A stretch of DNA of 64,000 nucleotides, taken from assembly GCA_963971405.1 (NCBI GenBank), contig OZ020485.1, positions 14,198,001-14,262,000 of the forward strand, read 5' to 3'. Each line of letters starts with the position of its first letter. Position 1 is the stretch's first letter. The notes below the pieces were generated by a model. It had not been told where the DNA came from, searched no databases, and saw nothing but the letters and a program-made list of their open reading frames with translations. A program made the translations under genes and the position numbers. This DNA is from Psococerastis gibbosa (lineage: Eukaryota; Arthropoda; Insecta; Psocodea; Psocidae). This document shows positions 1 through 64,000 of the stretch, piece by piece.

Positions 1-166
1 GAGGTGTTAGGTATCCGTTTGGGCTGGGTAGAAACATTTTCATTTTTTATATAGTCTCGAACCTCAAACTTCCGTTTCATAGTATAGTTCTCTGCCAACT
101 GTACTATTCCTGACCATATTGTAATAATTCAATTTACTATTTATTGTTACAATTGTTCAATTTCAG

Positions 167-2442
167 GCAATGGCGGCGTTAGATGCGTTAAGCAAGAAGG
201 ATATATCTGAAATGAAAAGCTACGGACGACCTCCACCCAAAGTCATGATGGTCATGGAGGCGGTTTGTATTCTAAAGGGAACAACTCCAGATTGGGCGGA
301 ATCTAAGAGGCTTTTAGGAGAGCAGGATTTTCTTAAGAGTGTAAGTATTATATTATAATTCAATGCCGTAATTAAGTTATCATATTACTTTTTCATGGAG
401 GACGCTTTTCCACCGAATTAACAAGTAAAGAATTGAATGCCCCTACATTTAGTCGAACCTATTGCATTGGGTTACTTATCAACGCATGTGCGCTGGATGA
501 GAGTGGCTTGGTGTCTAGTAATCTTCAAAGACATCATTATCAACACAAGTCATAACAAGTCACATCATCACAAAACCTGCACTAAAAAGTATTTATCTAT
601 CTATCTATGTTTCTATCTATGTTATATTTTACGAACTATTTTTATATTGTATTTAACTACAATATTTAATAGAATGCCTGTACATTTAAAGATGCTAAGA
701 TCACATACAGTATACCTATACAATATAACACTGCAGTAAAAAGTCATATTATAACAATTAATGATGTAGAACTTATTTGTTCTGTGCTGTGTTCATTTTA
801 AAATGTTACACTTGCTTTGCTGCTAGCTTTATAAATTTAGCTTATAGTTCAGTTTGAAATCATGTTATATATTATATTTGACTGTAAGTAGGAAATTAAT
901 CGTATTATTTTGTCTTTCTTCCTACAAATTGCTCAGCAACACAAGTCTTACTTACTTATAATAACTTGATAGAATCGCTGAAAAACACCGTTTGAAAGCC
1001 TCAGTGTTGACCATAGCTGGATGGGTATCGCCTCCGCAGCGCATACAATGACGAGGTTTCCTACTGTAAGGGGATGATTCTCGCCATATCCCCAACACGT
1101 CAATATAAAGCTATTTAGATAGCAAGTGCAGTGCGCAGAAATTAGCCTGTTGAATTGTTCATTTGTTTTTAATTTTCCGTTATTTTCTCTTTTTTTTTTT
1201 GTTGGAACCATACAAGCGGACTCTCTCACCCATTATTTGTATGTGGAGAATTAAAAAAGGCACAGATAATGCATTCTGTTCTAAACTTAAATGTTTTACT
1301 TAACCTAAATAATGTTGCAGTTACGAGAATTTGACAAAGAAAACATATCGGAGAAGACGATGAAGCGAATCGCGCAGTACACGCAAAACGAGGACTTTAC
1401 CCCAGAAAATGTGGAGGTGGTCTCGCTGGCGGCCGGCTCGCTGTGTTTGTGGGTCCATGCGATTGAAAACTTCGGCAAGTTGTGGCGTGTTGTGGGGCCG
1501 AAGAAGGCACGGCTGGACGAAGCGTTGGCGAGCCTGCAGAAAAAACTGGAGGAGGCAGCGCGGCTGCAGAGTCAGTTGGACGTAATTCAGCAGCTGGTCA
1601 ATCAGCTTAACGCGGAGCTGGCGGTCAAAACTGCTGAAATGGTACTTACTTATCTCTCTGTATGCACGCAATCTATTTGAATTATTATATATTATGATGA
1701 CAAATGCTACAGCCGTGAGCCTAAGCCAAGAGTTAGGTCTGGGGCGAAACACATACTAACTACTACTACTAAATCCTTTACTAATTATAATATGATATCC
1801 TAGGCCCGGTACACCTGTTCTCGAGGTCGCGATTTTTCATTGTAGCCATAGGGCTAATACTTCAATTGTACGCCACCAAATTAAAATTTTAAATGATTAA
1901 TACTAGTCACAAAATGTACAAACAACCACCAGACCAAAATAAAGGGAAGAATTTAAAAAATGGCGCGCGTATAGGCTAATAGGTGCCGGTAATGGGAAGA
2001 CTTGAACGTTGAGTAATGAGTTGAACCAGCGCAGCGCCTCAGCTCACGCGGGGTGCCACTAGTTGCATATCTGCCGACCGGCGCGCACCATTCATGATGG
2101 TTAAATTCTACTTAATTAATTTGAATTTTTTTTTGTATTTTTTTCATACAGGCATGTGATTTAGTTTCCATATTTTTTTTCTCTTCATTACAGGATGAAG
2201 TAAAAAGCAAAGCCGAATATTTACGTCTAAAACTTGAGCGTGCCGACATGTTGGTGGACGGTCTCGCCGGGGAGAGGAAAAGGTGGGAGCTGACAGTTAG
2301 TTTCTGTGAAGGCCGGTTTTTAAACTTGCCTGGTGACTCTCTGATCGGTGCTGCCTTCACGTCTTACGCCGGACCTTTTGTGTCGCAGTACCGGGATCAG
2401 CTTTTGTCTGAATGGACCGCTATAATCGAGGAATACCCTCAG
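167..2442 (+). CDS. DNAH2: DNAH2-like exons: microtubule-binding stalk
   Basis: The first three exons of the window encode the stalk region. It opens with the KKDISEMKSYGRPPPKV block that precedes the microtubule-binding domain, continues through ENISEKTMKRIAQYT and SLAAGSLCLWVHAIENFGK, then returns along the second coiled-coil strand (LQKKLEEAARLQSQL, then LERADMLVDGLAGERKRW) into the AAA5 module. Introns here are 980 and 552 bp and hold nothing I recognise. Confidence 0.9.
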
Positions 2443-5400
2443 GTTTGTCTTGCTTTTAATTTATTTTTTCTGCGCCTTATCCCCTGCGGGGGTCGGTGGT
2501 ACTGCACTGGCGCTTCAAAAGTCCTTTGTCGAGGACTAGTAGGTGCGTGTGAGTTCTGCTATGTCTGTTTGGATCTGCATTTTTCGGTTTTACCCTTCTC
2601 CCAGGGGCGAGCGGTGGCCTGCCACATTGCCCAAGCTATATTTTATTTTACAACCCCTTTAAAAACATCCTGTTTGTTGTTGTAATGCTCTCTTTAGGAC
2701 GTTAGAAAGCATGGATAAAATGGTTCTCCAAAAAAATTATTTTTAGTAGACTAATTTTGCAGGAAAATTGAGTTTCTCTTATTATTTTGCCCCTTGAACT
2801 AAACTATCAAGGAGGATGCGGCCAAATGGGTTTTATTTACACCAAAGACGAATAAAATATTTGTAAATTTAAACGGAATCATTCTATCTGTTTTTGAGAT
2901 AAGAATTTAATTGTTTTTGGTTGGGGGATAAAAGCCTCAAGACGAAGTCATCCAAAAAGTGAAACAAGAAACCTATGGAAAATAACCTTGTTAACATGCA
3001 TGCAGAATTTCCTCAAATTCTATCGAGTAGGTAGCAAATTAAAATACAGAAACCGCTGCCATCAATCCTCGGAGCACCGTCGGTGGAACTCACTGAGCTC
3101 ACTGAGTGGAAAAACGAACGCCTATGCTACAATAATTCCGAAATGGTCAGTGCCATGGCAAAACGTAATAATGTGGTTTAAGGCGCTTATTCCACCAACG
3201 TCAATAGTGATAGTAAATGCAGTATTGACGTGGTAGCAGACATTAAAGGCAGTCTAAAAATGTCTGCTACCACGTCAATACTGCATTTACTATCACTATT
3301 GACGTTGGTGGAATATGCGCCTAAATAGTAACGTAGCGCCAGCCATTTATATTTTTCCTGCAAGGTTGACTCTGGCATCACGAGGCCCAGACTAATACAA
3401 TATTTATAAAAAAAACTGTTGTTTCCAGATCACATGCACTCCCAGCTTGAAGTTACTGGAGTTTCTAATTGACCCCGCCGTTGTGCGAGACTGGAATGGC
3501 ATTGGCTTACCTTCGGACGATTTCAGCATTCAAAATGGGGTCCTTGTAGCAAATGGCTCTCGTTGGCCTATTGTTATTGACCCGCAGTCCCAGGCCAATA
3601 AGTGGATAAAGAATTTGGAGGAAAGAAATGTAAGAGCTCGGTAGACATTTAGTACTGTCACTCAACTTTCCATAGAATTTCTAGATTTAAATTTATACTT
3701 GTTTGTAAGCAAATGCCATTTTGTTGTTCCTCATGAAATTACCTTCGAAGAGATAGACATGGATGCGGTGCGTACTGCTATCGATGATTGGCCCCGTCGT
3801 CTTCGAGCCTGTATTCAGGCAAGAGGTGGGCATTTTGAATAATTTTTTTTTCTGTATTCCTTGACAACTGTTCTACGTATCCATTAAACATTTTGTTTAA
3901 AAAAAAAGTTATTATTCTACTGACTTTTTCTTAGTTTTAAGTGTGACAGAATTTATCATCCAACTAGGTATACGGCAAGGTACGTTCTGTTATGCAACCT
4001 GAGTTTAACCACGGAGAGACTGAGGCGGCTATATTTTTCATAATATTTTGTTATAGAACCTTACAGTGGCCGATCTCGAGGATAAAAGATTAATGATGAA
4101 ATTGGAGACATGCATCCTGGGAGGCAAACCTTTACTTTTGCAAAATGTACCTGAGAAAATAGACCTGTCGCTATCGCCTGTGCTGGGGAAAACGCTGATA
4201 GTCGAAGCCGGTGAGGTGGTAATGATGCTGGGCGACAAAATGGTTTCTTATAATGAAAATTTCCGTCTTTATGTCACTACAAAATTGGGAAACCCTCACT
4301 TCCCACCTGAGGTACGTTCAGTTTTCCCATAAAAAGCGAACCAATTTTGTTTACTTACAACTGGTCTAGGCAGCCCTAACAATGATCCGACATACACTGA
4401 AATATCCAATGAAATACTGAATGAGCTTGCAGGACTACATTTAAGATGTCGAAGCTTCGTTCATCTTACGACATCGTACGCGCTGTGTCATGAATCTTCT
4501 TTTGGCGTTACAGCTCTGGTGAGTTGTGGCCTCTCTTTCTCTGGTCATCCTCCTCCGCTGGACCTCGACGTGCCTAGTCCCCTTCTGCTCTCAATTCTTT
4601 TTTGGAGCCCAGTGTGCCATTTTCCCCTACACTTCCTGTTGAAAGCTTCAGACGAAAGCAATACATTTGGTGGGCATATACAGTATTATCAAATGGCAAC
4701 ATTAGTGGTACATTATTACCTATTAACTATTGTAGATATCCTCCATTGGCTGAGGAATATACGAAAAACTAGGTAGGAATAGGATTACATTTTTGAGATC
4801 TTTCTCTAATATGGGAGGGAGATGGGCATCCCTACTTTTAATAATTAAAAGCCAATTGTTACATTAGGTGTCCACCAAAACAACCGTCGTAAACTTTGCA
4901 CTGAAGCAAGAAGGTCTGCAAGCGCAAATGTTGGCGCTGGTAGTGCGTCGCGAGAGACCCGAGTTGGAGGAGTCGAAGACGAGAACGCTGCACACGATAA
5001 GCAGCGGCCGAAAGACTCTGCTGCTCATGGAGGAGGAACTCTTGCAGCTCCTGTACGAAACAGAGGGATCTCTGCTGGAAAATGAAAAACTGTTCACCAC
5101 CCTGCAAATATCGAAGGTTACGTCCCAGGAAGTCATGGAGTCATTGGAGGTATTACTTTACTTTCATTCAGGGAGCATTGCTACTCATATGAGGGATGGG
5201 ACGGTCGTTAAAAATTTATTTCCTCCGCCAATAAAGGTGGTTCCTACCATCGATCGCTGGAAATATCTCGTTAAGGAATACTGCATGGCATTGGTACAGG
5301 GCTGAAGAAACGCTGGAAGGATGAGTTGGAAACTGACCTTCGTGTGTTGGGAGTCCGGAGATGGTGGAGTGTTGTACAGAACCGAGGTGACTGGAGGAGT

Positions 5401-8400
5401 TGTTCGAGCATGCCAAAGCTCATCAAGGGCTATTGTGCCAGAAGAAGAAGAAGAAGAAGATTGATAGAGGACCATTCCGTCCAGTATTCCTATAAGTACT
5501 TTTCAATTGACAGTGGCGGTAGTTTGACTTCTTAAGCCTTGTCTTCCTATTTTAGGTCGCGGTGGTAACAGAAGCGGAAATCGACGCAGCCCGCCTGGAA
5601 TACGTGCCAGCAGCCGAAAGAGCAGCCATTTTGTTTGTTTCTCTCTGTGACCTGGGCCAAGTGGACCCCATGTATCAGTTCTCATTGGACGCCTACATAG
5701 GCCTATACTCGCTGTCGCTCGAGAAGAGCACGAAAGCCTCGAACCTGGCTGAGAGAATATTGCACATTAATGAATACCATACGTACGCAGTCTATAAAAA
5801 TACCTGCCGCGTGCTGTTTGCGCATCATAAGCTCATCTTCTCGTTTTACATCTGTTTGAATATTTTGAAGGCCTGCGGGAAGGTAAGCTAACTATTAAAA
5901 ATTCAACGGAAATGGACATCTTATATTTATTCCAAAACCTTAATTCAAGATCTGAACAAAATCTGGCCGTGCTACTGCTGGGATGAATTGAATAACGTTC
6001 TAACCATCTTTTTTTCAAAAGTGAGTTAAATGTTGAACTATGAACACACCAGCCAGTATATTTACCGATTAAATCGATTGGTTTTTACAAGCGTATTTGA
6101 TTTTAAAAAAATATATATAAACAAAATCTATTACCTAGTTTAAATTCCCCGCACTTTTTAGTATTGTGTAAATTGATTAAAGAAAACCCAATTCTATCTC
6201 GTGTTAACTTGCCAAATCTTTAGGGGGGGGGGGGCGTATCCCGTCCACATCTCTGGCTACGCCCATGCTTGTGAGGGCAGAAGACCACTAGAGTGTCCGA
6301 AGAAGAAGTGGATGAATGAAGTCTTAGAAGTCTTTAAGATGGTGAATGTGCGCAACTAGAGAAGGAAGGTGGCATTGAGAGGCGAATGGTGGACGGGTGT
6401 TGTTGCCGTGGCCAAGGTTCTGGCTCTAGTGTCACGATGATATGGAAGATTATGTTGTTTTGGTCTGCAGATTTCAACGGAGCAATTCGAATTCCTGATT
6501 CGTGGTGGCGTGGTGCTTAGCCGCGAAGGACTTCCCGAAAACCCGAGCCCTAGCTGGTTGACTGAGTCCATGTGGGACAATATTATGGAGCTGGAGAAGG
6601 TGCCTGGATTTGAAGGAGTCGTGCGCTCTGTCGAGAATGATAACCGTAACTGGCAGTTGTGGTTAGTATTGAATCTACATTTCGACATGACACCAATTCT
6701 TGAACAGTTCTTGAACTCCTTCCTCTGAATTACCACGCCAATCGATTTTTATCAAAAATAATAGTAGTGGTCCATCTGTGGTAGAAAGAGGGTACATATC
6801 ATAAATCAAAATGTTAAAAATTTCAGCTGTTTGTCCTGGCACTTTTGACAACCGTACGCTTGATATTTTATGAGATATTTGATTTGTACACTTACGATTG
6901 TCTATTAAACTGCTTGGCATATAAGGAAATTGGGTGGTGTTCGATGGCCGTCTCGTGCTAGCCAATTAAATTGACTGGATGCGCTTTTTTTGTACACTAT
7001 AAGCGTTATTTTCAGTTTCCTTGGACCCTTTTTTGTTATTAAGGCCGATTCGACCATTTATAGTGAATTTTGTTGGGGAATGAGGGGAATGTTTTATCCG
7101 TGGTATTGTAAAATCCGCCCTTAAAATATGATTTTGTCTCAAACTTCTTACAAAAAAAATTATGCATGTAGGTGTCAATCGAAAACTCCGGAGAGAACTT
7201 CGCTGATTGGTGAATGGGACCGTACCCATGACTTCAACAGACTTCTCTTTGTGCGGGCTTTACGCGAAGACCGCCTAGTAATTGCTGTCAGCACGTTTGT
7301 AGAAAAGAATTTGGGTCGTCCCTTCATTGAGCAGCCTGTGTTGGATGTGAGAAATGTTTTGGAAGATTCCAATGCAAAAGGTAATTTAATTATTTAATTA
7401 TTTTGCATGGCTTGCCGACCACTCCTTTGATTTTTTGGACATTATTGGTAATGTTTCTGGGCCGTTGGCAATCTTGTTCATGTCCTCAATGTCAACCCCG
7501 TGAGGCTAGCTATCTTCTCCTGTGTCACCTGACAATTATCCAGGTGAAACAGGAGAGATAATTGCACTCAGATTTCTCCGGTTAATTCGTTGTACCAGAT
7601 CTGCTTGAATCAAATCCTTGAGTCTAAGTAACGGCAGCTAAAGGAAAACTCAAATTAAAAATTTTCCATACATTAGAGATTTATATTAGGATATCATTAT
7701 TAATGTTTTACAAAGAGTCTCTCTCGGAAATCACTCTTCGGATGTTCATTGCGTATATTTCTCCTCCTCGCAAATCTTACGATGCCTAAAAGGGTCGAAT
7801 CCTGGCGGTAACACTCATTGGAAATACCGGTACTGCATTGGGAGAGAGGGGAGAACGAACAGGTGTTGCTACAAGTTTTTACATTATCACTGGCTTCATG
7901 GAGCTAGAAAAGGGGAAAGGGCTCCCCATCCCCATGCCTCCATTATTATTACTCACAGTAAAGTTCATCGTAAGGCAGATACTCTATAATTTCCTTGAAA
8001 CACGTCATTTCACACTTCGTTCATGCACGAGAAAAGTGACACATTTCAAAAAATTGCAAAATTGAGTTATTTATACAAAAATGTCGAGGAAAATATAGCG
8101 AATTTTATGAATGTAGTGTCACATATCTAGTTTAATTTGTTTCCATAAGATTGCGTTTTGTCACTGATCCATTGTCAAGTTTGACTACTTCGGGTTTGGC
8201 AATACTGACATAATTCGGAATGTGCTCCAGGCGTTGACGTGGTAATTACACTTCTCTTTCCAGTAAACTGTCACATCTCAAAAGTATTAAGTGCCTCGAT
8301 AGTACTACAAGTAAAAACTAAAAAATGGTCAGAACTAAAATTTGAATTATCTCAAAAGTCAATATTTAGAAATGTGTCACTTTTCTCGCGCATGAGCGAC

Positions 8401-11400
8401 TTGTGCAATTCAGTATATCGCAGCAGTATCGAAGGTTTTGCCAACAGGCAGCGAGTTCGGTCTGCAACTAGGCAGGGTGTTGGCTTTGCCCATACTTTGC
8501 TTAGCTGTATACTGATCTGCTGCGGATAACCTTCTAATTCAAAGAAGGAAAAGTCCCCACCTAACTTGGCTTTAACAGATTTGGATCATACTATGACCAA
8601 ATGAAGGCGGAAAACAACCAAGTAATGCCTAAGGGTGTTACAACCCGCACCGGCTATGAGCGACAATGGACAAGCTGACTCATTTTTAGAGAGATTTCAT
8701 CTACCTATTGAAACGGCGACCAATGTTCGGCTTTCGGAACACGAATTATCGATCTATCGGTTTACTTTACCTAATAGCTGCAATTAAAGCAAGTCTAATC
8801 AAACTGGTTTCGATTAATAAATGGGAAAAATAACTGTGTTATTTCTTTCAGTGCCTCTCATCTTCATTCTTTCGCCGGGAGAAGATCCAACCTCGATTTT
8901 GCTGCAAGTGGCGGAGAGTAAGAACATGCGCAGTTCGTTACTGAGTCTGTCTCTTGGACAGGGCCAGGCCGAGGCTGCAACGCGGTACATCAACAGAGGC
9001 ATGGAGGAGGGCTGTTGGGTGTTCTTGGCCAACTGTCACCTAGCCAGGTCCTGGATGCCTGCGCTCGACAAAATAGTGGAGGGTCTGCAGACGAAACCTG
9101 ATGTAAGCCTTCATTTTGAGATTACTGTATGTCAGTAAGGCTAGCTGGTAGAGTAGCCCTTCGGGGCTAGAGCTCGCGTAATATAAAGACGTTTTTCATT
9201 TCATTTTCAGTACTTGCCAGAATTTTAACAGCCCAATAGGGGGAGGGAGGTAAGGCTAACAGACTCTTGAAACTTCAAAGCCGGACATAAGCCAAATTTT
9301 TTTATTGGACTAAGATTCCTGCAGAACACTGGTCATATACCTTCATTATATAAAATATAAATATTACTCGTTGTCATTTCTCAACGTTTATTGGACCATA
9401 AGTGAGTTGGTACGTACTAATAATGCTTTGGTATGCAAATATACCTGTTATTCGTATTTTGTAGTTATGGCTCAATTATACATAAAAGCTTTTGACATCT
9501 CCTAAGACACTCGAATGAAACAATTTTCTCCACTTTCCTCAAAAGCCGGACAGTTTCGGGATTTTCAAAACAATTCTGGGGACTCCGGACAGCGCACCTG
9601 CAAAGCGGAAATTCGGACATCTGGTAACCTTAGTGGGGGGGGGGGGGATAAAAAAAAATTAGATATGAAGGAGAGCTGGTAGAATTGCCACCCCCGTCGT
9701 GTGCCGGATGACGCTAATAAGGCATGCCCCAACAGGGAGTTCTGTGAGAATATCGCTGTTTTCCTGAGCTCGATGGTCATTTGGAAATTTGAAAAATTAT
9801 TCGCTGGGGTGGTCAAGTCGCTTGATTGTCTACCCCTCAGCCCCTCTTGCTCTGAGCTTAAAACATTAAAATAATAATTAAGGCATGGCTTTGGTCAAAC
9901 TTGCAATAGTAAATAAGCAAACTATTCACATCATATCATAGTAAATATTTATTCTATGATTCACATATTTAATTATCAAACTCTCTTATTACTTTCCTTT
10001 TTTATTGCTGCCGTAGATTGGCTCAAAATAAAGCGATATTTTATAATAGAAAGTTTAATTCTTCCACCCCTATAAAGTCAGTGCTTGCATTGTAATACAA
10101 ATTGGACGATAACAGATAAAAAGTAAGATATTTTCTTAAAAAAACATTAACATAGCACTATAGGCTCATAAGCTGAACACAATGATACAAAAATTAATTC
10201 AACTCATCAAAACTCTCTCTTATTATTTTCCTTTCCCATGTATTGTTCGCTATATCCTCCTGTAGCAGTTTTATTGTACTATAGTTTAATAGTATCTTAT
10301 TAATAATTATATTATAAGCAAGACGTCACTCCCCCTAAAGTTCAACCCTATGTTTTTTTCAATAATAAAATGTATTGTGAATTTTTTCTTTATTATGATA
10401 ATGTTACTGTTGTGATTATATATTCTTCCAGTCTTTCTTTTCTCTTGGAAGAAAAAATACTGTGCATCCGAATAAGAAAATCAAGGATAATTTGAGTATT
10501 CAATTACAGGTGCATCCTGACTTCCGGTTGTGGCTCAGTTCAAGTCCTGACGAGTGTTTCCCGATTTCGATACTCCAAGACGGGCTGAAGATGACGACGC
10601 AGTCTCCGTCCGGCCTGCGTGCCAATCTCTCCCGGCTGTATGGGTCTCTGACGGACGCGCAGTATGAACGCTGCCCCGCCCGCACCAAGTACACCAAGCT
10701 TCTGTTCCCGCTCGCCTTCTTCCACGGGGTTCTTCTAGGCCGGAAAAAGTTTCAGCAGCTCGGTTGGAATGTTAATTACCCTTTCAATGACTCCGATTTC
10801 GTAGTAAGTAAACTCATTGGTCTGAAGAGCCAGTCACGGGTATCCCCAGTTGGGCAATGCAAGAGCACGGGAGTTTGCCAAGAGATTTACCCTTAGCTTA
10901 CACACAAGCCCCGTATAGTTTGGATTGTCTAATTGGGCCAGTGTGGAGTTATTAGAAAAATACGTGAAAAACTAGACGGGAATGGGATTCCAGCCCGAGT
11001 CTCAAACTTGTCGGGGTCGTATGTTGACCCCTGCACGATACCCGCAGCCGTTTATGGTGGCCTTTACACAACGACGGGCCTGGAGGTGTGTATGAAATAG
11101 TGCAGTGGCGTTACAGCCGGTAAAGGCTCGTATCTGTACTTGGTTAAGTCATGCTTTCACCTGTTTCATTGCGTCAATGGTAAGCTCGTCTCAGCTTGTC
11201 CATTATCGCTTGTAGCCGGTGTAGGTTGACATCGAAAAAGTATACCAGTTTGCCAATGGTCAAATATTCCTACGGAAACAATACAAAGAATGTTCGAAAT
11301 CCAAATTGAAAAGTAATAATTGGTTTTGGAAAGTAACTAAATTTTAAGGTTAAGGCGACAATTCCACCGGCAAATTTACTTCATTTGTGATTTGAGATTT

Positions 11401-14400
11401 TTTGTTTGTTTTGTTTTAAGGAGACTATTATGTAGATACTTAACTTATCTACATAACTTATCTGTCTCTACCATATTATAACTTAATTTATAATAGATAA
11501 GTTAAGTATCTACATAATGGTCTCCGTAAAGCAAAACAAACAAAAATTGTCGCGCAAGGGAGTGTATGCCAAAGGCGATTTGTCACTTGAAAGTTGAAAC
11601 TGTAAATGCAGAAGAGACAAAAAACTTCTAAAATCGAAATGCTTCTAGCCTACATTGCGGAATGTGTTTTTTTTTTTAAATATTTTAATTAATATATTTT
11701 ACTAATGTTCTGTGCTACTGTAGGAATCGCATTAGACTTTTTATTAAATTTTTGCAGCAGTCAATGCGGCGATTCCAGTGATACCACCAACTCAAAAATT
11801 ATTGTATTTGCAACAAATCGTCAATGCTAATAAGTATGAGTGATTGCAGGTTTCAGAGACTATCCTGAACATGTACCTCGACGAAGAGACTGACGTCAAT
11901 TGGGAAGCGCTGCATTACCTGATAGCACAAGTCAACTACGGTGGTCACGTGACCGACGACTGGGACCGACGTGTTCTCATGACCTATGCCGGCCAGTATT
12001 TTTGTAATGAGGCTCTCACAACTCAGAGATACAAGTAGGTAGTACTTCACATGTCAAGTTGGCTGATTCCTGCGAGGAGTGTAACTCTGTAATAAGCGAT
12101 GAATTGCTTGCTGCATGTGTATCACTAAACGATAATAAAATAGAATAGATTGTGCTTGACCATAAGCTAAGTGTGGCGGATAGTGGTGAGACGTTGGGGG
12201 AAATGGCGAAGGTGATCAAAGGAAATGTAAGCAAAGGCCGGTAAGATGGACATCAGCAGTGTAAACAATGATGCGGCAAAAAGTTGTGGCTGAGATTTAG
12301 CGTGGAGGTTTTCGCCATAAGCTAATTACAGTCGTGATAAACCTATTCAGATTACCAGGTCAAGTGCGCTGTTACTTACTGCACGGATTTTATTGTCAGC
12401 CCTGTCTGCTGGATTGTACATCTGTTCTTCATTTGCCGCAATTTTCTTTTCTTTATGTTGGAACCCGACATACTCATCCACCTTTCTTTTGCCCAACTTT
12501 CCTTTGACATTTCCCCCAGCGTTTTACCGCTATCAGCCTTACTTAGCTAATGGTTAAGCGCCATCTATTACATTAATTTTAAGTCTGTGGACCCAAGTTG
12601 TAGGGTTGCAATAAAATATTTGAAAATGAAAAACAAATGAACAATTCAACAGGCAGGGCAAATAACAAAATAGCAGGCTTAGAAGTTCACCTTGGGTCCC
12701 TGGCGGTCTTACTATATTAATTTTCACTAGGTGGGGCTTATGGCGAAAATCACCCACTTCATCTCGGCCGTAAATGCTAGTAAGGCTGCAGAAATGTTAA
12801 GATTCATATTGTAGCCATCCTAGGCACTAAAATGGGGAAAACCAGGCATGAGAACTTCTCTGCTTTTTTCAACAGGCTTTCCAGTTTGCCGACCTACTAT
12901 ATCCCCGAAGACGGCAAGCTAGAGGCCATCAAAGACCACATTTCCATGCTTCCTGTTGCCGATGCCCCGGAAGCCTTCGGTCAGCACCCCAATGCTGAGT
13001 TCAGCCATTTTATCGCGTCTGCTACGGACATGTGTAGGACGTTGCAGACGCTCAATGCTCAGGCGGGCGATGCAGCTGACTCTTCCCAAGAAGAAAAGGT
13101 ATGACTGCTGTCTGTTCAGATACAGTAGAACCCTTATAAGACAAGAGATTTGCTCAGGTCAAGCTAGGAGTGTTCTAATACCGAGGTTCTTTATTACAAC
13201 AAGTTCATCCCCTACCACTCAAGATCAATAGAGTCAATAGATATTAAGTTAAATTAATTATAACATAAGTTTCATCACAAAATGACTTTTTAACAAAAGA
13301 TTTTCTTTTTTTAATTTTTTGTTTATTTGGGGGGGGGGGATCTGTTGAGTATATGCGTCGGTCGGTGTGTGTCTATTTGTATGTTTATTTGTTTATTTTA
13401 TGTTTACTATGAAGCTAGTTTTTTTTTGTTTTTTTTGTTTGGATAAAATGTAGGGTTGCAGTGACCGGTAGCACAGAATTTTTTAGGTTGTATTGAACAG
13501 CCAAATCGTGCAGATTAGCTACCCATTTTTTACCACAGCTATATTAATTAGGATGTTGTGGTCACCTAGCAGCAGTTTTTTTTTTTTTTTTTTTTTGCTC
13601 AATGCTCAATCTATGGAACAGTCATACTTGCTTTGTATATTTTGTACATGCGGTCGTGTGACATTCTTGAGACGTGTCCTGGCCGTCTTAGATGCTGCGC
13701 TTTTATAAAACATCTTCTCTGTTATTGCTTCAGGTATTAGCGGTGGCCGAAGAGATTCTCAGTCAGCTACCCGGTGAACTTGACTTGGAGAGTACGGAGA
13801 AAAATTTTACTGAATTGGGACCGCTCGAAGTTGTTTTGCTACAGGAAGGAGCCCGCTACAACAACTTGTTGTCTCTGGTGGCTAAAACGCTCAAGAATGT
13901 CCAGCTGGGAATCAGTGGCCGGATTTTAATGACGCCCGATCTTGAAAATGCTTTCACTTGTTTATTATTTGGAAATGTGCCTCCGGAATGGTTAAAAAGT
14001 AAGTTAAATATTAAAACTAACACTAAGAAAGCATTAGTTATAGCTTTTTTCCCCCTCTATATAGGTCGAGTACTAAGATTGCAGCCATGGAAGACATTGT
14101 TATAAATAGAGAGCTTATCAACAATCTGCGTTATGCAGATGATACTGTGCTGGTTGCTTCATTAGGTGAACAACTGCAGTCGTTATTGAATAAAATAAAT
14201 GTAGCCGGCCGAAATGCCGGCTTGATCTTGATCAAAGTGCAATAGACGAAAGTAATGGCGAAGATAAATCTGAATTTCTGAATCTGAATATTGTGCGCCT
14301 GTAGTACAATGTAAACAATACCTCTACCTCGGATGCATTATAAACAATGAGCGGGAGGTGAATCAATAAATTAGCAGCCGCATTGAACTGCTCGAAATGT

Positions 14401-16562
14401 CTTCATCAAAAAGCTGAAAGTCAGAATCTGCGGTTGGACCTTTGATTAAGAATGGTGAAATGTTATGTGTTCCAATCGTTATATGGCATGGGGGATGGAC
14501 GTTGACACAGTCGATGGATAACCAAATCAGTGCCTTTGCAATGTAGATATACAGCACCTAATACTTGCACCTAATCCTGAGGCGAATGGATGCAGAAGCC
14601 GAGTTGCTGCTGACGGTTAAGAAACGGAAATTAACGTACTTCGGCCCTGTGATGAGGAACGAAAAGTATCGCCTTCTTGCATGTAATAATCCAAGGGGAG
14701 ATAGAAGAACTGAAGGCTGAGAATAAGAACAGTCTGGTTGAAAAACCTGAGGAAGTGGTTTTGTAAAAGCACAACTTCCCTTTTCAGAGCAGCAGTCTCC
14801 AAGATCGCGAATCTTCGGTAGAAGAGGCATTTACAGAAAAATGTTCAAGAGGCAACCTCCTCGTTATAACCGAAATTAGAGGATGATGGGATTTTGTGGG
14901 ATTCGTACATACGATCTAGCGGTTAAGACCCCAAATGATGCCCCTGTGGACGCCAGTGACACGATGTGAAATTTGTCATTGTAGCCAATGGGTTGTGGGA
15001 AAACCACAGAAGATTTCGGAGACCGGTATGAAGCCGACAGTACGCTGGTGCACGGGTAGGGAAGGCCAGCTAATAGAAATCTTCTGAATTAGACGCTGTG
15101 GTTTGGCGCCATCCTCTCACCAAGCCCACTTCCTCCCATGACAAATTTCTCAGTGAGTCTCCGGTGTTCGAATTGTCCTATTCCCTCTCTTGAGCCAACT
15201 GCGGGCAATCCACGTCGTCGCGTTGCTGACAATGGCATAGAAGCGTCGGAATGATGCCGATCCGCGTGAGAACGGTTATGAAGGCCGCGTGACCTAGCCT
15301 AAATTGCAAAATTGTATTCAATTTCTTTGGTTTCAGCGTACAACTCGATGAAGCCGCTGGGGAGCTGGACCCGCGACTTGTTTGCCCGCATCGAGCACCT
15401 GAGCCAATGGGCGAAATCCACTCGGCCTCCGACCCTCTTCTGGGCTGTCGCATTCACATTCCCAACAGGATTTCTCACTGCTGTTCTGCAGCAGGCGTCA
15501 CGGGCACGCTGCATTGCTGTTGACCTGTTGACTTGGGAGTTTGTCGTGATGAGCCAGGATGAGGTGGAAATTATAGATCCTCCTAAGGTAATTTATAAAT
15601 AATAATAATCATCATCGTCATCATCTATAATCAACTGCAGTCGCCATGGTGTGATGTATGAGCCTTCTCTTCTTCTCGCACAACACTCCTGACTATTAGG
15701 TACTTCTTGTCCTGTTGTGAAATCGTCTTCAATGTAGTTTCTGTACCCCCTATTTCTCTGGAAATTGTTTATAGTTTCTGTACCTCTTATTTGTTCTTCC
15801 TCTCATCACTCCCCCCATCTCTGGAAATTGTTGATCGTTTTTCCACTCCTCACTTTCCCTCCATCTCTCTGGAAATTTGTTAATTGTAATTGATAATTTT
15901 GGTTCATTCTAGGAGGGAATATACCTGCGCGGTTTGTTTCTGGAGGGAGCTGGCTGGGACAGACGGGCTGGAACACTTACGGAGCCCCAACCGTTGCAGC
16001 TAGTTGTACCAATGCCGGTTTTGTGGCTCAAACCCACCGAGTCGACGAGAAAGAAAGCCAAAGGTAAGGAACTTAACTTATTATGCAATTATGAATTAAT
16101 GTCTTTTAGCAGCAATAATTGTATCTACAAGTAGTACGGTACCAACACGCAACGGCCATGCCAAGTTGAATCCACCAAAACAGAGCCTGTCCAACAATGC
16201 AGTAAACTTGGTAGTGTGCACAGCGTTTTGGCAGGGGAACATGGTGGGACATGATTCCAGTCAGTCTAAGTGCGTGGCGAGTCCTGGTCACCTCCGAATT
16301 AATCGTGTGACTTTACTATGTCCCCGCTATAATCAGGATTTTGTTGCTTTCGAACTTACAGTAATAAATTGTAGAAAAAATGCATTGTGCAGGTTTTATC
16401 GACGAAGTTTTCTTTTTGTTGGCAGCCATGTACGTGTGTCCTAGCTACTACTATCCAGAGAGATCCGGGTCATTTGTGGTTGCTGTGGATTTGCCGAGTG
16501 GCAAGGAGCCTCCCGAGACTTGGATAAAATGCGGCACCGCTCTTCTTTTGTCCACAGCTTAA
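167..16562 (+). CDS. DNAH2: Axonemal dynein heavy chain, DNAH2-like, C-terminal 17 exons
   Basis: Motor subunit of an axonemal (inner-arm type) dynein that hydrolyses ATP to slide doublet microtubules in cilia or sperm flagella. Coding exons, all with AG...GT borders: 167-340, 1321-1641, 2194-2442, 3429-3629, 4057-4311, 4868-5149, 5556-5882, 6471-6661, 7172-7380, 8852-9102, 10510-10803, 11850-12034, 12876-13098, 13734-13998, 15337-15587, 15913-16063, 16426-16562. They total 3966 nt, exactly 1322 codons with the TAA stop, and every intron phase matches, so the gene looks functional. Order and spacing of motifs follow human DNAH2 (KSYGRPPP, FSLDAYI, HVTDDWDRR, LEGAGWDRR, then a short CPSYYYP tail). 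The 5' two thirds lie before the window, so the ATG at 170 is internal. DNAH2 over other DNAH paralogues is judged from remembered family sequence. No AATAAA is seen just after the stop. Confidence 0.95.
341..1320 (+). other. Dynein intron without recognised content
   Basis: AT-rich intron with GTAAGT donor at 341 and AATGTTGCAG acceptor ending at 1320. It has a short CTAT-rich stretch near 595-615. I see no gene or repeat that recurs in the window. Confidence 0.6.
3182..3321. mobile_element. Palindromic Harbinger-like MITE, short form, copy 1
   Basis: A 140-bp near-perfect palindrome in a dynein intron. It begins GGCGCTTATTCCACC and ends with the inverse (GGTGGAATATGCGCC), and is flanked on both sides by TAA (3179-3181 and 3322-3324). 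Each arm carries GACGTGGTAGCAGACATT, and the arms meet in a short AAAGGCAGTCTAAAA loop. TWA target duplications and GGCGC termini fit the PIF/Harbinger superfamily (inference). A copy with almost the same sequence lies at 59170-59309. Confidence 0.85.
3429..9102 (+). CDS. DNAH2: DNAH2-like exons: AAA5 to start of AAA6
   Basis: Seven exons (3429-9102) encode the AAA5 module (GLPSDDFSIQNGVLVANGSRW, followed by IDPQSQANKWIKN and the VNFALKQEGLQAQ helix) and the linker to AAA6 (FSLDAYIGLYSLSLEKS, YHTYAVYKNTCRVLFAHHK), then the start of the C-terminal P-loop-like region (FILSPGEDPTSILLQVAE, SLGQGQAEAA, WVFLANCHL). AAA5 and AAA6 do not hydrolyse ATP in this family. Exon 6471-6661 ends in phase 2 and exon 7172-7380 in phase 1; the split Trp codon TG|G is completed correctly. 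Confidence 0.92.
6215..6430 (+). mobile_element. TE debris: hAT-like MITE end and LINE ORF tail
   Basis: In the dynein intron 5883-6470. A 12-nt G run and CTCTGGCTACGCCCATG (6258-6270 region) look like the right half of a G-run MITE as at 50949 and 58151. Directly after, one frame reads GRRPLECPKKKWMNEVLEV, the conserved C-terminal tail seen in several LINE reverse transcriptases, and is then stopped by TAG. Both are fragments. Confidence 0.55.
7425..7505 (+). repeat. Dispersed repeat D, copy 1 (partial)
   Basis: The stretch from TTTTTGGACATTATTGGTA through GGCCGTTGGCAATCTTG to TGTCCTCAATGTCAACCCCG matches, with drift, segments at 47525-47665 and 51530-51680 (+) and the reverse of 11160-11310. 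The class is unknown; it could be an old SINE or MITE. Confidence 0.5.
8013..8397. repeat. Foldback pair in dynein intron
   Basis: CGTTCATGCACGAGAAAAGT... (8018-8047) is answered by the inverted ...ACTTTTCTCGCGCATGAGCG about 320 bp later (8370-8400). Both arms include GAGAAAAGTGACACATTTC or its inverse. It is probably a degraded MITE; no coding potential is seen between the arms. Confidence 0.5.
8630..8760 (+). repeat. Dispersed repeat D, copy 2 (3' part)
   Basis: CAACCCGCACCGGCTATGAGC, with GACAATGGACAAGCTGA, repeats the 3' half of family D (51598-51665). The following ATCTACCTATTGAAACG... CAATGTTCGGCTTTCGGAA recurs at 61905-61945, so the unit extends further right than the other copies show. 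Confidence 0.45.
9220..9640. repeat. Degraded DNA-transposon-like debris
   Basis: Intron 9103-10509 contains AAAGCCGGACATAAGCC near 9280, CTCCGGACAGCGCACCTG near 9585 and TTCGGACATCTGGTAACC near 9612, followed by a 14-nt G run. The CGGACAT...TGGTAACC motif is a common terminal motif of arthropod DNA transposons (recollection, not checked). The rest of this intron is AT-rich with nothing recognised. Confidence 0.3.
10510..16562 (+). CDS. DNAH2: DNAH2-like exons: AAA6 lid and C-terminal domain
   Basis: Seven exons encode the end of AAA6 (FRLWLSSSPDECFPISILQ, KMTTQSPSGLRANLSRLYG, KKFQQLGWNVNYPFNDSDF), its lid (YLIAQVNYGGHVTDDWDRR) and the dynein C-terminal domain with the closing beta-barrel (SWTRDLFARIEHLSQWA, TFPTGFLTAVLQQASR, LFLEGAGWDRRAG, WIKCGTALLLSTA, stop). 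The final intron joins AAAG to CCATG, giving Ala where human DNAH2 has Gly. This end is full length for the family. Confidence 0.92.
11160..11310 (-). repeat. Dispersed repeat D, copy 3 (reverse)
   Basis: The reverse complement of the family also at 51530-51680. It contains GTCTCAGCTTGTCCATTATC, GCTTGTAGCCGGTGTAGGTT and CAGTTTGCCAATGGTCAAA in the expected order. It lies in dynein intron 10804-11849. Confidence 0.5.
11354..11557. mobile_element. Palindromic MITE, degraded Harbinger-like termini
   Basis: The left end reads TAA then GGCGACAATTCCACCGG, a variant of the GGCGCYYATTCCAC terminus. The core is a long hairpin: TTTGTTTTAAGGAGACTATT...GATACTTAACTTATC (about 11411-11450) pairs with GATAAGTTAAGTATC...AATGGTCTCCGTAAAGCAAA (about 11497-11535). 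The right end AATTGTCGCG is a damaged inverse of the left. Confidence 0.6.
12240..12300 (+). repeat. Fragment shared with 52200-52270 (reverse)
   Basis: GGTAAGATGGACATCAGCAG...GATGCGGCAAAAAGTTGTGG...CTGA matches, with substitutions, the reverse strand near 52205-52268. It is therefore a dispersed repeat of unknown class, in dynein intron 12035-12875. Confidence 0.45.
14070..14835 (+). pseudogene. Decayed LINE reverse transcriptase (L2/RTE-like)
   Basis: In dynein intron 13999-15336. One frame gives IVINRELINNLRYADDTVL, holding the YADD active-site block, then VAGRNAGLILI. Further on come YLYLGCIINNEREVNQ, NPEANGCRSRVAADG and the tail NLRKWF...IANLR, each in broken frames with stops. This is the palm-to-C-terminus part of a non-LTR retrotransposon in the same direction as the host gene. 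Clade assignment is by general pattern only. Confidence 0.7.
14840..14965 (-). mobile_element. tRNA-derived SINE family B, fragment
   Basis: On the minus strand it shows the sequence TAATTTCGGTTATAACGAGG plus AGGTTGCCTC and a tRNA-like TTAACCGCTAGATCGTATG with a damaged box B (GTACGAATCCC). It is the same family as 48735-48862 and 51700-51930. It abuts the decayed LINE tail at its 5' side on the plus strand. Confidence 0.55.
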
Positions 16563-16974
16563 GCTATTTTGTTCTACGTTTTATGTCTTAATTTGTTAAT
16601 TATTCTTGTACGTTTTATATTTTTTTACTAAAAAGTTTATGAGTGAAATTGCCTTTTTAGATAAGTTGTTATCCTAGACCCTTCCTTGTCTGCACCTAGG
16701 TTCCGTACGGTACTGAATGTTTTTATGTATATAGGCTTCAAACCTCCTCTCTCTTTTTTAACTACATTTTCCTAAAACTAAGTTTCTATAAATAATAGTA
16801 CTAAATAGTAGTACTAGTACTAGGGCCTACGGAATGATATATACTTAAGGGTGAGTACTGAGGTTTCAAAATATTTTAAATATTTGTAATGTATGTAACT
16901 ATGTAAGCAAGAACTGGCCCTGGCCGTAGATTTCTAACGAAATTAATTAATTTCATTGGCAAAGTACTTACTTA
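16563..16974 (+). other. Dynein 3' flank
   Basis: AT-rich sequence after the dynein stop codon. It contains no canonical AATAAA in the first 400 nt that I can see, so the poly(A) site is undetermined. A short palindromic ACTAGTACTAG cluster lies near 16800-16825. Confidence 0.4.
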
Positions 16975-17223
16975 CTAGCCAACGCCCACCCTTGGCAGGT
17001 TAGCCATTAGGTGACGCGCTGACCAGTATAATCGGGATGTCTCCGCGAGCTCGTTCTCAGGTGGTGAATCGGTTGCCAGGGCTGGACAGTTTGGTAGGTG
17101 GGCAGCATCCATCTTCGGTTCGTCGCACAGGGGGCATGCTTCCGATTGGAGAACCCCAATGCGGTGCAGATGAGTGGCGAGGTAGTCATGACCTGTGGTG
17201 GTTCTGAACGCTGCGACAGCCAC
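16975..17223 (-). pseudogene. LINE ORF2 C-terminal fragment
   Basis: An 82-codon open stretch reading AAFRTTTGHDYLATHLHRIG then VLQSEACPLCDEPKMDAAH. The TTGHDYLA...CPLC...H pattern is the zinc-binding C-terminal tail of Jockey/I-group LINE polymerases downstream of RNase H. There is no RT upstream on the same strand, so it is an isolated fragment. Confidence 0.7.
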
Positions 17224-17694
17224 GGCCCTGGGCAGTGACCTCGGGATAGGGTTGTCGATCAGTCTGGCCCAGCTTTTCCCTAAGCTGACTAGTGACTTGG
17301 GAGTAGTGCGCTCTCATTGGCAAAGTGTGTACTGTAACTATGTAGTAAAGTTAGTCCTGACTCCTGGGAAGAGGGCCTGCATGGGCGCCTGGCCACGATA
17401 TGTACGCAATTTCACTGGGTGAATAGCCTGCACAAGCTAAGTTAAGAGTTTTGATCGGGTCCAGACAACCGTTCTTTTATGCTGCAATGTTTCGTAAGAT
17501 TTCCGTCATCAGTCGTCACATCGATATCTTTTACAGTGGTACTAATCAGTTTTCAGTTACCGTATCTCTGATAGTTGGCTTGTGAGTTATGGTTAACAGG
17601 ATAGGATATTATAGCTCCAGCAGTTTTTATTTCTATGACTCCATGATCTAGTGGTAAAAAGTGGCCTTTGCCATGACCAGATACCAATGAACAA

Positions 17695-18142
17695 TATTGG
17701 TTTACTCTACGAACGCTAGGTGTCATGAAAAGTTTCAAAAACAAAAGTGAACTCCTGCGCCATCTGACAGATGACAATCGAATATTATTTTGAAGATTGG
17801 TTCACTTAACAGACGCTAGGTGTCATAAAAAGCGTGTTTCAAAAATATAAGTGAATGCCTGCGCCATCTGGCAGATGACATTTGAATAAGATTGGTTTAC
17901 TTTACGAACGCTAGGTGTCATGCAAAGCGTTTTGCAAGAACAGAAGTGAACGCCTCTGACACCTAGCCGTTAAAAATTGAACTATATACATTTAGTTTAC
18001 AGACGCTAGGTGTCACAAAAAGCGTGTTTTGAAATTAAAATCGAACGCCTGCGTCATCTGGCAGATGACAATTGAATAAAATTGGTTTACTTTACGAACG
18101 CTAGGTGTCATGAAATGTGTGTTTTAAAAACAAAAGCACAAG
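17695..18142 (+). repeat. Tandem repeat array, about 93-100 bp period, 4.5 units
   Basis: Five occurrences of the core ACGCTAGGTGTCA at about 17713, 17813, 17907, 18003 and 18098. Each is preceded by TTGGTTTACTTTACGA or a variant, and most are followed by GCGCCATCTGGCAGATGACA. Units drift by roughly 10-20 percent. The third unit ends differently (GACACCTAGCCGTTAAAA). An AT-repeat follows at about 18172-18200. Satellite-like and intergenic, between the dynein gene and the nested insertions. Confidence 0.85.
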
Positions 18143-18733
18143 GACATAAAAAATACCTGCTGGTCACGCACTGAATATATAATATATATATAAAATATTG
18201 TTATATAATGACTATTGCCAATCGAAGTTTAGCATGCGAGTCATGTGACATCTATTGGATTATACTCGCAACTAGCCCACGGAGGACACTTCATTGCTGA
18301 AATTATTTATTTACATTATAAGGAATGGTTAAAACAAAAAGAAACTCTACTAATTGTTATATAAATAATAAACCGATAAATATTGCCTCAACTAATGACC
18401 AAACCATGTGAACATTTCCTTGTGAATACTGAATAGTAATATTTTCCCCCGTTTCTCGACATATCTTGAACCTATTAAATTTAGTGCATTTATATTACTA
18501 TTATGTCAAACCAAAGAAAAACTCAATAAATTGGTAAATAGATTAAATAACAGGCAATGAAATACGTCTAAATCACAGGGATCTAGAGCTCTACAGATGC
18601 CGACCAATCACAAGCAAGCATGGACACATTGTGTGTTTTTTTTTTTTTTTTTTTAATTGGGGTACAGGTGTTACCTGTGTGCACTTAAGCCTATTGGGCC
18701 TATTGTGCCCCCTACAACAAAGAATCTACATAT

Positions 18734-19945
18734 CTACATCAGTTCCTCGAGGCCTATTTCCCTCAGGAGAGCCAGGACCTTGAGGGGATTTAGAAGTGGT
18801 AGGTCTTTTACATGTAATTGCAAGTTTCCCAAGCATGCTGCTCTTCTACGTGCGATTGCATCGCAGTGAAGGAGGATATGCTCGGGGTCCTCCGCTCCTT
18901 CGTTACAGAATCTGCATGCTCTAGACTCTCTGACACCTATGTTGGTCAGATGTCCATTCAAGTTGCAATGCCCAGAGAGGAATCCTGTGATCACACGCAG
19001 ATGTCTCCTGTTCATATTAATGCATACTTGGGCTCTTTTGCGCTGGTGGCTTCCCAGGAGCATTTTGGCTTGCCGAAGGCCCGGCAATGAGGTCCAGTAT
19101 TTAGCCACTTTCAGGTTCTCCCTGCCTTTAACAAATCTGCGGGCGAGGGTTTCCCCAACACCGCAAAAAGGTTCGGGTCCCGTAAAAGGGGAGGTAGCTC
19201 CCCTTTTTGCAAGCTGGTCAGCAACCTCATTGCCTTCAATGCCTGTGTGCCCAGGCACCCATATCAAGGTAACCTTATTCGCACCGGACAGTATGTCCAG
19301 TTTCAATCTACATTCCCACACTAGTTGTGAGGTGATTTTGTATGCTGTTATTGCTTTAAGGGCTGCTTGGCTATCTGACATGATAACAATTTCTCTCGAT
19401 CTATATTCCCTGTCGAGATTCATTTGCATACATCTGTCAAGGGCACATAACTCAGCCTGGTAGACTGTAGTTGTCTCCCCAAGAGACTCCAGATATTTCA
19501 CCCCAGGACCAAAGACGCCAAGACCTGTTCTTGGTCTTGTACGTCCCAGCCTAGAGCCATCAGTGAACCACTTAATTGTGTGACTATTGAGAATTCCTGC
19601 TGATTCGCAGTATTCTTTCTTTGTCCCTAATATAGTTTCGAATTCCCTCTTAAAACAGTATTTTGGGTGAATTCTATCGCTTGGCATATCCAGGCAGTGG
19701 TCAGACGTAGTCAGAGAGGCTGAGTCTCTCTTAATTGCCCTTCCACTCCTTTTTACCCCGCTCCTAATAATCCGTAGCCTTGCCATTTCGGCTGACGTTT
19801 CCACTGCAATATGGAGGGGTGGGAAGTCCAGCACAATCTCCATTGCTGCAGTGGGACAGGATTTCATAGCCCCTGTAATGCATACACAGGCCAGTCTTTG
19901 TACTTTAGTGAGGGTGTCTCTTATACTTTGTACTGCAGTCCTGTG
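18734..19945 (-). pseudogene. LINE RNase H and C-terminal zinc region (downstream half)
   Basis: About 404 open codons. It starts HRTAVQSIRDTLTKVQRLAC (RT thumb), then an RNase H domain with KWFTDGSRLG (Asp), TVYQAELCALDR (Glu), IVIMSDSQAALK (Asp) and WVPGHTGIEGNEVADQLAKR (His/Asp). It ends with a zinc-type CRFCNEGAEDPEHILLHC tail and a stop at 18734. The first codons CAC AGG AC are shared with the RT half across the insertion, so the two halves were one ORF. The uninterrupted frame shows the LINE was young when it was hit. Confidence 0.9.
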
Positions 19946-19964
19946 CACAGAACAACATAATATA

Positions 19965-20008
19965 TAAGAACGTTAACTCAATGGTAATATTTTGTTAGGG
20001 AAAGACTG
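19965..20008. repeat. Left imperfect TIR of the THAP/SGNH element
   Basis: Reads TAAGAACGTTAACTCAATGG then TAATATTTTGTTAGGG...AGACTG, matching the inverse of 26136-26182. The terminal bases differ from the right end (CAGGGGCG) only by transitions. Nineteen extra bases (19946-19964) separate it from the 8-bp duplication, so the exact left end is uncertain. Confidence 0.6.
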
Positions 20009-20339
20009 CCAACTGCCAAAAAAAAATAATAGTAATGTTGGCCCTCCCGCGTCAGAATCATTCGCTCCTTTTTTCAAATTTTGTGTGGCCGGGGCCCCGG
20101 CCGGCCCGGCTCGCGCTCCCTTCCTATTTAATATTATATTGACCTATTTTGTATTATATAATTGATTTTTAATGACTACTCTGGTATGTACTCTGACAAC
20201 GTTGTTAGTATTCACCTTATTTTAAACAAACTATTTTTTTTTTCATAGTTCCACACTAAGCCGTACCTAACATATTAAATACAAAATTAAGAAATACTCA
20301 ATGACCAACACACATTATACTTATTAAGAAATATACATT

Positions 20340-21180
20340 TCTTTTTATTACTAAATTGAACTCAGTCCATACAAAATCCATCTACAAATTATTTGTGATA
20401 ACGTGAATAGCCCGAAATGTAATGTATCAACACGTCGAAATAGATTGTTATGTGGAAATAGGAATACATTCTCGTCCTTGCTCTTCTTCTGGAAAGTCGA
20501 GACTGACATCTTGAGCAGGTTCCACCTATACTCATCATCGGTTGCGAGCCTTCCCTTGCTCGGTGATGAGCCATTCGCCGCCAATAAACCGAATCCTTCA
20601 GGCTTTTGCATAGCGAACAATGTCTTCTTCTTCCAGCATCACGTCTATCTTTCTCCTCCTTATCAAGGCGGCATGCATGTTCATCCCGAACTAGATTCTC
20701 TTAATAAACCGCTGACATGACATCTCCTGAAAGTTCAAATGATATGATAAGCCAAACTACCCGCACAAATATGAAGAAGAAAAAGTAACGATGCTTCTCC
20801 TTTCTCCGATCACATGGTGTGTAGAGACCTGTGCATCTTAATACCTTGCCACTTCATATACTGTAGGTACCGTAATTGATCATTTATATATTAATTTCCA
20901 TTATAGGTTACTAATTGATCGGAACATGAGTAGGCAGCCATGGTACAATTACTGACCATGGAAATTTGACATTACCTACACTAATTAATAAAATTGAAAG
21001 CATATTTGGGTAAACTCGCACCAGTCCGTTACACAAGGATATTTCCACAAATCTAACAACATAGATAGTGTCACTTTTCCTGTTTCTGGAACCGTAAAAG
21101 CAGCATGTAAATCTGTCGAATAGGTACTCGAAATGCCAATGCTTTCGTTATAATAGCGTAGGTCTACACATAGGAAAGGA
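20340..21180. other. Interior of THAP/SGNH element, no gene recognised
   Basis: Contains an 89-codon minus-strand open stretch (20351-20620) and, in another frame just upstream on that strand, ALIRRRKIDVMLEEEDIVRY followed by a stop. Neither resembles a family I know, and no splice pattern joins them convincingly. A small palindrome around AATTGATC occurs at 20873 and 20912. Confidence 0.3.
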
Positions 21181-21189
21181 AAAATAGCA

Positions 21190-21500
21190 GATTAGTTAAA
21201 GAGCCCATAGGAAATTGTCAGCCCGAAATTTAAAACTTTTTATTTAATTAACTAAGCAAGTTATTAAAGATTTGGCTCATTTCAGTTGTAGAAGTCTACT
21301 TTATGCATCATATAATAAGGTTATTTTTTACAAAATATTATCATGTCGATGAAAAAGCTACAATTTAAAATATTAGAAATACTATATCTTATCATAGGAT
21401 GCATGAAGTAGTCTTTTACAACTTTAATGAGACAAATGTTAAATAACATGATTCGTTAATTATTTCGGGCTGCCAATTTCCTACGGGCTGTACACCCTTA
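21190..21500. repeat. Foldback family F, diverged copy
   Basis: TTAAAGAGCCCATAGGAAATTG at the left is answered by CCAATTTCCTACGGGCTG... ACCCTTAA at the right. Inside, GTTATTAAAGATTTGGCTCA and its inverse flank TGTAGAAGTCTAC-type sequence. The same internal words occur at 39926-40522 and 60104-60485. TTAA at both ends may be the target site. Confidence 0.65.
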
Positions 21501-21592
21501 ATATACTATCGTCACCCCTATCTGAGATTGCTAGAAAATACTTACTTTGCACTATGGAGTTCAACTTGTCAGCACCGACGACTGCCATTTTC

Positions 21593-21910
21593 TTACTTCT
21601 TACTACTGGGTTCCAGCTTCAGGTGATGCCGATGGCCAGATGATTCATTCACCAGTGCCCAAAGATTCTTCCGTCCCAGAATTTTTTCTATTCCTCCTCC
21701 TCCCAATGCCGTCACGAGTAAGTCCTTCTCCCTGCTTGGAATGGACCATTGCAGGAGAATATGCTCAAGAGTTTCTTCATCCATTCCACAGGCTCGACAC
21801 AGTGCTGAATCCACCAGGTTGAAACAGTGGAGATATTGGTTTGTGGCTCGAGCTGCGAAGGAGGCAACCTCGCGAGGGATTCCCTTGAAGTTCGCCGAGT
21901 CACCAGGCTA
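21593..21910 (-). pseudogene. LINE C-terminal fragment
   Basis: In shifting frames the minus strand reads ATNQYLHCFNLVDSALCRAC then GMDEETLEHILLQWSI and SREKDLLVTALG. The CRACGMDEETLEHIL pattern is the zinc tail of I/Jockey-group LINE polymerases. It is a different family from the host LINE (18636-26837) and lies within the THAP/SGNH element. Confidence 0.65.
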
Positions 21911-22078
21911 GGGCTGAAGTAGGTGTAGCGACCTTCCAACCCTACTTCCTGCACAGCGGTTGATTCATTCCATTTTCAACTCCTGCACTTCGGATTTTAC
22001 GGTCACAACTGGAACGACAGGCTCCTGTACAAATCCTGGCCGCTAGGAGGTAGCTGGAGTGACAATGACGATGGAGGG

Positions 22079-22631
22079 CAGTGGCGTAGCCCCCCCCCCA
22101 AAAAAAATGAGCAAAACCGCTTCTTTAAGATATTTCGGTAAAAAATTCTCCAGAGAGAGTCCCCCATTTTCCAGTTTTAATGATAAATTTATGGTCTGCA
22201 AGTTCAAAACTGTTATGCTGACAAACTATTTCAGGCCTATCTTATAAAAAACATTCACTGAGATAGCCCCCGGGCCCCTCTTATTACCTGTAATATTCTC
22301 AACATGTAAAATATAAACATAGATGCTTTGAAAGTGTGTAAATTCCACTATTTCGAGTTTATTCTTTTTCAAAATAATTCTCCCGGGGGAGACCCCCGGG
22401 CCCCCCGTTCTCTAGGGTATAATATGTGAAAACCTCACTAATTTGGGCCCATTTATCTTTTTTTCTCTGGGGGATGAGTCTTGGGGTCGTAATGCCCCCC
22501 CCCCCCAGAAATTTTGGTTATTTACGCCAATGCACCCCATTCGAAAACCTATCGGAAGCAGGCAAACTTTATGCATTGATGTTGCACGAAAACTAGACCC
22601 CCACCCGAAATAAATTCTGGCTACGCCACTG
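22079..22631. mobile_element. hAT-like MITE with 8-bp TSD
   Basis: Starts CAGTGGCGTAGCC (22079) and ends GGCTACGCCACTG (22631), a perfect 13-bp inverted repeat. The flanks ATGGAGGG (22071-22078) and GTGGAGGG (22632-22639) are an 8-bp target duplication with one mismatch, as hAT elements make. The interior is non-coding with two C/G tracts next to CCCGGG words. It landed 28 bp beyond the stop codon of the SGNH ORF. Confidence 0.88.
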
Positions 22632-22658
22632 GTGGAGGGACTGCCTGAAACGTGGGCA

Positions 22659-23240
22659 TTACGTTGGACGGATGAATTTCGCATAGCCTACCGCTTTCCT
22701 AAGAAAAGCGGAAAACACAATCTTTCCATCATCATTCAAATGCAACTTATCACGATTATTAAAGAGCTCTTTCTTAATCTGATAGGTTCCATTTGATGAG
22801 ATCATGAAGGGAATATACGTCCGAGAATATAGAACATTGTTTCCGTAGCGCCTACAGAGTTGACAAAGTAAAACATTACTCGTGCGTATTTTCTCTCGCA
22901 ATTCTTCGTCGAATCTTGGCAAAATCGAGGACACTACAATGGAACAGCGCTCAATAACATGGAGCCGGTCCAGCAATTTCCGCATTTCGGCCACAAACTC
23001 CTCGGGCGTTTGACGGGTATTGATGTTCCGGGCTCCAATGTTATTGGTCCCAAAGTGCACAATAACGATCACATACTTTAAACTCGATTCTACCACCATC
23101 CGACAAATTTTCATGGTTGTCAATCGATTGAGCTTTGCGCCACTCCAGGGCACTACTTCAGCGACTCGTCCGTCCAATTTAACCCCACGGACCATAGAGT
23201 CCCCCACAACGCTTATTCTAGGCTTACACTTCCTCGCCAT
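22659..23240 (-). CDS. SGNH/GDSL hydrolase-fold protein, element-borne
   Basis: A 193-aa intact ORF starting ATG GCG at 23240. It carries the four SGNH blocks: VVGDSMVRG (catalytic Ser15), Gly34 in PWSGAK, FGTNN (Asn66) and DKLHLN (Asp164, His167). The fold predicts esterase/acyl-hydrolase chemistry; the substrate is unknown. No signal peptide is evident. Esterase-type domains of this class occur in ORF1 of some CR1-like LINEs, but here no RT follows and the ORF sits 182 bp behind a THAP ORF on the same strand. A strong splice acceptor (TTCTGTTTCAG|ACAATG, minus strand) lies just before the ATG, so the message may be spliced from upstream, conceivably from the THAP exon. All catalytic residues are kept, so decay is slight. 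Confidence 0.8.
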   Translation of the reverse strand: MARKCKPRISVVGDSMVRGVKLDGRVAEVVPWSGAKLNRLTTMKICRMVVESSLKYVIVIVHFGTNNIGARNINTRQTPEEFVAEMRKLLDRLHVIERCSIVVSSILPRFDEELREKIRTSNVLLCQLCRRYGNNVLYSRTYIPFMISSNGTYQIKKELFNNRDKLHLNDDGKIVFSAFLRKAVGYAKFIRPT

Positions 23241-23422
23241 TGTCTGAAACAGAATGGAAATGCGCTCATTATGATCTTTTTAAACATGTCAGTGTTTTAA
23301 TTTTATAACGTGTTAAGCCAAAAGAGACCTTAAATGACCTATCTTATTACTTTAAATGGCTGATAAACATAGTAGTTTCCTTACTAACTATTATGTAAAA
23401 CTTGCCGTCATTCATTGTTAAA

Positions 23423-24676
23423 TCACATCATCTTCGCAATAGCATTGTCGGCCCTCGGTGCTAATTTATAAAAAGCAACAGCTAGTGCTTTTTGCTTGTT
23501 ATTCCATCTTCTGCCCTTGCCTGGTCTGCCTCTGTTGTGCAGTTCTCCTTCGACAATATGGAATGCTAGAGGAGATAGCTTGTCTTGAAGGGCTTCATTG
23601 ACTTGTACCTCCAGATCTTTCAATTTATCCTTCAAACCAGCGGCCTCAGCGCACTTACGTATGTACCCAGTTCGAAAAGCCCGAGCCATTTCTCCAAGCT
23701 TAGCCCGTCGTGGGGTAAGGTCTTTCTTCATCAATCCCAACTGTAATGGATTCAGCTTTTTGTTTTCTAATAGGCGACGTCTCTTCGGTGGACTAGGGAT
23801 GAAAAGTTTACGCTGGGCTTTCAGTTTCGATGTCTTGCATTGATTGGTATCCATGGATCTAGCTTGCTGTGCGATAACTCCGTCTCCATGGTCATCCGTA
23901 TAATGTACGGAAAAGTTCTCGCCAGCAGAGGCAAACGAATTCTGTTCTTCGGCATTGGAGACTGTCATTGGCGTCCTTTCCATTTCATGTGAAGTTACTT
24001 CCCAACCCATAGGTGTGCTCTCATGCTGAACGAGAACTCCGTCACCTTGGACATCCGTATAACATACGGAATCAGGATCAGAGAAGTTCTCGCCAACAGA
24101 GGCGAATGAATGCTGTTCTTCGCCATTGGAGACTATCTTCGGCGTCCTTTCCATTTCGTAAGAAGAAACTTCACAATCCATAGCTGTGCGCTGATACTGG
24201 GCAATCACCCCATCATCTTCTGCATCCGGTTCGAGTTGTACTGAGCCAGCAGGAGAAACAGAACTATTGGGAAGGGTATTGGGGCATGATGTGCGAGTAG
24301 GCTCTGGGGTTGTACATAAGAATTCATGGGAAAGAAAAACAGGTGAATTATTTGCTTCACGGCTGCAACTAGCAGGTGGACTTGGATAGGTACGGGAAGA
24401 CTCATCTGACCCGACTATGAGAATCCTCACAGGCAAGTTAATTCGGGGAATCGAGCCACGAATCAGCCTTTTCGTAAAGTGGAGATCACGATACTGAGAG
24501 TCAGCGAAGTGTCTACCACAAATGGAGGCTCGTTTGAATTTTTCACCGTAGTTAATCGGTTTCCCTGCCAGCAGCGACCAAACCTCTTTGAGATCTTTAT
24601 TAGGAGGAAACATATGCATGGATACACCGCATTTCGATTTCTGTGAACAGAATTCTACGCAACACCTAAGACTCAT
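23423..24676 (-). CDS. THAP-domain DNA-binding protein, P-transposase-like N-terminal part
   Basis: 417 aa from ATG at 24676 to TGA at 23423. Residues 1-82 form a THAP C2CH zinc finger: Cys6 and Cys10, Trp33, Cys53-x2-His56 followed by Phe57, and a closing GSIPRINLP (equivalent of the AVPTIF box). Residues about 150-275 contain a duplicated acidic segment (EMERTPKIVSNGEEQ and EMERTPMTVSNAEEQ, each followed by SFAS.GENFS and a GDGV word). A basic patch PSPPKRRRL follows, then a coiled coil, then GRRWNNKQKALAVAFYKLAP, the motif that in P-element/THAP9 transposases precedes the catalytic core. The ORF ends just after it, so the RNase H core is missing. A splice acceptor in the 5' leader near 24707 suggests an untranslated exon upstream. 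It probably binds the element's own ends (inference). Confidence 0.8.
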   Translation of the reverse strand: MSLRCCVEFCSQKSKCGVSMHMFPPNKDLKEVWSLLAGKPINYGEKFKRASICGRHFADSQYRDLHFTKRLIRGSIPRINLPVRILIVGSDESSRTYPSPPASCSREANNSPVFLSHEFLCTTPEPTRTSCPNTLPNSSVSPAGSVQLEPDAEDDGVIAQYQRTAMDCEVSSYEMERTPKIVSNGEEQHSFASVGENFSDPDSVCYTDVQGDGVLVQHESTPMGWEVTSHEMERTPMTVSNAEEQNSFASAGENFSVHYTDDHGDGVIAQQARSMDTNQCKTSKLKAQRKLFIPSPPKRRRLLENKKLNPLQLGLMKKDLTPRRAKLGEMARAFRTGYIRKCAEAAGLKDKLKDLEVQVNEALQDKLSPLAFHIVEGELHNRGRPGKGRRWNNKQKALAVAFYKLAPRADNAIAKMM

Positions 24677-24826
24677 CTCTACCGGTTTTAATAAAATAAA
24701 TAACTGAAATAGTTGAAAAAATTAAAATACTTATCTGTTGTCAATTACTGTCAATATTTTCTCACCAGTTCAAGTGCTCCAGTGTCCAGGTGGCTCCTGC
24801 ACATAAAAATAGTTTAGTTAGGCCTC

Positions 24827-24977
24827 CTGATCATGGCGATTATAATAAAGGGGTTATTATAATTCCCAGATATTAAAAATGTAAACAAGAGAATTTTTAA
24901 ATCATAGTGCTATTCAAAATTTGTATGTTTACAGTTTTAATCACAGGAGTAAGTTCATGGCAATCGCTATGATCAGT
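24827..24977. repeat. Foldback family T (TTAAAAATGTAAACAA), copy 1
   Basis: The outer arms CTGATCATGGCGATT and AATCGCTATGATCAG enclose inner arms TTAAAAATGTAAACAAGAG and the drifted inverse TTTGTATGTTTACAGTTTTAA. The inner word recurs at 49340, 50045 and 52090 in similar foldbacks. Confidence 0.6.
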
Positions 24978-26135
24978 CTGTAGGTGGAATGACTTTAAAA
25001 GGTGTGTTCAATTAGTGCCACATAGGCTACTATTTCTACTTGTAATTGAACATTTTATTTACCTTACAAAACCTTATTTTTGCCTCCACAGTCAATATTT
25101 CATTACAATTCAGAATATGTTAAAATGTTAGTGGAATAAGGTCACTGTCAACACACAAGTTAGGTTGTATATGCCAGCTACATTAAGGTGCAATTTGTGT
25201 ATCAAGTTATTGTGTAGATTAAAATGCAATTGTAACGTAATTTGCCTTTTTCAAACAGTTACTAATAAGATCTTACACATGGTCAAAACTGACTGTGTCC
25301 AACTAAACGTGATTAAATTATTGTAGGTCACACATTTCACATTTTTTTGTTAACTAGGCATATATGGTTGTGCTAACATCTTACAGGCATATCTCATAGC
25401 ACTGACAAGAGATCTATCAAAGTGAGTGCGTAGGTTTTAAAAATTTGAATTTAAAAAATTGTAATTTACCAAATGTACCTTTTACTATTTTTCCTTCTCA
25501 CTTGAACACTTCACAAACAAGGAATGAATGATGAATTAAACAAATTTTAGTTGTTTTGCTACACAAATGAGTTGCACATGCTATCGATTTTCCATTTTGA
25601 AAATTAAAACCATGTAATATATGTAAGGTGTTGGATGGTATACAACAACTGAAAATGTTTAAAAAAAACAGGCACATGAAATATGTTTACTCACCTCACT
25701 TCCCGTCGTAGTTCAATTTGATATTGGCTCACAAACTTATTAAAATTTATAAAATTATTAAAGGCCGCTGTGTGTTATCCAGTCCAATGTCGGAAATCGG
25801 AATGTCCGTTGTTTTCATAGAAATATATTAACTAGAACGGCGGGAGGCATAGTAACCCTTACGGGGCGCCCCTTTATCATAAGCCAAATATCAGAGATAA
25901 GTATCAACGTTAAATATGTCGAAGTCTTACACATTGCAGAACGGATATCTGACTCGGTCTCAACCCTGTACTTAGCTTATAGAGGCTACACTAGCCGCCA
26001 TGTTGACAAGGATCTGCAGCCACGGGATGTTTGTAGTAAATCACAAACAGGTGTTACCAACATAAAATTTAAAAAAATTACAATTTCGCGGTTGGCTATC
26101 GTGTGTTGGGATCAGGGCCAAATGGCCAATCAGAA

Positions 26136-26182
26136 CAGTTCCCGCGTATAACAAAAACCTCCATTGAAGTTAAACGCCCCTG
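26136..26182. repeat. Right TIR of the THAP/SGNH element
   Basis: On the minus strand it begins CAGGGGCGTTTAACTTCAAT, then GGAGGTTTTTGTTATACGC and GGGAACTG. It directly abuts the GTCCTGTG duplication at 26183-26190, and its inverse is found at 19965-20008. Confidence 0.65.
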
Positions 26183-26837
26183 GTCCTGTGGGCCCAAGTC
26201 ACACTTCCATACGTAATAATGGGCCTTACAATCAATAAATACAAATCTCGGAGGGCTCTGGGGGAAGTGCCCCATTTCTTCCCCGCCATTCTCCTGCAAA
26301 TCATAATAGATCGTTTGGCTTTAACCACTACGTCTTCTATATGCTTCTTGTAATTTAGTTTAGTATCCAGGGTTACTCCTAAATACTTGACTTGCCGTTC
26401 CCATGCTATTGGTTTGCCCCCAATGAGGACTTGCTTCAATGATAGCTTCCTTCTATTAGTGAAGGGAACTAGACATGTTTTGGCCACATTTAGTTTGAGG
26501 CCTACTGTTTTGCACCATTCAGCAATAATATCAACCACGTGCTGCAGGAGCTCGCACAGTGTACTGTCATTTTTCCCTCTGACCATGGCCACGACGTCAT
26601 CAGCATAGCCAATGCATTCTATGCCCCTGTCAGTAAGTATTTGTAGAAGCTTTTCTACTACAATCGTCCACAATAGCGGTGACAGCACACCCCCCTGGGG
26701 GCATCCCCTAGTGGTTTTCATAGCCACCCCCTGTGCCACCGCTACCCTGCTAGTTAGGGCTGCCATTACCCAGTCTATAATAGTCGGGTCAACCTCCTTG
26801 TCGTTGAGGGCATTCTCAATAGACGAGTGTCATTGTA
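26183..26837 (-). pseudogene. LINE reverse transcriptase domain (upstream half of split ORF)
   Basis: Minus-strand frame beginning IENALNDKEVDPTIIDWV, then TTRGCPQGGVLSPLLW (RT block with the PQGG turn), IECIGYADDVVAMVRG (catalytic YADD), KYLGVTLDTKLNYKKHIE and LIVRPIITYGSVTWAHRT. Here it meets the 6.2-kb insertion and runs into a stop two codons later. It was 5'-truncated at insertion, so the first RT blocks are absent. The downstream half is at 18734-19948. Confidence 0.88.
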
Positions 26838-28432
26838 ACATTGTGTGCTAAGCCCTTTTTCTACTCAACAATAGAGGTGGGTCGTTCTTACTGGAGCCGT
26901 TCCATGAGCTAGGAGCCAGTTGCAACGGATACAAAAATATTAGGTTCTTGAGGAACGCAATGCAAAATGGGGGTATCCGGAATACACGTGGATTGGTGGA
27001 TTAGGGGCCACTGGTGAACCTTTCTATTTCTATATCTTTAGTGATATTTTAGAAAGTTCCAGAGTTATATTTTATAGACTAGGCCTGGCAATTGAAGTAA
27101 AACTTATTTAATGTAGCCTCACTGCAACATCAGGTTATACTTATACCAAAAGGTACCTAGTGGCTACTGAAGGTGCGGTAGTCTACGAAAGACAACCTTT
27201 GTCCTGTAATTAGGTTTGCCTACTTAATTCTTATAGGTACTGCTTTCCAAGCTGCGTACAGTCGACCCTTAGCTGATGCTTAAGGATGATCCAAGTAGGA
27301 TACATAATAGGTATCACGAGGAATATTTAGTCCTGTGGTACGTACAAGTAGTCAAATAGGGCTTACTTATATAATAGCCTTTTATAGAGGGTTCATTGCA
27401 ATCGCAATATATAAGTACCTAACTTAATTGAAGCTTCAAGATAGGGTAAAAGGAAGGTACCGGTAAAGAAATTTTGCTAAGGGGGATATGGTAGGCCTAC
27501 ATGCGTAGCCCATAGGTCTAAGTTTTAATGAGTTTTAAAAACCAATCAATATTTCAATAAGTTACAATATAATTAAGAACAAAATTGTAAAATCAACTGT
27601 AATTCTGTAAAATGTGTAGCCTACGTGTTTTTTTATGCATCAAACCAACTCCCTGTTTCATAGTTTATTTATATATTATGTTGTTCTGTGGTTTAACTGT
27701 TCCAGACCAGACTCAGGCAGGCTATGTGGGTTTTCCGACTCAATGCCAAGGCGCCCGGTAGTAAAATCTGAAAAGAAGGAATTAATTTAAAAAATGTCTA
27801 TTATATTATATGTTAAAATTCCATATTAAATAAGCAATAGGCCCTACATTCAATAAATGTTCACAGCCTTTTTTTAGCATTTTAGGTTTAAATACTTCAG
27901 TCCGGCGAGTCTGAACATACAAAATTCAGTTTAACCTACACCGTTTAGTAGCCTTCCTAGCTGATGTCCAAGTTGACCCAAATCACTGACTACATTATGA
28001 AGTGTTTAAAACAAATTATCTAGCCAACCTGACCCGGAAAGCACATTTGCTTTCCTAATTGTAATGTATTTTTTTTTTAACGTAATGTAGAAGTAGAACA
28101 GTAAGAGGCAAAAGAACAGCCATCAGCATTGAGGATCGAAAATTCAACTCATATACTGGCTATAGCCCATAACCGTTATATAATCAGAATGTATTTGACC
28201 AAATGAAAAAGAAATTCCCCTTAACGTGTTGCCAAAAATTTTAATACGGGAAAATTACTGCCAGAGTAATTACTTTATGCCTTTGATTGCAACGCCCTGA
28301 TTTCAGCGAGAAATGATAATCAGTTAGGTCAACACAAGCTTGGGGTAGGTAGCTTATGTTTTTACCTATTATAGGCCCTAGCTCCATAGTATGTAACTTA
28401 GCATTTAAAGAACAACACTACATTGAACTTAC

Positions 28433-28585
28433 CTTCCGTTGTCTTAAACGTTAAACGTTTCCACTCTGAAAGAAATGCCAATGGAGTGAGCGGCCTCAAT
28501 ATATGCTCGCGTAACTTTTCGTATGTTACAAACACCTCTTTACAATTAGGGCAGATAGGGCCGAAGAAAGAATTTCTTCAAACTG
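28433..28585 (-). other. Exon-like stretch with CPNC motif in long-TIR element copy 1
   Basis: The minus strand reads FFGPICPNCKEVFVTYEKLR then EHILRPLTPLAFLSEWKRLT and FKTTEG, followed at once by a GTAAGTTC splice donor. The C-x2-C-x12-H spacing resembles the first part of a C2H2 finger, but no second His follows at the usual distance. The stretch is also open in copy 2 with mostly conservative changes. No in-frame ATG precedes it, so it would be an internal exon of the element's own gene. Confidence 0.4.
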
Positions 28586-28645
28586 AATGTGTCAGTGTGT
28601 CACACAGTTATCCTTTTTATGGAAAGTAGGCCTAAGTAAATGCCA

Positions 28646-30826
28646 CAGGGATCTAGAGCTATACAGATGCCGACCAATCACAAGCTAGCATGGACACATT
28701 GTGTGTTAAGCCCTTTTTCTACTCAACACTAGAGGTGGGTCGTTCTTACTGGAGCCGTTCCATGAGCTAGGAGCCAGTTGCAACGGATACAAAAATATTA
28801 GGTTCTTGAGGAACGCAATGCAAAATGGGGGTATCCGGAATACACGTGGATTGGTCGATTAGGGGCCACTGGTGAACCTTTCTATTTCTATATCTTTAGT
28901 GATATTTTAGAAAGTTTCAGAGTTATATTTTATAGACTAGGCCTAGCAATTGCAGTAAAACTTATTTAATGTAGCCTCACTGCAACATCAGGTTATACTT
29001 ATACCATAAGATACCTAGTGGCTACTGAAGGTGCGGTAGTCTACGAAAGACAACTTTTGTCCTGTAATTAGGTTTGCCTACTTAATTCTTATAGGTACTG
29101 CTTTCCAAGCTGCGTACAGTCGACCCTTAGCTGCTTAAGGATGATCCAAGTAGGATACATAACAGGTATAACGAGGAATATTTAGTCCTGTGGTACGTAC
29201 AAGTAGTCAAATAGGGCTTACTTATATAGCCTTTTATAGAGGGTTCATTGCAATCGCAATATAAGTACCTAACTTAATTGAAGCTTCAAGATAGGGTAAA
29301 AGGAAGGTACCGGTAAAGAAATTTTGCTAAGGGGGATATGGTAGGCCTACATGCGTAGCCCGTAGGTCTAAGTTTTAATGAGTTTTAAAAACTAATCAAT
29401 ATTTCAATAAGTTACAATATAATCAAGAACAAAATTGTAAAATCAACTGTAATTTTGTAAAATGTGTAGCCTACGTGTTTTTTTTATGCATCAAACCAAC
29501 TCCCTGTTTCATAGTTTATTTATATATTATGTTGTTCTTTGGTTTAACTGTTCCAGACCAGACTCAGACAGGCTATGTGGGTTTTCCGACTCAATGCCAA
29601 GGCGCCCGGTAGTAAAATCTGAAAAGGAATTAATTTAAAAAATGTCTATTGTGTTAAAATTCCATATTAAATAAGCAATAGGCCCTACATTCAATAAATG
29701 TTCACAGCCTTTTTTAGCATTTTAGGTTTAAATATTTCAGTCCGGCGAGTCTGAACATACAAAATTCAGTTTAACTTAGGCCTACACCGTTTAGTAGCCT
29801 TCCTAGCTGATGTCCAAGTTGACTCAAACCACTGACTACATTATGAAGTGTTTAGAACAAATTATCTAGCCAACCTGACCTGGAAAGCACATTTGCTTTC
29901 CTAATTGTAATGTAATTTTTTTTTAAACGTAATGTAGAAGTAGAACAGTAAGAGGCAAAAGAACAGCCATCAGCATTGAGGATCGAAAATTCAACTCATA
30001 CTGGCTATAGCCCATAACCGTTATATAATCAGAATGTATTTGACCAAATGAAAAAGAAATTCCCCTTAACGTGTTGCCAAAAATTTTAATACGGGAAAAT
30101 TACTGCCAGAGTAATTACTTTATGCCTTTGATTGCAAAGCCCTGATTTCAGCGAGAAATGATAATCAGTTAGGTCAACACAAGCTTGGGGTAGGTAGCTT
30201 ATGTTTTTACCTATTATAGGCCCTAGCTCCACAGTATGTAACTTAGCATTTAAAGAACAACACTACATTGAACTTACCTTCCGTTGTCTTAAACGTTAAA
30301 CGTTTCCACTCTGATAGATATGCCAATGGAGTGAGCGGCCTCAATATATGCTCGCGTAACTTTTCGTATGTTACAAACACCTCTTTACAATCAGGGCAGA
30401 TAGGGCCGTAGAAAGAATTTCTTCAAACTGAATGTGTCAGTGTGTCACAGTTAGGTCTATCCTTTTTTATGGAAAGTACGTAAATGCCACATTAATGTGT
30501 TGTTGAATTGAAATACTACTCCACAAAACCAGCAAATGGCCAATGGAGGCTACATATATTGTTTTTTGTTATATCTTACAGCTGATCTGTTGATGTGCTT
30601 ACTGTTTACAGTTTACACGTGGAAAAATGGTTCCATTTTGCATTGCGTTCCTCAAGAACCTAATATTTTTGTATCCGTTGCAACTAGCTCCTAGCTCAAG
30701 CCTAAAGGAACGTTCATAGGAACGGCTCCAGTAAGAACGACCCACCTCTAGTGTTGAGTAGAAAAAGGGCTTATCACACAATGCTTGCTTGTGATTGGTC
30801 GGCATCTGTAGAGCTCTAGATCCCTG
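28646..30826. mobile_element. Long-TIR DNA element, copy 2 (both ends present)
   Basis: Left end CAGGGATCTAGAGCTATAC; right end GAGCTCTAGATCCCTG at 30826. The terminal inverted repeats are about 180 bp and include TAAGCCCTTTTTCTACTCAA and GAACGACCCACCTCTAG or inverses. The left 1.85 kb is near-identical to copy 1, with small indels. The interior is AT-rich with no long ORF apart from a short conserved minus-strand exon-like stretch (30278-30430). The right end falls about 130 bp before the ZNF830 start codon, so it may supply or disturb that promoter (inference). Confidence 0.78.
30278..30430 (-). other. Exon-like stretch with CPDC motif in long-TIR element copy 2
   Basis: Counterpart of 28433-28585: FYGPICPDCKEVFVTYEKLR and EHILRPLTPLAYLSEWKRLT, again ending at a GTAAGTTC donor. 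Reading frame and donor are conserved between the copies. Confidence 0.4.
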
Positions 30827-30955
30827 TAATGGCTGTTGGCTGTCTTGTGATGGCCGACTGTTGTTTATTGTTATTGTTTACTGATTTTCTTTGGGAATTT
30901 GGTTCTAATTTTTTATGAAATTGCTCAGTTGAGACTGGAGTTGCATGACTTTAAA

Positions 30956-33900
30956 ATGGCACAAAAGAAGAAGATTGGTCAGTCAGAATTGCGAAAATTG
31001 ATGAGTGAACAGAAGAAACGCGTTGAAGCAGTTGGCATTACTACAAAAAAAATTGAATCACCCCTGGCAAAATATCCTTTTATTTTATTTTTCTATTGTA
31101 GTCATTGTGGGTATTTTATTTGCGGTTAACGAAGACCCTTTACGTATTCACCAAGAACGATTGGTTACCCAAATTAGTATAATAGTTCAACAATTGGCTC
31201 CCGGTGCTTGCCATGTTATACTGCTGTGTTTCAGTCAACTACCTGAACTACCATGTAATGAATGCTACACCTATCTCTAGTGGGTACGGTTGCCAGATTT
31301 TTTTTTGGCTGTTATAGTGCATTGGTCCAAAGAACATAGTAAGGATACACAGATATAGTAAATTCACAAAACACAAAAACTAGCCTATAGACCTAATACT
31401 TTTTAATGTAACTGCAAAGGCTTTCACGGCTTTTTAATCAAGTGACATTAGAAAAAAAAGTTCCCTTATTGTTATTAGGGCTATGCTAAAACTAAGCAGA
31501 GCTTGTCATTCTTTTGTGTCTGTCAAGATATTTTAGCCTTTTTGACCACGTAGAAAACATCATTTATATTTATAGGATAAATACCCTACCAGAAATTAGT
31601 TTTTAATCAACTTATTTACGCTGTTTCGTTTTTCCCTCCACTTCATTACCGAGGAACTATCGGTGAACGCTGAAGTGGCAAACTTGGAAAGAAAGTAATA
31701 TTCTTAAGCGTGTAAAAATCATTTACTGATTTTTTGAAAGAAAAATGGTGAGTCCCGGGGCCGGATCACAAGTTGTGGGATGCATATACAATAAAAAGAC
31801 ATAAGACATTTTTTGTTTTTTGTTATATTTTTCCGTTAAATTATACGATACAAGTAAAGTATAAAATAAAATCGTCAGAATATTGTCAAAATCAGGTAGT
31901 TCTGTCATTGTGCTAGTGCCTCAGTGACAGTGTAGAAAGCTTTCTCTAATAAGAGATGGGTTCTAAGCAATTTAGGGAAGTTAGAAGCATTTCTCGCCGC
32001 TCTCAGTTCAATCAGGAGGTTTCTAAGGTAGGCGAAACCTTGTACTATAGTATAGGATCCAGTCGCTCACACTTGGCTGGGCGTGGAGCTCCGAGCTGGC
32101 CTTACAAGGTCTCCCCGTTTGTGGTATACCTATTATATACATACATATATTTGAATTAGGATCACGCGGGAAAGCTACAGCAGGAGACATGGCTACGTAT
32201 GTTATTAATTTATTATTATTATTTTCAGTTTTAAGTGCACATGGCATTAATTATTAATTTGTACTTTAATCCTCCATAATATACCTTTATAAAAACCTAA
32301 AGCTCTAATTACTAAGTCTACAACACTGGCGCAGTCGGTAAAGAAAAAAAGTTCAGTGAGTGGTATATTTTACAGCCAGGATTTCGATTTGAGTTAAAGT
32401 ATAACCAAACCTGGATACAGTAATACATAATGGATCAGGAAACGAAGGATGCCTTAAAGGCAATGGCGAAAGCTATAGCAAATTTAGCTGCCACCAGTTC
32501 TAAAAGTTCAACTACATCCAATATACCAAATTTCCCAAGATACACTGAAGGTGAGAATATCACTGATTTTTGTACGCAGTTTGAAGGGTTAGCTACGGTG
32601 CATAATCTGGACGACGCGAAAAAGAGTGCTTCATTTTTGGCACTTTTGCCTCCAGCAACATTTCAATTACTTAAGAATTTACTTTATCCTAGCACGTTTG
32701 CTAGCAGCGATTATGCCACATTGCGTTCCACTTTGGAGACGCATTTGAAACCGTCACCTTTAAAATTTCCCTCTCGTCATTCGCTATTTGCAAGAAGGCA
32801 GAAGGAAGGGGAAAGCGTTGCTGAATACATGGCCTCTAAGAGCACTTGCAATACCGTGCGATTACACAAGCACAGTTCTTGCAGAATTGCTTAAAGATAT
32901 TTTTGTGGCTGGCATTAGGAGTAAAACTATTTTAGATCGGTTATTTATAGAGCCGGATTCATCTAAGTTAGAAGATTTATACAAAGTTGCTGTTGCTATA
33001 GAAAAGGCTGAACCGTCTACATTACAAATGCTTGGAAGTCAGGGAACGCAGGTATAAGTTTAATACTAACCATGCAGCTTCTACTTCTAATCAGAAAACC
33101 TACAATTATTTAAAAAAGAAGAAATGTCACCAAAATAAGCCGAAACAGTCGGGTTACAATGAAACAACGGTGAAACCTCAATGTTATGCGTGTTCTAAAT
33201 ATTTTCATACAGCTAAGGAATGCCGCATCAAAGATAAGTTCCGCTGTACTTATTGCAATGCATCGCAGCACGTAGAATCTGATTGCTTTAAAAAAAGCCG
33301 AAGACGCTAAGTTGCACAGTAAAGCAGTACATAAAATTAAGTCAGATACAGACTTTAAAACGCCTTGGTGCGATACTGTAAATATTTGTGGGAAGAATAT
33401 ACAGTTCGAATTAGATACAGGAGTTTCAGTTTCGATTTTACCCAGAAAAATTTACGAATCACTTCTGAATGCTCCAAAATTACAGCCTACCACAGAAGTG
33501 TGTACACCCTATGGAGATACTTTAGTTATACGCCCCTTGGGTTTTGCTAACGTTACAGTTAAATATAAAAAAAGAGTGGAAGAACTACCATTATACATAT
33601 TGGATTGTGACCAAATTGCACTGATGGGACGCCATTGGCTTCTGGCATTACAAATATTCAGTCCTATTCATGCTATACGCAATATTGAAGAGTACAAAAA
33701 TACATACCCGTCCATTTTCAAAGAAAGTATTGGATGTGCTCCGGATACCGTTTCCATACAACTTAAAGAAGGAGCCAAGCCTGTATTACATAAACCAAGG
33801 CCAGTTCCATTTGCATTGAATCCCATGATAGAAGAACAAATAAGAAGTTGGATTAAGGATGGTATACTAATACCGGTTGAACACACCGTATGGAGTTCTC

Positions 33901-36900
33901 AATTGTACCCGTGCTACAGAAAAGTAAGGTATGTCTGTGTATAGACTGTTCTTGTGGTGTAAATCAGAACTTAGTTGTACCGCAAATACAAATCGATTCA
34001 GTTAATGATCTACTGAGTGAAGCTGCTAAAGGGAAGATATTTGCTAAACTCGATATACGTAAGGCTTACTTATGCTTAAAACTGGATGAAGAATCTTCAA
34101 AAATACTAACGATTGCTACATATTTAGGTTATTACAGGCCTACAAGACTTATGTTTGGTTGTGCTTCTAGCCCTGCTAATTGGCTTAAGTTTATACAGAA
34201 AGTTTTAGCCGATATTGATGGACTGTCAATATTTTATGATGACATATTTATACGTGCTTTTACAGAAGAGGATTCGCATCGAATTTTACATTTAGTTTTT
34301 CGTCGTTTACATGAATACGGCTTAACTTTAAATAATGAGAAGTGTCAGTACTTCGTTACAAAATGTACTTTCCTTGGACATGATATTTCGCCAGGGGAAA
34401 TTCGTCCTTCAAAGGATCATGTTGAAGCTATACATAGTGTTAAAAGACCAGAAAATGTGTCACAGTTGAAGACTTTTCTAGGCATGGTGTCTTTTTACTC
34501 AAAATATTTTGAAGATATGGCGACAATCGCGACGCCTCTATACAATTTAACTCGCAAAGGTGTACTATTCAAGTGGACGAAACTTTGTGAAAATGCATTT
34601 ACTAAATTGAAACGACTTCTTACATCTGATAAGGTTTTAGTGCCTTTCGATCCGAAACCACCGTTACATCTTTCATGCGACGCCGGACCTACAGGACTCG
34701 GTGCCGTTATGAGTCACGTGATGCCGGATGGCAGTGAACGTCCAATCACGTACATACACAAACGTCTGACGAAGACAGAAGAGGGATATAGCCAAACAGA
34801 CAAAGAAGCATTAAGCATTCGTTGGGCTGTTGGAAAGCTACATACTTACTTTATGGCAAATCCATTTACATTGGTAACGGATCATTTACCTCTTATTTAT
34901 ATTTTTGGACCGAAAAGGAAGTAATTACCCCCTTTATGTGCAACGAGATTGTTACATAATGCTCTTTTTCTACGAAATTTCACATATACTATCAAATACA
35001 GAAAGGCTGAAGAACATGGTAATGCTGATTTTATGAGTAGATTGCCACAGCATTCACCTGAGTTAGCATCGCTAGCTGATGAAGAGGATGAACTTGATGA
35101 ATTTCTTGTGCATCACCTCAGCGTTCTACCAGTTACTGCAACAAATCTGGCAAAAGCTACACAAGCAGATCCTACAGGACAGGAAATCATAAGGAAGTTA
35201 CGGGCAGGTATTTCCTTAGGTGATAAAGGCTCTCTATACTCGTTACAAAATGGTTGTATTATGAGATGACTACGATATTACATTCCTCCGAAGTTTCGAG
35301 ATAATATTTTACAAAAGTTACACTCTGCACACCTTGGAATTTCGAAAATGAAAGCATTAGCTAGGAGTTACGTGTACTGGAAAAACATTGAATCTGACAT
35401 AGAACAGTTATGCCGAGAGTGCACCGCATGTGTCTTACATAAAGGTAAAACTCCTAAAGTAGAAACCCATTACTGGGAATATTCATTTAAACCATGGGAG
35501 CAGATTTTGGTTTTTATGGGAAAATCATATATTTCATAATTGTTGATGCCCATAGTAAATGGCCGGAAATACAAATAATGCCTAACATGAATTCAAGTAC
35601 CATAATTCATGTATTGCAATCATTATTTTCACGTTATGGTTTACCTAAGACTATTGTAACGGATAATCAGTCTTCATTAATCAGTAATGAAGTGTTGTCA
35701 TTTTATCGCAGTTTGAACATCAAACCAATCACCATTGCCCTCCATACTTTAGCCCTACGAATGGCCAAGCCGAGAGACTGGTGGGAGCTTTGAAGCTTGC
35801 GTTACGTACACTGGCTTACGCTAATGGTTCGCCAGTACAACTCCTGAACAATTTTCTGATGGCGTACAGACGAGCACCGCATACAATTACAGGGGTGAGT
35901 CCCGCATCTCAATTTTTAAAAAGAGAAAAAAATTTTAAAGAGAAAAATTTCACCGGAGAAAATTAGACGACGCTCAGAAACAATCTTTACAGATGTACAA
36001 TTTTCGCCAAATGAAACCGTTGCAGTTCGAGATTGCTACTCTCCATTACAGAAGTGGAAGCTAGGTACCATAATTGCAAGAGATGGACAATTATCTTATA
36101 CAGTGTTAGTTAATGGTGCACTAGCAAGAAAGCATGTGAAGCAATTACGAAAGGTTGGTCAAGGACTTTCACCAACTTTGTCGTACACCTCTACCCTACC
36201 AGAAGATATGGGAAGAAATGAAGAGGATTCCGAAACCTCCGTACTGCACTCTTCGGACCTTACTTCTACACCTTCTAACTCTAATCAAGCTACACCTACA
36301 GGATCTACAAAAGTTGTTACGCCAACGGTAGATACTACAGTGTCAACAAGCTTGCCTACACCGGAGACGCCACTGGCTATTCGTCGGGGTCGCCGCCAAT
36401 ATGCCGTAGTTTATATGGCTCATTACAAGTGAGTGGTAGGCCTGGAGAGTTACCTCCGGAAGACACACAGAGCTAAGGCGCTTGACTACAAAGAGGCCAC
36501 TATTTAGTTTTTTTAACAGTCACGCGTTTGTTCCAGTTTAAGTCTTTGTCAACTTGCATTCCTAAGAATCTGACGCTGTCGGTTGCAGTTACTGGTTGTC
36601 CTGCTATGCGTGGGTATATGTCAAGCTCAGGTTAGGAGTAAGAGAACACTGCTAGTTGCGTTTTTGTTTCGTTTAGCACGAGCCCATGTGTGGCAAATTC
36701 GAGTCTTATGTCATCCAGCTTTTTAGTGCACTTTATCGCAGCTTCTTCTATTGAAGGACCAGTTTTGATAAGCGTAGTGTCGTCCGCGAACATCAGCCTT
36801 TCGTTTTCATTACTTTCAAGTAGTGAGTTGACATAGAGTAGATAGCAAATTGGTCCCATAATGGAGCCTTGCCCTACGCCTATGTTGTTTGTAGCTACTT

Positions 36901-39900
36901 CTGATTGGTAATCCTCTGTCTCACCTTCCACTTCTGGATTTTGCTCTTTGATTTCTACGTATTGTTTTCGGTCAGATAGGAAGCTTGCGATCCAGTTTAA
37001 TGCTTCTCCTCGTATACCGCAGCACACTAGCTTTTCCAGTAGTAGTTTATGATATACGCAGTTGAATGGGGCTGTGAGATCTAGATCGTAGAAGCTGAGG
37101 AAAATCGATGAGTTAAAAGTCTTTTAGCAGTTTGTTGTATAGCTGCTACGCTGAGTTGGAAATGTCTATCGTCTCCTATGAATCGTTGTAACAGTTTCAA
37201 AATGGAAATCTTAACTGCTCCATGTGTTATAATCATTGACATCCTGACTCCTAGAGAGTATAACCGTTGATAGGTTATAAGTCCCAAATTATAGAGGGAG
37301 GCACCAAATTGAAGAAATAATCGGCATGTCTTACGTTGGCCTTACACTAACAATCGCACGGTGTTTTTCTAAATGCAAAAAACTCGAGCTTGAGTTGCAT
37401 TAGAGGCTTTGCTACTTTCAGCTTACTATATTGTACTGTATTCTACCTTTGATTTGTGCGTATGTTTAACCTTAAGAAGATTGGTGTGTAATTTCCTTAA
37501 TAATATAAATAAGTATGACGCAAAGGGACAACTCACGTGTATTGTCTGTAGCACAATGGTTCGGGGTGAAGCAGTCTGGAACGTGCACATCAACAGCAAA
37601 AATCACCGAGAGAATATCGCTAAAAAGGCAAAAAGAAAAGAAAGCCCTGTACACGAGTTTAAGGCGCCGCCGCCCAAAAAACCTGCCATTGAGTTACCTA
37701 CAGCTCCTCCTGTTAGATTAAGAAGTATTTTGAAAAACAGCGATGAGGTTCCGGTGATTAATGTCCCAGCTGATTTTTTCGAAGCCTCCAAAACTTTCAA
37801 GGTGAATTATTATATTTTATTCTTAGCGCTGATTACTTGGCAATACTACAATGTAAAAGTTTCGATTATAAGTTTCGTATTTTGAAATCCGCTGTAAAAA
37901 TAAAATAAATAAATAATCACCTTTATTTGAATTAGCCTATATAAGTTAAATGAGAGACCTTGGTCATCCCATTCACAGTATACAAGACATTGCGTTACAA
38001 ATTACAGTTACAGTACGAATTCTAATCTAAATGACATTTGAGATAGCTACCGTTATTTCGTCCGTTGTATAAAACACATTTTGGATAAGAAACACTTTGA
38101 GTGCGGATTTAAATTGCTTGTAGGGCTGTTGGTGTAACACATTCCAAAAGCCAAAAGTACTTACTCATATTAGTCGGGATCAGTTCCACTTACTTCCTGT
38201 GTGCCAGTTCCTTGGAGATTAAGATCGGGTAACGGTGCTTTACATTAGATGGAACATAGTCCGCTAGCCACCGCTACAAACATCTTAAAATAGTATTTTG
38301 AACACTTCATAGAAAATATTAACTTTCTTATAAAGCAGATTATTTACTCCTATGACTTACTGTTATTTTTTAAAATCGGCATAATGCACTTTATCGTGTT
38401 TTTTAGAGTAATCCTATTTAGGAAAATGCCAAGAAAGCCCACATGTTTCTAAAAAAGGATTACACAAAGCATACAAAAACATTATCACTTCTATGATCCC
38501 CTTGATAAAGTCTCCTTAGTGTGCTTTGATGTTTTTGGGCTATTTGTATATTAGTATTTTCTAACCTTGTAAAAATACCTTGTAGGTGGTTGGTGAAGTT
38601 GACAACAGTAAATCTGATAAAATGGAAGTCGCTGAAGAGGAGACCAATGGGGAGACAGTACCCGAAGGATTCTTTGATGACCCAAAACTGGATGCTAAGG
38701 TAGGCTTGCGCTAATTCTTAATCTATTTAATATCGTGGTAGGGAAGAGTAGCGGTATACGTATCGTCATAAAGTCGAAGCCGCCATTATGTGTTTCCTTT
38801 GATTAATATTATTTATATTATCGCATAATAGTGAACCCGGCATATTCGTATTGCCTAATATTTTTCATTGAGTTTTCATTAATTTGCCGTTCCATATTTT
38901 GTTTGTTTATTTACGTTTGCTATACTTCCATTTATATAATACTGATACTGTATTTAGCGATTTTTTTTTAAAAACTTAATCACATACAAACAATTGTTTA
39001 TCTGAATAACCTCTTCAGTCGCCTCTTTAAGTAATAAATTTAATTACTTATGCCTACAAAGGCCATATTTACAGTAGAAATACATTTTTGGGCCATAACA
39101 CTACCAATGTTTCATTAGAATTTGGTCAATTATTTCCGAACGCATTGAAAACAAAAACCGTGGTCATTGTTAGGCTGTATACGTATATTGTATATATACT
39201 GTAGATTTATTTGTTATTTTACATGGGAGACTTGAGTGAGTATTATAATGGTACATCATATTTAACCATTAAAATAAATGTATATTATACAGTGTCACGG
39301 CTCAAAGATGGGAAAACCTATTTCATGGTATAAATTCTCAAGTGAAGGGAAGTTATTTAAAGCATTGTACACACTACGTAGTGAATGCGAAATTATGATT
39401 GCTAGTATTATTATTGTAATAACTGACAATGATTTCAGGTGAGAAACGTTGAGTATAAAGACCCAGTGGAAGAGGAATGGGAGCAGTTCCAGAAAGTAAT
39501 TAAGGAGGAGACTTCGAAAGCCCAGCAAATTATCTCAGAAGACCAAGAAGAGGCGACTACGGAGCGGCAGATTGATGAAATTGACGAGCAACTACGCCAC
39601 TGGTCAAGGTACTGTCCCTTAAATAGCTCTTACCAATGCAGGCAGAGCCAGGGACGGTTTCAGAAAAAGTTTTCGGGGGGGGGGGGGCGGTGGCTGGAAA
39701 AATATCGCGTTTCTTTTACTTGAGTAATAATTTTTCATAATTTCCTTCAAAAGTCCATTCTATCTAGTATAAAACTTTTTCTCTCGGAGGGGGGGGGGGG
39801 CGACCGCCCCCTCCAAGGATCCGTCCCTGGGCAGAGCCTGCTATTGTATAGTTCTTATTAAGAAGCAATCGGATGGGTGTAAAAAATATCACATTTCCAT

Positions 39901-42019
39901 GGAAATATGAATAGTTGAGATATAATTAGGAGGACATGCTACGTAGAAAATTAGCAACCAAAAATTTGTTGTTTTTATTGACTTTTTTAAAAAAAATTAA
40001 TTAACAATGCAAGTTATTAAAGATTTGGCTCATATAAGTTGTAGAAGACTACTGCATGCACCATTCAATAGGAAATATTAAATTTTTGGTACCTTAGTTC
40101 TTTCATAAAAACCAGAGGGGACTAAAATTTCGCGCATACTGGGATTTTTGGAAAAACTACAAAACCGAAAAGTAAAAATACCCGAATATATGATGCAAGA
40201 AGTAGTCTTCTACAACTAATGAGCCAAATTTTTAATAACTTGCCGAGTTCGGTGGCAAGCGACTTCGGTGGCAAGGTGGTAAAGTGCTTGTAATTGTGCG
40301 AGTCTCTGTACACCTTGCGATCGGAGACGTGTCGTAACTCGACCCAAGTACCTATTGCGTTACTTAGTGAGGCGATTGAAGAGGTTAATCGGATACATTC
40401 ATTATATTGTTTACAGGCGATTAACTTTTTATAAAATATAAATAGAATAGAATTGTTCATGAAATAAAAAATGAAAAGTATTTAATTTTGGGGTGCCAAT
40501 TTTCTACGTAACATATCCTCTCAAGAGAAAATTGGACACAGCCCACTAGTGAGTTGTTTCTGTACAAAATCGAATTTCTCTGAAATAACGATCATAGAGC
40601 TATAATTGAGAGTAGAAGAAATGCTCTTCTACATTGTGAGACGTACTGTAGTATGTAGACGGCGCTTATAAACCACCTGAAAGAAGTAATGAACCGGGAG
40701 ATACAAGGAAAAAGCTGAAAGTTACACGGAGAAGAGAAATCGCCGGAGATATGAGATGTTTGGGGCTCTCAACTCAACTCTCAACTCAACTCTCTGTACA
40801 GAACAGGACTATGTGCAAACGCTCCGACCCTCTATGAGGATAAGGCGCAGTAAAATTAAAAGTAAGCTTACACTGTTCGAACGCAGTTTTTGAAAGCTAA
40901 CCTTACATGTTTCATGCCTTTCAAATCTGTAGCCAAGCGGTGTTAGTGCCAGTAGTTGACGGTGTATCAAAATGTTGACGATTTTAGATTAATTTCTTCT
41001 GCTTTTTTTGAATTGAATTGAAAACGACTTTATTGAATAAAAACAAAACAAAAGGCGAACAATAAGTCTTCTTTTCATGCTAACCTTAAAAGCAAACATA
41101 TTGTATTAATATATAGATGCTTAAAATTAAATAGAGAAGAAACAAGAGGACAAGAGGGGGGAGAGAAGGTTAACGGGTGGGGGGAAGGGGGTCCATTGTC
41201 GTCACCATTGTAAGACCGGAGAGAGTCTCAAGCGTTATCTAAGATATATTGTTTAATAATTTTCTTAAAGCTACTGAGTGAACTAGCTGCCCTAACCTCC
41301 AATGGTAGGCGGTTCCAGTGGCGAATAGCGTATATAACTGTAGATTGCCCGTGTCTTGTGGTCTTATGTAGTGGTATTTCGTATGTTGTGCCATTGCGTT
41401 GTGTCTGTAATTTTGTATATTTTTGTATGATGTAGGAAGGTGCGCTTGAGTGGGTTACTTTATACATTAGCATCAGTGCATGGTATTGTGTTTTTTGGTC
41501 GGTGGTTAGGAAATTTAGCACTTTGTACTGTGGGCTGATACGGTCGCGGCGCTTTGTATTAGAAATAAATCGTATGCAACAGTTCATTGCCCGGTTTAAA
41601 CGACGAGACAGATGATCCGTGCGACTGGATGACAGTACAATACAATAATCATGGGGTAATAAGCGTAGAAACAATATTTTTCTTTATATTAATTGGTAAA
41701 AATTGGTTTTTGCTCTCATTTATGGTTCTAAGATCGATATTTAATGAAAAATTTGACTTATATAAACACATGGCGGGGGTGTCCGATTTTCATTTTCTTT
41801 TTTTTTGGAATTCGACTGAATATGACCACCTTATCAAGTTCATGAAAATTGGCTGGCTAATTACACCTAAAAAAAATTTCCAGGGTCGTTACGTTGGAGA
41901 AGAAAAAAGAGGAGACTGTTGCTGTCGTGGCAGAAGTGAAGACTGAAGTGGAAGATGACTTCGCTATGGACGAGGACTTCGACGAGTTTTTAGATTGGAG
42001 GTCCAAAGCTTCGTTTTGA
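30956..42019 (+). CDS. ZNF830: ZNF830/CCDC16 orthologue, complete, five exons
   Basis: U1-type zinc-finger nuclear protein linked in vertebrates to pre-mRNA splicing and genome stability. Exons: 30956-31071, 37513-37801, 38586-38699, 39439-39608, 41884-42019; 825 nt, 274 aa. Residues 1-39 (QSELRKLMSEQKKRVEAVG, then KKIESPLAK) match the family start. The finger is Cys48, Cys51, His64, His70 (C-x2-C-x12-H-x5-H) in QLTCIVCSTMVRGEAVWN plus VHINSKNH. Next come a DFFEAS block, PEGFFDDPKLDAK, the coiled coil EEEWEQFQKVIKEETSKAQQ with RQIDEIDEQLRHWSR, and an acidic tail DEDFDEFLDWRSKASF. It is shorter than human ZNF830 (about 370 aa), mainly in the low-complexity middle. The first intron is U12-type and carries a Ty3/Gypsy element. 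The start codon is chosen from family alignment. Confidence 0.92.
32327..32340 (+). other. Primer binding site of Ty3/Gypsy element
   Basis: TGGCGCAGTCGGTA directly follows ...CTACAACAC, the likely end of the 5' LTR, and lies about 90 bp before the gag start. Its TGG start is complementary to a tRNA CCA end. Which tRNA (possibly Ser) is inferred from memory. Confidence 0.55.
32430..33310 (+). pseudogene. Gypsy gag and nucleocapsid, frameshifted
   Basis: It starts MDQETKDALKAMAKAIANLA and shows a retrotransposon gag core (FPRYTEGENITDFCTQFEGL). The frame breaks near 32860, continues in a second frame (DIFVAGIRSKTILDRLF), and breaks again near 33050. The third frame holds two cysteine knuckles, CYACSKYFHTAKEC and CTYCNASQHVESDC. 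At least two frameshifts, so not functional. Confidence 0.8.
33312..35140 (+). pseudogene. Gypsy protease, reverse transcriptase and RNase H, broken
   Basis: The protease shows ELDTGVSVSIL (catalytic Asp). The RT follows a linker ending VWSSQLYPCY, where the frame shifts near 33900; it then reads KIFAKLDIRKAYLCLKL, RPTRLMFGCASSPANW and IFYDDIFI (active-site YDD), then FLGHDISPGEIRPSKDHVEA. RNase H shows HLSCDAGPTGLGAVMSH, KEALSIRWAVGKLHTYF and LVTDHLPLIYIFG. A stop at 34922-34924 cuts it, and the tail continues in frame at 34949 (LHNALFLRNFTYTIKYRKA, DFMSRLPQH). Confidence 0.85.
35270..36432 (+). pseudogene. Gypsy integrase and C-terminal tail, broken
   Basis: The H2C2 zinc region spans LHSAHLGISKMKALARSYV and CRECTACVLHKG. 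The catalytic core is broken over two frames: FIIVDAHSKWPEIQIMP (first Asp) and GLPKTIVTDNQSSLISNEVL (second Asp), then a damaged stretch where the Glu helix should be (AKPRDWWELK/GALKLALRTLAYANGSPVQ). A tail ORF (36103-36432) encodes a Thr/Pro/Ser-rich end typical of gypsy integrases. At least three frame breaks. Confidence 0.8.
36490..37290 (-). pseudogene. LINE reverse transcriptase fragment in ZNF830 intron
   Basis: Minus-strand frames read FYDLDLTAPFNCVYHKLLLE and CCGIRGEALNWIASFLSDRK then QYVEIKEQ; GVGQGSIMGPICYLLYVNSL (RT PQG-like block); LMFADDTTLIKTG (FADD active site); and after a frameshift AGQPVTATDSVRFLGMQVDK. It is the fingers-to-thumb region of a non-LTR polymerase, a different family from the others here. 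It begins where the Gypsy element breaks off. Confidence 0.8.
39649..39829. mobile_element. hAT-like G-run MITE with perfect 8-bp TSD
   Basis: A 181-bp element 41 bp after a ZNF830 exon. Ends CAGGGACGG and CCGTCCCTG; the target duplication GGCAGAGC is perfect (39641-39648 and 39830-39837). The interior has two G/C tracts of 11-12 nt around ATTCTATCTAGTATAAAA, a word nearly repeated in the MITEs at 50949 and 58151. Non-coding. Confidence 0.92.
39926..40522. mobile_element. Foldback family F, copy in ZNF830 intron, with inner insertion
   Basis: The ends GACATGCTACGTAGAAAATT and AATTTTCTACGTAACATATC are inverted. Inside are GTTATTAAAGATTTGGCTCA and TTGTAGAAGACTACTGCATG, with inverses after the centre. 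The right arm is interrupted at about 40243-40460 by an unrelated sequence, shown by comparison with the copy at 60104-60485. Confidence 0.75.
40243..40460 (+). mobile_element. Possible tRNA-derived SINE inside foldback
   Basis: The insert begins CCGAGTTCGGTGGCAAGCG. It has TGGCAAGGTGG, a 10-of-11 match to a pol III A box, and a weak B-box-like AACTCGACCC about 70 bp later, and ends in AT-rich ATAAAATATAAATAGAATAG. It is not matched elsewhere in the window. Confidence 0.4.
41008..41674 (-). pseudogene. LINE RT C-terminal fragment with 3' UTR
   Basis: Minus-strand reading DHLSRRLNRAMNCCIRFISN, RRDRISPQYKVLNFLTTDQK, TQYHALMLMYKVTHSSAPSY, HGQSTVIYAIRHWNRLP, stop at 41228. It resembles the C-terminal end of CR1/L2-group polymerases (NCCIRFI...RRD.ISP.Y). 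The 3' part ends with AATAAAGTCG-type sequence near 41030. It sits in the last ZNF830 intron. Confidence 0.78.
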
Positions 42020-43165
42020 CAAGAAGTAAGTTTCTTTCATTTCCCCTTTTTTTTTACTCAAAATGTGCACTTGGATAGTTTATGTTTAATTTTTTACTTC
42101 AGACGGTTTACTTATAGGAAACTGTTTAATTTTGATACTTGTTTGTCCATTTGCTACGGTACTGCAAGATCCAAAAAAATTACGTAGTTAGCCGTTCTGC
42201 TGTATTCCATTGTGTTCTGTTTAAGAGCCATGCCCACTATCACTTACAAAGTCTCGGTAAAGAATACTGCACGGCATGGCTACTTATTGGTAGAAGGTGG
42301 AGCCGTCCAATATACTTGCACTTGCCAAGCCTTATGGTGTCTCAAATAAACAAGGTGGAAAGTGTTAACTTAGGCATCAACTGGAGAAACATGAGAAGAA
42401 AGTTTCGCACTGTGTTTACGCGAGGCTACTGGTGTCATATTTTGGTTACTACACTACTATATAAGTTACTACAGAACTGCTGAGGCTACTGTACACTCAC
42501 TTACCCAATGACTAGGTACATACCGATACCCTAATTAGCAAACCGCTTAACTCCAAAATGGTGAATTTTCAGGAGGCAAAAACCGATTTACAAATTAAAA
42601 ATTCTTTTAGAAATTGTACTGCGAAGGTGGCATACTCATTTCCTGTCAGCCCCCATCGGACTGATTCCATAGTTAGCAGCTTTGTTGTAGCTTTTCTTAC
42701 TGCTGGGGTTAATGCTATTTTCGGACCAAATCAAACACCTTGAAGTTAGGCTCTTTTCTATTTTTGAATATTTTGAATGGGTTAGAAGTACTGCCAGGCT
42801 GATTTCGAGAAAAACGCAGTTGAAGTTTGAAAGTCTGTATCCTTTTAACGGTGGACGATATTTTCAACCCCTTGTAACACAGAAACTAGGTATGTTACTC
42901 ACTTGGTTTATCTCTCGGAGACTGGCATGGTGCACTTATCTCAAAAAGTAAGAAAATGTCACTTGTACACATTGGCTTCTAACCCCATCAATTAGGGTAT
43001 CAATATGTAACTTGCCTTCTAAATATTTACTGCAGAATTCTATTTCGTTTGACCTATAATTTGCAACGACTGCTCGCCTAGCTGTGGAGCGTAGAAAATA
43101 TTAATATTTTATTTTTATTGAAATTATTAGAACCAAAACTATAGAAAGTTATTTTCCGTTTACTT
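42020..43165 (+). other. ZNF830 3' flank / 3' UTR
   Basis: Sequence downstream of the ZNF830 stop. An AATAAA at 42345-42350 is the nearest poly(A) signal candidate; another lies at 44091, beyond the mariner. No other gene is recognised. Confidence 0.35.
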
Positions 43166-43169
43166 TAAA

Positions 43170-44026
43170 AAAGTCAAATGCCGGAAATAGAAATAAATAA
43201 AGTAATGAGACGAAATTTTTTAAATTTTTTCACATACATGTATTATTTAGATTTCAATTCGATATACCTCGAAGTAGGTTCTTTTTGCGTTGATACAGCA
43301 CTGGAGGCGGCTTTTCCACTCTTCAAAGCAGTGCTGGAACTCAGATTCCCGGATGGCCTCCAGTTTGCTGGTTACGGCGGATTTAATGTTTTCAGTGGTA
43401 CCAAAATGGCGCCCTTTGAGCTCATTTTTATCTTGGGGAACAGAAAGAAGTCACAAGGACTCACATCGGGTGAATAGGGTGGTTGAGGAGTTTATACTGG
43501 TCAGATATTCATTGACTGACATCGCTGTGTGACAAGGCGCATTGTCATGATGCAGCACCCAATTGTTCTTGATGTTTGGTCGCACTCGCATGACCCTTTT
43601 TCGAAGTTTAACAGTTGTGTGGTTTAAATTTAATTTATCTGCGATCATTCTGACTGTCAAACGTCGATCGGAACGCACAAGGGCCCGCACTTTCTCAATG
43701 TTTTCATCCAGCTTTGCAGTTGAAGGTCTTCCGCTGGGGGATTCGTCTTCAAACATCTCCCGACCCTTTGAAAATGCTTTAAACCATCGATAAACCAGTG
43801 CCCTTGATAAAGAAGTCTTCCCATAAGCCTGCTGAATTTTTGTAAAATTTTCACTCGCACTATACCGAAGTTTCACACAAACCTAAATTCTGTTTTTCTA
43901 AAGTACACACAAAATTTGAGGTAGTAACGCTACGAACTCCAAACTTGCACTGAATGCTCATTACACCTTGATCGTGAATGCCTGAAATTTCAGTCTCATT
44001 ACTTTATTAATTTTACAGACCTCGTA
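43170..44026 (-). mobile_element. Decayed mariner element
   Basis: Near the ends, AAAGTAATGAGACGAAATTT (about 43198) and its inverse AAATTTCAGTCTCATTACTTT (about 43986) form inverted repeats. The right end reads inward TACGAGGTCTGTAAAATT, a terminus seen in mariners, with TA at the edge (44025-44026). The left terminus is damaged. It contains a transposase pseudogene on the minus strand. Confidence 0.8.
43247..43876 (-). pseudogene. Mariner transposase, internally deleted and frameshifted
   Basis: The N-terminal helix-turn-helix is present (KTSLSRALVYRWFKAFSKG, GRPSTA linker, LTVRMIADKLNLNHTTV). It then jumps straight to NWVLHHDNAPCHTAMSVNEY, so the block with the first catalytic Asp is deleted; the second Asp (HHDNAPCH) is kept. 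After a frameshift it continues PPYSPDVSPCDFFLFPKIKM (third Asp) and ends KRTYFEVYRIEI with TAA. DD34D type. Confidence 0.85.
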
Positions 44027-44189
44027 TGTTCATAGAACTGAGAATATGTAAAATGTTTTTATATTTTGTATTTAATTGTACATTGAATAAATTTTGTAAT
44101 ATTGTTAATTAAAAAAATACGAATATGAATTATCTATTTAATGACCGTTAAGGTTAAAGCTTAATAATTTGTCTTAACCCTATAATCAA

Positions 44190-44240
44190 TCCTTCTTCTT
44201 CGAATGCCTCTTCTATCGAAGATTGGCGATAATCATGGTA
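44190..44240 (-). pseudogene. Tiny LINE tail fragment
   Basis: On the minus strand it resembles the ANLR...KRH end seen in the plus-strand LINE at 14800-14830 (GAATCTTCGGTAGAAGAGGC there, GATAGAAGAGGCATTCGAAG here). Confidence 0.3.
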
Positions 44241-44381
44241 ATTGTAAACACGTAGATACCGTACTTCGGACTTCCCAAAAGGAAGTCAAGTATGTAGAGT
44301 CTAAGCAGTCCAAGTAGGAGTCAACTTATAATAAGGCTCGGTGCCAAAAGTCAGATTCTATTGCGACAGAACGTCTCTTAA

Positions 44382-44761
44382 GGCGCCCATTCCATTGACC
44401 GGCTAGGGCTATTTCCAAAAACAGTGACGTGGTAGCAGACATTCAAGACTTAGGTTGCGTTTCCACCGATCTCGCATTGCAGAATGCAAATGACATTGAC
44501 GGGAATTGGAATTTTTCTTTTTATAGAAATCTATTAGAATGTTTGTACTTAACATATCCCATGACACCATTTTTTAATTTTAGTTTGTTTGTGATTTTAC
44601 TGTATGATCATTGATCAATTTTAACTATGGCATAGACGAAAATAAACATTTCCGTCAATTCTGCAATGCGAGGTCGGTGGAAACGCCACCTAAGTCTTGA
44701 ATGTCTGCTACCACGTCACCGTTTTTGGAAATAGCCCTAGCCGGTCAATGGAATGGGCACC
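44382..44761. mobile_element. Harbinger-like palindromic MITE, long form, copy 1
   Basis: 380 bp flanked by TAA (44379-44381, 44762-44764). Ends GGCGCCCATTCCATTGACCGG and the inverse CCGGTCAATGGAATGGGCACC. Each arm has AAACAGTGACGTGGTAGCAG, ACATTCAAGACTTAGG and TCGCATTGCAGAAT or inverses. The GACGTGGTAGCAGACATT core is shared with the short-form MITEs. Non-coding. Confidence 0.9.
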
Positions 44762-44769
44762 TAAGTGCG

Positions 44770-47520
44770 GTTCTCACGGACGATTCGCACGCCGGTGACT
44801 TGCTGAGCAATTTGTCATTGTAGCAGCGAATAACATCAGTATACTGGCAGGCGCGGCACCAGATGGCGGCAACGCCAACAGTGGGCCTTTGATAAAATAA
44901 AGAAAGTCACTGACAGTGTAGAAAACTTCTCAGATGAGATAACCTTCGCCATTAAAGTCTTTGAACTCTATGTTAACTACCAAGGGTAAAATAAAAACAG
45001 CTGAGACCAGAGGTGTCGTTTAATCAGCATTGTTAAAGAGAATCCGAATGCATACATCATATTTTAAGAAAGAGTAGAAAAACATCAAGATTATCTAGAA
45101 CTAAGCTTGCTTTTTTCAAATATCATTGAAGAGAAACTCACCCAAAGTGACTTTAAAGCCCCAACAAACGTGAGACTTTATATTTTAATTATAGTATAAA
45201 GTGTAAAACTAAAGTGTAGGCTGCATTTTTTTTTTTTTTTTTTTTTTTTGAGCTGGCACACTTCAATATAGATAAGGTATACAAGTTATTAAGACACAGC
45301 TTGCAATAGCACAAGAAAGGACAAAAGTGCTGAATATTTATAAGATAGATTCAAATCTCTTCTAATGAAAATCACTAATTTAGATTTCCCCACTTTAAAT
45401 TTAGTTCATTTCATAAAGAAGGCCATATATAGTGTCTAAAATAAATGACTCTTTTCGACCTATTCTAATCAACGATAAGACTTAATTATCCTATGAATAT
45501 TGTGCTACTATGCTAAAAGTAATTGCGGACTGCTGTTTATTAGATTTTTGCAGCAAATTTATAGAGAGTGAATTATAACGTGAATTCTCCTATGGCTACA
45601 TTTTGATCGCTTCTTCGCTTTGTAGAGCATTTTCTTTTTAGGAATGTTTATAATTTTTATAGACAAATCGCATTGGAATTCACTAAAGTCTATAAAAATT
45701 TCCCCCTTTTTCTAGACTTTAGAGACAGTACCTTGTGTGTGTTTTGACTGTAAGAATCTACCAACATTCCTATTGAATATGGCTTAAAAGTTAATTTCTT
45801 AAAACTATGGTGCATCTAAATATTAATACCGTATCCTAAGTTGGTCAACGTTTCTAAATAAGCAATAGAGAACTAGCCTAAGGTGTAGACACTAAACTCT
45901 ATGCGCATAAAGATATTTTGTTTTTCTATTAGCTAGCGAAAGAGTCACTGTTAATAGTGAAGGCGATAATATTTGATACATATGGATTATGTGATCCCAC
46001 TCATAGTCAATGCGTAGTTAGGCTATAACTTAATATTAAGAGTAAGCAAGTAGCGGGTGGTGTCGCAGCTGCACTGTGACAAAGTACTGACTCAGCATCC
46101 ATTTTCATCCCTCAGTGACATTTTTGTCTGAAACATAAATTTCGAGGTGTTAGAGGAAAAACGAATGAGTGGTTGTTTTCACATACAACTGTGGAATTTC
46201 AGCAAACTTTCATGTAGAATAGGCTGCTTGATAGTTGTGTCATTAAAATGTACATTTAATGTAGCTTCAAGGTTACCAATAATAATACAATATGGTTTTT
46301 GCAGGAAAAATTAATAAATCAATAAAGGTTTTTAACTGTGGATTACACGAGACAAAATGCCGGCACACATGGACGACATTGAAATAACTTCAAATTTCGT
46401 ACTGGGTGTTAGGGAATTAGTACTGGCGGTTACATTTTGCTGTCATGTGACCCGCTTTTTAACCATCAAACTTAAATTGATTGGTAAAAATATTTTTTCC
46501 CCTAAAACATAATAGTTTATTTAAAAAAAAACTTTTTTAGGGGGTATTAGATCTACTAATGCTTAAATATACCTATGCATTTCCGCATTTCAAATTCAAA
46601 TTTCGGGGTTGAACACCCCAGCACCCGCTGCATACGGCCTTTGAGTCCGGTACCAACTCATTTGGATAGTTGGAGTTGTACTGTATACTGTATTAAGGCC
46701 TACAGTAATTTAATTCCATCTGTTTCCTTTAGGTTTAACTCGGGGGCTGCTGCCGTGTACGATGCATATTGTTGGCCTCATCCGCCCCCACTTCTATCCC
46801 TATCCAATGCAGTTGGGCTAAGGATTACGACCTAAATCCCGCCAGATTACATTGGATCATTAATTAGAAAGCAATTAACCGTTACTGCTATCGGGTCGTA
46901 CTATTGCCCATGATTTCTTTATGAGCCGAGCTCAGCAATGCTTAATCCGTACGGGCGTTGATTCCATGATTTTATTATTCATTTTCGCTAGCTTGTCAGC
47001 CTGTCGCCATTTTAATCGCTCAACGGGATTATGAGACTGCTAAATGAGCGATAAAATTAGATGAGAAATTTTTTATAACTTGCTGTGGGGATTAGGGGTC
47101 GCTTGGCATTCTGGATAATTCGCACTGTTGGTTGAATACGTTGGTGAATAAATAAAATTAATTTCGAGCTAAATGCTGAGCTTTATCTAACCCACTTTTC
47201 GGATTTACTTTGATAGCGTGAGCCTTGGTGTATTTTTAAATTGCACGTTTATACGGGTGGTCTAAATTTCGGCGTAGTAGGCCCCTATTAAAAATTAAAA
47301 AGTTTCCAAGTTGACCTCAGTTAAGTTAATAAAAAGGGCTGTCGTGTATTATTTCGGCACCATTAGCGTTATTGTAATTGTATGTTAAGTCGTTTTTCTA
47401 TGCGAAGTCGGTGTACTGTACATATTGTGGTCCTGCATAATAACATATGACGTATACTACTATTTGAAGGTCTTTTTTATGGACGTTGGCCTATTTGTAG
47501 TGCCCAATCGCATCTTGCCT
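44770..47520. other. Intergenic stretch, nothing convincing
   Basis: AT-rich sequence between ZNF830 and the repeat-rich intron region. A 23-nt T run at about 45227-45249 could be the tail of a minus-strand retrocopy, but I recognise nothing upstream of it on that strand. No exon, RNA gene or family repeat was recognised. Confidence 0.4.
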
Positions 47521-47524
47521 TGCC

Positions 47525-47665
47525 AGCAACCCCATGGATATTTGAAAATTATTCCGCTCGAATTTTGACCGTTGGCTAACTGGTACACTTCCTCAGTGTA
47601 TGTCAATCCACTCTGGCAACAAGCGACTATGAACAAGCTAAGACATGCTTTGTTGCTTAAACGTT
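47525..47665 (+). repeat. Dispersed repeat D, copy 4
   Basis: GAATTTTGACCGTTGGCTAA, CTGGTACACTTCCTCAGTG, then GGCAACAAGCGACTATGAAC and AAGCTAAGACATGCTT match the order of words at 51530-51680. Confidence 0.55.
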
Positions 47666-47784
47666 GTAGCAGGATGAGCCCGACTTCATCATGTTCGTGT
47701 CCATAGTATACGGTAACACAGCATACTATAGTATGTAATTTTACAATTTATTTTATTGCTTTCCAATTTATACGTATTAGGAAA

Positions 47785-48060
47785 GCGTTGTGACGGTCGA
47801 AATTTTCGATTCCGAGATTTCAACGGATTTACACGTTTTAAGGTCCCAGGAACACAAAAAAGTGGTTTTTACGAAATGTCTGTCTGTCTGTCGTTCTGTC
47901 TGTCTGTCGTTCTGTCTGTCTGTGCGTCGATTTCCGGGCAAACTACTTGGTCGATTTTGATGAAATTCGGCATGTAGGTTCACAAAAATCATGCCTCGGA
48001 ACATTTTTTTTATTTGGGGCTAACTTAATTTGGGGGGGTTTTATTCTCAAAAAACTCCAA
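47785..48060 (+). repeat. Dispersed repeat G with TCTG microsatellite, copy 1
   Basis: GACGGTCGAAATTTTCGATT, then ACGGATTTACACGTTTTAAG, an array of TGTC/TCTG units (47878-47928), then GATTTTGATGAAATTCGGCA and TGTAGGTTC. The same order occurs at 59685-59995 and, reversed, at about 60890-61050. Class unknown. Confidence 0.75.
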
Positions 48061-48269
48061 AAAAACGTCTAAAAATTATTTCTCAAAAACGGCTTCAACG
48101 ATTTCTTTTAAATTCACATATATTGTAGTCGTTATTAATGTTAACGAAATGCGGGGGGTCGCTTGCCCCTTGATAGGTTGCTTCTGGGGGTAAAAATAAA
48201 AATAATTTTTCTGCGAAACCTTTCTATCTATGATTTCTACCTTCAGGTATGTTTTAGATGTTAAATTGA

Positions 48270-48455
48270 GTTGGTCTGACCTATCTAGAATTTACCTCAC
48301 CTCCAGTGACGTCAGGTGGAACCCCCCCCCCCCCCCCCCGAGATACTCGAAATTTAACCATAGGAAAATTATTTACCATGAAATTACTCATTTTCTCTAT
48401 CTACTACTTTTGATGAATTGGAAAGCATGTTCGAGTAAACTCGGACCGATTCTTT
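48270..48455 (-). repeat. Dispersed repeat H, reverse copy
   Basis: The inverse of 63667-63845. It contains CTCCAGTGACGTCAGGTGGA, a 19-nt C run, ATACTCGAAATTTAACCATA, TACCATGAAATTACTCATTT and GGAAAGCATGTTCGAGTAAA, each found inverted in the other copy. Confidence 0.8.
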
Positions 48456-48734
48456 ATTTAATTTTACAATTTAACAATGCACAAATTAAATATGGGATTT
48501 TAACATAGAAAATACCACGGCAAACATGCTAATAAATTGCGGGTTTCGAGGTAGCATAATTAGTAAACATATTTAAAGTACAATAGTTATTGCCAAATGT
48601 ACTGAATGTAGTCTGTTATGAGATAGAGGGGGGGGGGGCTTATAACTCACCTACTTATAAGGGGAAACATATAATATCCCATGAATATTAATCGCAGAGC
48701 TATCAACAATATAAGGACAAACAGAAGAAAATCG

Positions 48735-48862
48735 TCTGAGCATTAGGCGTAGATCGTTTTTCCATATCTTCTAATTTCGGTTATAACGAGGAGGTTACCT
48801 CTTCAACCAAAGTTAATTTAATGTCAGTGTTATATATACCATATAATACTGCAATGTAATGT
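48735..48862 (+). mobile_element. tRNA-derived SINE family B, 5'-truncated copy
   Basis: TTAGGCGTAGATCGTTTTTC, then TCTAATTTCGGTTATAACGA, GGAGGTTACCTCTTCAACCA and TGTCAGTGTTATATATACCA match the body at 51800-51930 with few changes. Confidence 0.7.
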
Positions 48863-49314
48863 GTTGAGCATTATGATATCTTATGATGCGGAGAAATTTC
48901 AGAACAGAAGAATTTTTTTTAAGAATTTTGATACATGATATATACCTGTAGGTACCTCTTTCTAACTCACATTGGGCACCATTGTTGAATTTAATTTGTA
49001 CAAAAACGATTGGTGTGGGAGTTCTGAGGAAGGAGTTCAATATATCATATATCAAAATATAGAGAAGCATTTCTTCTAATTTAACGGATATTTTGACGGC
49101 TCTACGATCCATATTTCCTGTATAAATGGACTTTGTACAAAAAGCTTAGTGGAGTAACTCCGATTTGATCCTAATAATAGTCGTAGGTTACTTGGAATAA
49201 ATACAATATATACAATATTTATATCTACACTTCTTAAATTTCTCAATGTATTTAGGAACCCCTTCTAATCAGCATTATTTTCTGTACTGTATTGTGATTG
49301 TCTACCATCAGGCC

Positions 49315-49433
49315 TTCTATGCCATTTAGTATTAACTTAACCTGGGATTAAAAATGTAAACAAGATAATTTTACACAAAATTGTTTTGTTTACATTTTTA
49401 ACACCCAGCTTAAGTTAATATTAAACGGCATAG
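49315..49433. mobile_element. Foldback family T, copy 2
   Basis: CTATGCCATTTAGTATTAAC, TTAACCTGGGATTAAAAATG and TAAACAAG, with the inverses CTTGTTTACATTTTTAAC-like, ACACCCAGCTTAAGTTAATA and TTAAACGGCATAG. The terminal ATGCCATTTAGTATTAA type end also begins the copy at 52050. Confidence 0.75.
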
Positions 49434-49614
49434 TAAGTCCGCTGCTATCAATTGTGCCAAAAGAAAAACTCACAGTTGCTCATTATATCCTACAGTTAAT
49501 ACCCTAATGTATTGTCTAGTTTTCTACTACAACAAAGCAATCTACAAAACTCAGCAGCGCCCAAATTAGCAGCAGCTAAAAAGCAGTTCGCTAATTAACA
49601 ATTATTATTACAGC

Positions 49615-49850
49615 CTTGTACAATAATTATTTAAATAAATGAATAATAAATTAATAATGACGAAGCCAACCTAGCGGAGTTTGGGCTATACAACCCTCTC
49701 TTACACTCAACTAGGAAGGCCTGGGACCATCTGGTTCACATGTCCTCCGTAGAATGGCCAGAAAATGTCGTAAGTGTGCGACTCGAACCAACGACCTTTC
49801 AGGTGTAAGTCAGAGTCCTTACTGTCCTGACATTTCTACTTAGACAAAAT
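49615..49850 (-). mobile_element. tRNA-derived SINE family A, copy 1
   Basis: On the minus strand: GTCAGGACAGTAAGGACTCT, then GGTCGTTGGTTCGAGTCGCA (a clear pol III B box GGTTCGAGTCG), a body with GTTGAGTGTAAGAGAGGGTT and CTCCGCTAGGTTGGCTTCGT, and an AT-rich tail TTATTAATTTATTATTCATT. It matches 53715-53965. Confidence 0.82.
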
Positions 49851-50014
49851 AATGATTGATGATGGGAGGAAACCATTAATGAATAGCCCTAGCAACCCAT
49901 TTGAAGAATCTGACCAAGTCTATGCATATCTCAAAACCTAACAAGAGACTTCATGAGTACCTGTATTTATGTAATAGACATTAATTTAAGCTTAAGGCTA
50001 CAGCGGGCCTACCG

Positions 50015-50175
50015 TACCGTTTAAAGAATAACTTATTCTGTGGTTAAAAATGTAAACAAAGCAACAATTTTATAATGGAAGGTGCTTAAATTAATAAAAA
50101 AATAATAAATAAAAATGGTTTTGTTTACATTTTGTAAACCCGGTAATAAGGTACCCTATTCAATACCGGCATTGT
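50015..50175. mobile_element. Foldback family T, copy 3
   Basis: GTACCGTTTAAAGAATAACT, GTGGTTAAAAATGTAAACAA, a central AT-rich loop, then TTTTGTTTACATTTTGTAAA, CCGGTAATAAGGTACC. The arms are imperfect. Confidence 0.6.
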
Positions 50176-50439
50176 GGGCCTTTCTGCAGCTGCTATAGAT
50201 CTTAAGTTGACGGACTACAGCGGTTCAACAGCTAAACATGGGTGCGCCTTTCTTTTGATACTAAATAGCTGTTACACTTAGTCCCATTTTACCTACATTC
50301 CTCACTATTAAGCACTACGTGTGATTTTTAAAATTTGAAACCGGTGAGTGTGAATGATGATGATGAAATAAAATTATTAACAACTTGTAGTTAACTGAAT
50401 GCCATAGCTAAAATCCCAACAAAAATGATCCGGATGAAA

Positions 50440-50502
50440 AACCAACATCAACAGCAGCAACAGCAATAACAACAGCAGCAACAGCAGTAACAACAACAAC
50501 TT
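50440..50502 (+). repeat. CAA/CAG trinucleotide microsatellite
   Basis: A run of CAACAGCAGCAACAGCAATA-type triplets, about 60 bp, interrupted by TAA triplets. Not in an exon that I can see. Confidence 0.85.
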
Positions 50503-50948
50503 CTCCCTCTCATTGGATTGCAGCCAAAGCTCCAACAAAACATTAGGGGGGGGGGGGGGTGTTAGAGACGAGCAGTGGCACCAACCTTACAGGCGTTTAC
50601 GCGCCTTTTCCCTCAATGAGCACGCTCTCGAGGACGGTGTGATTCTTTGAGGGTGACCTCTCGCGGCCACCCGAGTAATTACTCCCGCGGCTATTACTTC
50701 GCGAGTTTTTAGATCCTGTGGATAAACAGTTGTATTTTCTTAGTGGGTACGTACCCTGAGGTAGCCTAAATTTTTTAATTCAACAAAAAAATTACGTGAT
50801 AGTTTAGTACATAATGTACGCTTTTTTTCGACATAGTCGCCATTCCTCTGGTGGTGTAGTGGGGTATCAATTTATATCATTTTTATTGAAACGTAGGTAT
50901 AGTGGAGCATCTCTCTGCTTCGTCTACTACTACTACTACTACACATTT

Positions 50949-51141
50949 CAAGGCCGTAGCCATGATTTCTTTCGAGGGGGGGGGGGGTTCAGAAATTTCA
51001 TTGGATATTACATAGTAGTTTTTAATTTTCCTCTCAAAATCCGATTCTATCTAGTGTGAAGCCATTTCATTTCGGGGGGGGGGGGGGAAGTTTGAACCCC
51101 ATAACCCCCCCCCCCCCCCCGCCCCTTTGGCTACGGCCTTG
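50949..51141. mobile_element. hAT-like G-run MITE in membrane-protein gene flank
   Basis: Ends CAAGGCCGTAGCCA and TGGCTACGGCCTTG. Three long G/C tracts; interior ATTCTATCTAGTGTGAAG is almost the word in 39649-39829. The abutting flanks CTACTACACATTT and CTACTACATATTT form a 13-bp direct repeat with one mismatch, longer than a hAT duplication, perhaps mixed with the local CTA microsatellite. It lies just downstream of the exon at 51248-51423 (minus strand). Confidence 0.8.
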
Positions 51142-51247
51142 CTACTACATATTTATGGCTTTATGATCGATAGTTCATGAGACTTTTGATTTTTTACAAA
51201 AGACATCGAGTTGGGTTCCCGATCGTCTCTCAATATCCTTGGCTCAC

Positions 51248-51423
51248 CTTGGCTTATGATCGGCGACTGCGGGCGTAGCGACGTGACGCTGGGCGCACGG
51301 CTAGGTCCCCGGATGCTGCCCTTGCTGCCCCGCCTCTGCCCCTCCTTGTGCTGCAGCAGGGACGCGTTCATCAGCCGCGGGTTGGGGGTGTTGAAGATGG
51401 TGCGGTTCTCACGCCAACGGGCT
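51248..51423 (-). CDS. Membrane-protein gene, cytoplasmic exon (partial gene)
   Basis: 176 bp with acceptor TTTATTGCAG| and donor |GTGAGCC on the minus strand. The frame reads ARWRENRTIFNTPNPRLMNA, SLLQHKEGQRRGSKGSIRG, PSRAPSVTSLRPQSPIISQ. It is highly basic and Ser/Pro-rich with no hydrophobic run. The single base it must supply to the upstream exon (AG|A, Arg) fits the transmembrane exon at 63396-63510 exactly, and its G+C content is far above the flanks. It ends in phase 1; I could not find the next exon. Family not recognised. Confidence 0.75.
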
Positions 51424-51529
51424 CTGCAATAAATAAAACAAATAGTGGCGTTATTGTCATGATTTTGAAATGCTTTTTGTGAACGTAGGCATATTTGCTA
51501 CGGCCCGCCGAACCTTACCATATACCGAC

Positions 51530-51680
51530 GCTCCAACTGATTTTTCGGACATTCAAGGTATTGTTTTCGCATGAATTTTGGCCGTTGGAAAATTGGTACA
51601 TGTCCTTGTGTCAACCCGCACCGGCCACAAGTGATAATGGACAAGCTGAGACAAGCTTACCATTGATAGATAATTTACGT
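51530..51680 (+). repeat. Dispersed repeat D, copy 5
   Basis: CTGATTTTTCGGACATTCAA, GGTATTGTTTTCGCATGAAT, TTTGGCCGTTGGAAAATTGG, TGTCAACCCGCACCGGCCAC and ACAAGCTGAGACAAGCTTAC. The most complete copy of the family. Confidence 0.6.
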
Positions 51681-51699
51681 ATTCTGCTGTCATTTCAAT

Positions 51700-51930
51700 C
51701 TATATGACCGAAATTAGAGGATATGGAAAAAACTGGGCTTGGCGGGATTCGAACCCACGATCTACGCCTAACCGGGGCGTCGTCTTAACCGCTGGGTTCG
51801 AATCCCGCCAAGCCCAGTTTTTTTTTCTATATCCTCTAATTTCGGTTATAACGAGGAGGTTACCTCTTCAACCAAAGTTAATTTTATGTCAGTGTTATAT
51901 ACACCATATAATACTACAATGTAAACAATC
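51700..51930. mobile_element. tRNA-derived SINE family B, palindromic copy
   Basis: The left half (reverse) reads CCGAAATTAGAGGATATGG, CTGGGCTTGGCGGGATTCGA, ACCCACGATCTACGCC. The right half (forward) reads TAACCGCTGGGTTCGAATCC, CGCCAAGCCCAG, a T run, TATATCCTCTAATTTCGGTT and the body GAGGAGGTTACCTCTTCAAC. Each half has a perfect tRNA T-arm (GGGTTCGAATCCC or inverse), so the element is a head-to-head dimer. The body matches 48735-48862. Confidence 0.78.
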
Positions 51931-52049
51931 TATATGATATTGCCCGTGTTGTATGCATATGGAAAATAGGGGGGAATATGTTTTTTTCTTATACTAAATG
52001 AAATATTACAAGAAGATCCAGCCTGGCACCAAAGGGCCCAATCCTACCT

Positions 52050-52197
52050 GCGGGCTTACTATGCAGTTTAGTATTAATCTATTCCTGGGGTTAAAAATGT
52101 AAAACAATGCAATTTTGAAGAGCACTTTCCGTTGTAAAATTACAATTTTAAATTTTTGACCTTCGCTTAAGACTAAAAATAATCGACATGGTGGCCC
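52050..52197. mobile_element. Foldback family T, copy 4
   Basis: CTATGCAGTTTAGTATTAAT, CCTGGGGTTAAAAATGTAAA and the drifted inverse ATTTTTGACCTTCGCTTAAG, ACTAAAAATAATCGACATGG. Older than copy 2. Confidence 0.6.
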
Positions 52198-53714
52198 ACT
52201 GTCCCCAAAGATATCAGTCACAACTTTTTGCCACTTCAATGCATGTGCTGCGGAGCCCATCTTACCCGCCTGGTTCGGTCGTGCCAGAAATAACACTTTG
52301 GTGAAGCCTGCGTAGGAGGCGATACCAGTGACTAGAGCGGAAAAAATAAATAGAACAGTATCACTGGTGCTCATTCAACTATTGTTGTAACCAATAAGTT
52401 AAGAATAGGGTTTTGGAATCTTTTCGATTTCAAGAGACTGCCGGGGGGTGGAGCAAATTTATCTGCAGTATAGGAAGGTAAAGGCCCCCCGCTGAGACAT
52501 TAGATTTATTGCACCGTGCTGATTGTGCCCCCTTGACATGCAACTTCTCCCATCGCTTCTCCAAATTTCTTGCTATAGATGTATTCAGCAAATATACGGC
52601 AGAAAAATTTAAAGAAAAAAATCGGCTCCAGTTACCCATCACCCATGGTAATTTTTTCATCCCTGTAGTATTTGAAAAAGTTCACAGGAAACAGTGTTGA
52701 CAGTAGAGCAATCAATGTAAAACCATAAATTAGGAAGAATTTTACCCAACCGTTTTGCCGCAAATATGGAAATAATGAAAATACAGTACTGTAATTTAAA
52801 ATTAATTAAAAAGGCGCCTACTGAATTGGTAAATTTACTAACAATTTTCGGGAGTTACCTTTCTTCCATGTCTCTCATATAAGTAAAACTCTTATTAAAG
52901 CGCATGGAGGTAGGCGGTGAGCTATAAGTGATGTAAGTCAGTCCTTTGTCCTTACAGGTTAAGTTGTATTTTTGATTTTTTTTGGTCACATGGAAAAGAA
53001 GGGCATAGCAGGATATAAGTTAACTGCACTTTCAGTCCCATGTTTGCTATTTAGTTATTTTTTGTATAGGTGTAATGGCATGTACATGTACAAATATTAA
53101 ATATTAGATAATAATATAATAAATCGTCGCTGATACTGCAAAATGTCGTTGGCTGTGTCCAAAAATGCGATTTACAGGTTAACACACCATGGTGACCAAA
53201 ATAAATGAATACACCTTGTAGCAAACGGTCGCTTGTCAACAGACAATAGGAAGGTAGCAATAAATAAATAAAAATAATAAATAAATAGTAAGTAAGACAG
53301 TTTTTATTTTTTGCTCCTGAAAAGTAATCTTTTTTCACTTGCGACGAAATGCAAAACCCATTCGAATTAAATACCGGTAATAATAAATAAAAATCCACGA
53401 AAAAATCCTCCTGAAAGGTAGCAAAGTTAATTTGTTGGTTGCTTGATATAAAAACACCGTGCACTTCAGAGTTCGGTTAATATATAAAAGTGATTTTCAT
53501 TCTGGTAGAGATAAGGGGAGTGAAAAGATAGAAAGTTTCCTTATTATAGTTTCACATTATAGCCCACCTGCTCCCCGCCAGCCCCACATCCATGTTTCTT
53601 TAGACAAACTTTTTGAAATAACTGGATATTCAAATATTGGGAAAAATCGTACGTGATTTATGGTTCATTGCAGGCATAACACAAACGGAAAAGAATAACT
53701 TGTGTAATTATTTC

Positions 53715-53965
53715 AGGACTTGTAGATAGAATAGTGGTACAGACTCCAACTTTCAACGGAAAGTTCGTTGGTTCGAGTGCCACACTCACTATAATTTATG
53801 TCCATGCTTCGGAGGGCATGTAAAGCAGGCGGTCCCTAGTTCCTAGTTGAGTGTAAGAGAGGGCTTTATAGCCCTAGAGAGAGCTTTGTTGCCCTAACTC
53901 TGCTAGGTTGGCTTAGTAATAGAAAAAAATTCTATATTTATGATTTATTTATTTAAACAATTTAA
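53715..53965 (+). mobile_element. tRNA-derived SINE family A, copy 2
   Basis: GATAGAATAGTGGTACAGAC (A-box region), TCGTTGGTTCGAGTGCCACA (B box GGTTCGAGTGC), GCTTCGGAGGGCATGTAAAG, GTTGAGTGTAAGAGAGGGCT, CTCTGCTAGGTTGGCTTAGT, then an AT-rich tail. Same order as 49615-49850 reversed. A further piece (GCTTCGGAGGGCATGTAGAA) lies at 55003-55022. Confidence 0.82.
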
Positions 53966-54929
53966 ATGTTAAAAATGAAGTATTAAAATATAATATAAAT
54001 TAATAATATTAAAACTAGCCCGCTACAAAGCAGGCAACATTCAATAGTTTTGTCATGTTAGGCCCAAAAACGTCCAGACATACGTCTTGCATATGCAGCA
54101 GTGTACAGCAATAATTAATCTTTGTTGGCGAACCATGTGCTGTGAATAATAAAAAAAAGATAAATAGCCCAAAGTTACAAGATATCCATAAACGGGACAA
54201 AGTTACACCCCATTAGACAGTGGTAGAAAGTTAGTGTGTAAGCTCTCGCCGCAGTTATCTATAGGGGTGTCAAACTAATAACTCGGAACACTTAATTGAC
54301 GGCATCGACCACCGGTGGGGGGGGGGGGGTTGTAGGGGGAGGCAAGGTACGTCTCCATTACATCCTATCGGGGATGTCTTCCGCGTTAGCAAGATTATGC
54401 AAAGATAACAAACGGGTTTCCTGGGGGGGGGGGGGAAATTTAAAATTTTGTTTTTCTCTCTTGACTTCTCTTTATCTTGCTGCAGAACGTAATTAAAACA
54501 TCACCTCCACGTTTTCACCTTATTCGCATTTTGAGTCTGTACCTGGCTGAGATTTTTTTTAGCTTTTTAGCTTTTTCATGGGTAATGTTATTTTATTTTT
54601 TATCGGATGTAGGTCCATGTATTTGAACAAGTATATCCTCTTGAGAAGAACTATTTTATCTGTTTTTTGTTTGTTTTTTTTTGTTTTTTTTTCATTGTAA
54701 TGAAGGATAAGCTGTACGATATGTGCTATAGGTACTAAGAGAGGGGATTCACCTATGTGATTCAGCATGCTAAATGTTTAAAAATTTTAAACTCGGAAAT
54801 GTAAACATCGTGATACCTAGGTAGATAGTCTTGCTAGGCCTATAATTTAAAATTGACTACTTATTTCTCATAAAATATAAATAAATATAAGAAAATAATA
54901 ATAAGTAATTAATAGCTAACCATACAATT

Positions 54930-55045
54930 GGAAAGGCTTTCACGGCCGGAGTTACGTGACGAAGCAGTAGAATCCGGGATGATTGCTATATTTTCTAGCC
55001 ATGCTTCGGAGGGCATGTAGAACAGGCGGGCCCGGGAGATTTACT
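54930..55045 (+). repeat. Dispersed repeat P joined to a SINE A piece
   Basis: GAAAGGCTTTCACGGCCGGA, then AAGCAGTAGAATCCGGGATG matches the reverse of 61125-61215; AAGGCTTTCACGG also occurs near 31415. Directly after it lies the family A fragment with GCTTCGGAGGGCATGTAGAA. Confidence 0.6.
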
Positions 55046-56560
55046 TATGAGACTTGTCTAAAGGGTTTTATAAATTCTAGAAAGACATTTTCACTAAATC
55101 CATCTGATCGACAACGCCCCGTCAGTGTTACATGGGGAAACCATTTTCCTGTTTACGTGACATTACCCTAAAAGCTGAAACGCTCTATTTACATAGCGTC
55201 AGTTTTCCAATCCTTCACAGCAAGTGACAGCTTAACAAGACAGCATTGCTGACGAAACCCTGTCGTCCCTAGGTAACTGTTGTCTATTTTAGTTAGGTAA
55301 TGCTTTCAGTTAGTATGACAGGACATTTTAGGCTATCATTTGGCTTGTTCTATCTGATGCCGAATGTGTCAAACTTTGAGGGAGTTGATATCATTGGTTA
55401 CAAGACAATCTGTGGGGAGAAAGCCTTATATAAGTAGGGGTATTCACTGTGTTGGTAGAAAAGGAAAAAAAGGGAAAATGTGAAAATCGTCTGAAAATAG
55501 AGAAATAGCTCAGCGTGAAGATACCTCCGCCAACCATAGAAATAGAAAAACCTAACCTAACTTACCTAAAAAGTTTCTTTGCCCTTTGCTATTAACGTAT
55601 GAACATCTGCTGTAGTCCACCTCTTCCCACATGTTTCCTTTTGTTGTTGTTTAATTAATTTCTGTCGCAGAGCTCATTTTTCAAATTAAATAAAAATAAA
55701 AAGCAATTCAAATTAAAAAGAACAAATATGACCGTTTTCAATTTCCCAGGTGCAGTAAAGTGGGAAACGTAGAAAAACACGTTTCTATGGCATTATTTTT
55801 CTACGTAGAAAAACTGGAGTTCTATTTTTTTATTTTCCCTCATTAGCCCAGGGTTGATAATTTTTTTTAAGATATTAAATTATACTACTAGTAGAAAGAA
55901 ACCTACCTATTGGAAATGGTAGATAATATGACAAACATTAAAGGAAAAATAAATTACGGGCGATCTGAGTTCGGGAGGCAGGTAGGGGTGGGTTTTAAGG
56001 GTGAAATACGGTACTTCTTCACTCCCGACAAAACTGCAAGTCCTATGGAAAAACGTCAAATAGCAAAAAGGTAGTTAACAAGAAGATGTACAACTTTTGT
56101 AATTACACTCTTTTCACATAACCTCAAATTTTATGAGAAAAATGCCAAAACCAGGGTTTTGGTGTTTTATTTTCAACTTTCACAAAAAAAACAAAAAAAA
56201 AAATTCCTTGAAAATCGGGGAAAACTTACTTTTGTATGCTCTAAGTAAGTGTTGTTGGTACAAAAAAGAGAAGAAACTTTTCTGAACATTTTAATACAGC
56301 ATGATATGCACCTCTTTCTAACACAGGTTGACCACAATTGAATTTACGTTTGTACAAACTGACTGCGGCGTTGAAAGCCGTTGTAATTACATTATTCATT
56401 CGCAATAGCTAGGCTTCAACAACAAATGCAAATCATGTGTACTGTAGAAGTAGAATTCGTATTAAAAAGTAAAATGCTCAATTAGTGGTTATTTAAGGGC
56501 ATGTCGGCTGTTAGGCGGATGGATGCTGTAAGCATAATATGTATATGCCACTTTTACTTA

Positions 56561-56661
56561 GGCGCTTATTCCACTTGTCAGTTTTTCTTCATTTGTACAT
56601 TAAAAATCTCTTCATTTTTTAATGCACAAATGAAGACAAAATGACAAGTTATAATAACTTA
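56561..56661. mobile_element. Harbinger-like MITE, degraded copy
   Basis: After TTA, GGCGCTTATTCCACTTGTCA begins the element. The hairpin CTTCATTTGTACATTAAAAA pairs with TTTTTAATGCACAAATGAAG, and TGACAAGTTATAATAACTTAA is the worn inverse end. It lacks the GACGTGGTAGCAG core, so it is a separate subfamily. Confidence 0.6.
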
Positions 56662-58150
56662 AATTGCTATACAGTTCTAAGCACTTTCTTTTTCCTATTC
56701 GGGATTACAAAGACGTCTCGCGGAGAAAACTCCGTGGAAAACACATTAAAAAACAAAAAGCCAAAGCTTTCTCCCAAGAAAAAGGAGAGTTTGGAATGGG
56801 AATTTGCATGAGTGAGGACTCAGCCCCTCGAGACTTGAGTTGAGAGAAAAACTCGCAAAACTGTATACAGAAACGCTTGGTTATTTTCTTGCATGATATG
56901 GTTAAATCCGCCAAAATGGAACAGAAAATTTGTTCTAGAAATTTCTAAATTGAGGAAATATTGAGTTAGGCGAGCTCTTTTGCAAACTTAACTAATTGGT
57001 TCAATTTTCTTAATGTTGTTTGGAATTTTTGTAAGGGTATTCAATTTTCTTGAGGCTAGTTGAACTTTGTAACTTTTCTTGTGCAGGTACGTTTAATTTT
57101 CTACAAGTTACAAACATTGAAGCTGGGAAATGTTTAGAGTTGTGTAGCATTTTTCCTTATTTACTTTTATTACCTTCTGTCGGGCTTTTTATTAACGTAC
57201 CGGTAGGTCTTTCGGCTCATTGTGCCTTGCCCTGCCCTATGCCTGACATTGATTGATTTTTTGATTCATTGATTGACCTTGATTTGGACTGTATTAGACT
57301 AATGACGAGAACCACCCGCTTACACAAGGAATAAACCACCGTGGAATCGTTGATTGACTGAGCTGTGGATACCCATCCAGCTAGCCTGGTACCTACTTGT
57401 GTTCTGTGTTTCAAATACGTAAAAGTAGTTATTAGGTGGGCACCCCCGAATTCAGCAGCAGTCATTCATTAAACCTACAGTAGGGCAATAAACCTTTCAA
57501 TCTTGTCAGCAAAGTCATTATACTCGGACTGGCTTGGTGAGGGGGGGGGGGGTGCGGTTTCGTGGAAGGAGCTAAAGTACGCCTCTGGGGGCCAACAACC
57601 CTAATTCTTGCTGCAACTTTGGACAGCGGATAATGGAATATCCGATGAACAAATCGCTCCAAAATGCATGAGAGAGGCTTAAAACTACCCAAATGGGACC
57701 GCGCTGCTCTCCTTTCGGCGCAGATGGGGCTTAGCATTTTATTCAGCAACTTTCAACTTTTGAATGCACCATATTTTTTGGAAAACTGAGGAAAAAGGAT
57801 GTACCTACTTTGCCTCATTATGGAACAAGTAAAAAATGATAAAAATATGTTTTGTTTGTTTTATTACTACATAGGTAGGTTTCAGAACGATGTGCCATGC
57901 TTGAATAACTCCGCGGTTTTTGTGTTAAATTACAGCAAATTACTACCTACCAATAAGAAAAGTGTGCTATTGACATTGTTTTGCACACTGCCCACACAGG
58001 TAATTAATGTTCATTGCTATATATTATGGTAAATATAGAAAAACTTCATTATTGCGTTAATTTTTGAAGGCTTCCAATTTGCTATAGATTGACCAATGAG
58101 AATGCTTTGGGATAGGACAAAGTTCCATTGCATACCATCTTATGTAAGCA

Positions 58151-58304
58151 CAAGGCCGTAGCCAGAAATTTTTATAGGAGGGGGTCCATCTGACGTCACC
58201 GGAGGTGATGTAACCTCAGTATATTTAAAACTCCATTCTATCTGGTGTACGCTGCAAATATTTCGAGGGGGGGGGGGGTCCGGACCCCTCTGGCTGCGGC
58301 CATG
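58151..58304. mobile_element. hAT-like G-run MITE, third copy
   Basis: Ends CAAGGCCGTAGCCAG and CTGGCTGCGGCCATG. The interior has ATTCTATCTGGTGTACG and a 12-nt G run before TCCGGACCCC. Same family as 50949-51141. No clean duplication. Confidence 0.75.
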
Positions 58305-58915
58305 TATACACACTTTATAAAGGTGAGATGGGACATTCGAACCTGTCAACGATATTTTTTGAATTTCGGATGAAACCTGCTACGTCGTTGACCAAACTGT
58401 GCTTCAGGTAATTGGCACGTATGGGCCCCCCCCCCCCCATCGCAGCACGTCTTGCAGCTGCGACTGGATTTTTTTCAGTGTTTGGAAGTACCCGCACGCC
58501 ATTTTCTCTGATTGTTCGAAGAAGACGTGGCAGCAGGTGGAATCAGATTTTGCTGTCGCTCTAAATACTTATTTTAATACGCAGAAGTCTAAAAATATCC
58601 GCCACAGACGTGCGTCGGGCCATAGAAGCAGACTATATGCAATACAGCTGTATTATGGTGATTGTTATGAAAGCTATGCAACAAACTGAATATACTGTAA
58701 CTCAACATCAAACATTATCGTTTTTCCGATAAAGAAGTAAAATGAAAGGAAATTACGTCATCTTTCATATAGTCGCTCGTTTTCGTTCTCGTGACGGATA
58801 AAACGATGACTCAAACGTACTGTAGGATGAAGATATAGTTTATAGTCGAAATATCCTTACCGTACGACGTGTTAAAGTGTGTGAGTGCTACTGAATTGAC
58901 TGACCTCTTTGTTAA

Positions 58916-59077
58916 GGTGCCCATTCCACATACGTACAACGTCAACGAAAAATTGAAAAATGACGTCAAAATGACGTAAATTGACGTGGTAGCAGAATTT
59001 TTAGTATGTCTTCAATGTCTGCTAAAACGTCATTTTTCAATTTTTCGTTGACGTTGTACGTATATGGAATACCCCCC
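58916..59077. mobile_element. Harbinger-like palindromic MITE, variant
   Basis: Between TAA (58913-58915) and TTA (59078-59080). Starts GGTGCCCATTCCACATACG and ends with GGAATACCCCCC. The arms ACAACGTCAACGAAAAATTG and inverse flank TTGACGTGGTAGCAGAATTT, i.e. the shared core. It stands 92 bp from the short-form copy at 59170. Confidence 0.75.
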
Positions 59078-59169
59078 TTAGAAATACAGAATAGCAGTTA
59101 TACTAGTACATGACATGTAGGACATTGTCCTATTTTGGATTTCCCTTTGCTTTCCTATTCATACGTTAT

Positions 59170-59309
59170 GGCGCTTATTCCACCAACGTCAATAGTGATA
59201 GTAAATGTAGTATTGACGTGGTAGCAGACATTAAAGACAGTCTAAAAATGTCTGCTACCACGTCAATACTACATTTAATATCACTATTGACGTTGGTGGA
59301 ATAAGCGCT
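59170..59309. mobile_element. Harbinger-like palindromic MITE, short form, copy 2
   Basis: Almost identical to 3182-3321: GGCGCTTATTCCACCAACG, ATAGTGATAGTAAATGTAGT, GACGTGGTAGCAGACATTAA and inverses, ending GGAATAAGCGCT. The flanks TAT and TAA suggest a one-base change in the duplication. Confidence 0.85.
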
Positions 59310-59684
59310 TAAAGTACATACAAATACAAATATATTTATTTACTGTTTTGATGTACAATTTGTTAGTGTTCGTGGTTAAGTATATGGAAAGTAGGGCTCT
59401 ATATTAGACAGGTATTGTCATCCGCCATGTTGTATCCTTTTTAAATCTGGTCTATAAGCAAAGCATTGGGTGTTTACCGATTTATTTGTAGAAATTTATC
59501 GTTATTTATTTGTTATTATTTTAAAAAAACGTTCTTTCAATTAGGGAAGTGTTTAATAAAAAAATACTATAAGGCGTTTTAGTTATTTTCAATCTTTTAC
59601 TTTCTTACAATACTTACCATATAGAAATTAAAGGACACAAAATGGCGGATGACAATACCCGGGTATATAGTGCCTTAATGGAAA

Positions 59685-59995
59685 GCTTTGTGATGGTAGA
59701 AATGTTTGATTTCGAGCTTTTAAGGGATTCCCACATTTTGAAGGAACAGGAACAAACAACAAAAACAGTTTTTTGCGAAATATCTGCCTGTCTGTCCGTC
59801 TCTCTGTCCGTCTCTCTGTTCGTCGATTTGTGGACAAACTGTACTCAATGGATTTTGATGAAATTTGCATGTAGGTTCCAAAAAATGTTATCTTGTGACA
59901 ATTTTTCCCTTTTTTGGGCTAACTTAATGGGAGGCTCTAAAAAAGCGGTGACATTTTTTTCTCCAAAATGGCTCAAACAAATTTTTTTAAATTCA
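59685..59995 (+). repeat. Dispersed repeat G, copy 2
   Basis: GTGATGGTAGAAATGTTTGA, ATTTCGAGC, a TCTG/TCCG array (59783-59830), GGATTTTGATGAAATTTGCA and TGTAGGTTCC; same order as 47785-48060. Confidence 0.75.
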
Positions 59996-60103
59996 CATAA
60001 TAATATGTGCTCCTCAAATACTTATGAAAGGGTGGACTACTATATAACACATTCTTTCATCACGATAAAATCTGGGGTTTTTGAAAATGCGACTTAAGGG
60101 GAT

Positions 60104-60485
60104 ATGCTACGTAGAAATGAGCACCCCAAAATTTGTTGATTTTATTGACTTTTTATTTTTTTATTTAATTAACAAAGCAAGTCATTAAAGATTTGGCTCA
60201 TGAAAGTTGTTAGAGACTGCTTCATGCATAATGTAATAGGGAATATGAAATATTTTGTACCTTAGTTCTTTCATAAATACCAGAACGGACTAAAATTACG
60301 CGTATTCTGGGATTTCTGGAAGTACTTTCTTTTGAAAAGTAAAAATACCCGATTATATAGTGCACGAAGTAGTCTTCTACAACTTAGATGAACCAAATTT
60401 TTAGTAATTTGCTGAGTTAATTAATTAAAAAATGAAAAGTATTTAATTTTGGGGAGCCAATTTTCTACGTGACACATCCTCTAAA
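60104..60485. mobile_element. Foldback family F, intact copy
   Basis: Begins GGATATGCTACGTAGAAATG, GCACCCCAAAATTTG and ends TTTGGGGAGCCAATTTTCTA, CGTGACACATCCTC. The internal arms carry CATTAAAGATTTGGCTCATG and inverse. Preceded by TTAA (60097-60100 region) and followed by TAAA. Reference copy for the interruption at 40243-40460. Confidence 0.78.
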
Positions 60486-60889
60486 AGCCTCCTTTTGATT
60501 GGTGAAGTTTCACTTCATGGTCACAACCGCAAACCTTCCCTTTTTGATAAATTTATTTTCGGGGTTTTGTCTCTAAAAAAACTTGGTAGGAGCCTCTCTC
60601 GCTTCGAAAAAACAATAATCGTTGGGTTTAACGTCTGACGGGGGTAAAATAGCTGACGTTTTGATGCATAAAGCTAATATTTTTGATAAGGATTTTCCAT
60701 GGGTCTTCTAAAAGGAAGCTATCTCAGTTTTGATGGTTATGGGCTCGGGAAACTCGTGTTTATACATGAATAAATAACTCGGTACGCGCAGGAAAAAGCA
60801 AGCCCAAACTTGCCCTAAAAGACGCTTCGTTCCTTGTATAAATATGATAATGATTAATGGTAATTATCATTATAATAATTATGTGATAA

Positions 60890-61050
60890 GGATAATTAAT
60901 ATGATAAATTTCAACTAAATCCACTGAGCAGTTTGCCCATAAATCAACGGACTGAATGACCTTTCGTAAAAAAAATACTTTTTTTGGCTCCTGGTACCTC
61001 AAAACGTGTAAATCCATTGAAATCTCATAATCAAACATTTCGACCATCAC
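60890..61050 (-). repeat. Dispersed repeat G, copy 3 (reverse)
   Basis: On the minus strand: GATGGTCGAAATGTTTGATT, ATTTACACGTTTTGAGGTAC, then GGGCAAACTGCTCAGTGGAT. The TCTG array is absent in this copy. Confidence 0.65.
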
Positions 61051-61124
61051 AAAAACTTTCCTTATACTAACGTAAAAGTAGGAGAGCCAATTATAAACTG
61101 ATTCATTTTGCTAAGTAAGTGGTA

Positions 61125-61215
61125 GTTCGCTTTCATTTCGACCACGGCCCATCAGCCCGGATTCTACTGGTTCTTCATTCGACTCCGGCCGTGAAAGCCT
61201 TTGCTGTTACGTCAT
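61125..61215 (-). repeat. Dispersed repeat P, reverse copy
   Basis: On the minus strand: AAAGGCTTTCACGGCCGGAG, TCGAATGAAGAACCAGTAGA, ATCCGGGCTGATGGGCC. Matches 54930-54975. Confidence 0.6.
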
Positions 61216-62779
61216 TATGCTAAGATGCATGGATTACCAATGTCAACGGTACCGTATATGCTTCCTCTTAAAAATTTGAGACTTCAGCAAGACGGGATTT
61301 CCACATAAATGGTATATAAAAAATTGGCAGCTATCCAAAAGTCAGCAATCCTCCATCAATATGTTTTTTTTTCATGATACGATATGAATGCAACTTCGGG
61401 TAGATATTTAAGGTGACAAAAGTAAAATTAAGTATGCTCTAATGTAAAAAGTAATAAATCTTCATAACAAATGGCTGACAGGCAAATGAATATATTCATG
61501 AGAGAAGGTGTAGAAAGGTGGACTGAAAGCTCGAATTGTGGAAAATGAGAATTTCCTGTAAAAAATTATATCTGGAACTTCTCAAAAAATATCAGGAGCT
61601 GTTCACTGATACAAGATATTTTGAAACATCTGTCATATTATTCGCAAGTTGTTATTATTTTTTTTAGCATCGAACTTGTAATTTTTTTGTTTCAATTCTT
61701 TAAAATGAATTATTGGAATTCTGCCTCGACCCATTGAGTTACAGCATTGCTGAATGATGAAAATTGTTTTGTTTAGAAATGTTACAATTTATTTTTTGTG
61801 TGGGTAGGATTAGGATTTGCATGATAGAAAATCAATGCATGGTTGTCCATTTTAGTCTTTATATCAGAGGTCAATCATTTTTAAATACAATTTTAGTGAG
61901 ATCATCTACCCATTGAGACGCTGATCAATGTTCGACTTCCGGAAAATGGTTCAGAACTTTTCATTTCGTGACCCCCTGAGCAAAAAACCACCCCCGTTAA
62001 AAATTTTAAATATGTGAGGGGCTTGGTTACACACGTGGCCAACTCCATTTTTTTACAAAATGGGGTTTTGATCCGACCTTGCTGACAATTTTAATGTCCA
62101 CCTGCATGTTGTAAAATCAAGTGACAAAAGCAGCCAGATTGCGCACAGAAGCGCTGAGAAGTCCAGGGTTAGCTATAAACTTAATGCAATTTTCAACAGA
62201 AAATCCACTCTCCTGAAAAATTCTACAACTTGGAGTTGGCCATGTTTGTAAACAGCCTCCTCATGTATAGGATGACATTTGGAACACTTTGATAATGCGA
62301 AAACTTGCACAATAAGCGGAACACCAAGTTTATTCGATTTTTACAAGTATTCAAAATGTCGGGTAGTATAATATATGGATATGTAAGCTTATAGCGATTT
62401 TAAGAAACACTGTATATAACATCCGTAGATATTCGTCATTGCGATTCGAAATTTGGGAACACAGGAGTGTTTTGTTTGTTGATGTGGTTGGGAAAAGAAT
62501 GGAGTCAGTAGATGAGCGAAATTTTACTTTTGAAGTCTTTTCTATCTGTACTCGTAATTACATGCATAGCGCAGCATTTAGGAAACGCGAGGCGATCGCG
62601 AGGCGTTAGCGCGAAATACGAGTTATTTATGTTCTACATTACGATATCACTTACAAGGGAAGAAGAAACCACCGCCCCGCGAAGCGAGGTCTGCGCTTGC
62701 ATGAATTATCCCTATACTGGAGATTTTTAAATATATGACGTAGGCTACAATGTACGTGGAGGGGTGTAGGGTACGATTT

Positions 62780-62840
62780 TGCGTCAGCACTTAGGCCACA
62801 CCTTGTGGCCTATTGTGCCCCTTCTGAGTATCACTACTAC
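62780..62840 (-). repeat. LINE 3' UTR fragment related to 18680-18725
   Basis: GTGGCCTATTGTGCCCCTTC near 62805 resembles GGGCCTATTGTGCCCCCTAC in the 3' UTR of the LINE at 18636-26837, in the same orientation. Short, so tentative. Confidence 0.4.
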
Positions 62841-62989
62841 TTCGTTCCGTAAGGACTGCTTCATTAATAAAGGTCTGTAGACTCTAGCTGGAAAATGGAA
62901 TTCGACCCTTTTCAAGCTACACTTTTTTGAGCTCAGGTTGCTGAACTAAACCCCATTTTGGCTTCGATGGGGCCAGGGTGACAGGGTTA

Positions 62990-63369
62990 GGCGCCCATTG
63001 CACCGACCGGCTAGGGCTATTTACAAAAACAGTGACGTGGTAGCAGACATTCAAGACTTAGGCGGGGTTTCCACCGACCTCGCATTGCAGAATTGACGGA
63101 AATCTTTATTTTCCTCTATGCCATAGTTAAAATTGATCAATGATCATACAGTAAAATCACAAACAAACTAAAATTAAAAAATGGCGTCATGGGATATGTT
63201 AAGTACAAACATTTTAATAGATTTCTATAAAAAGAGAAATTCTAATTTCCGTCAGTGTCATTTGCATTCTGCAATGCGAGGTCGGTGGAAACGCCACCTA
63301 AGTCTTGAATGTCTGCTACCACGTCACCGTTTTTGTAAAGAGCCCTAGCCGGTCGGTGGAATGGGCGCC
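62990..63369. mobile_element. Harbinger-like palindromic MITE, long form, copy 2
   Basis: 380 bp flanked by perfect TTA (62987-62989, 63370-63372). Ends GGCGCCCATTGCACCGACCGG and the inverse ending AATGGGCGCC. It is close to 44382-44761 throughout, but the interior between the arms is inverted relative to that copy (TTTTAATAGATTTCTATAAA here, TATAGAAATCTATTAGAAT there). It ends 27 bp from the transmembrane exon's donor side (63396). Confidence 0.92.
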
Positions 63370-63395
63370 TTAGAAAAGTAAAATCGATTGCTTAC

Positions 63396-63510
63396 CTGCT
63401 GAATAGTCTGAGAACGACGCAGATGATGATAAACATGAGGGCCATGGCCACTAGAATCCCGATCATGGCGGGGTCCACTTTGTGAGCATCTTCCGTTGCC
63501 TTCGGAGCAT
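63396..63510 (-). CDS. Membrane-protein gene, transmembrane exon (partial gene)
   Basis: 115 bp with acceptor ATCGGTTGCAG| and donor |GTAAGC on the minus strand. The frame reads APKATEDAHKVDPAMIGILV, AMALMFIIICVVLRLFS; the run from Met-Ile-Gly to Val-Val-Leu is a single transmembrane helix followed by Arg residues, so the N-terminal side should be outside and the C-terminal side cytoplasmic. It joins in phase to 51248-51423 across a 12-kb intron. Upstream exons lie beyond the window edge. The protein could be an adhesion molecule or receptor; I cannot name it. Confidence 0.75.
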
Positions 63511-63666
63511 CTGCAACCGATAACGAAAATTTAGGCAGCGGTATCTACATGTCTTATTGTTTAACAAAGGGTTAGTTGCACCGACATTGCGTGCAGTGTT
63601 TATAGTCTTATAGAGACAGGGGCATGAGTCATCTGGTTACCCCCAAGGTAAATTTGTCACCCCATG

Positions 63667-63845
63667 AAAAGAACCGGTCCGAGTGTACTCGAACATGCTT
63701 TCCAATTTATCAAAATTAGTAGATAGAGAAAATGAGTAATTTCATGGTAATTTTCCTATGGCTAAATTTCCGATATCTCGAGGGGGGGGGGGTGTCCACC
63801 TGACGTCACTGGAGGTGAGATAAATTCTAGATGGGTCAGACCAAC
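63667..63845 (+). repeat. Dispersed repeat H, forward copy
   Basis: CCGAGTGTACTCGAACATGC, AAAATGAGTAATTTCATGGT, CTATGGCTAAATTTCCGATA, a G run, then CCACCTGACGTCACTGGAGG. Inverse of 48270-48455. It lies just upstream of the transmembrane exon on the minus strand. Confidence 0.8.
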
Positions 63846-64000
63846 ACATTACCACACAGCAATAATGGCAGGGCACGCTATGAATTTGACCGTGAATTTT
63901 GCATCATTTTTTCCAAAACTATTTTTTTTGTTCACAAACCTAAATTGTTTTTTGGGAAAGCAACCTTTCCGGTTTCGTTACTCAATTTAACAACTAAAAC

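Follow-up and report, generated by a model that had tools for sequence, protein, structure and literature searches.

Insertion of a 6.2-kb block into a LINE

A 6,237-bp block of the 64-kb window (the whole stretch of DNA analyzed here) exactly interrupts the frame of a LOA-like LINE and carries, on its minus strand, a THAP ORF and an SGNH hydrolase ORF (Table 1). The two halves of the LINE share one frame, and their flanks, when joined in silico, read ...ITYGSVTWAHRTAVQSIRDTL...; the same 8-mer, GTCCTGTG, borders the block on both sides. Among 120 listed of the 279 protein matches to the LINE, 43 relatives span both halves; of those 43, 40 continue across the site with an overlap of exactly two residues, as the duplication predicts (exceptions: P0019, -3; P0053, -1; P0061, +2). 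The insertion of the block into the LINE is real, and we infer that it was of the cut-and-paste kind. A preliminary description of this DNA had reported a LINE frame that breaks off and resumes 6.2 kb away, flanked by an 8-mer, and had suggested looking for an empty LINE site; both observations hold, and the 40 relatives are uninterrupted at that site.

The clean insertion, the 8-bp duplication, the inverted repeats and the lack of a transposase core in the parts scanned support the identification of the block as a DNA transposon, non-autonomous in its present copy, which is the one copy from which the element is known. In the frames scanned, Pfam detected no transposase family (no RNase H core, GTP-binding insertion or hAT transposase), and Pfam and PDB searches of the parts scanned gave no hit to a P-type HTH, GTP-binding or RNase H region. 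Because no catalytic core was found in these parts, the element would have required, and was presumably mobilized by, a transposase made elsewhere.

Table 1 Features of the element and its surroundings, with positions in the window.
Feature	Position	Strand	Remarks
Host LINE, RNase H and zinc-knuckle half	18734..19945	minus	
Target-site duplication, left copy	19938..19945		GTCCTGTG, 8 bp
Whole element	19946..26182	minus (gene direction)	6237 bp
22-bp stretch at left tip	19946..19967	plus	identical to 27669-27690 (minus); probably patched in by repair
Left inverted-repeat core	19971..19998	plus	CGTTAACTCAATGG...TTTTGTTA; 25 bp inside left tip
Nested palindromic repeat	21202..21489		arms of 28 nt that are 93% complementary; relatives at other positions of the window
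Weak LINE-type zinc-knuckle remnant	21596..21907	minus	zf-RVT E = 0.038
Nested hAT-like MITE	22079..22631		flanks ATGGAGGG / GTGGAGGG
SGNH hydrolase ORF	22659..23240	minus	193 aa + stop
Putative splice acceptor (first exon base)	23243	minus	score 10.8; 3 nt before SGNH ATG
THAP ORF	23423..24676	minus	417 aa + stop
Putative splice acceptor (first exon base)	24703	minus	score 9.3; 27 nt before THAP ATG
Putative splice donor (last exon base)	25695	minus	score 11.2
Right terminus	26147..26182	minus	CAGGGG + inverted-repeat core CGTTTAACTTCAATGG...TTTTTGTTA; from end alignments
Target-site duplication, right copy	26183..26190		GTCCTGTG, 8 bp
Host LINE, reverse transcriptase half	26183..26829	minus	
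Match to the 22-bp stretch	27669..27690	minus	in neighboring 1.8-kb repeat, outside element

Gene content

The THAP finger ORF is intact, as had been described: its THAP domain (Pfam E = 1.6e-8) carries the C2CH and P, W, F, P residues (C5, C10, P24, W33, C53, H56, F57 and P77) of the published signature (PMC4168063). The ORF ends in a leucine-rich C-terminal stretch, and no catalytic domain was found in it. Its C-terminal 165 aa matched no Pfam family at E ≤ 10, and its C-terminal 125 aa retrieved from the PDB at E ≤ 10 one unrelated chain only and no P chain. The P-transposase pre-core motif that the preliminary description had placed here was a visual likeness, which neither Pfam nor the PDB supports at E ≤ 10. 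Searched against the PDB, the THAP ORF matched only THAP1 (E = 0.56). Against 5.8 billion protein sequences, none of 2207 candidates for the THAP ORF and none of 152 for the SGNH ORF reached E ≤ 0.001, a strict threshold given that number of sequences; the LINE, as a control, yielded 279 matches. AlphaFold single-sequence models had mean pLDDT values of 36.6 (THAP) and 34.1 (SGNH). Within the THAP ORF, an in-frame internal duplication has a bootstrap median dN/dS of 0.47 (95% range 0.22–1.00), which is suggestive only. The THAP linker, at more than 200 aa, is long for a P transposase, a point against the P reading. By analogy with truncated THAP-bearing P proteins, which repress transposition (PMC7776569), we read the protein as repressor-like and encoded by a non-autonomous P-like element, where it would probably bind the element ends and damp transposition.

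The SGNH ORF adjoins the THAP ORF downstream and is complete: it carries all four blocks (GDS, SG, GTNN and DKLHLND, with the catalytic S, G, N and DxxH), and it matched Lipase_GDSL_2 at E = 1.8e-6, although its 29.0 bits lie under the curated Pfam cut-off of 32.9. The longest stop-free run over 300 Markov resamples was 224 codons (mean 119), a maximum that the THAP run of 432 codons exceeds; the SGNH run of 206 codons falls within it, and the length of the SGNH ORF alone is not beyond chance. The SGNH ORF is plausible as a passenger gene, the second gene of the element and putatively a captured enzyme. It might instead be part of a LINE-derived insert, consisting of an ORF1-type esterase and a 3' remnant, rather than transposon cargo. 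The nearest solved structure is indeed a LINE ORF1 esterase (4c1b, E = 0.084), and the weak zf-RVT remnant lies downstream of the ORF in the same orientation. Both similarities are insignificant, however, the repeat search showed no direct repeat bordering such a piece, and the acceptor-like site just before the SGNH ATG suggests a spliced gene; we regard a LINE origin as quite improbable.

Only 15 sites on the entire minus strand of the window score at least as high as the SGNH acceptor. The leader exon ending at the donor would probably be spliced alternatively to the THAP or the SGNH acceptor. A THAP–SGNH fusion was rejected: no donor within the THAP ORF scores above 6.5, whereas the leader donor reaches 11.2, and two mRNAs are therefore preferred. 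Neither the splice-like sites nor the nested MITEs had been noticed in the preliminary description. An Rfam scan of the window gave nothing at gathering scores, and a search of viral contigs showed no relatives and no exact terminal 20-mer.

Element ends and the left tip

The inverted-repeat cores of the element are about 30 bp long, comparable to the 27–31-bp TIRs of Anopheles P elements (PMC1562414), but they are offset, the left core sitting 19 bp deeper than the right. Free local alignment of the ends did modestly better than chance: its score was reached by 76 of 5000 random pairs for 50-bp ends and by 15 of 1000 for 100-bp ends. When the ends were extended to 200 and 400 bp, the top match was a different, A+T-rich pair (reached by 12 and 85 of 1000 random pairs, respectively). 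A sliding end-to-end alignment of about 30 bp, whose window was picked after the first alignment had been seen, gave 23 identical columns of 31, a score that none of 1000 random pairs attained. The cores of the imperfect inverted repeats reported earlier match in the sliding test and less well in the free alignments, and they are offset. The left tip (CACAGAACAACATAATATATAA) begins CACAG and the right tip (CAGGGGCG) CAGGG; CAGGG fits YARNG, the tip consensus given for P (PMC2820524), and CACAG does not.

Because the outermost 22 bp on the left copy a stretch 1.5 kb past the element's right end, a repair patch at the left end is probable. Following insertion, about 6 bp would have been lost from the left tip and the end resealed with about 25 bp, of which 22 match the neighboring repeat exactly and would have been copied from it. 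In favor of such a patch, the match is exact in the nearer unit of that repeat and has one mismatch in the farther. The present copy is therefore probably immobile now. If the tip is a repair patch, a break at a transposon end and its mending can still be read from it, with the donor sequence lying alongside.

A somewhat unlikely alternative is that the 22 bp are no patch but a genuine family terminus, which an element embedded in the neighboring repeat would share. Both tips start with CA directly at the duplication, and each of the two units of that repeat contains the 22-mer, as this alternative would have it. The element's own two tips would then mismatch each other, however, and beyond the 22 bp the repeat and the element ends have no comparable common stretch. 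Up to 3.7 kb from repeat unit 1 on the side required, moreover, no candidate duplication has one mismatch or none; those present have two. A genuine terminus would be compatible with the P reading. The 22-bp copy had been overlooked in the preliminary description.

Superfamily assignment and known systems

Three groups of THAP-bearing transposons were compared by their published duplications, and only P makes 8 bp (PMC7776569); Kolobok duplicates TTAA (PMC6004289) and ISL2EU duplicates AT (PMC4482050). Because P alone of these groups has an 8-bp duplication, we favor a P-like element as the best reading, though not a proven one; the duplication found here, neither TTAA nor AT, rejects the other two. 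The locus shares with the P superfamily the 8-bp duplication on both sides and the C2CH and P, W, F, P residues of the THAP domain. The HTH/pre-core and the RNase H core with its GTP-binding insertion were not found in the parts scanned, the latter as expected if the element is non-autonomous. At the target site, five of eight positions agree by manual count with the motif GTCCGGAC of the fly P element (PMC3276498), too weak a match to serve as support. The earlier proposal of a P-like, possibly non-autonomous transposon keeps the insertion, the duplication, the THAP domain and the lack of a core in the parts scanned, but loses its pre-core motif. We give slightly better than even chances to a non-autonomous P-superfamily (or close P-like) element with a repressor-like THAP protein, an SGNH passenger and a repaired left tip.

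The combination of an 8-bp duplication and a CAGGG tip would fit hAT elements too, and YARNG is a tip consensus of hAT as well. The element could accordingly be a non-autonomous hAT-type transposon that captured a THAP gene of the host together with an SGNH gene and was moved by an outside hAT transposase, an explanation that we consider unlikely. Its right tip is hAT-like and fits the hAT tip consensus, a hAT-like MITE is nested within the element, the arrangement of an N-terminal THAP domain and a C-terminal coiled coil would fit a host THAP protein as well, and no P-type parts were detected by Pfam or PDB search. The left tip misfits the same consensus, however, and no hAT domain was found in the frames scanned by Pfam.

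Like members of the P superfamily (Drosophila P, Anopheles P, zebrafish Pdre2 and Galileo), the favored P-like element has an N-terminal THAP domain and short, though offset, inverted repeats at its ends. It shares an 8-bp duplication with P and Pdre2 (1360 and Galileo make 7 bp) and a truncated THAP protein with non-autonomous P copies, and differs in its lack of detectable HTH, GTP-binding and RNase H parts, its extra SGNH gene and its one altered tip. Izanagi, a medaka non-autonomous P element, resembles it in an 8-bp duplication, 27-bp TIRs and a THAP coding remnant, but the available text of PMC2820524 gives Izanagi a degenerate THAP and no enzyme gene.

The pairing of THAP and SGNH in one element was not found in the literature searched, although precedents for each half exist. 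The LINE ORF1 esterase (PDB 4c1b, matched only at E = 0.084) is likewise a domain of SGNH type that a mobile element encodes, in that case a retrotransposon, unlike the DNA transposon here. The Texim genes of fish Helitrons also tie an SGNH hydrolase to a DNA transposon, but a rolling-circle one, and the available text of PMC4021074 describes no THAP ORF. SGNH esterases thus occur in LINEs and with fish Helitrons, where their role in spread is not known; if a P-like element keeps one, the use of the enzyme for mobile DNA could be asked across three unrelated transposition mechanisms. It is a doubtful but conceivable proposal that a P-like family in this animal lineage regularly keeps the SGNH hydrolase gene as an accessory and expresses it together with the THAP end-binder from one alternatively spliced transcript, the esterase being selected for DNA-transposon spread in parallel to LINEs and Helitrons. 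ISL2EU two-ORF transposons similarly combine a THAP-bearing protein with a second ORF for an enzyme domain, but theirs is a YqaJ nuclease rather than SGNH, beside a complete transposase and an AT duplication (PMC4482050). Animal Pack-TIRs also hold non-transposon sequence between transposon ends, although in those elements the duplicated segments are short, with a median of 224 bp (PMC8277862).

Insertion into a LOA-like LINE

The P-like transposon candidate, whose minus-strand genes include a THAP and an SGNH open reading frame (ORF), is a 6,237-bp insertion at 19946–26182 with GTCCTGTG abutting both ends, and joining its flanks without it yields a single open frame (...LLIVRPIITYGSVTWAHRTAVQSIRDTLTKVQRLACVCITGAM...) of a LOA-like LINE, otherwise split into reverse transcriptase (RT) and RNase H halves. 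The RNase H half had 279 matches in the protein database; among the 120 listed matches, which we used as LINE relatives, named sources were mostly insects, one being a LOA-9-like protein of Triatoma, which makes an arthropod host probable. The two halves were compared separately with each listed protein, and 43 of the 120 matched both. Their half-matches overlapped by 2 residues in 40 of 43 cases, as expected from the doubling caused by an 8-bp duplication (the remaining three gave -3, -1, and +2). The flanking 8-mer, the restored frame, and these relatives bear out the insertion proposed in the preliminary description.

The LINE is 5'-truncated, ends in a run of ~19 T (plus strand), carries its own 10-bp duplication, and sits within an older repeat; the order of insertion is old repeat first, LINE second, element last. 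Because its RT–RNase H frame is still open, the LINE looks young. The old repeat (26838–30827) comprises tandem 1.8-kb units of 95.8% identity with inverted ends near 30633–30827, possibly a foldback-like element. Nested within the transposon candidate are a palindromic repeat and a hAT-like MITE with ends CAGTGGCGTAGCC and 8-bp flanks differing by one base.

Features of the element and of the surrounding LINE (window positions)
Feature	Position	Strand	Size or score	Remarks
THAP ORF	24676-23423	minus	417 aa	
SGNH hydrolase ORF	23240-22659	minus	193 aa	
Candidate donor	25695	minus	score 11.2	
Candidate THAP acceptor	27 nt before THAP ATG	minus	score 9.3	
Candidate SGNH acceptor	3 nt before SGNH ATG	minus	score 10.8	
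Nested hAT-like MITE	22079-22631		553 bp	flanks ATGGAGGG and GTGGAGGG
Nested palindromic repeat	21202-21489			related copies at window positions 40 kb and 60 kb
LINE ends	18626-18654 and 26838-26847			include 10-bp duplication ACATTGTGTG and T run

Element ends and possible affinity to P

The imperfect inverted repeats described earlier have matching cores, but these are offset: the left one, CGTTAACTCAATGG...TTTTGTTA, lies 25 bp inside its tip and its right counterpart 6 bp. Free local alignment of the ends was modest, its score being reached by 76 of 5000 random pairs (50 bp) and 15 of 1000 (100 bp). End-to-end alignment over ~30 bp with one end sliding, in a window fixed after the first alignment was inspected, gave 23 identical columns of 31 and a score that none of 1000 random pairs reached.

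At the left tip, the outermost 22 bp recur on the opposite strand at 27669–27690, in the nearer old-repeat unit 1.5 kb past the right end, and with one mismatch in the farther unit; among all 22-mers of the element, the sole others that recur in the window are an overlapping set of four within a nested repeat. We read these 22 bp as a repair trace, in which the left tip would have broken, lost ~6 bp, and been resealed with templated filler. Alternatively, they may be a genuine terminus common to something within the old repeat; over 3.7 kb on the needed side of the nearer unit, no duplication that would mark such an element end was found with one mismatch or fewer, and two-mismatch candidates exist, as expected by chance.

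The YARNG pattern, also a hAT-type tip, fits the right tip (CAGGGGCGTTTAACTTCAATGGAGGTTTTTGTTA) and not the left, and since the right tip's pattern is shared by P and hAT while the left misfits, the tips do not decide between them. For P, this pattern is given in one report (PMC2820524). An 8-bp duplication, short inverted repeats, and a THAP protein form the pattern stated in the P literature (PMC7776569, PMC1562414, PMC10983969); the element resembles P in its duplication and THAP protein, and its inverted repeats are offset. HTH and RNase H parts were searched for in it and not found. The element, known from one copy, is a candidate member of the P superfamily.

Coding content and precedents

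We scanned 10 of the 58 open frames that are 45 aa or longer, plus read-through translations covering most of the element, and RNase H, GTP-binding, and other transposase families gave no match at E ≤ 1, weak unrelated matches aside; a zf-RVT remnant was weak (E = 0.038). As no transposase core appeared in these frames and translations, we take this copy to be non-autonomous. The left arm also holds a cysteine- and arginine-rich 103-aa frame (20389–20700, minus) of no convincing family.

The THAP finger protein was recovered as described, with an N-terminal THAP domain (Pfam E = 1.6e-8) retaining C2CH and the P, W, F, and P residues, followed by a long linker, which contains an internal duplication in frame, and by a C-terminal stretch rich in leucine. 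Its motif RRWNNKQKALAVAFYKLAPRADNAIAKMM, presumably P-like in appearance and previously called a P-transposase pre-core motif, found no support as a P-type part in Pfam (E up to 10) or PDB searches. Truncated P proteins that keep the THAP domain bind to P DNA and act as repressors of transposition (PMC7776569); by analogy, the THAP protein may bind element DNA and repress its transposition.

The SGNH hydrolase, described as complete, has all four SGNH blocks and a Pfam match at E = 1.8e-6, but its 29.0 bits fall under the curated cut-off of 32.9. Its best relevant solved structure was an ORF1-encoded protein (PDB 4c1b, E = 0.084), which we take to be a LINE ORF1 esterase and which is no proof of descent. 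On length alone the frame, at 206 codons, is unremarkable: the longest run over 300 resamples was 224 codons, and the mean was 119. Neither ORF had relatives at E ≤ 0.001 in the protein database that yielded the LINE matches.

Among the papers listed in literature searches, titles and abstract beginnings contained no description of THAP and SGNH paired in one DNA transposon; in a further match, the passages concerned had SGNH in a Texim citation and thap as an author's name. Each half has published precedents: SGNH genes of the Texim type occur with Helitrons (PMC4021074), ISL2EU combines a THAP ORF with a second enzyme ORF, a nuclease (PMC4482050), and DNA transposons of animals can hold captured sequences (PMC8277862).

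Predicted splicing and the rest of the window

A simple splice-site scan suggests a single leader exon that would be joined to either the THAP or the SGNH gene. Across all of the window's minus strand it found 15 acceptors scoring at least 10.8, 41 at least 9.3, and 6 donors at least 11; chance placement of the SGNH acceptor so close to its ATG is unlikely, and the other candidate sites are less telling. Donors within the THAP ORF scored at most 6.5.

Elsewhere, dynein heavy chain exons (stalk, AAA_9, and Dynein_C domains) span 1309–14105 (plus), and a 95-bp unit is tandemly repeated 3.6 times at 17793–18136. The polymerase frame at 33881–34924 (RVT_1 and RT_RNaseH) is probably an LTR retroelement, another reverse transcriptase fragment (RVT_1) lies at 36635–37123 (minus), and a mariner-like fragment at 43454–43882 (minus) carries HTH domains including HTH_48 of Mos1 transposase.
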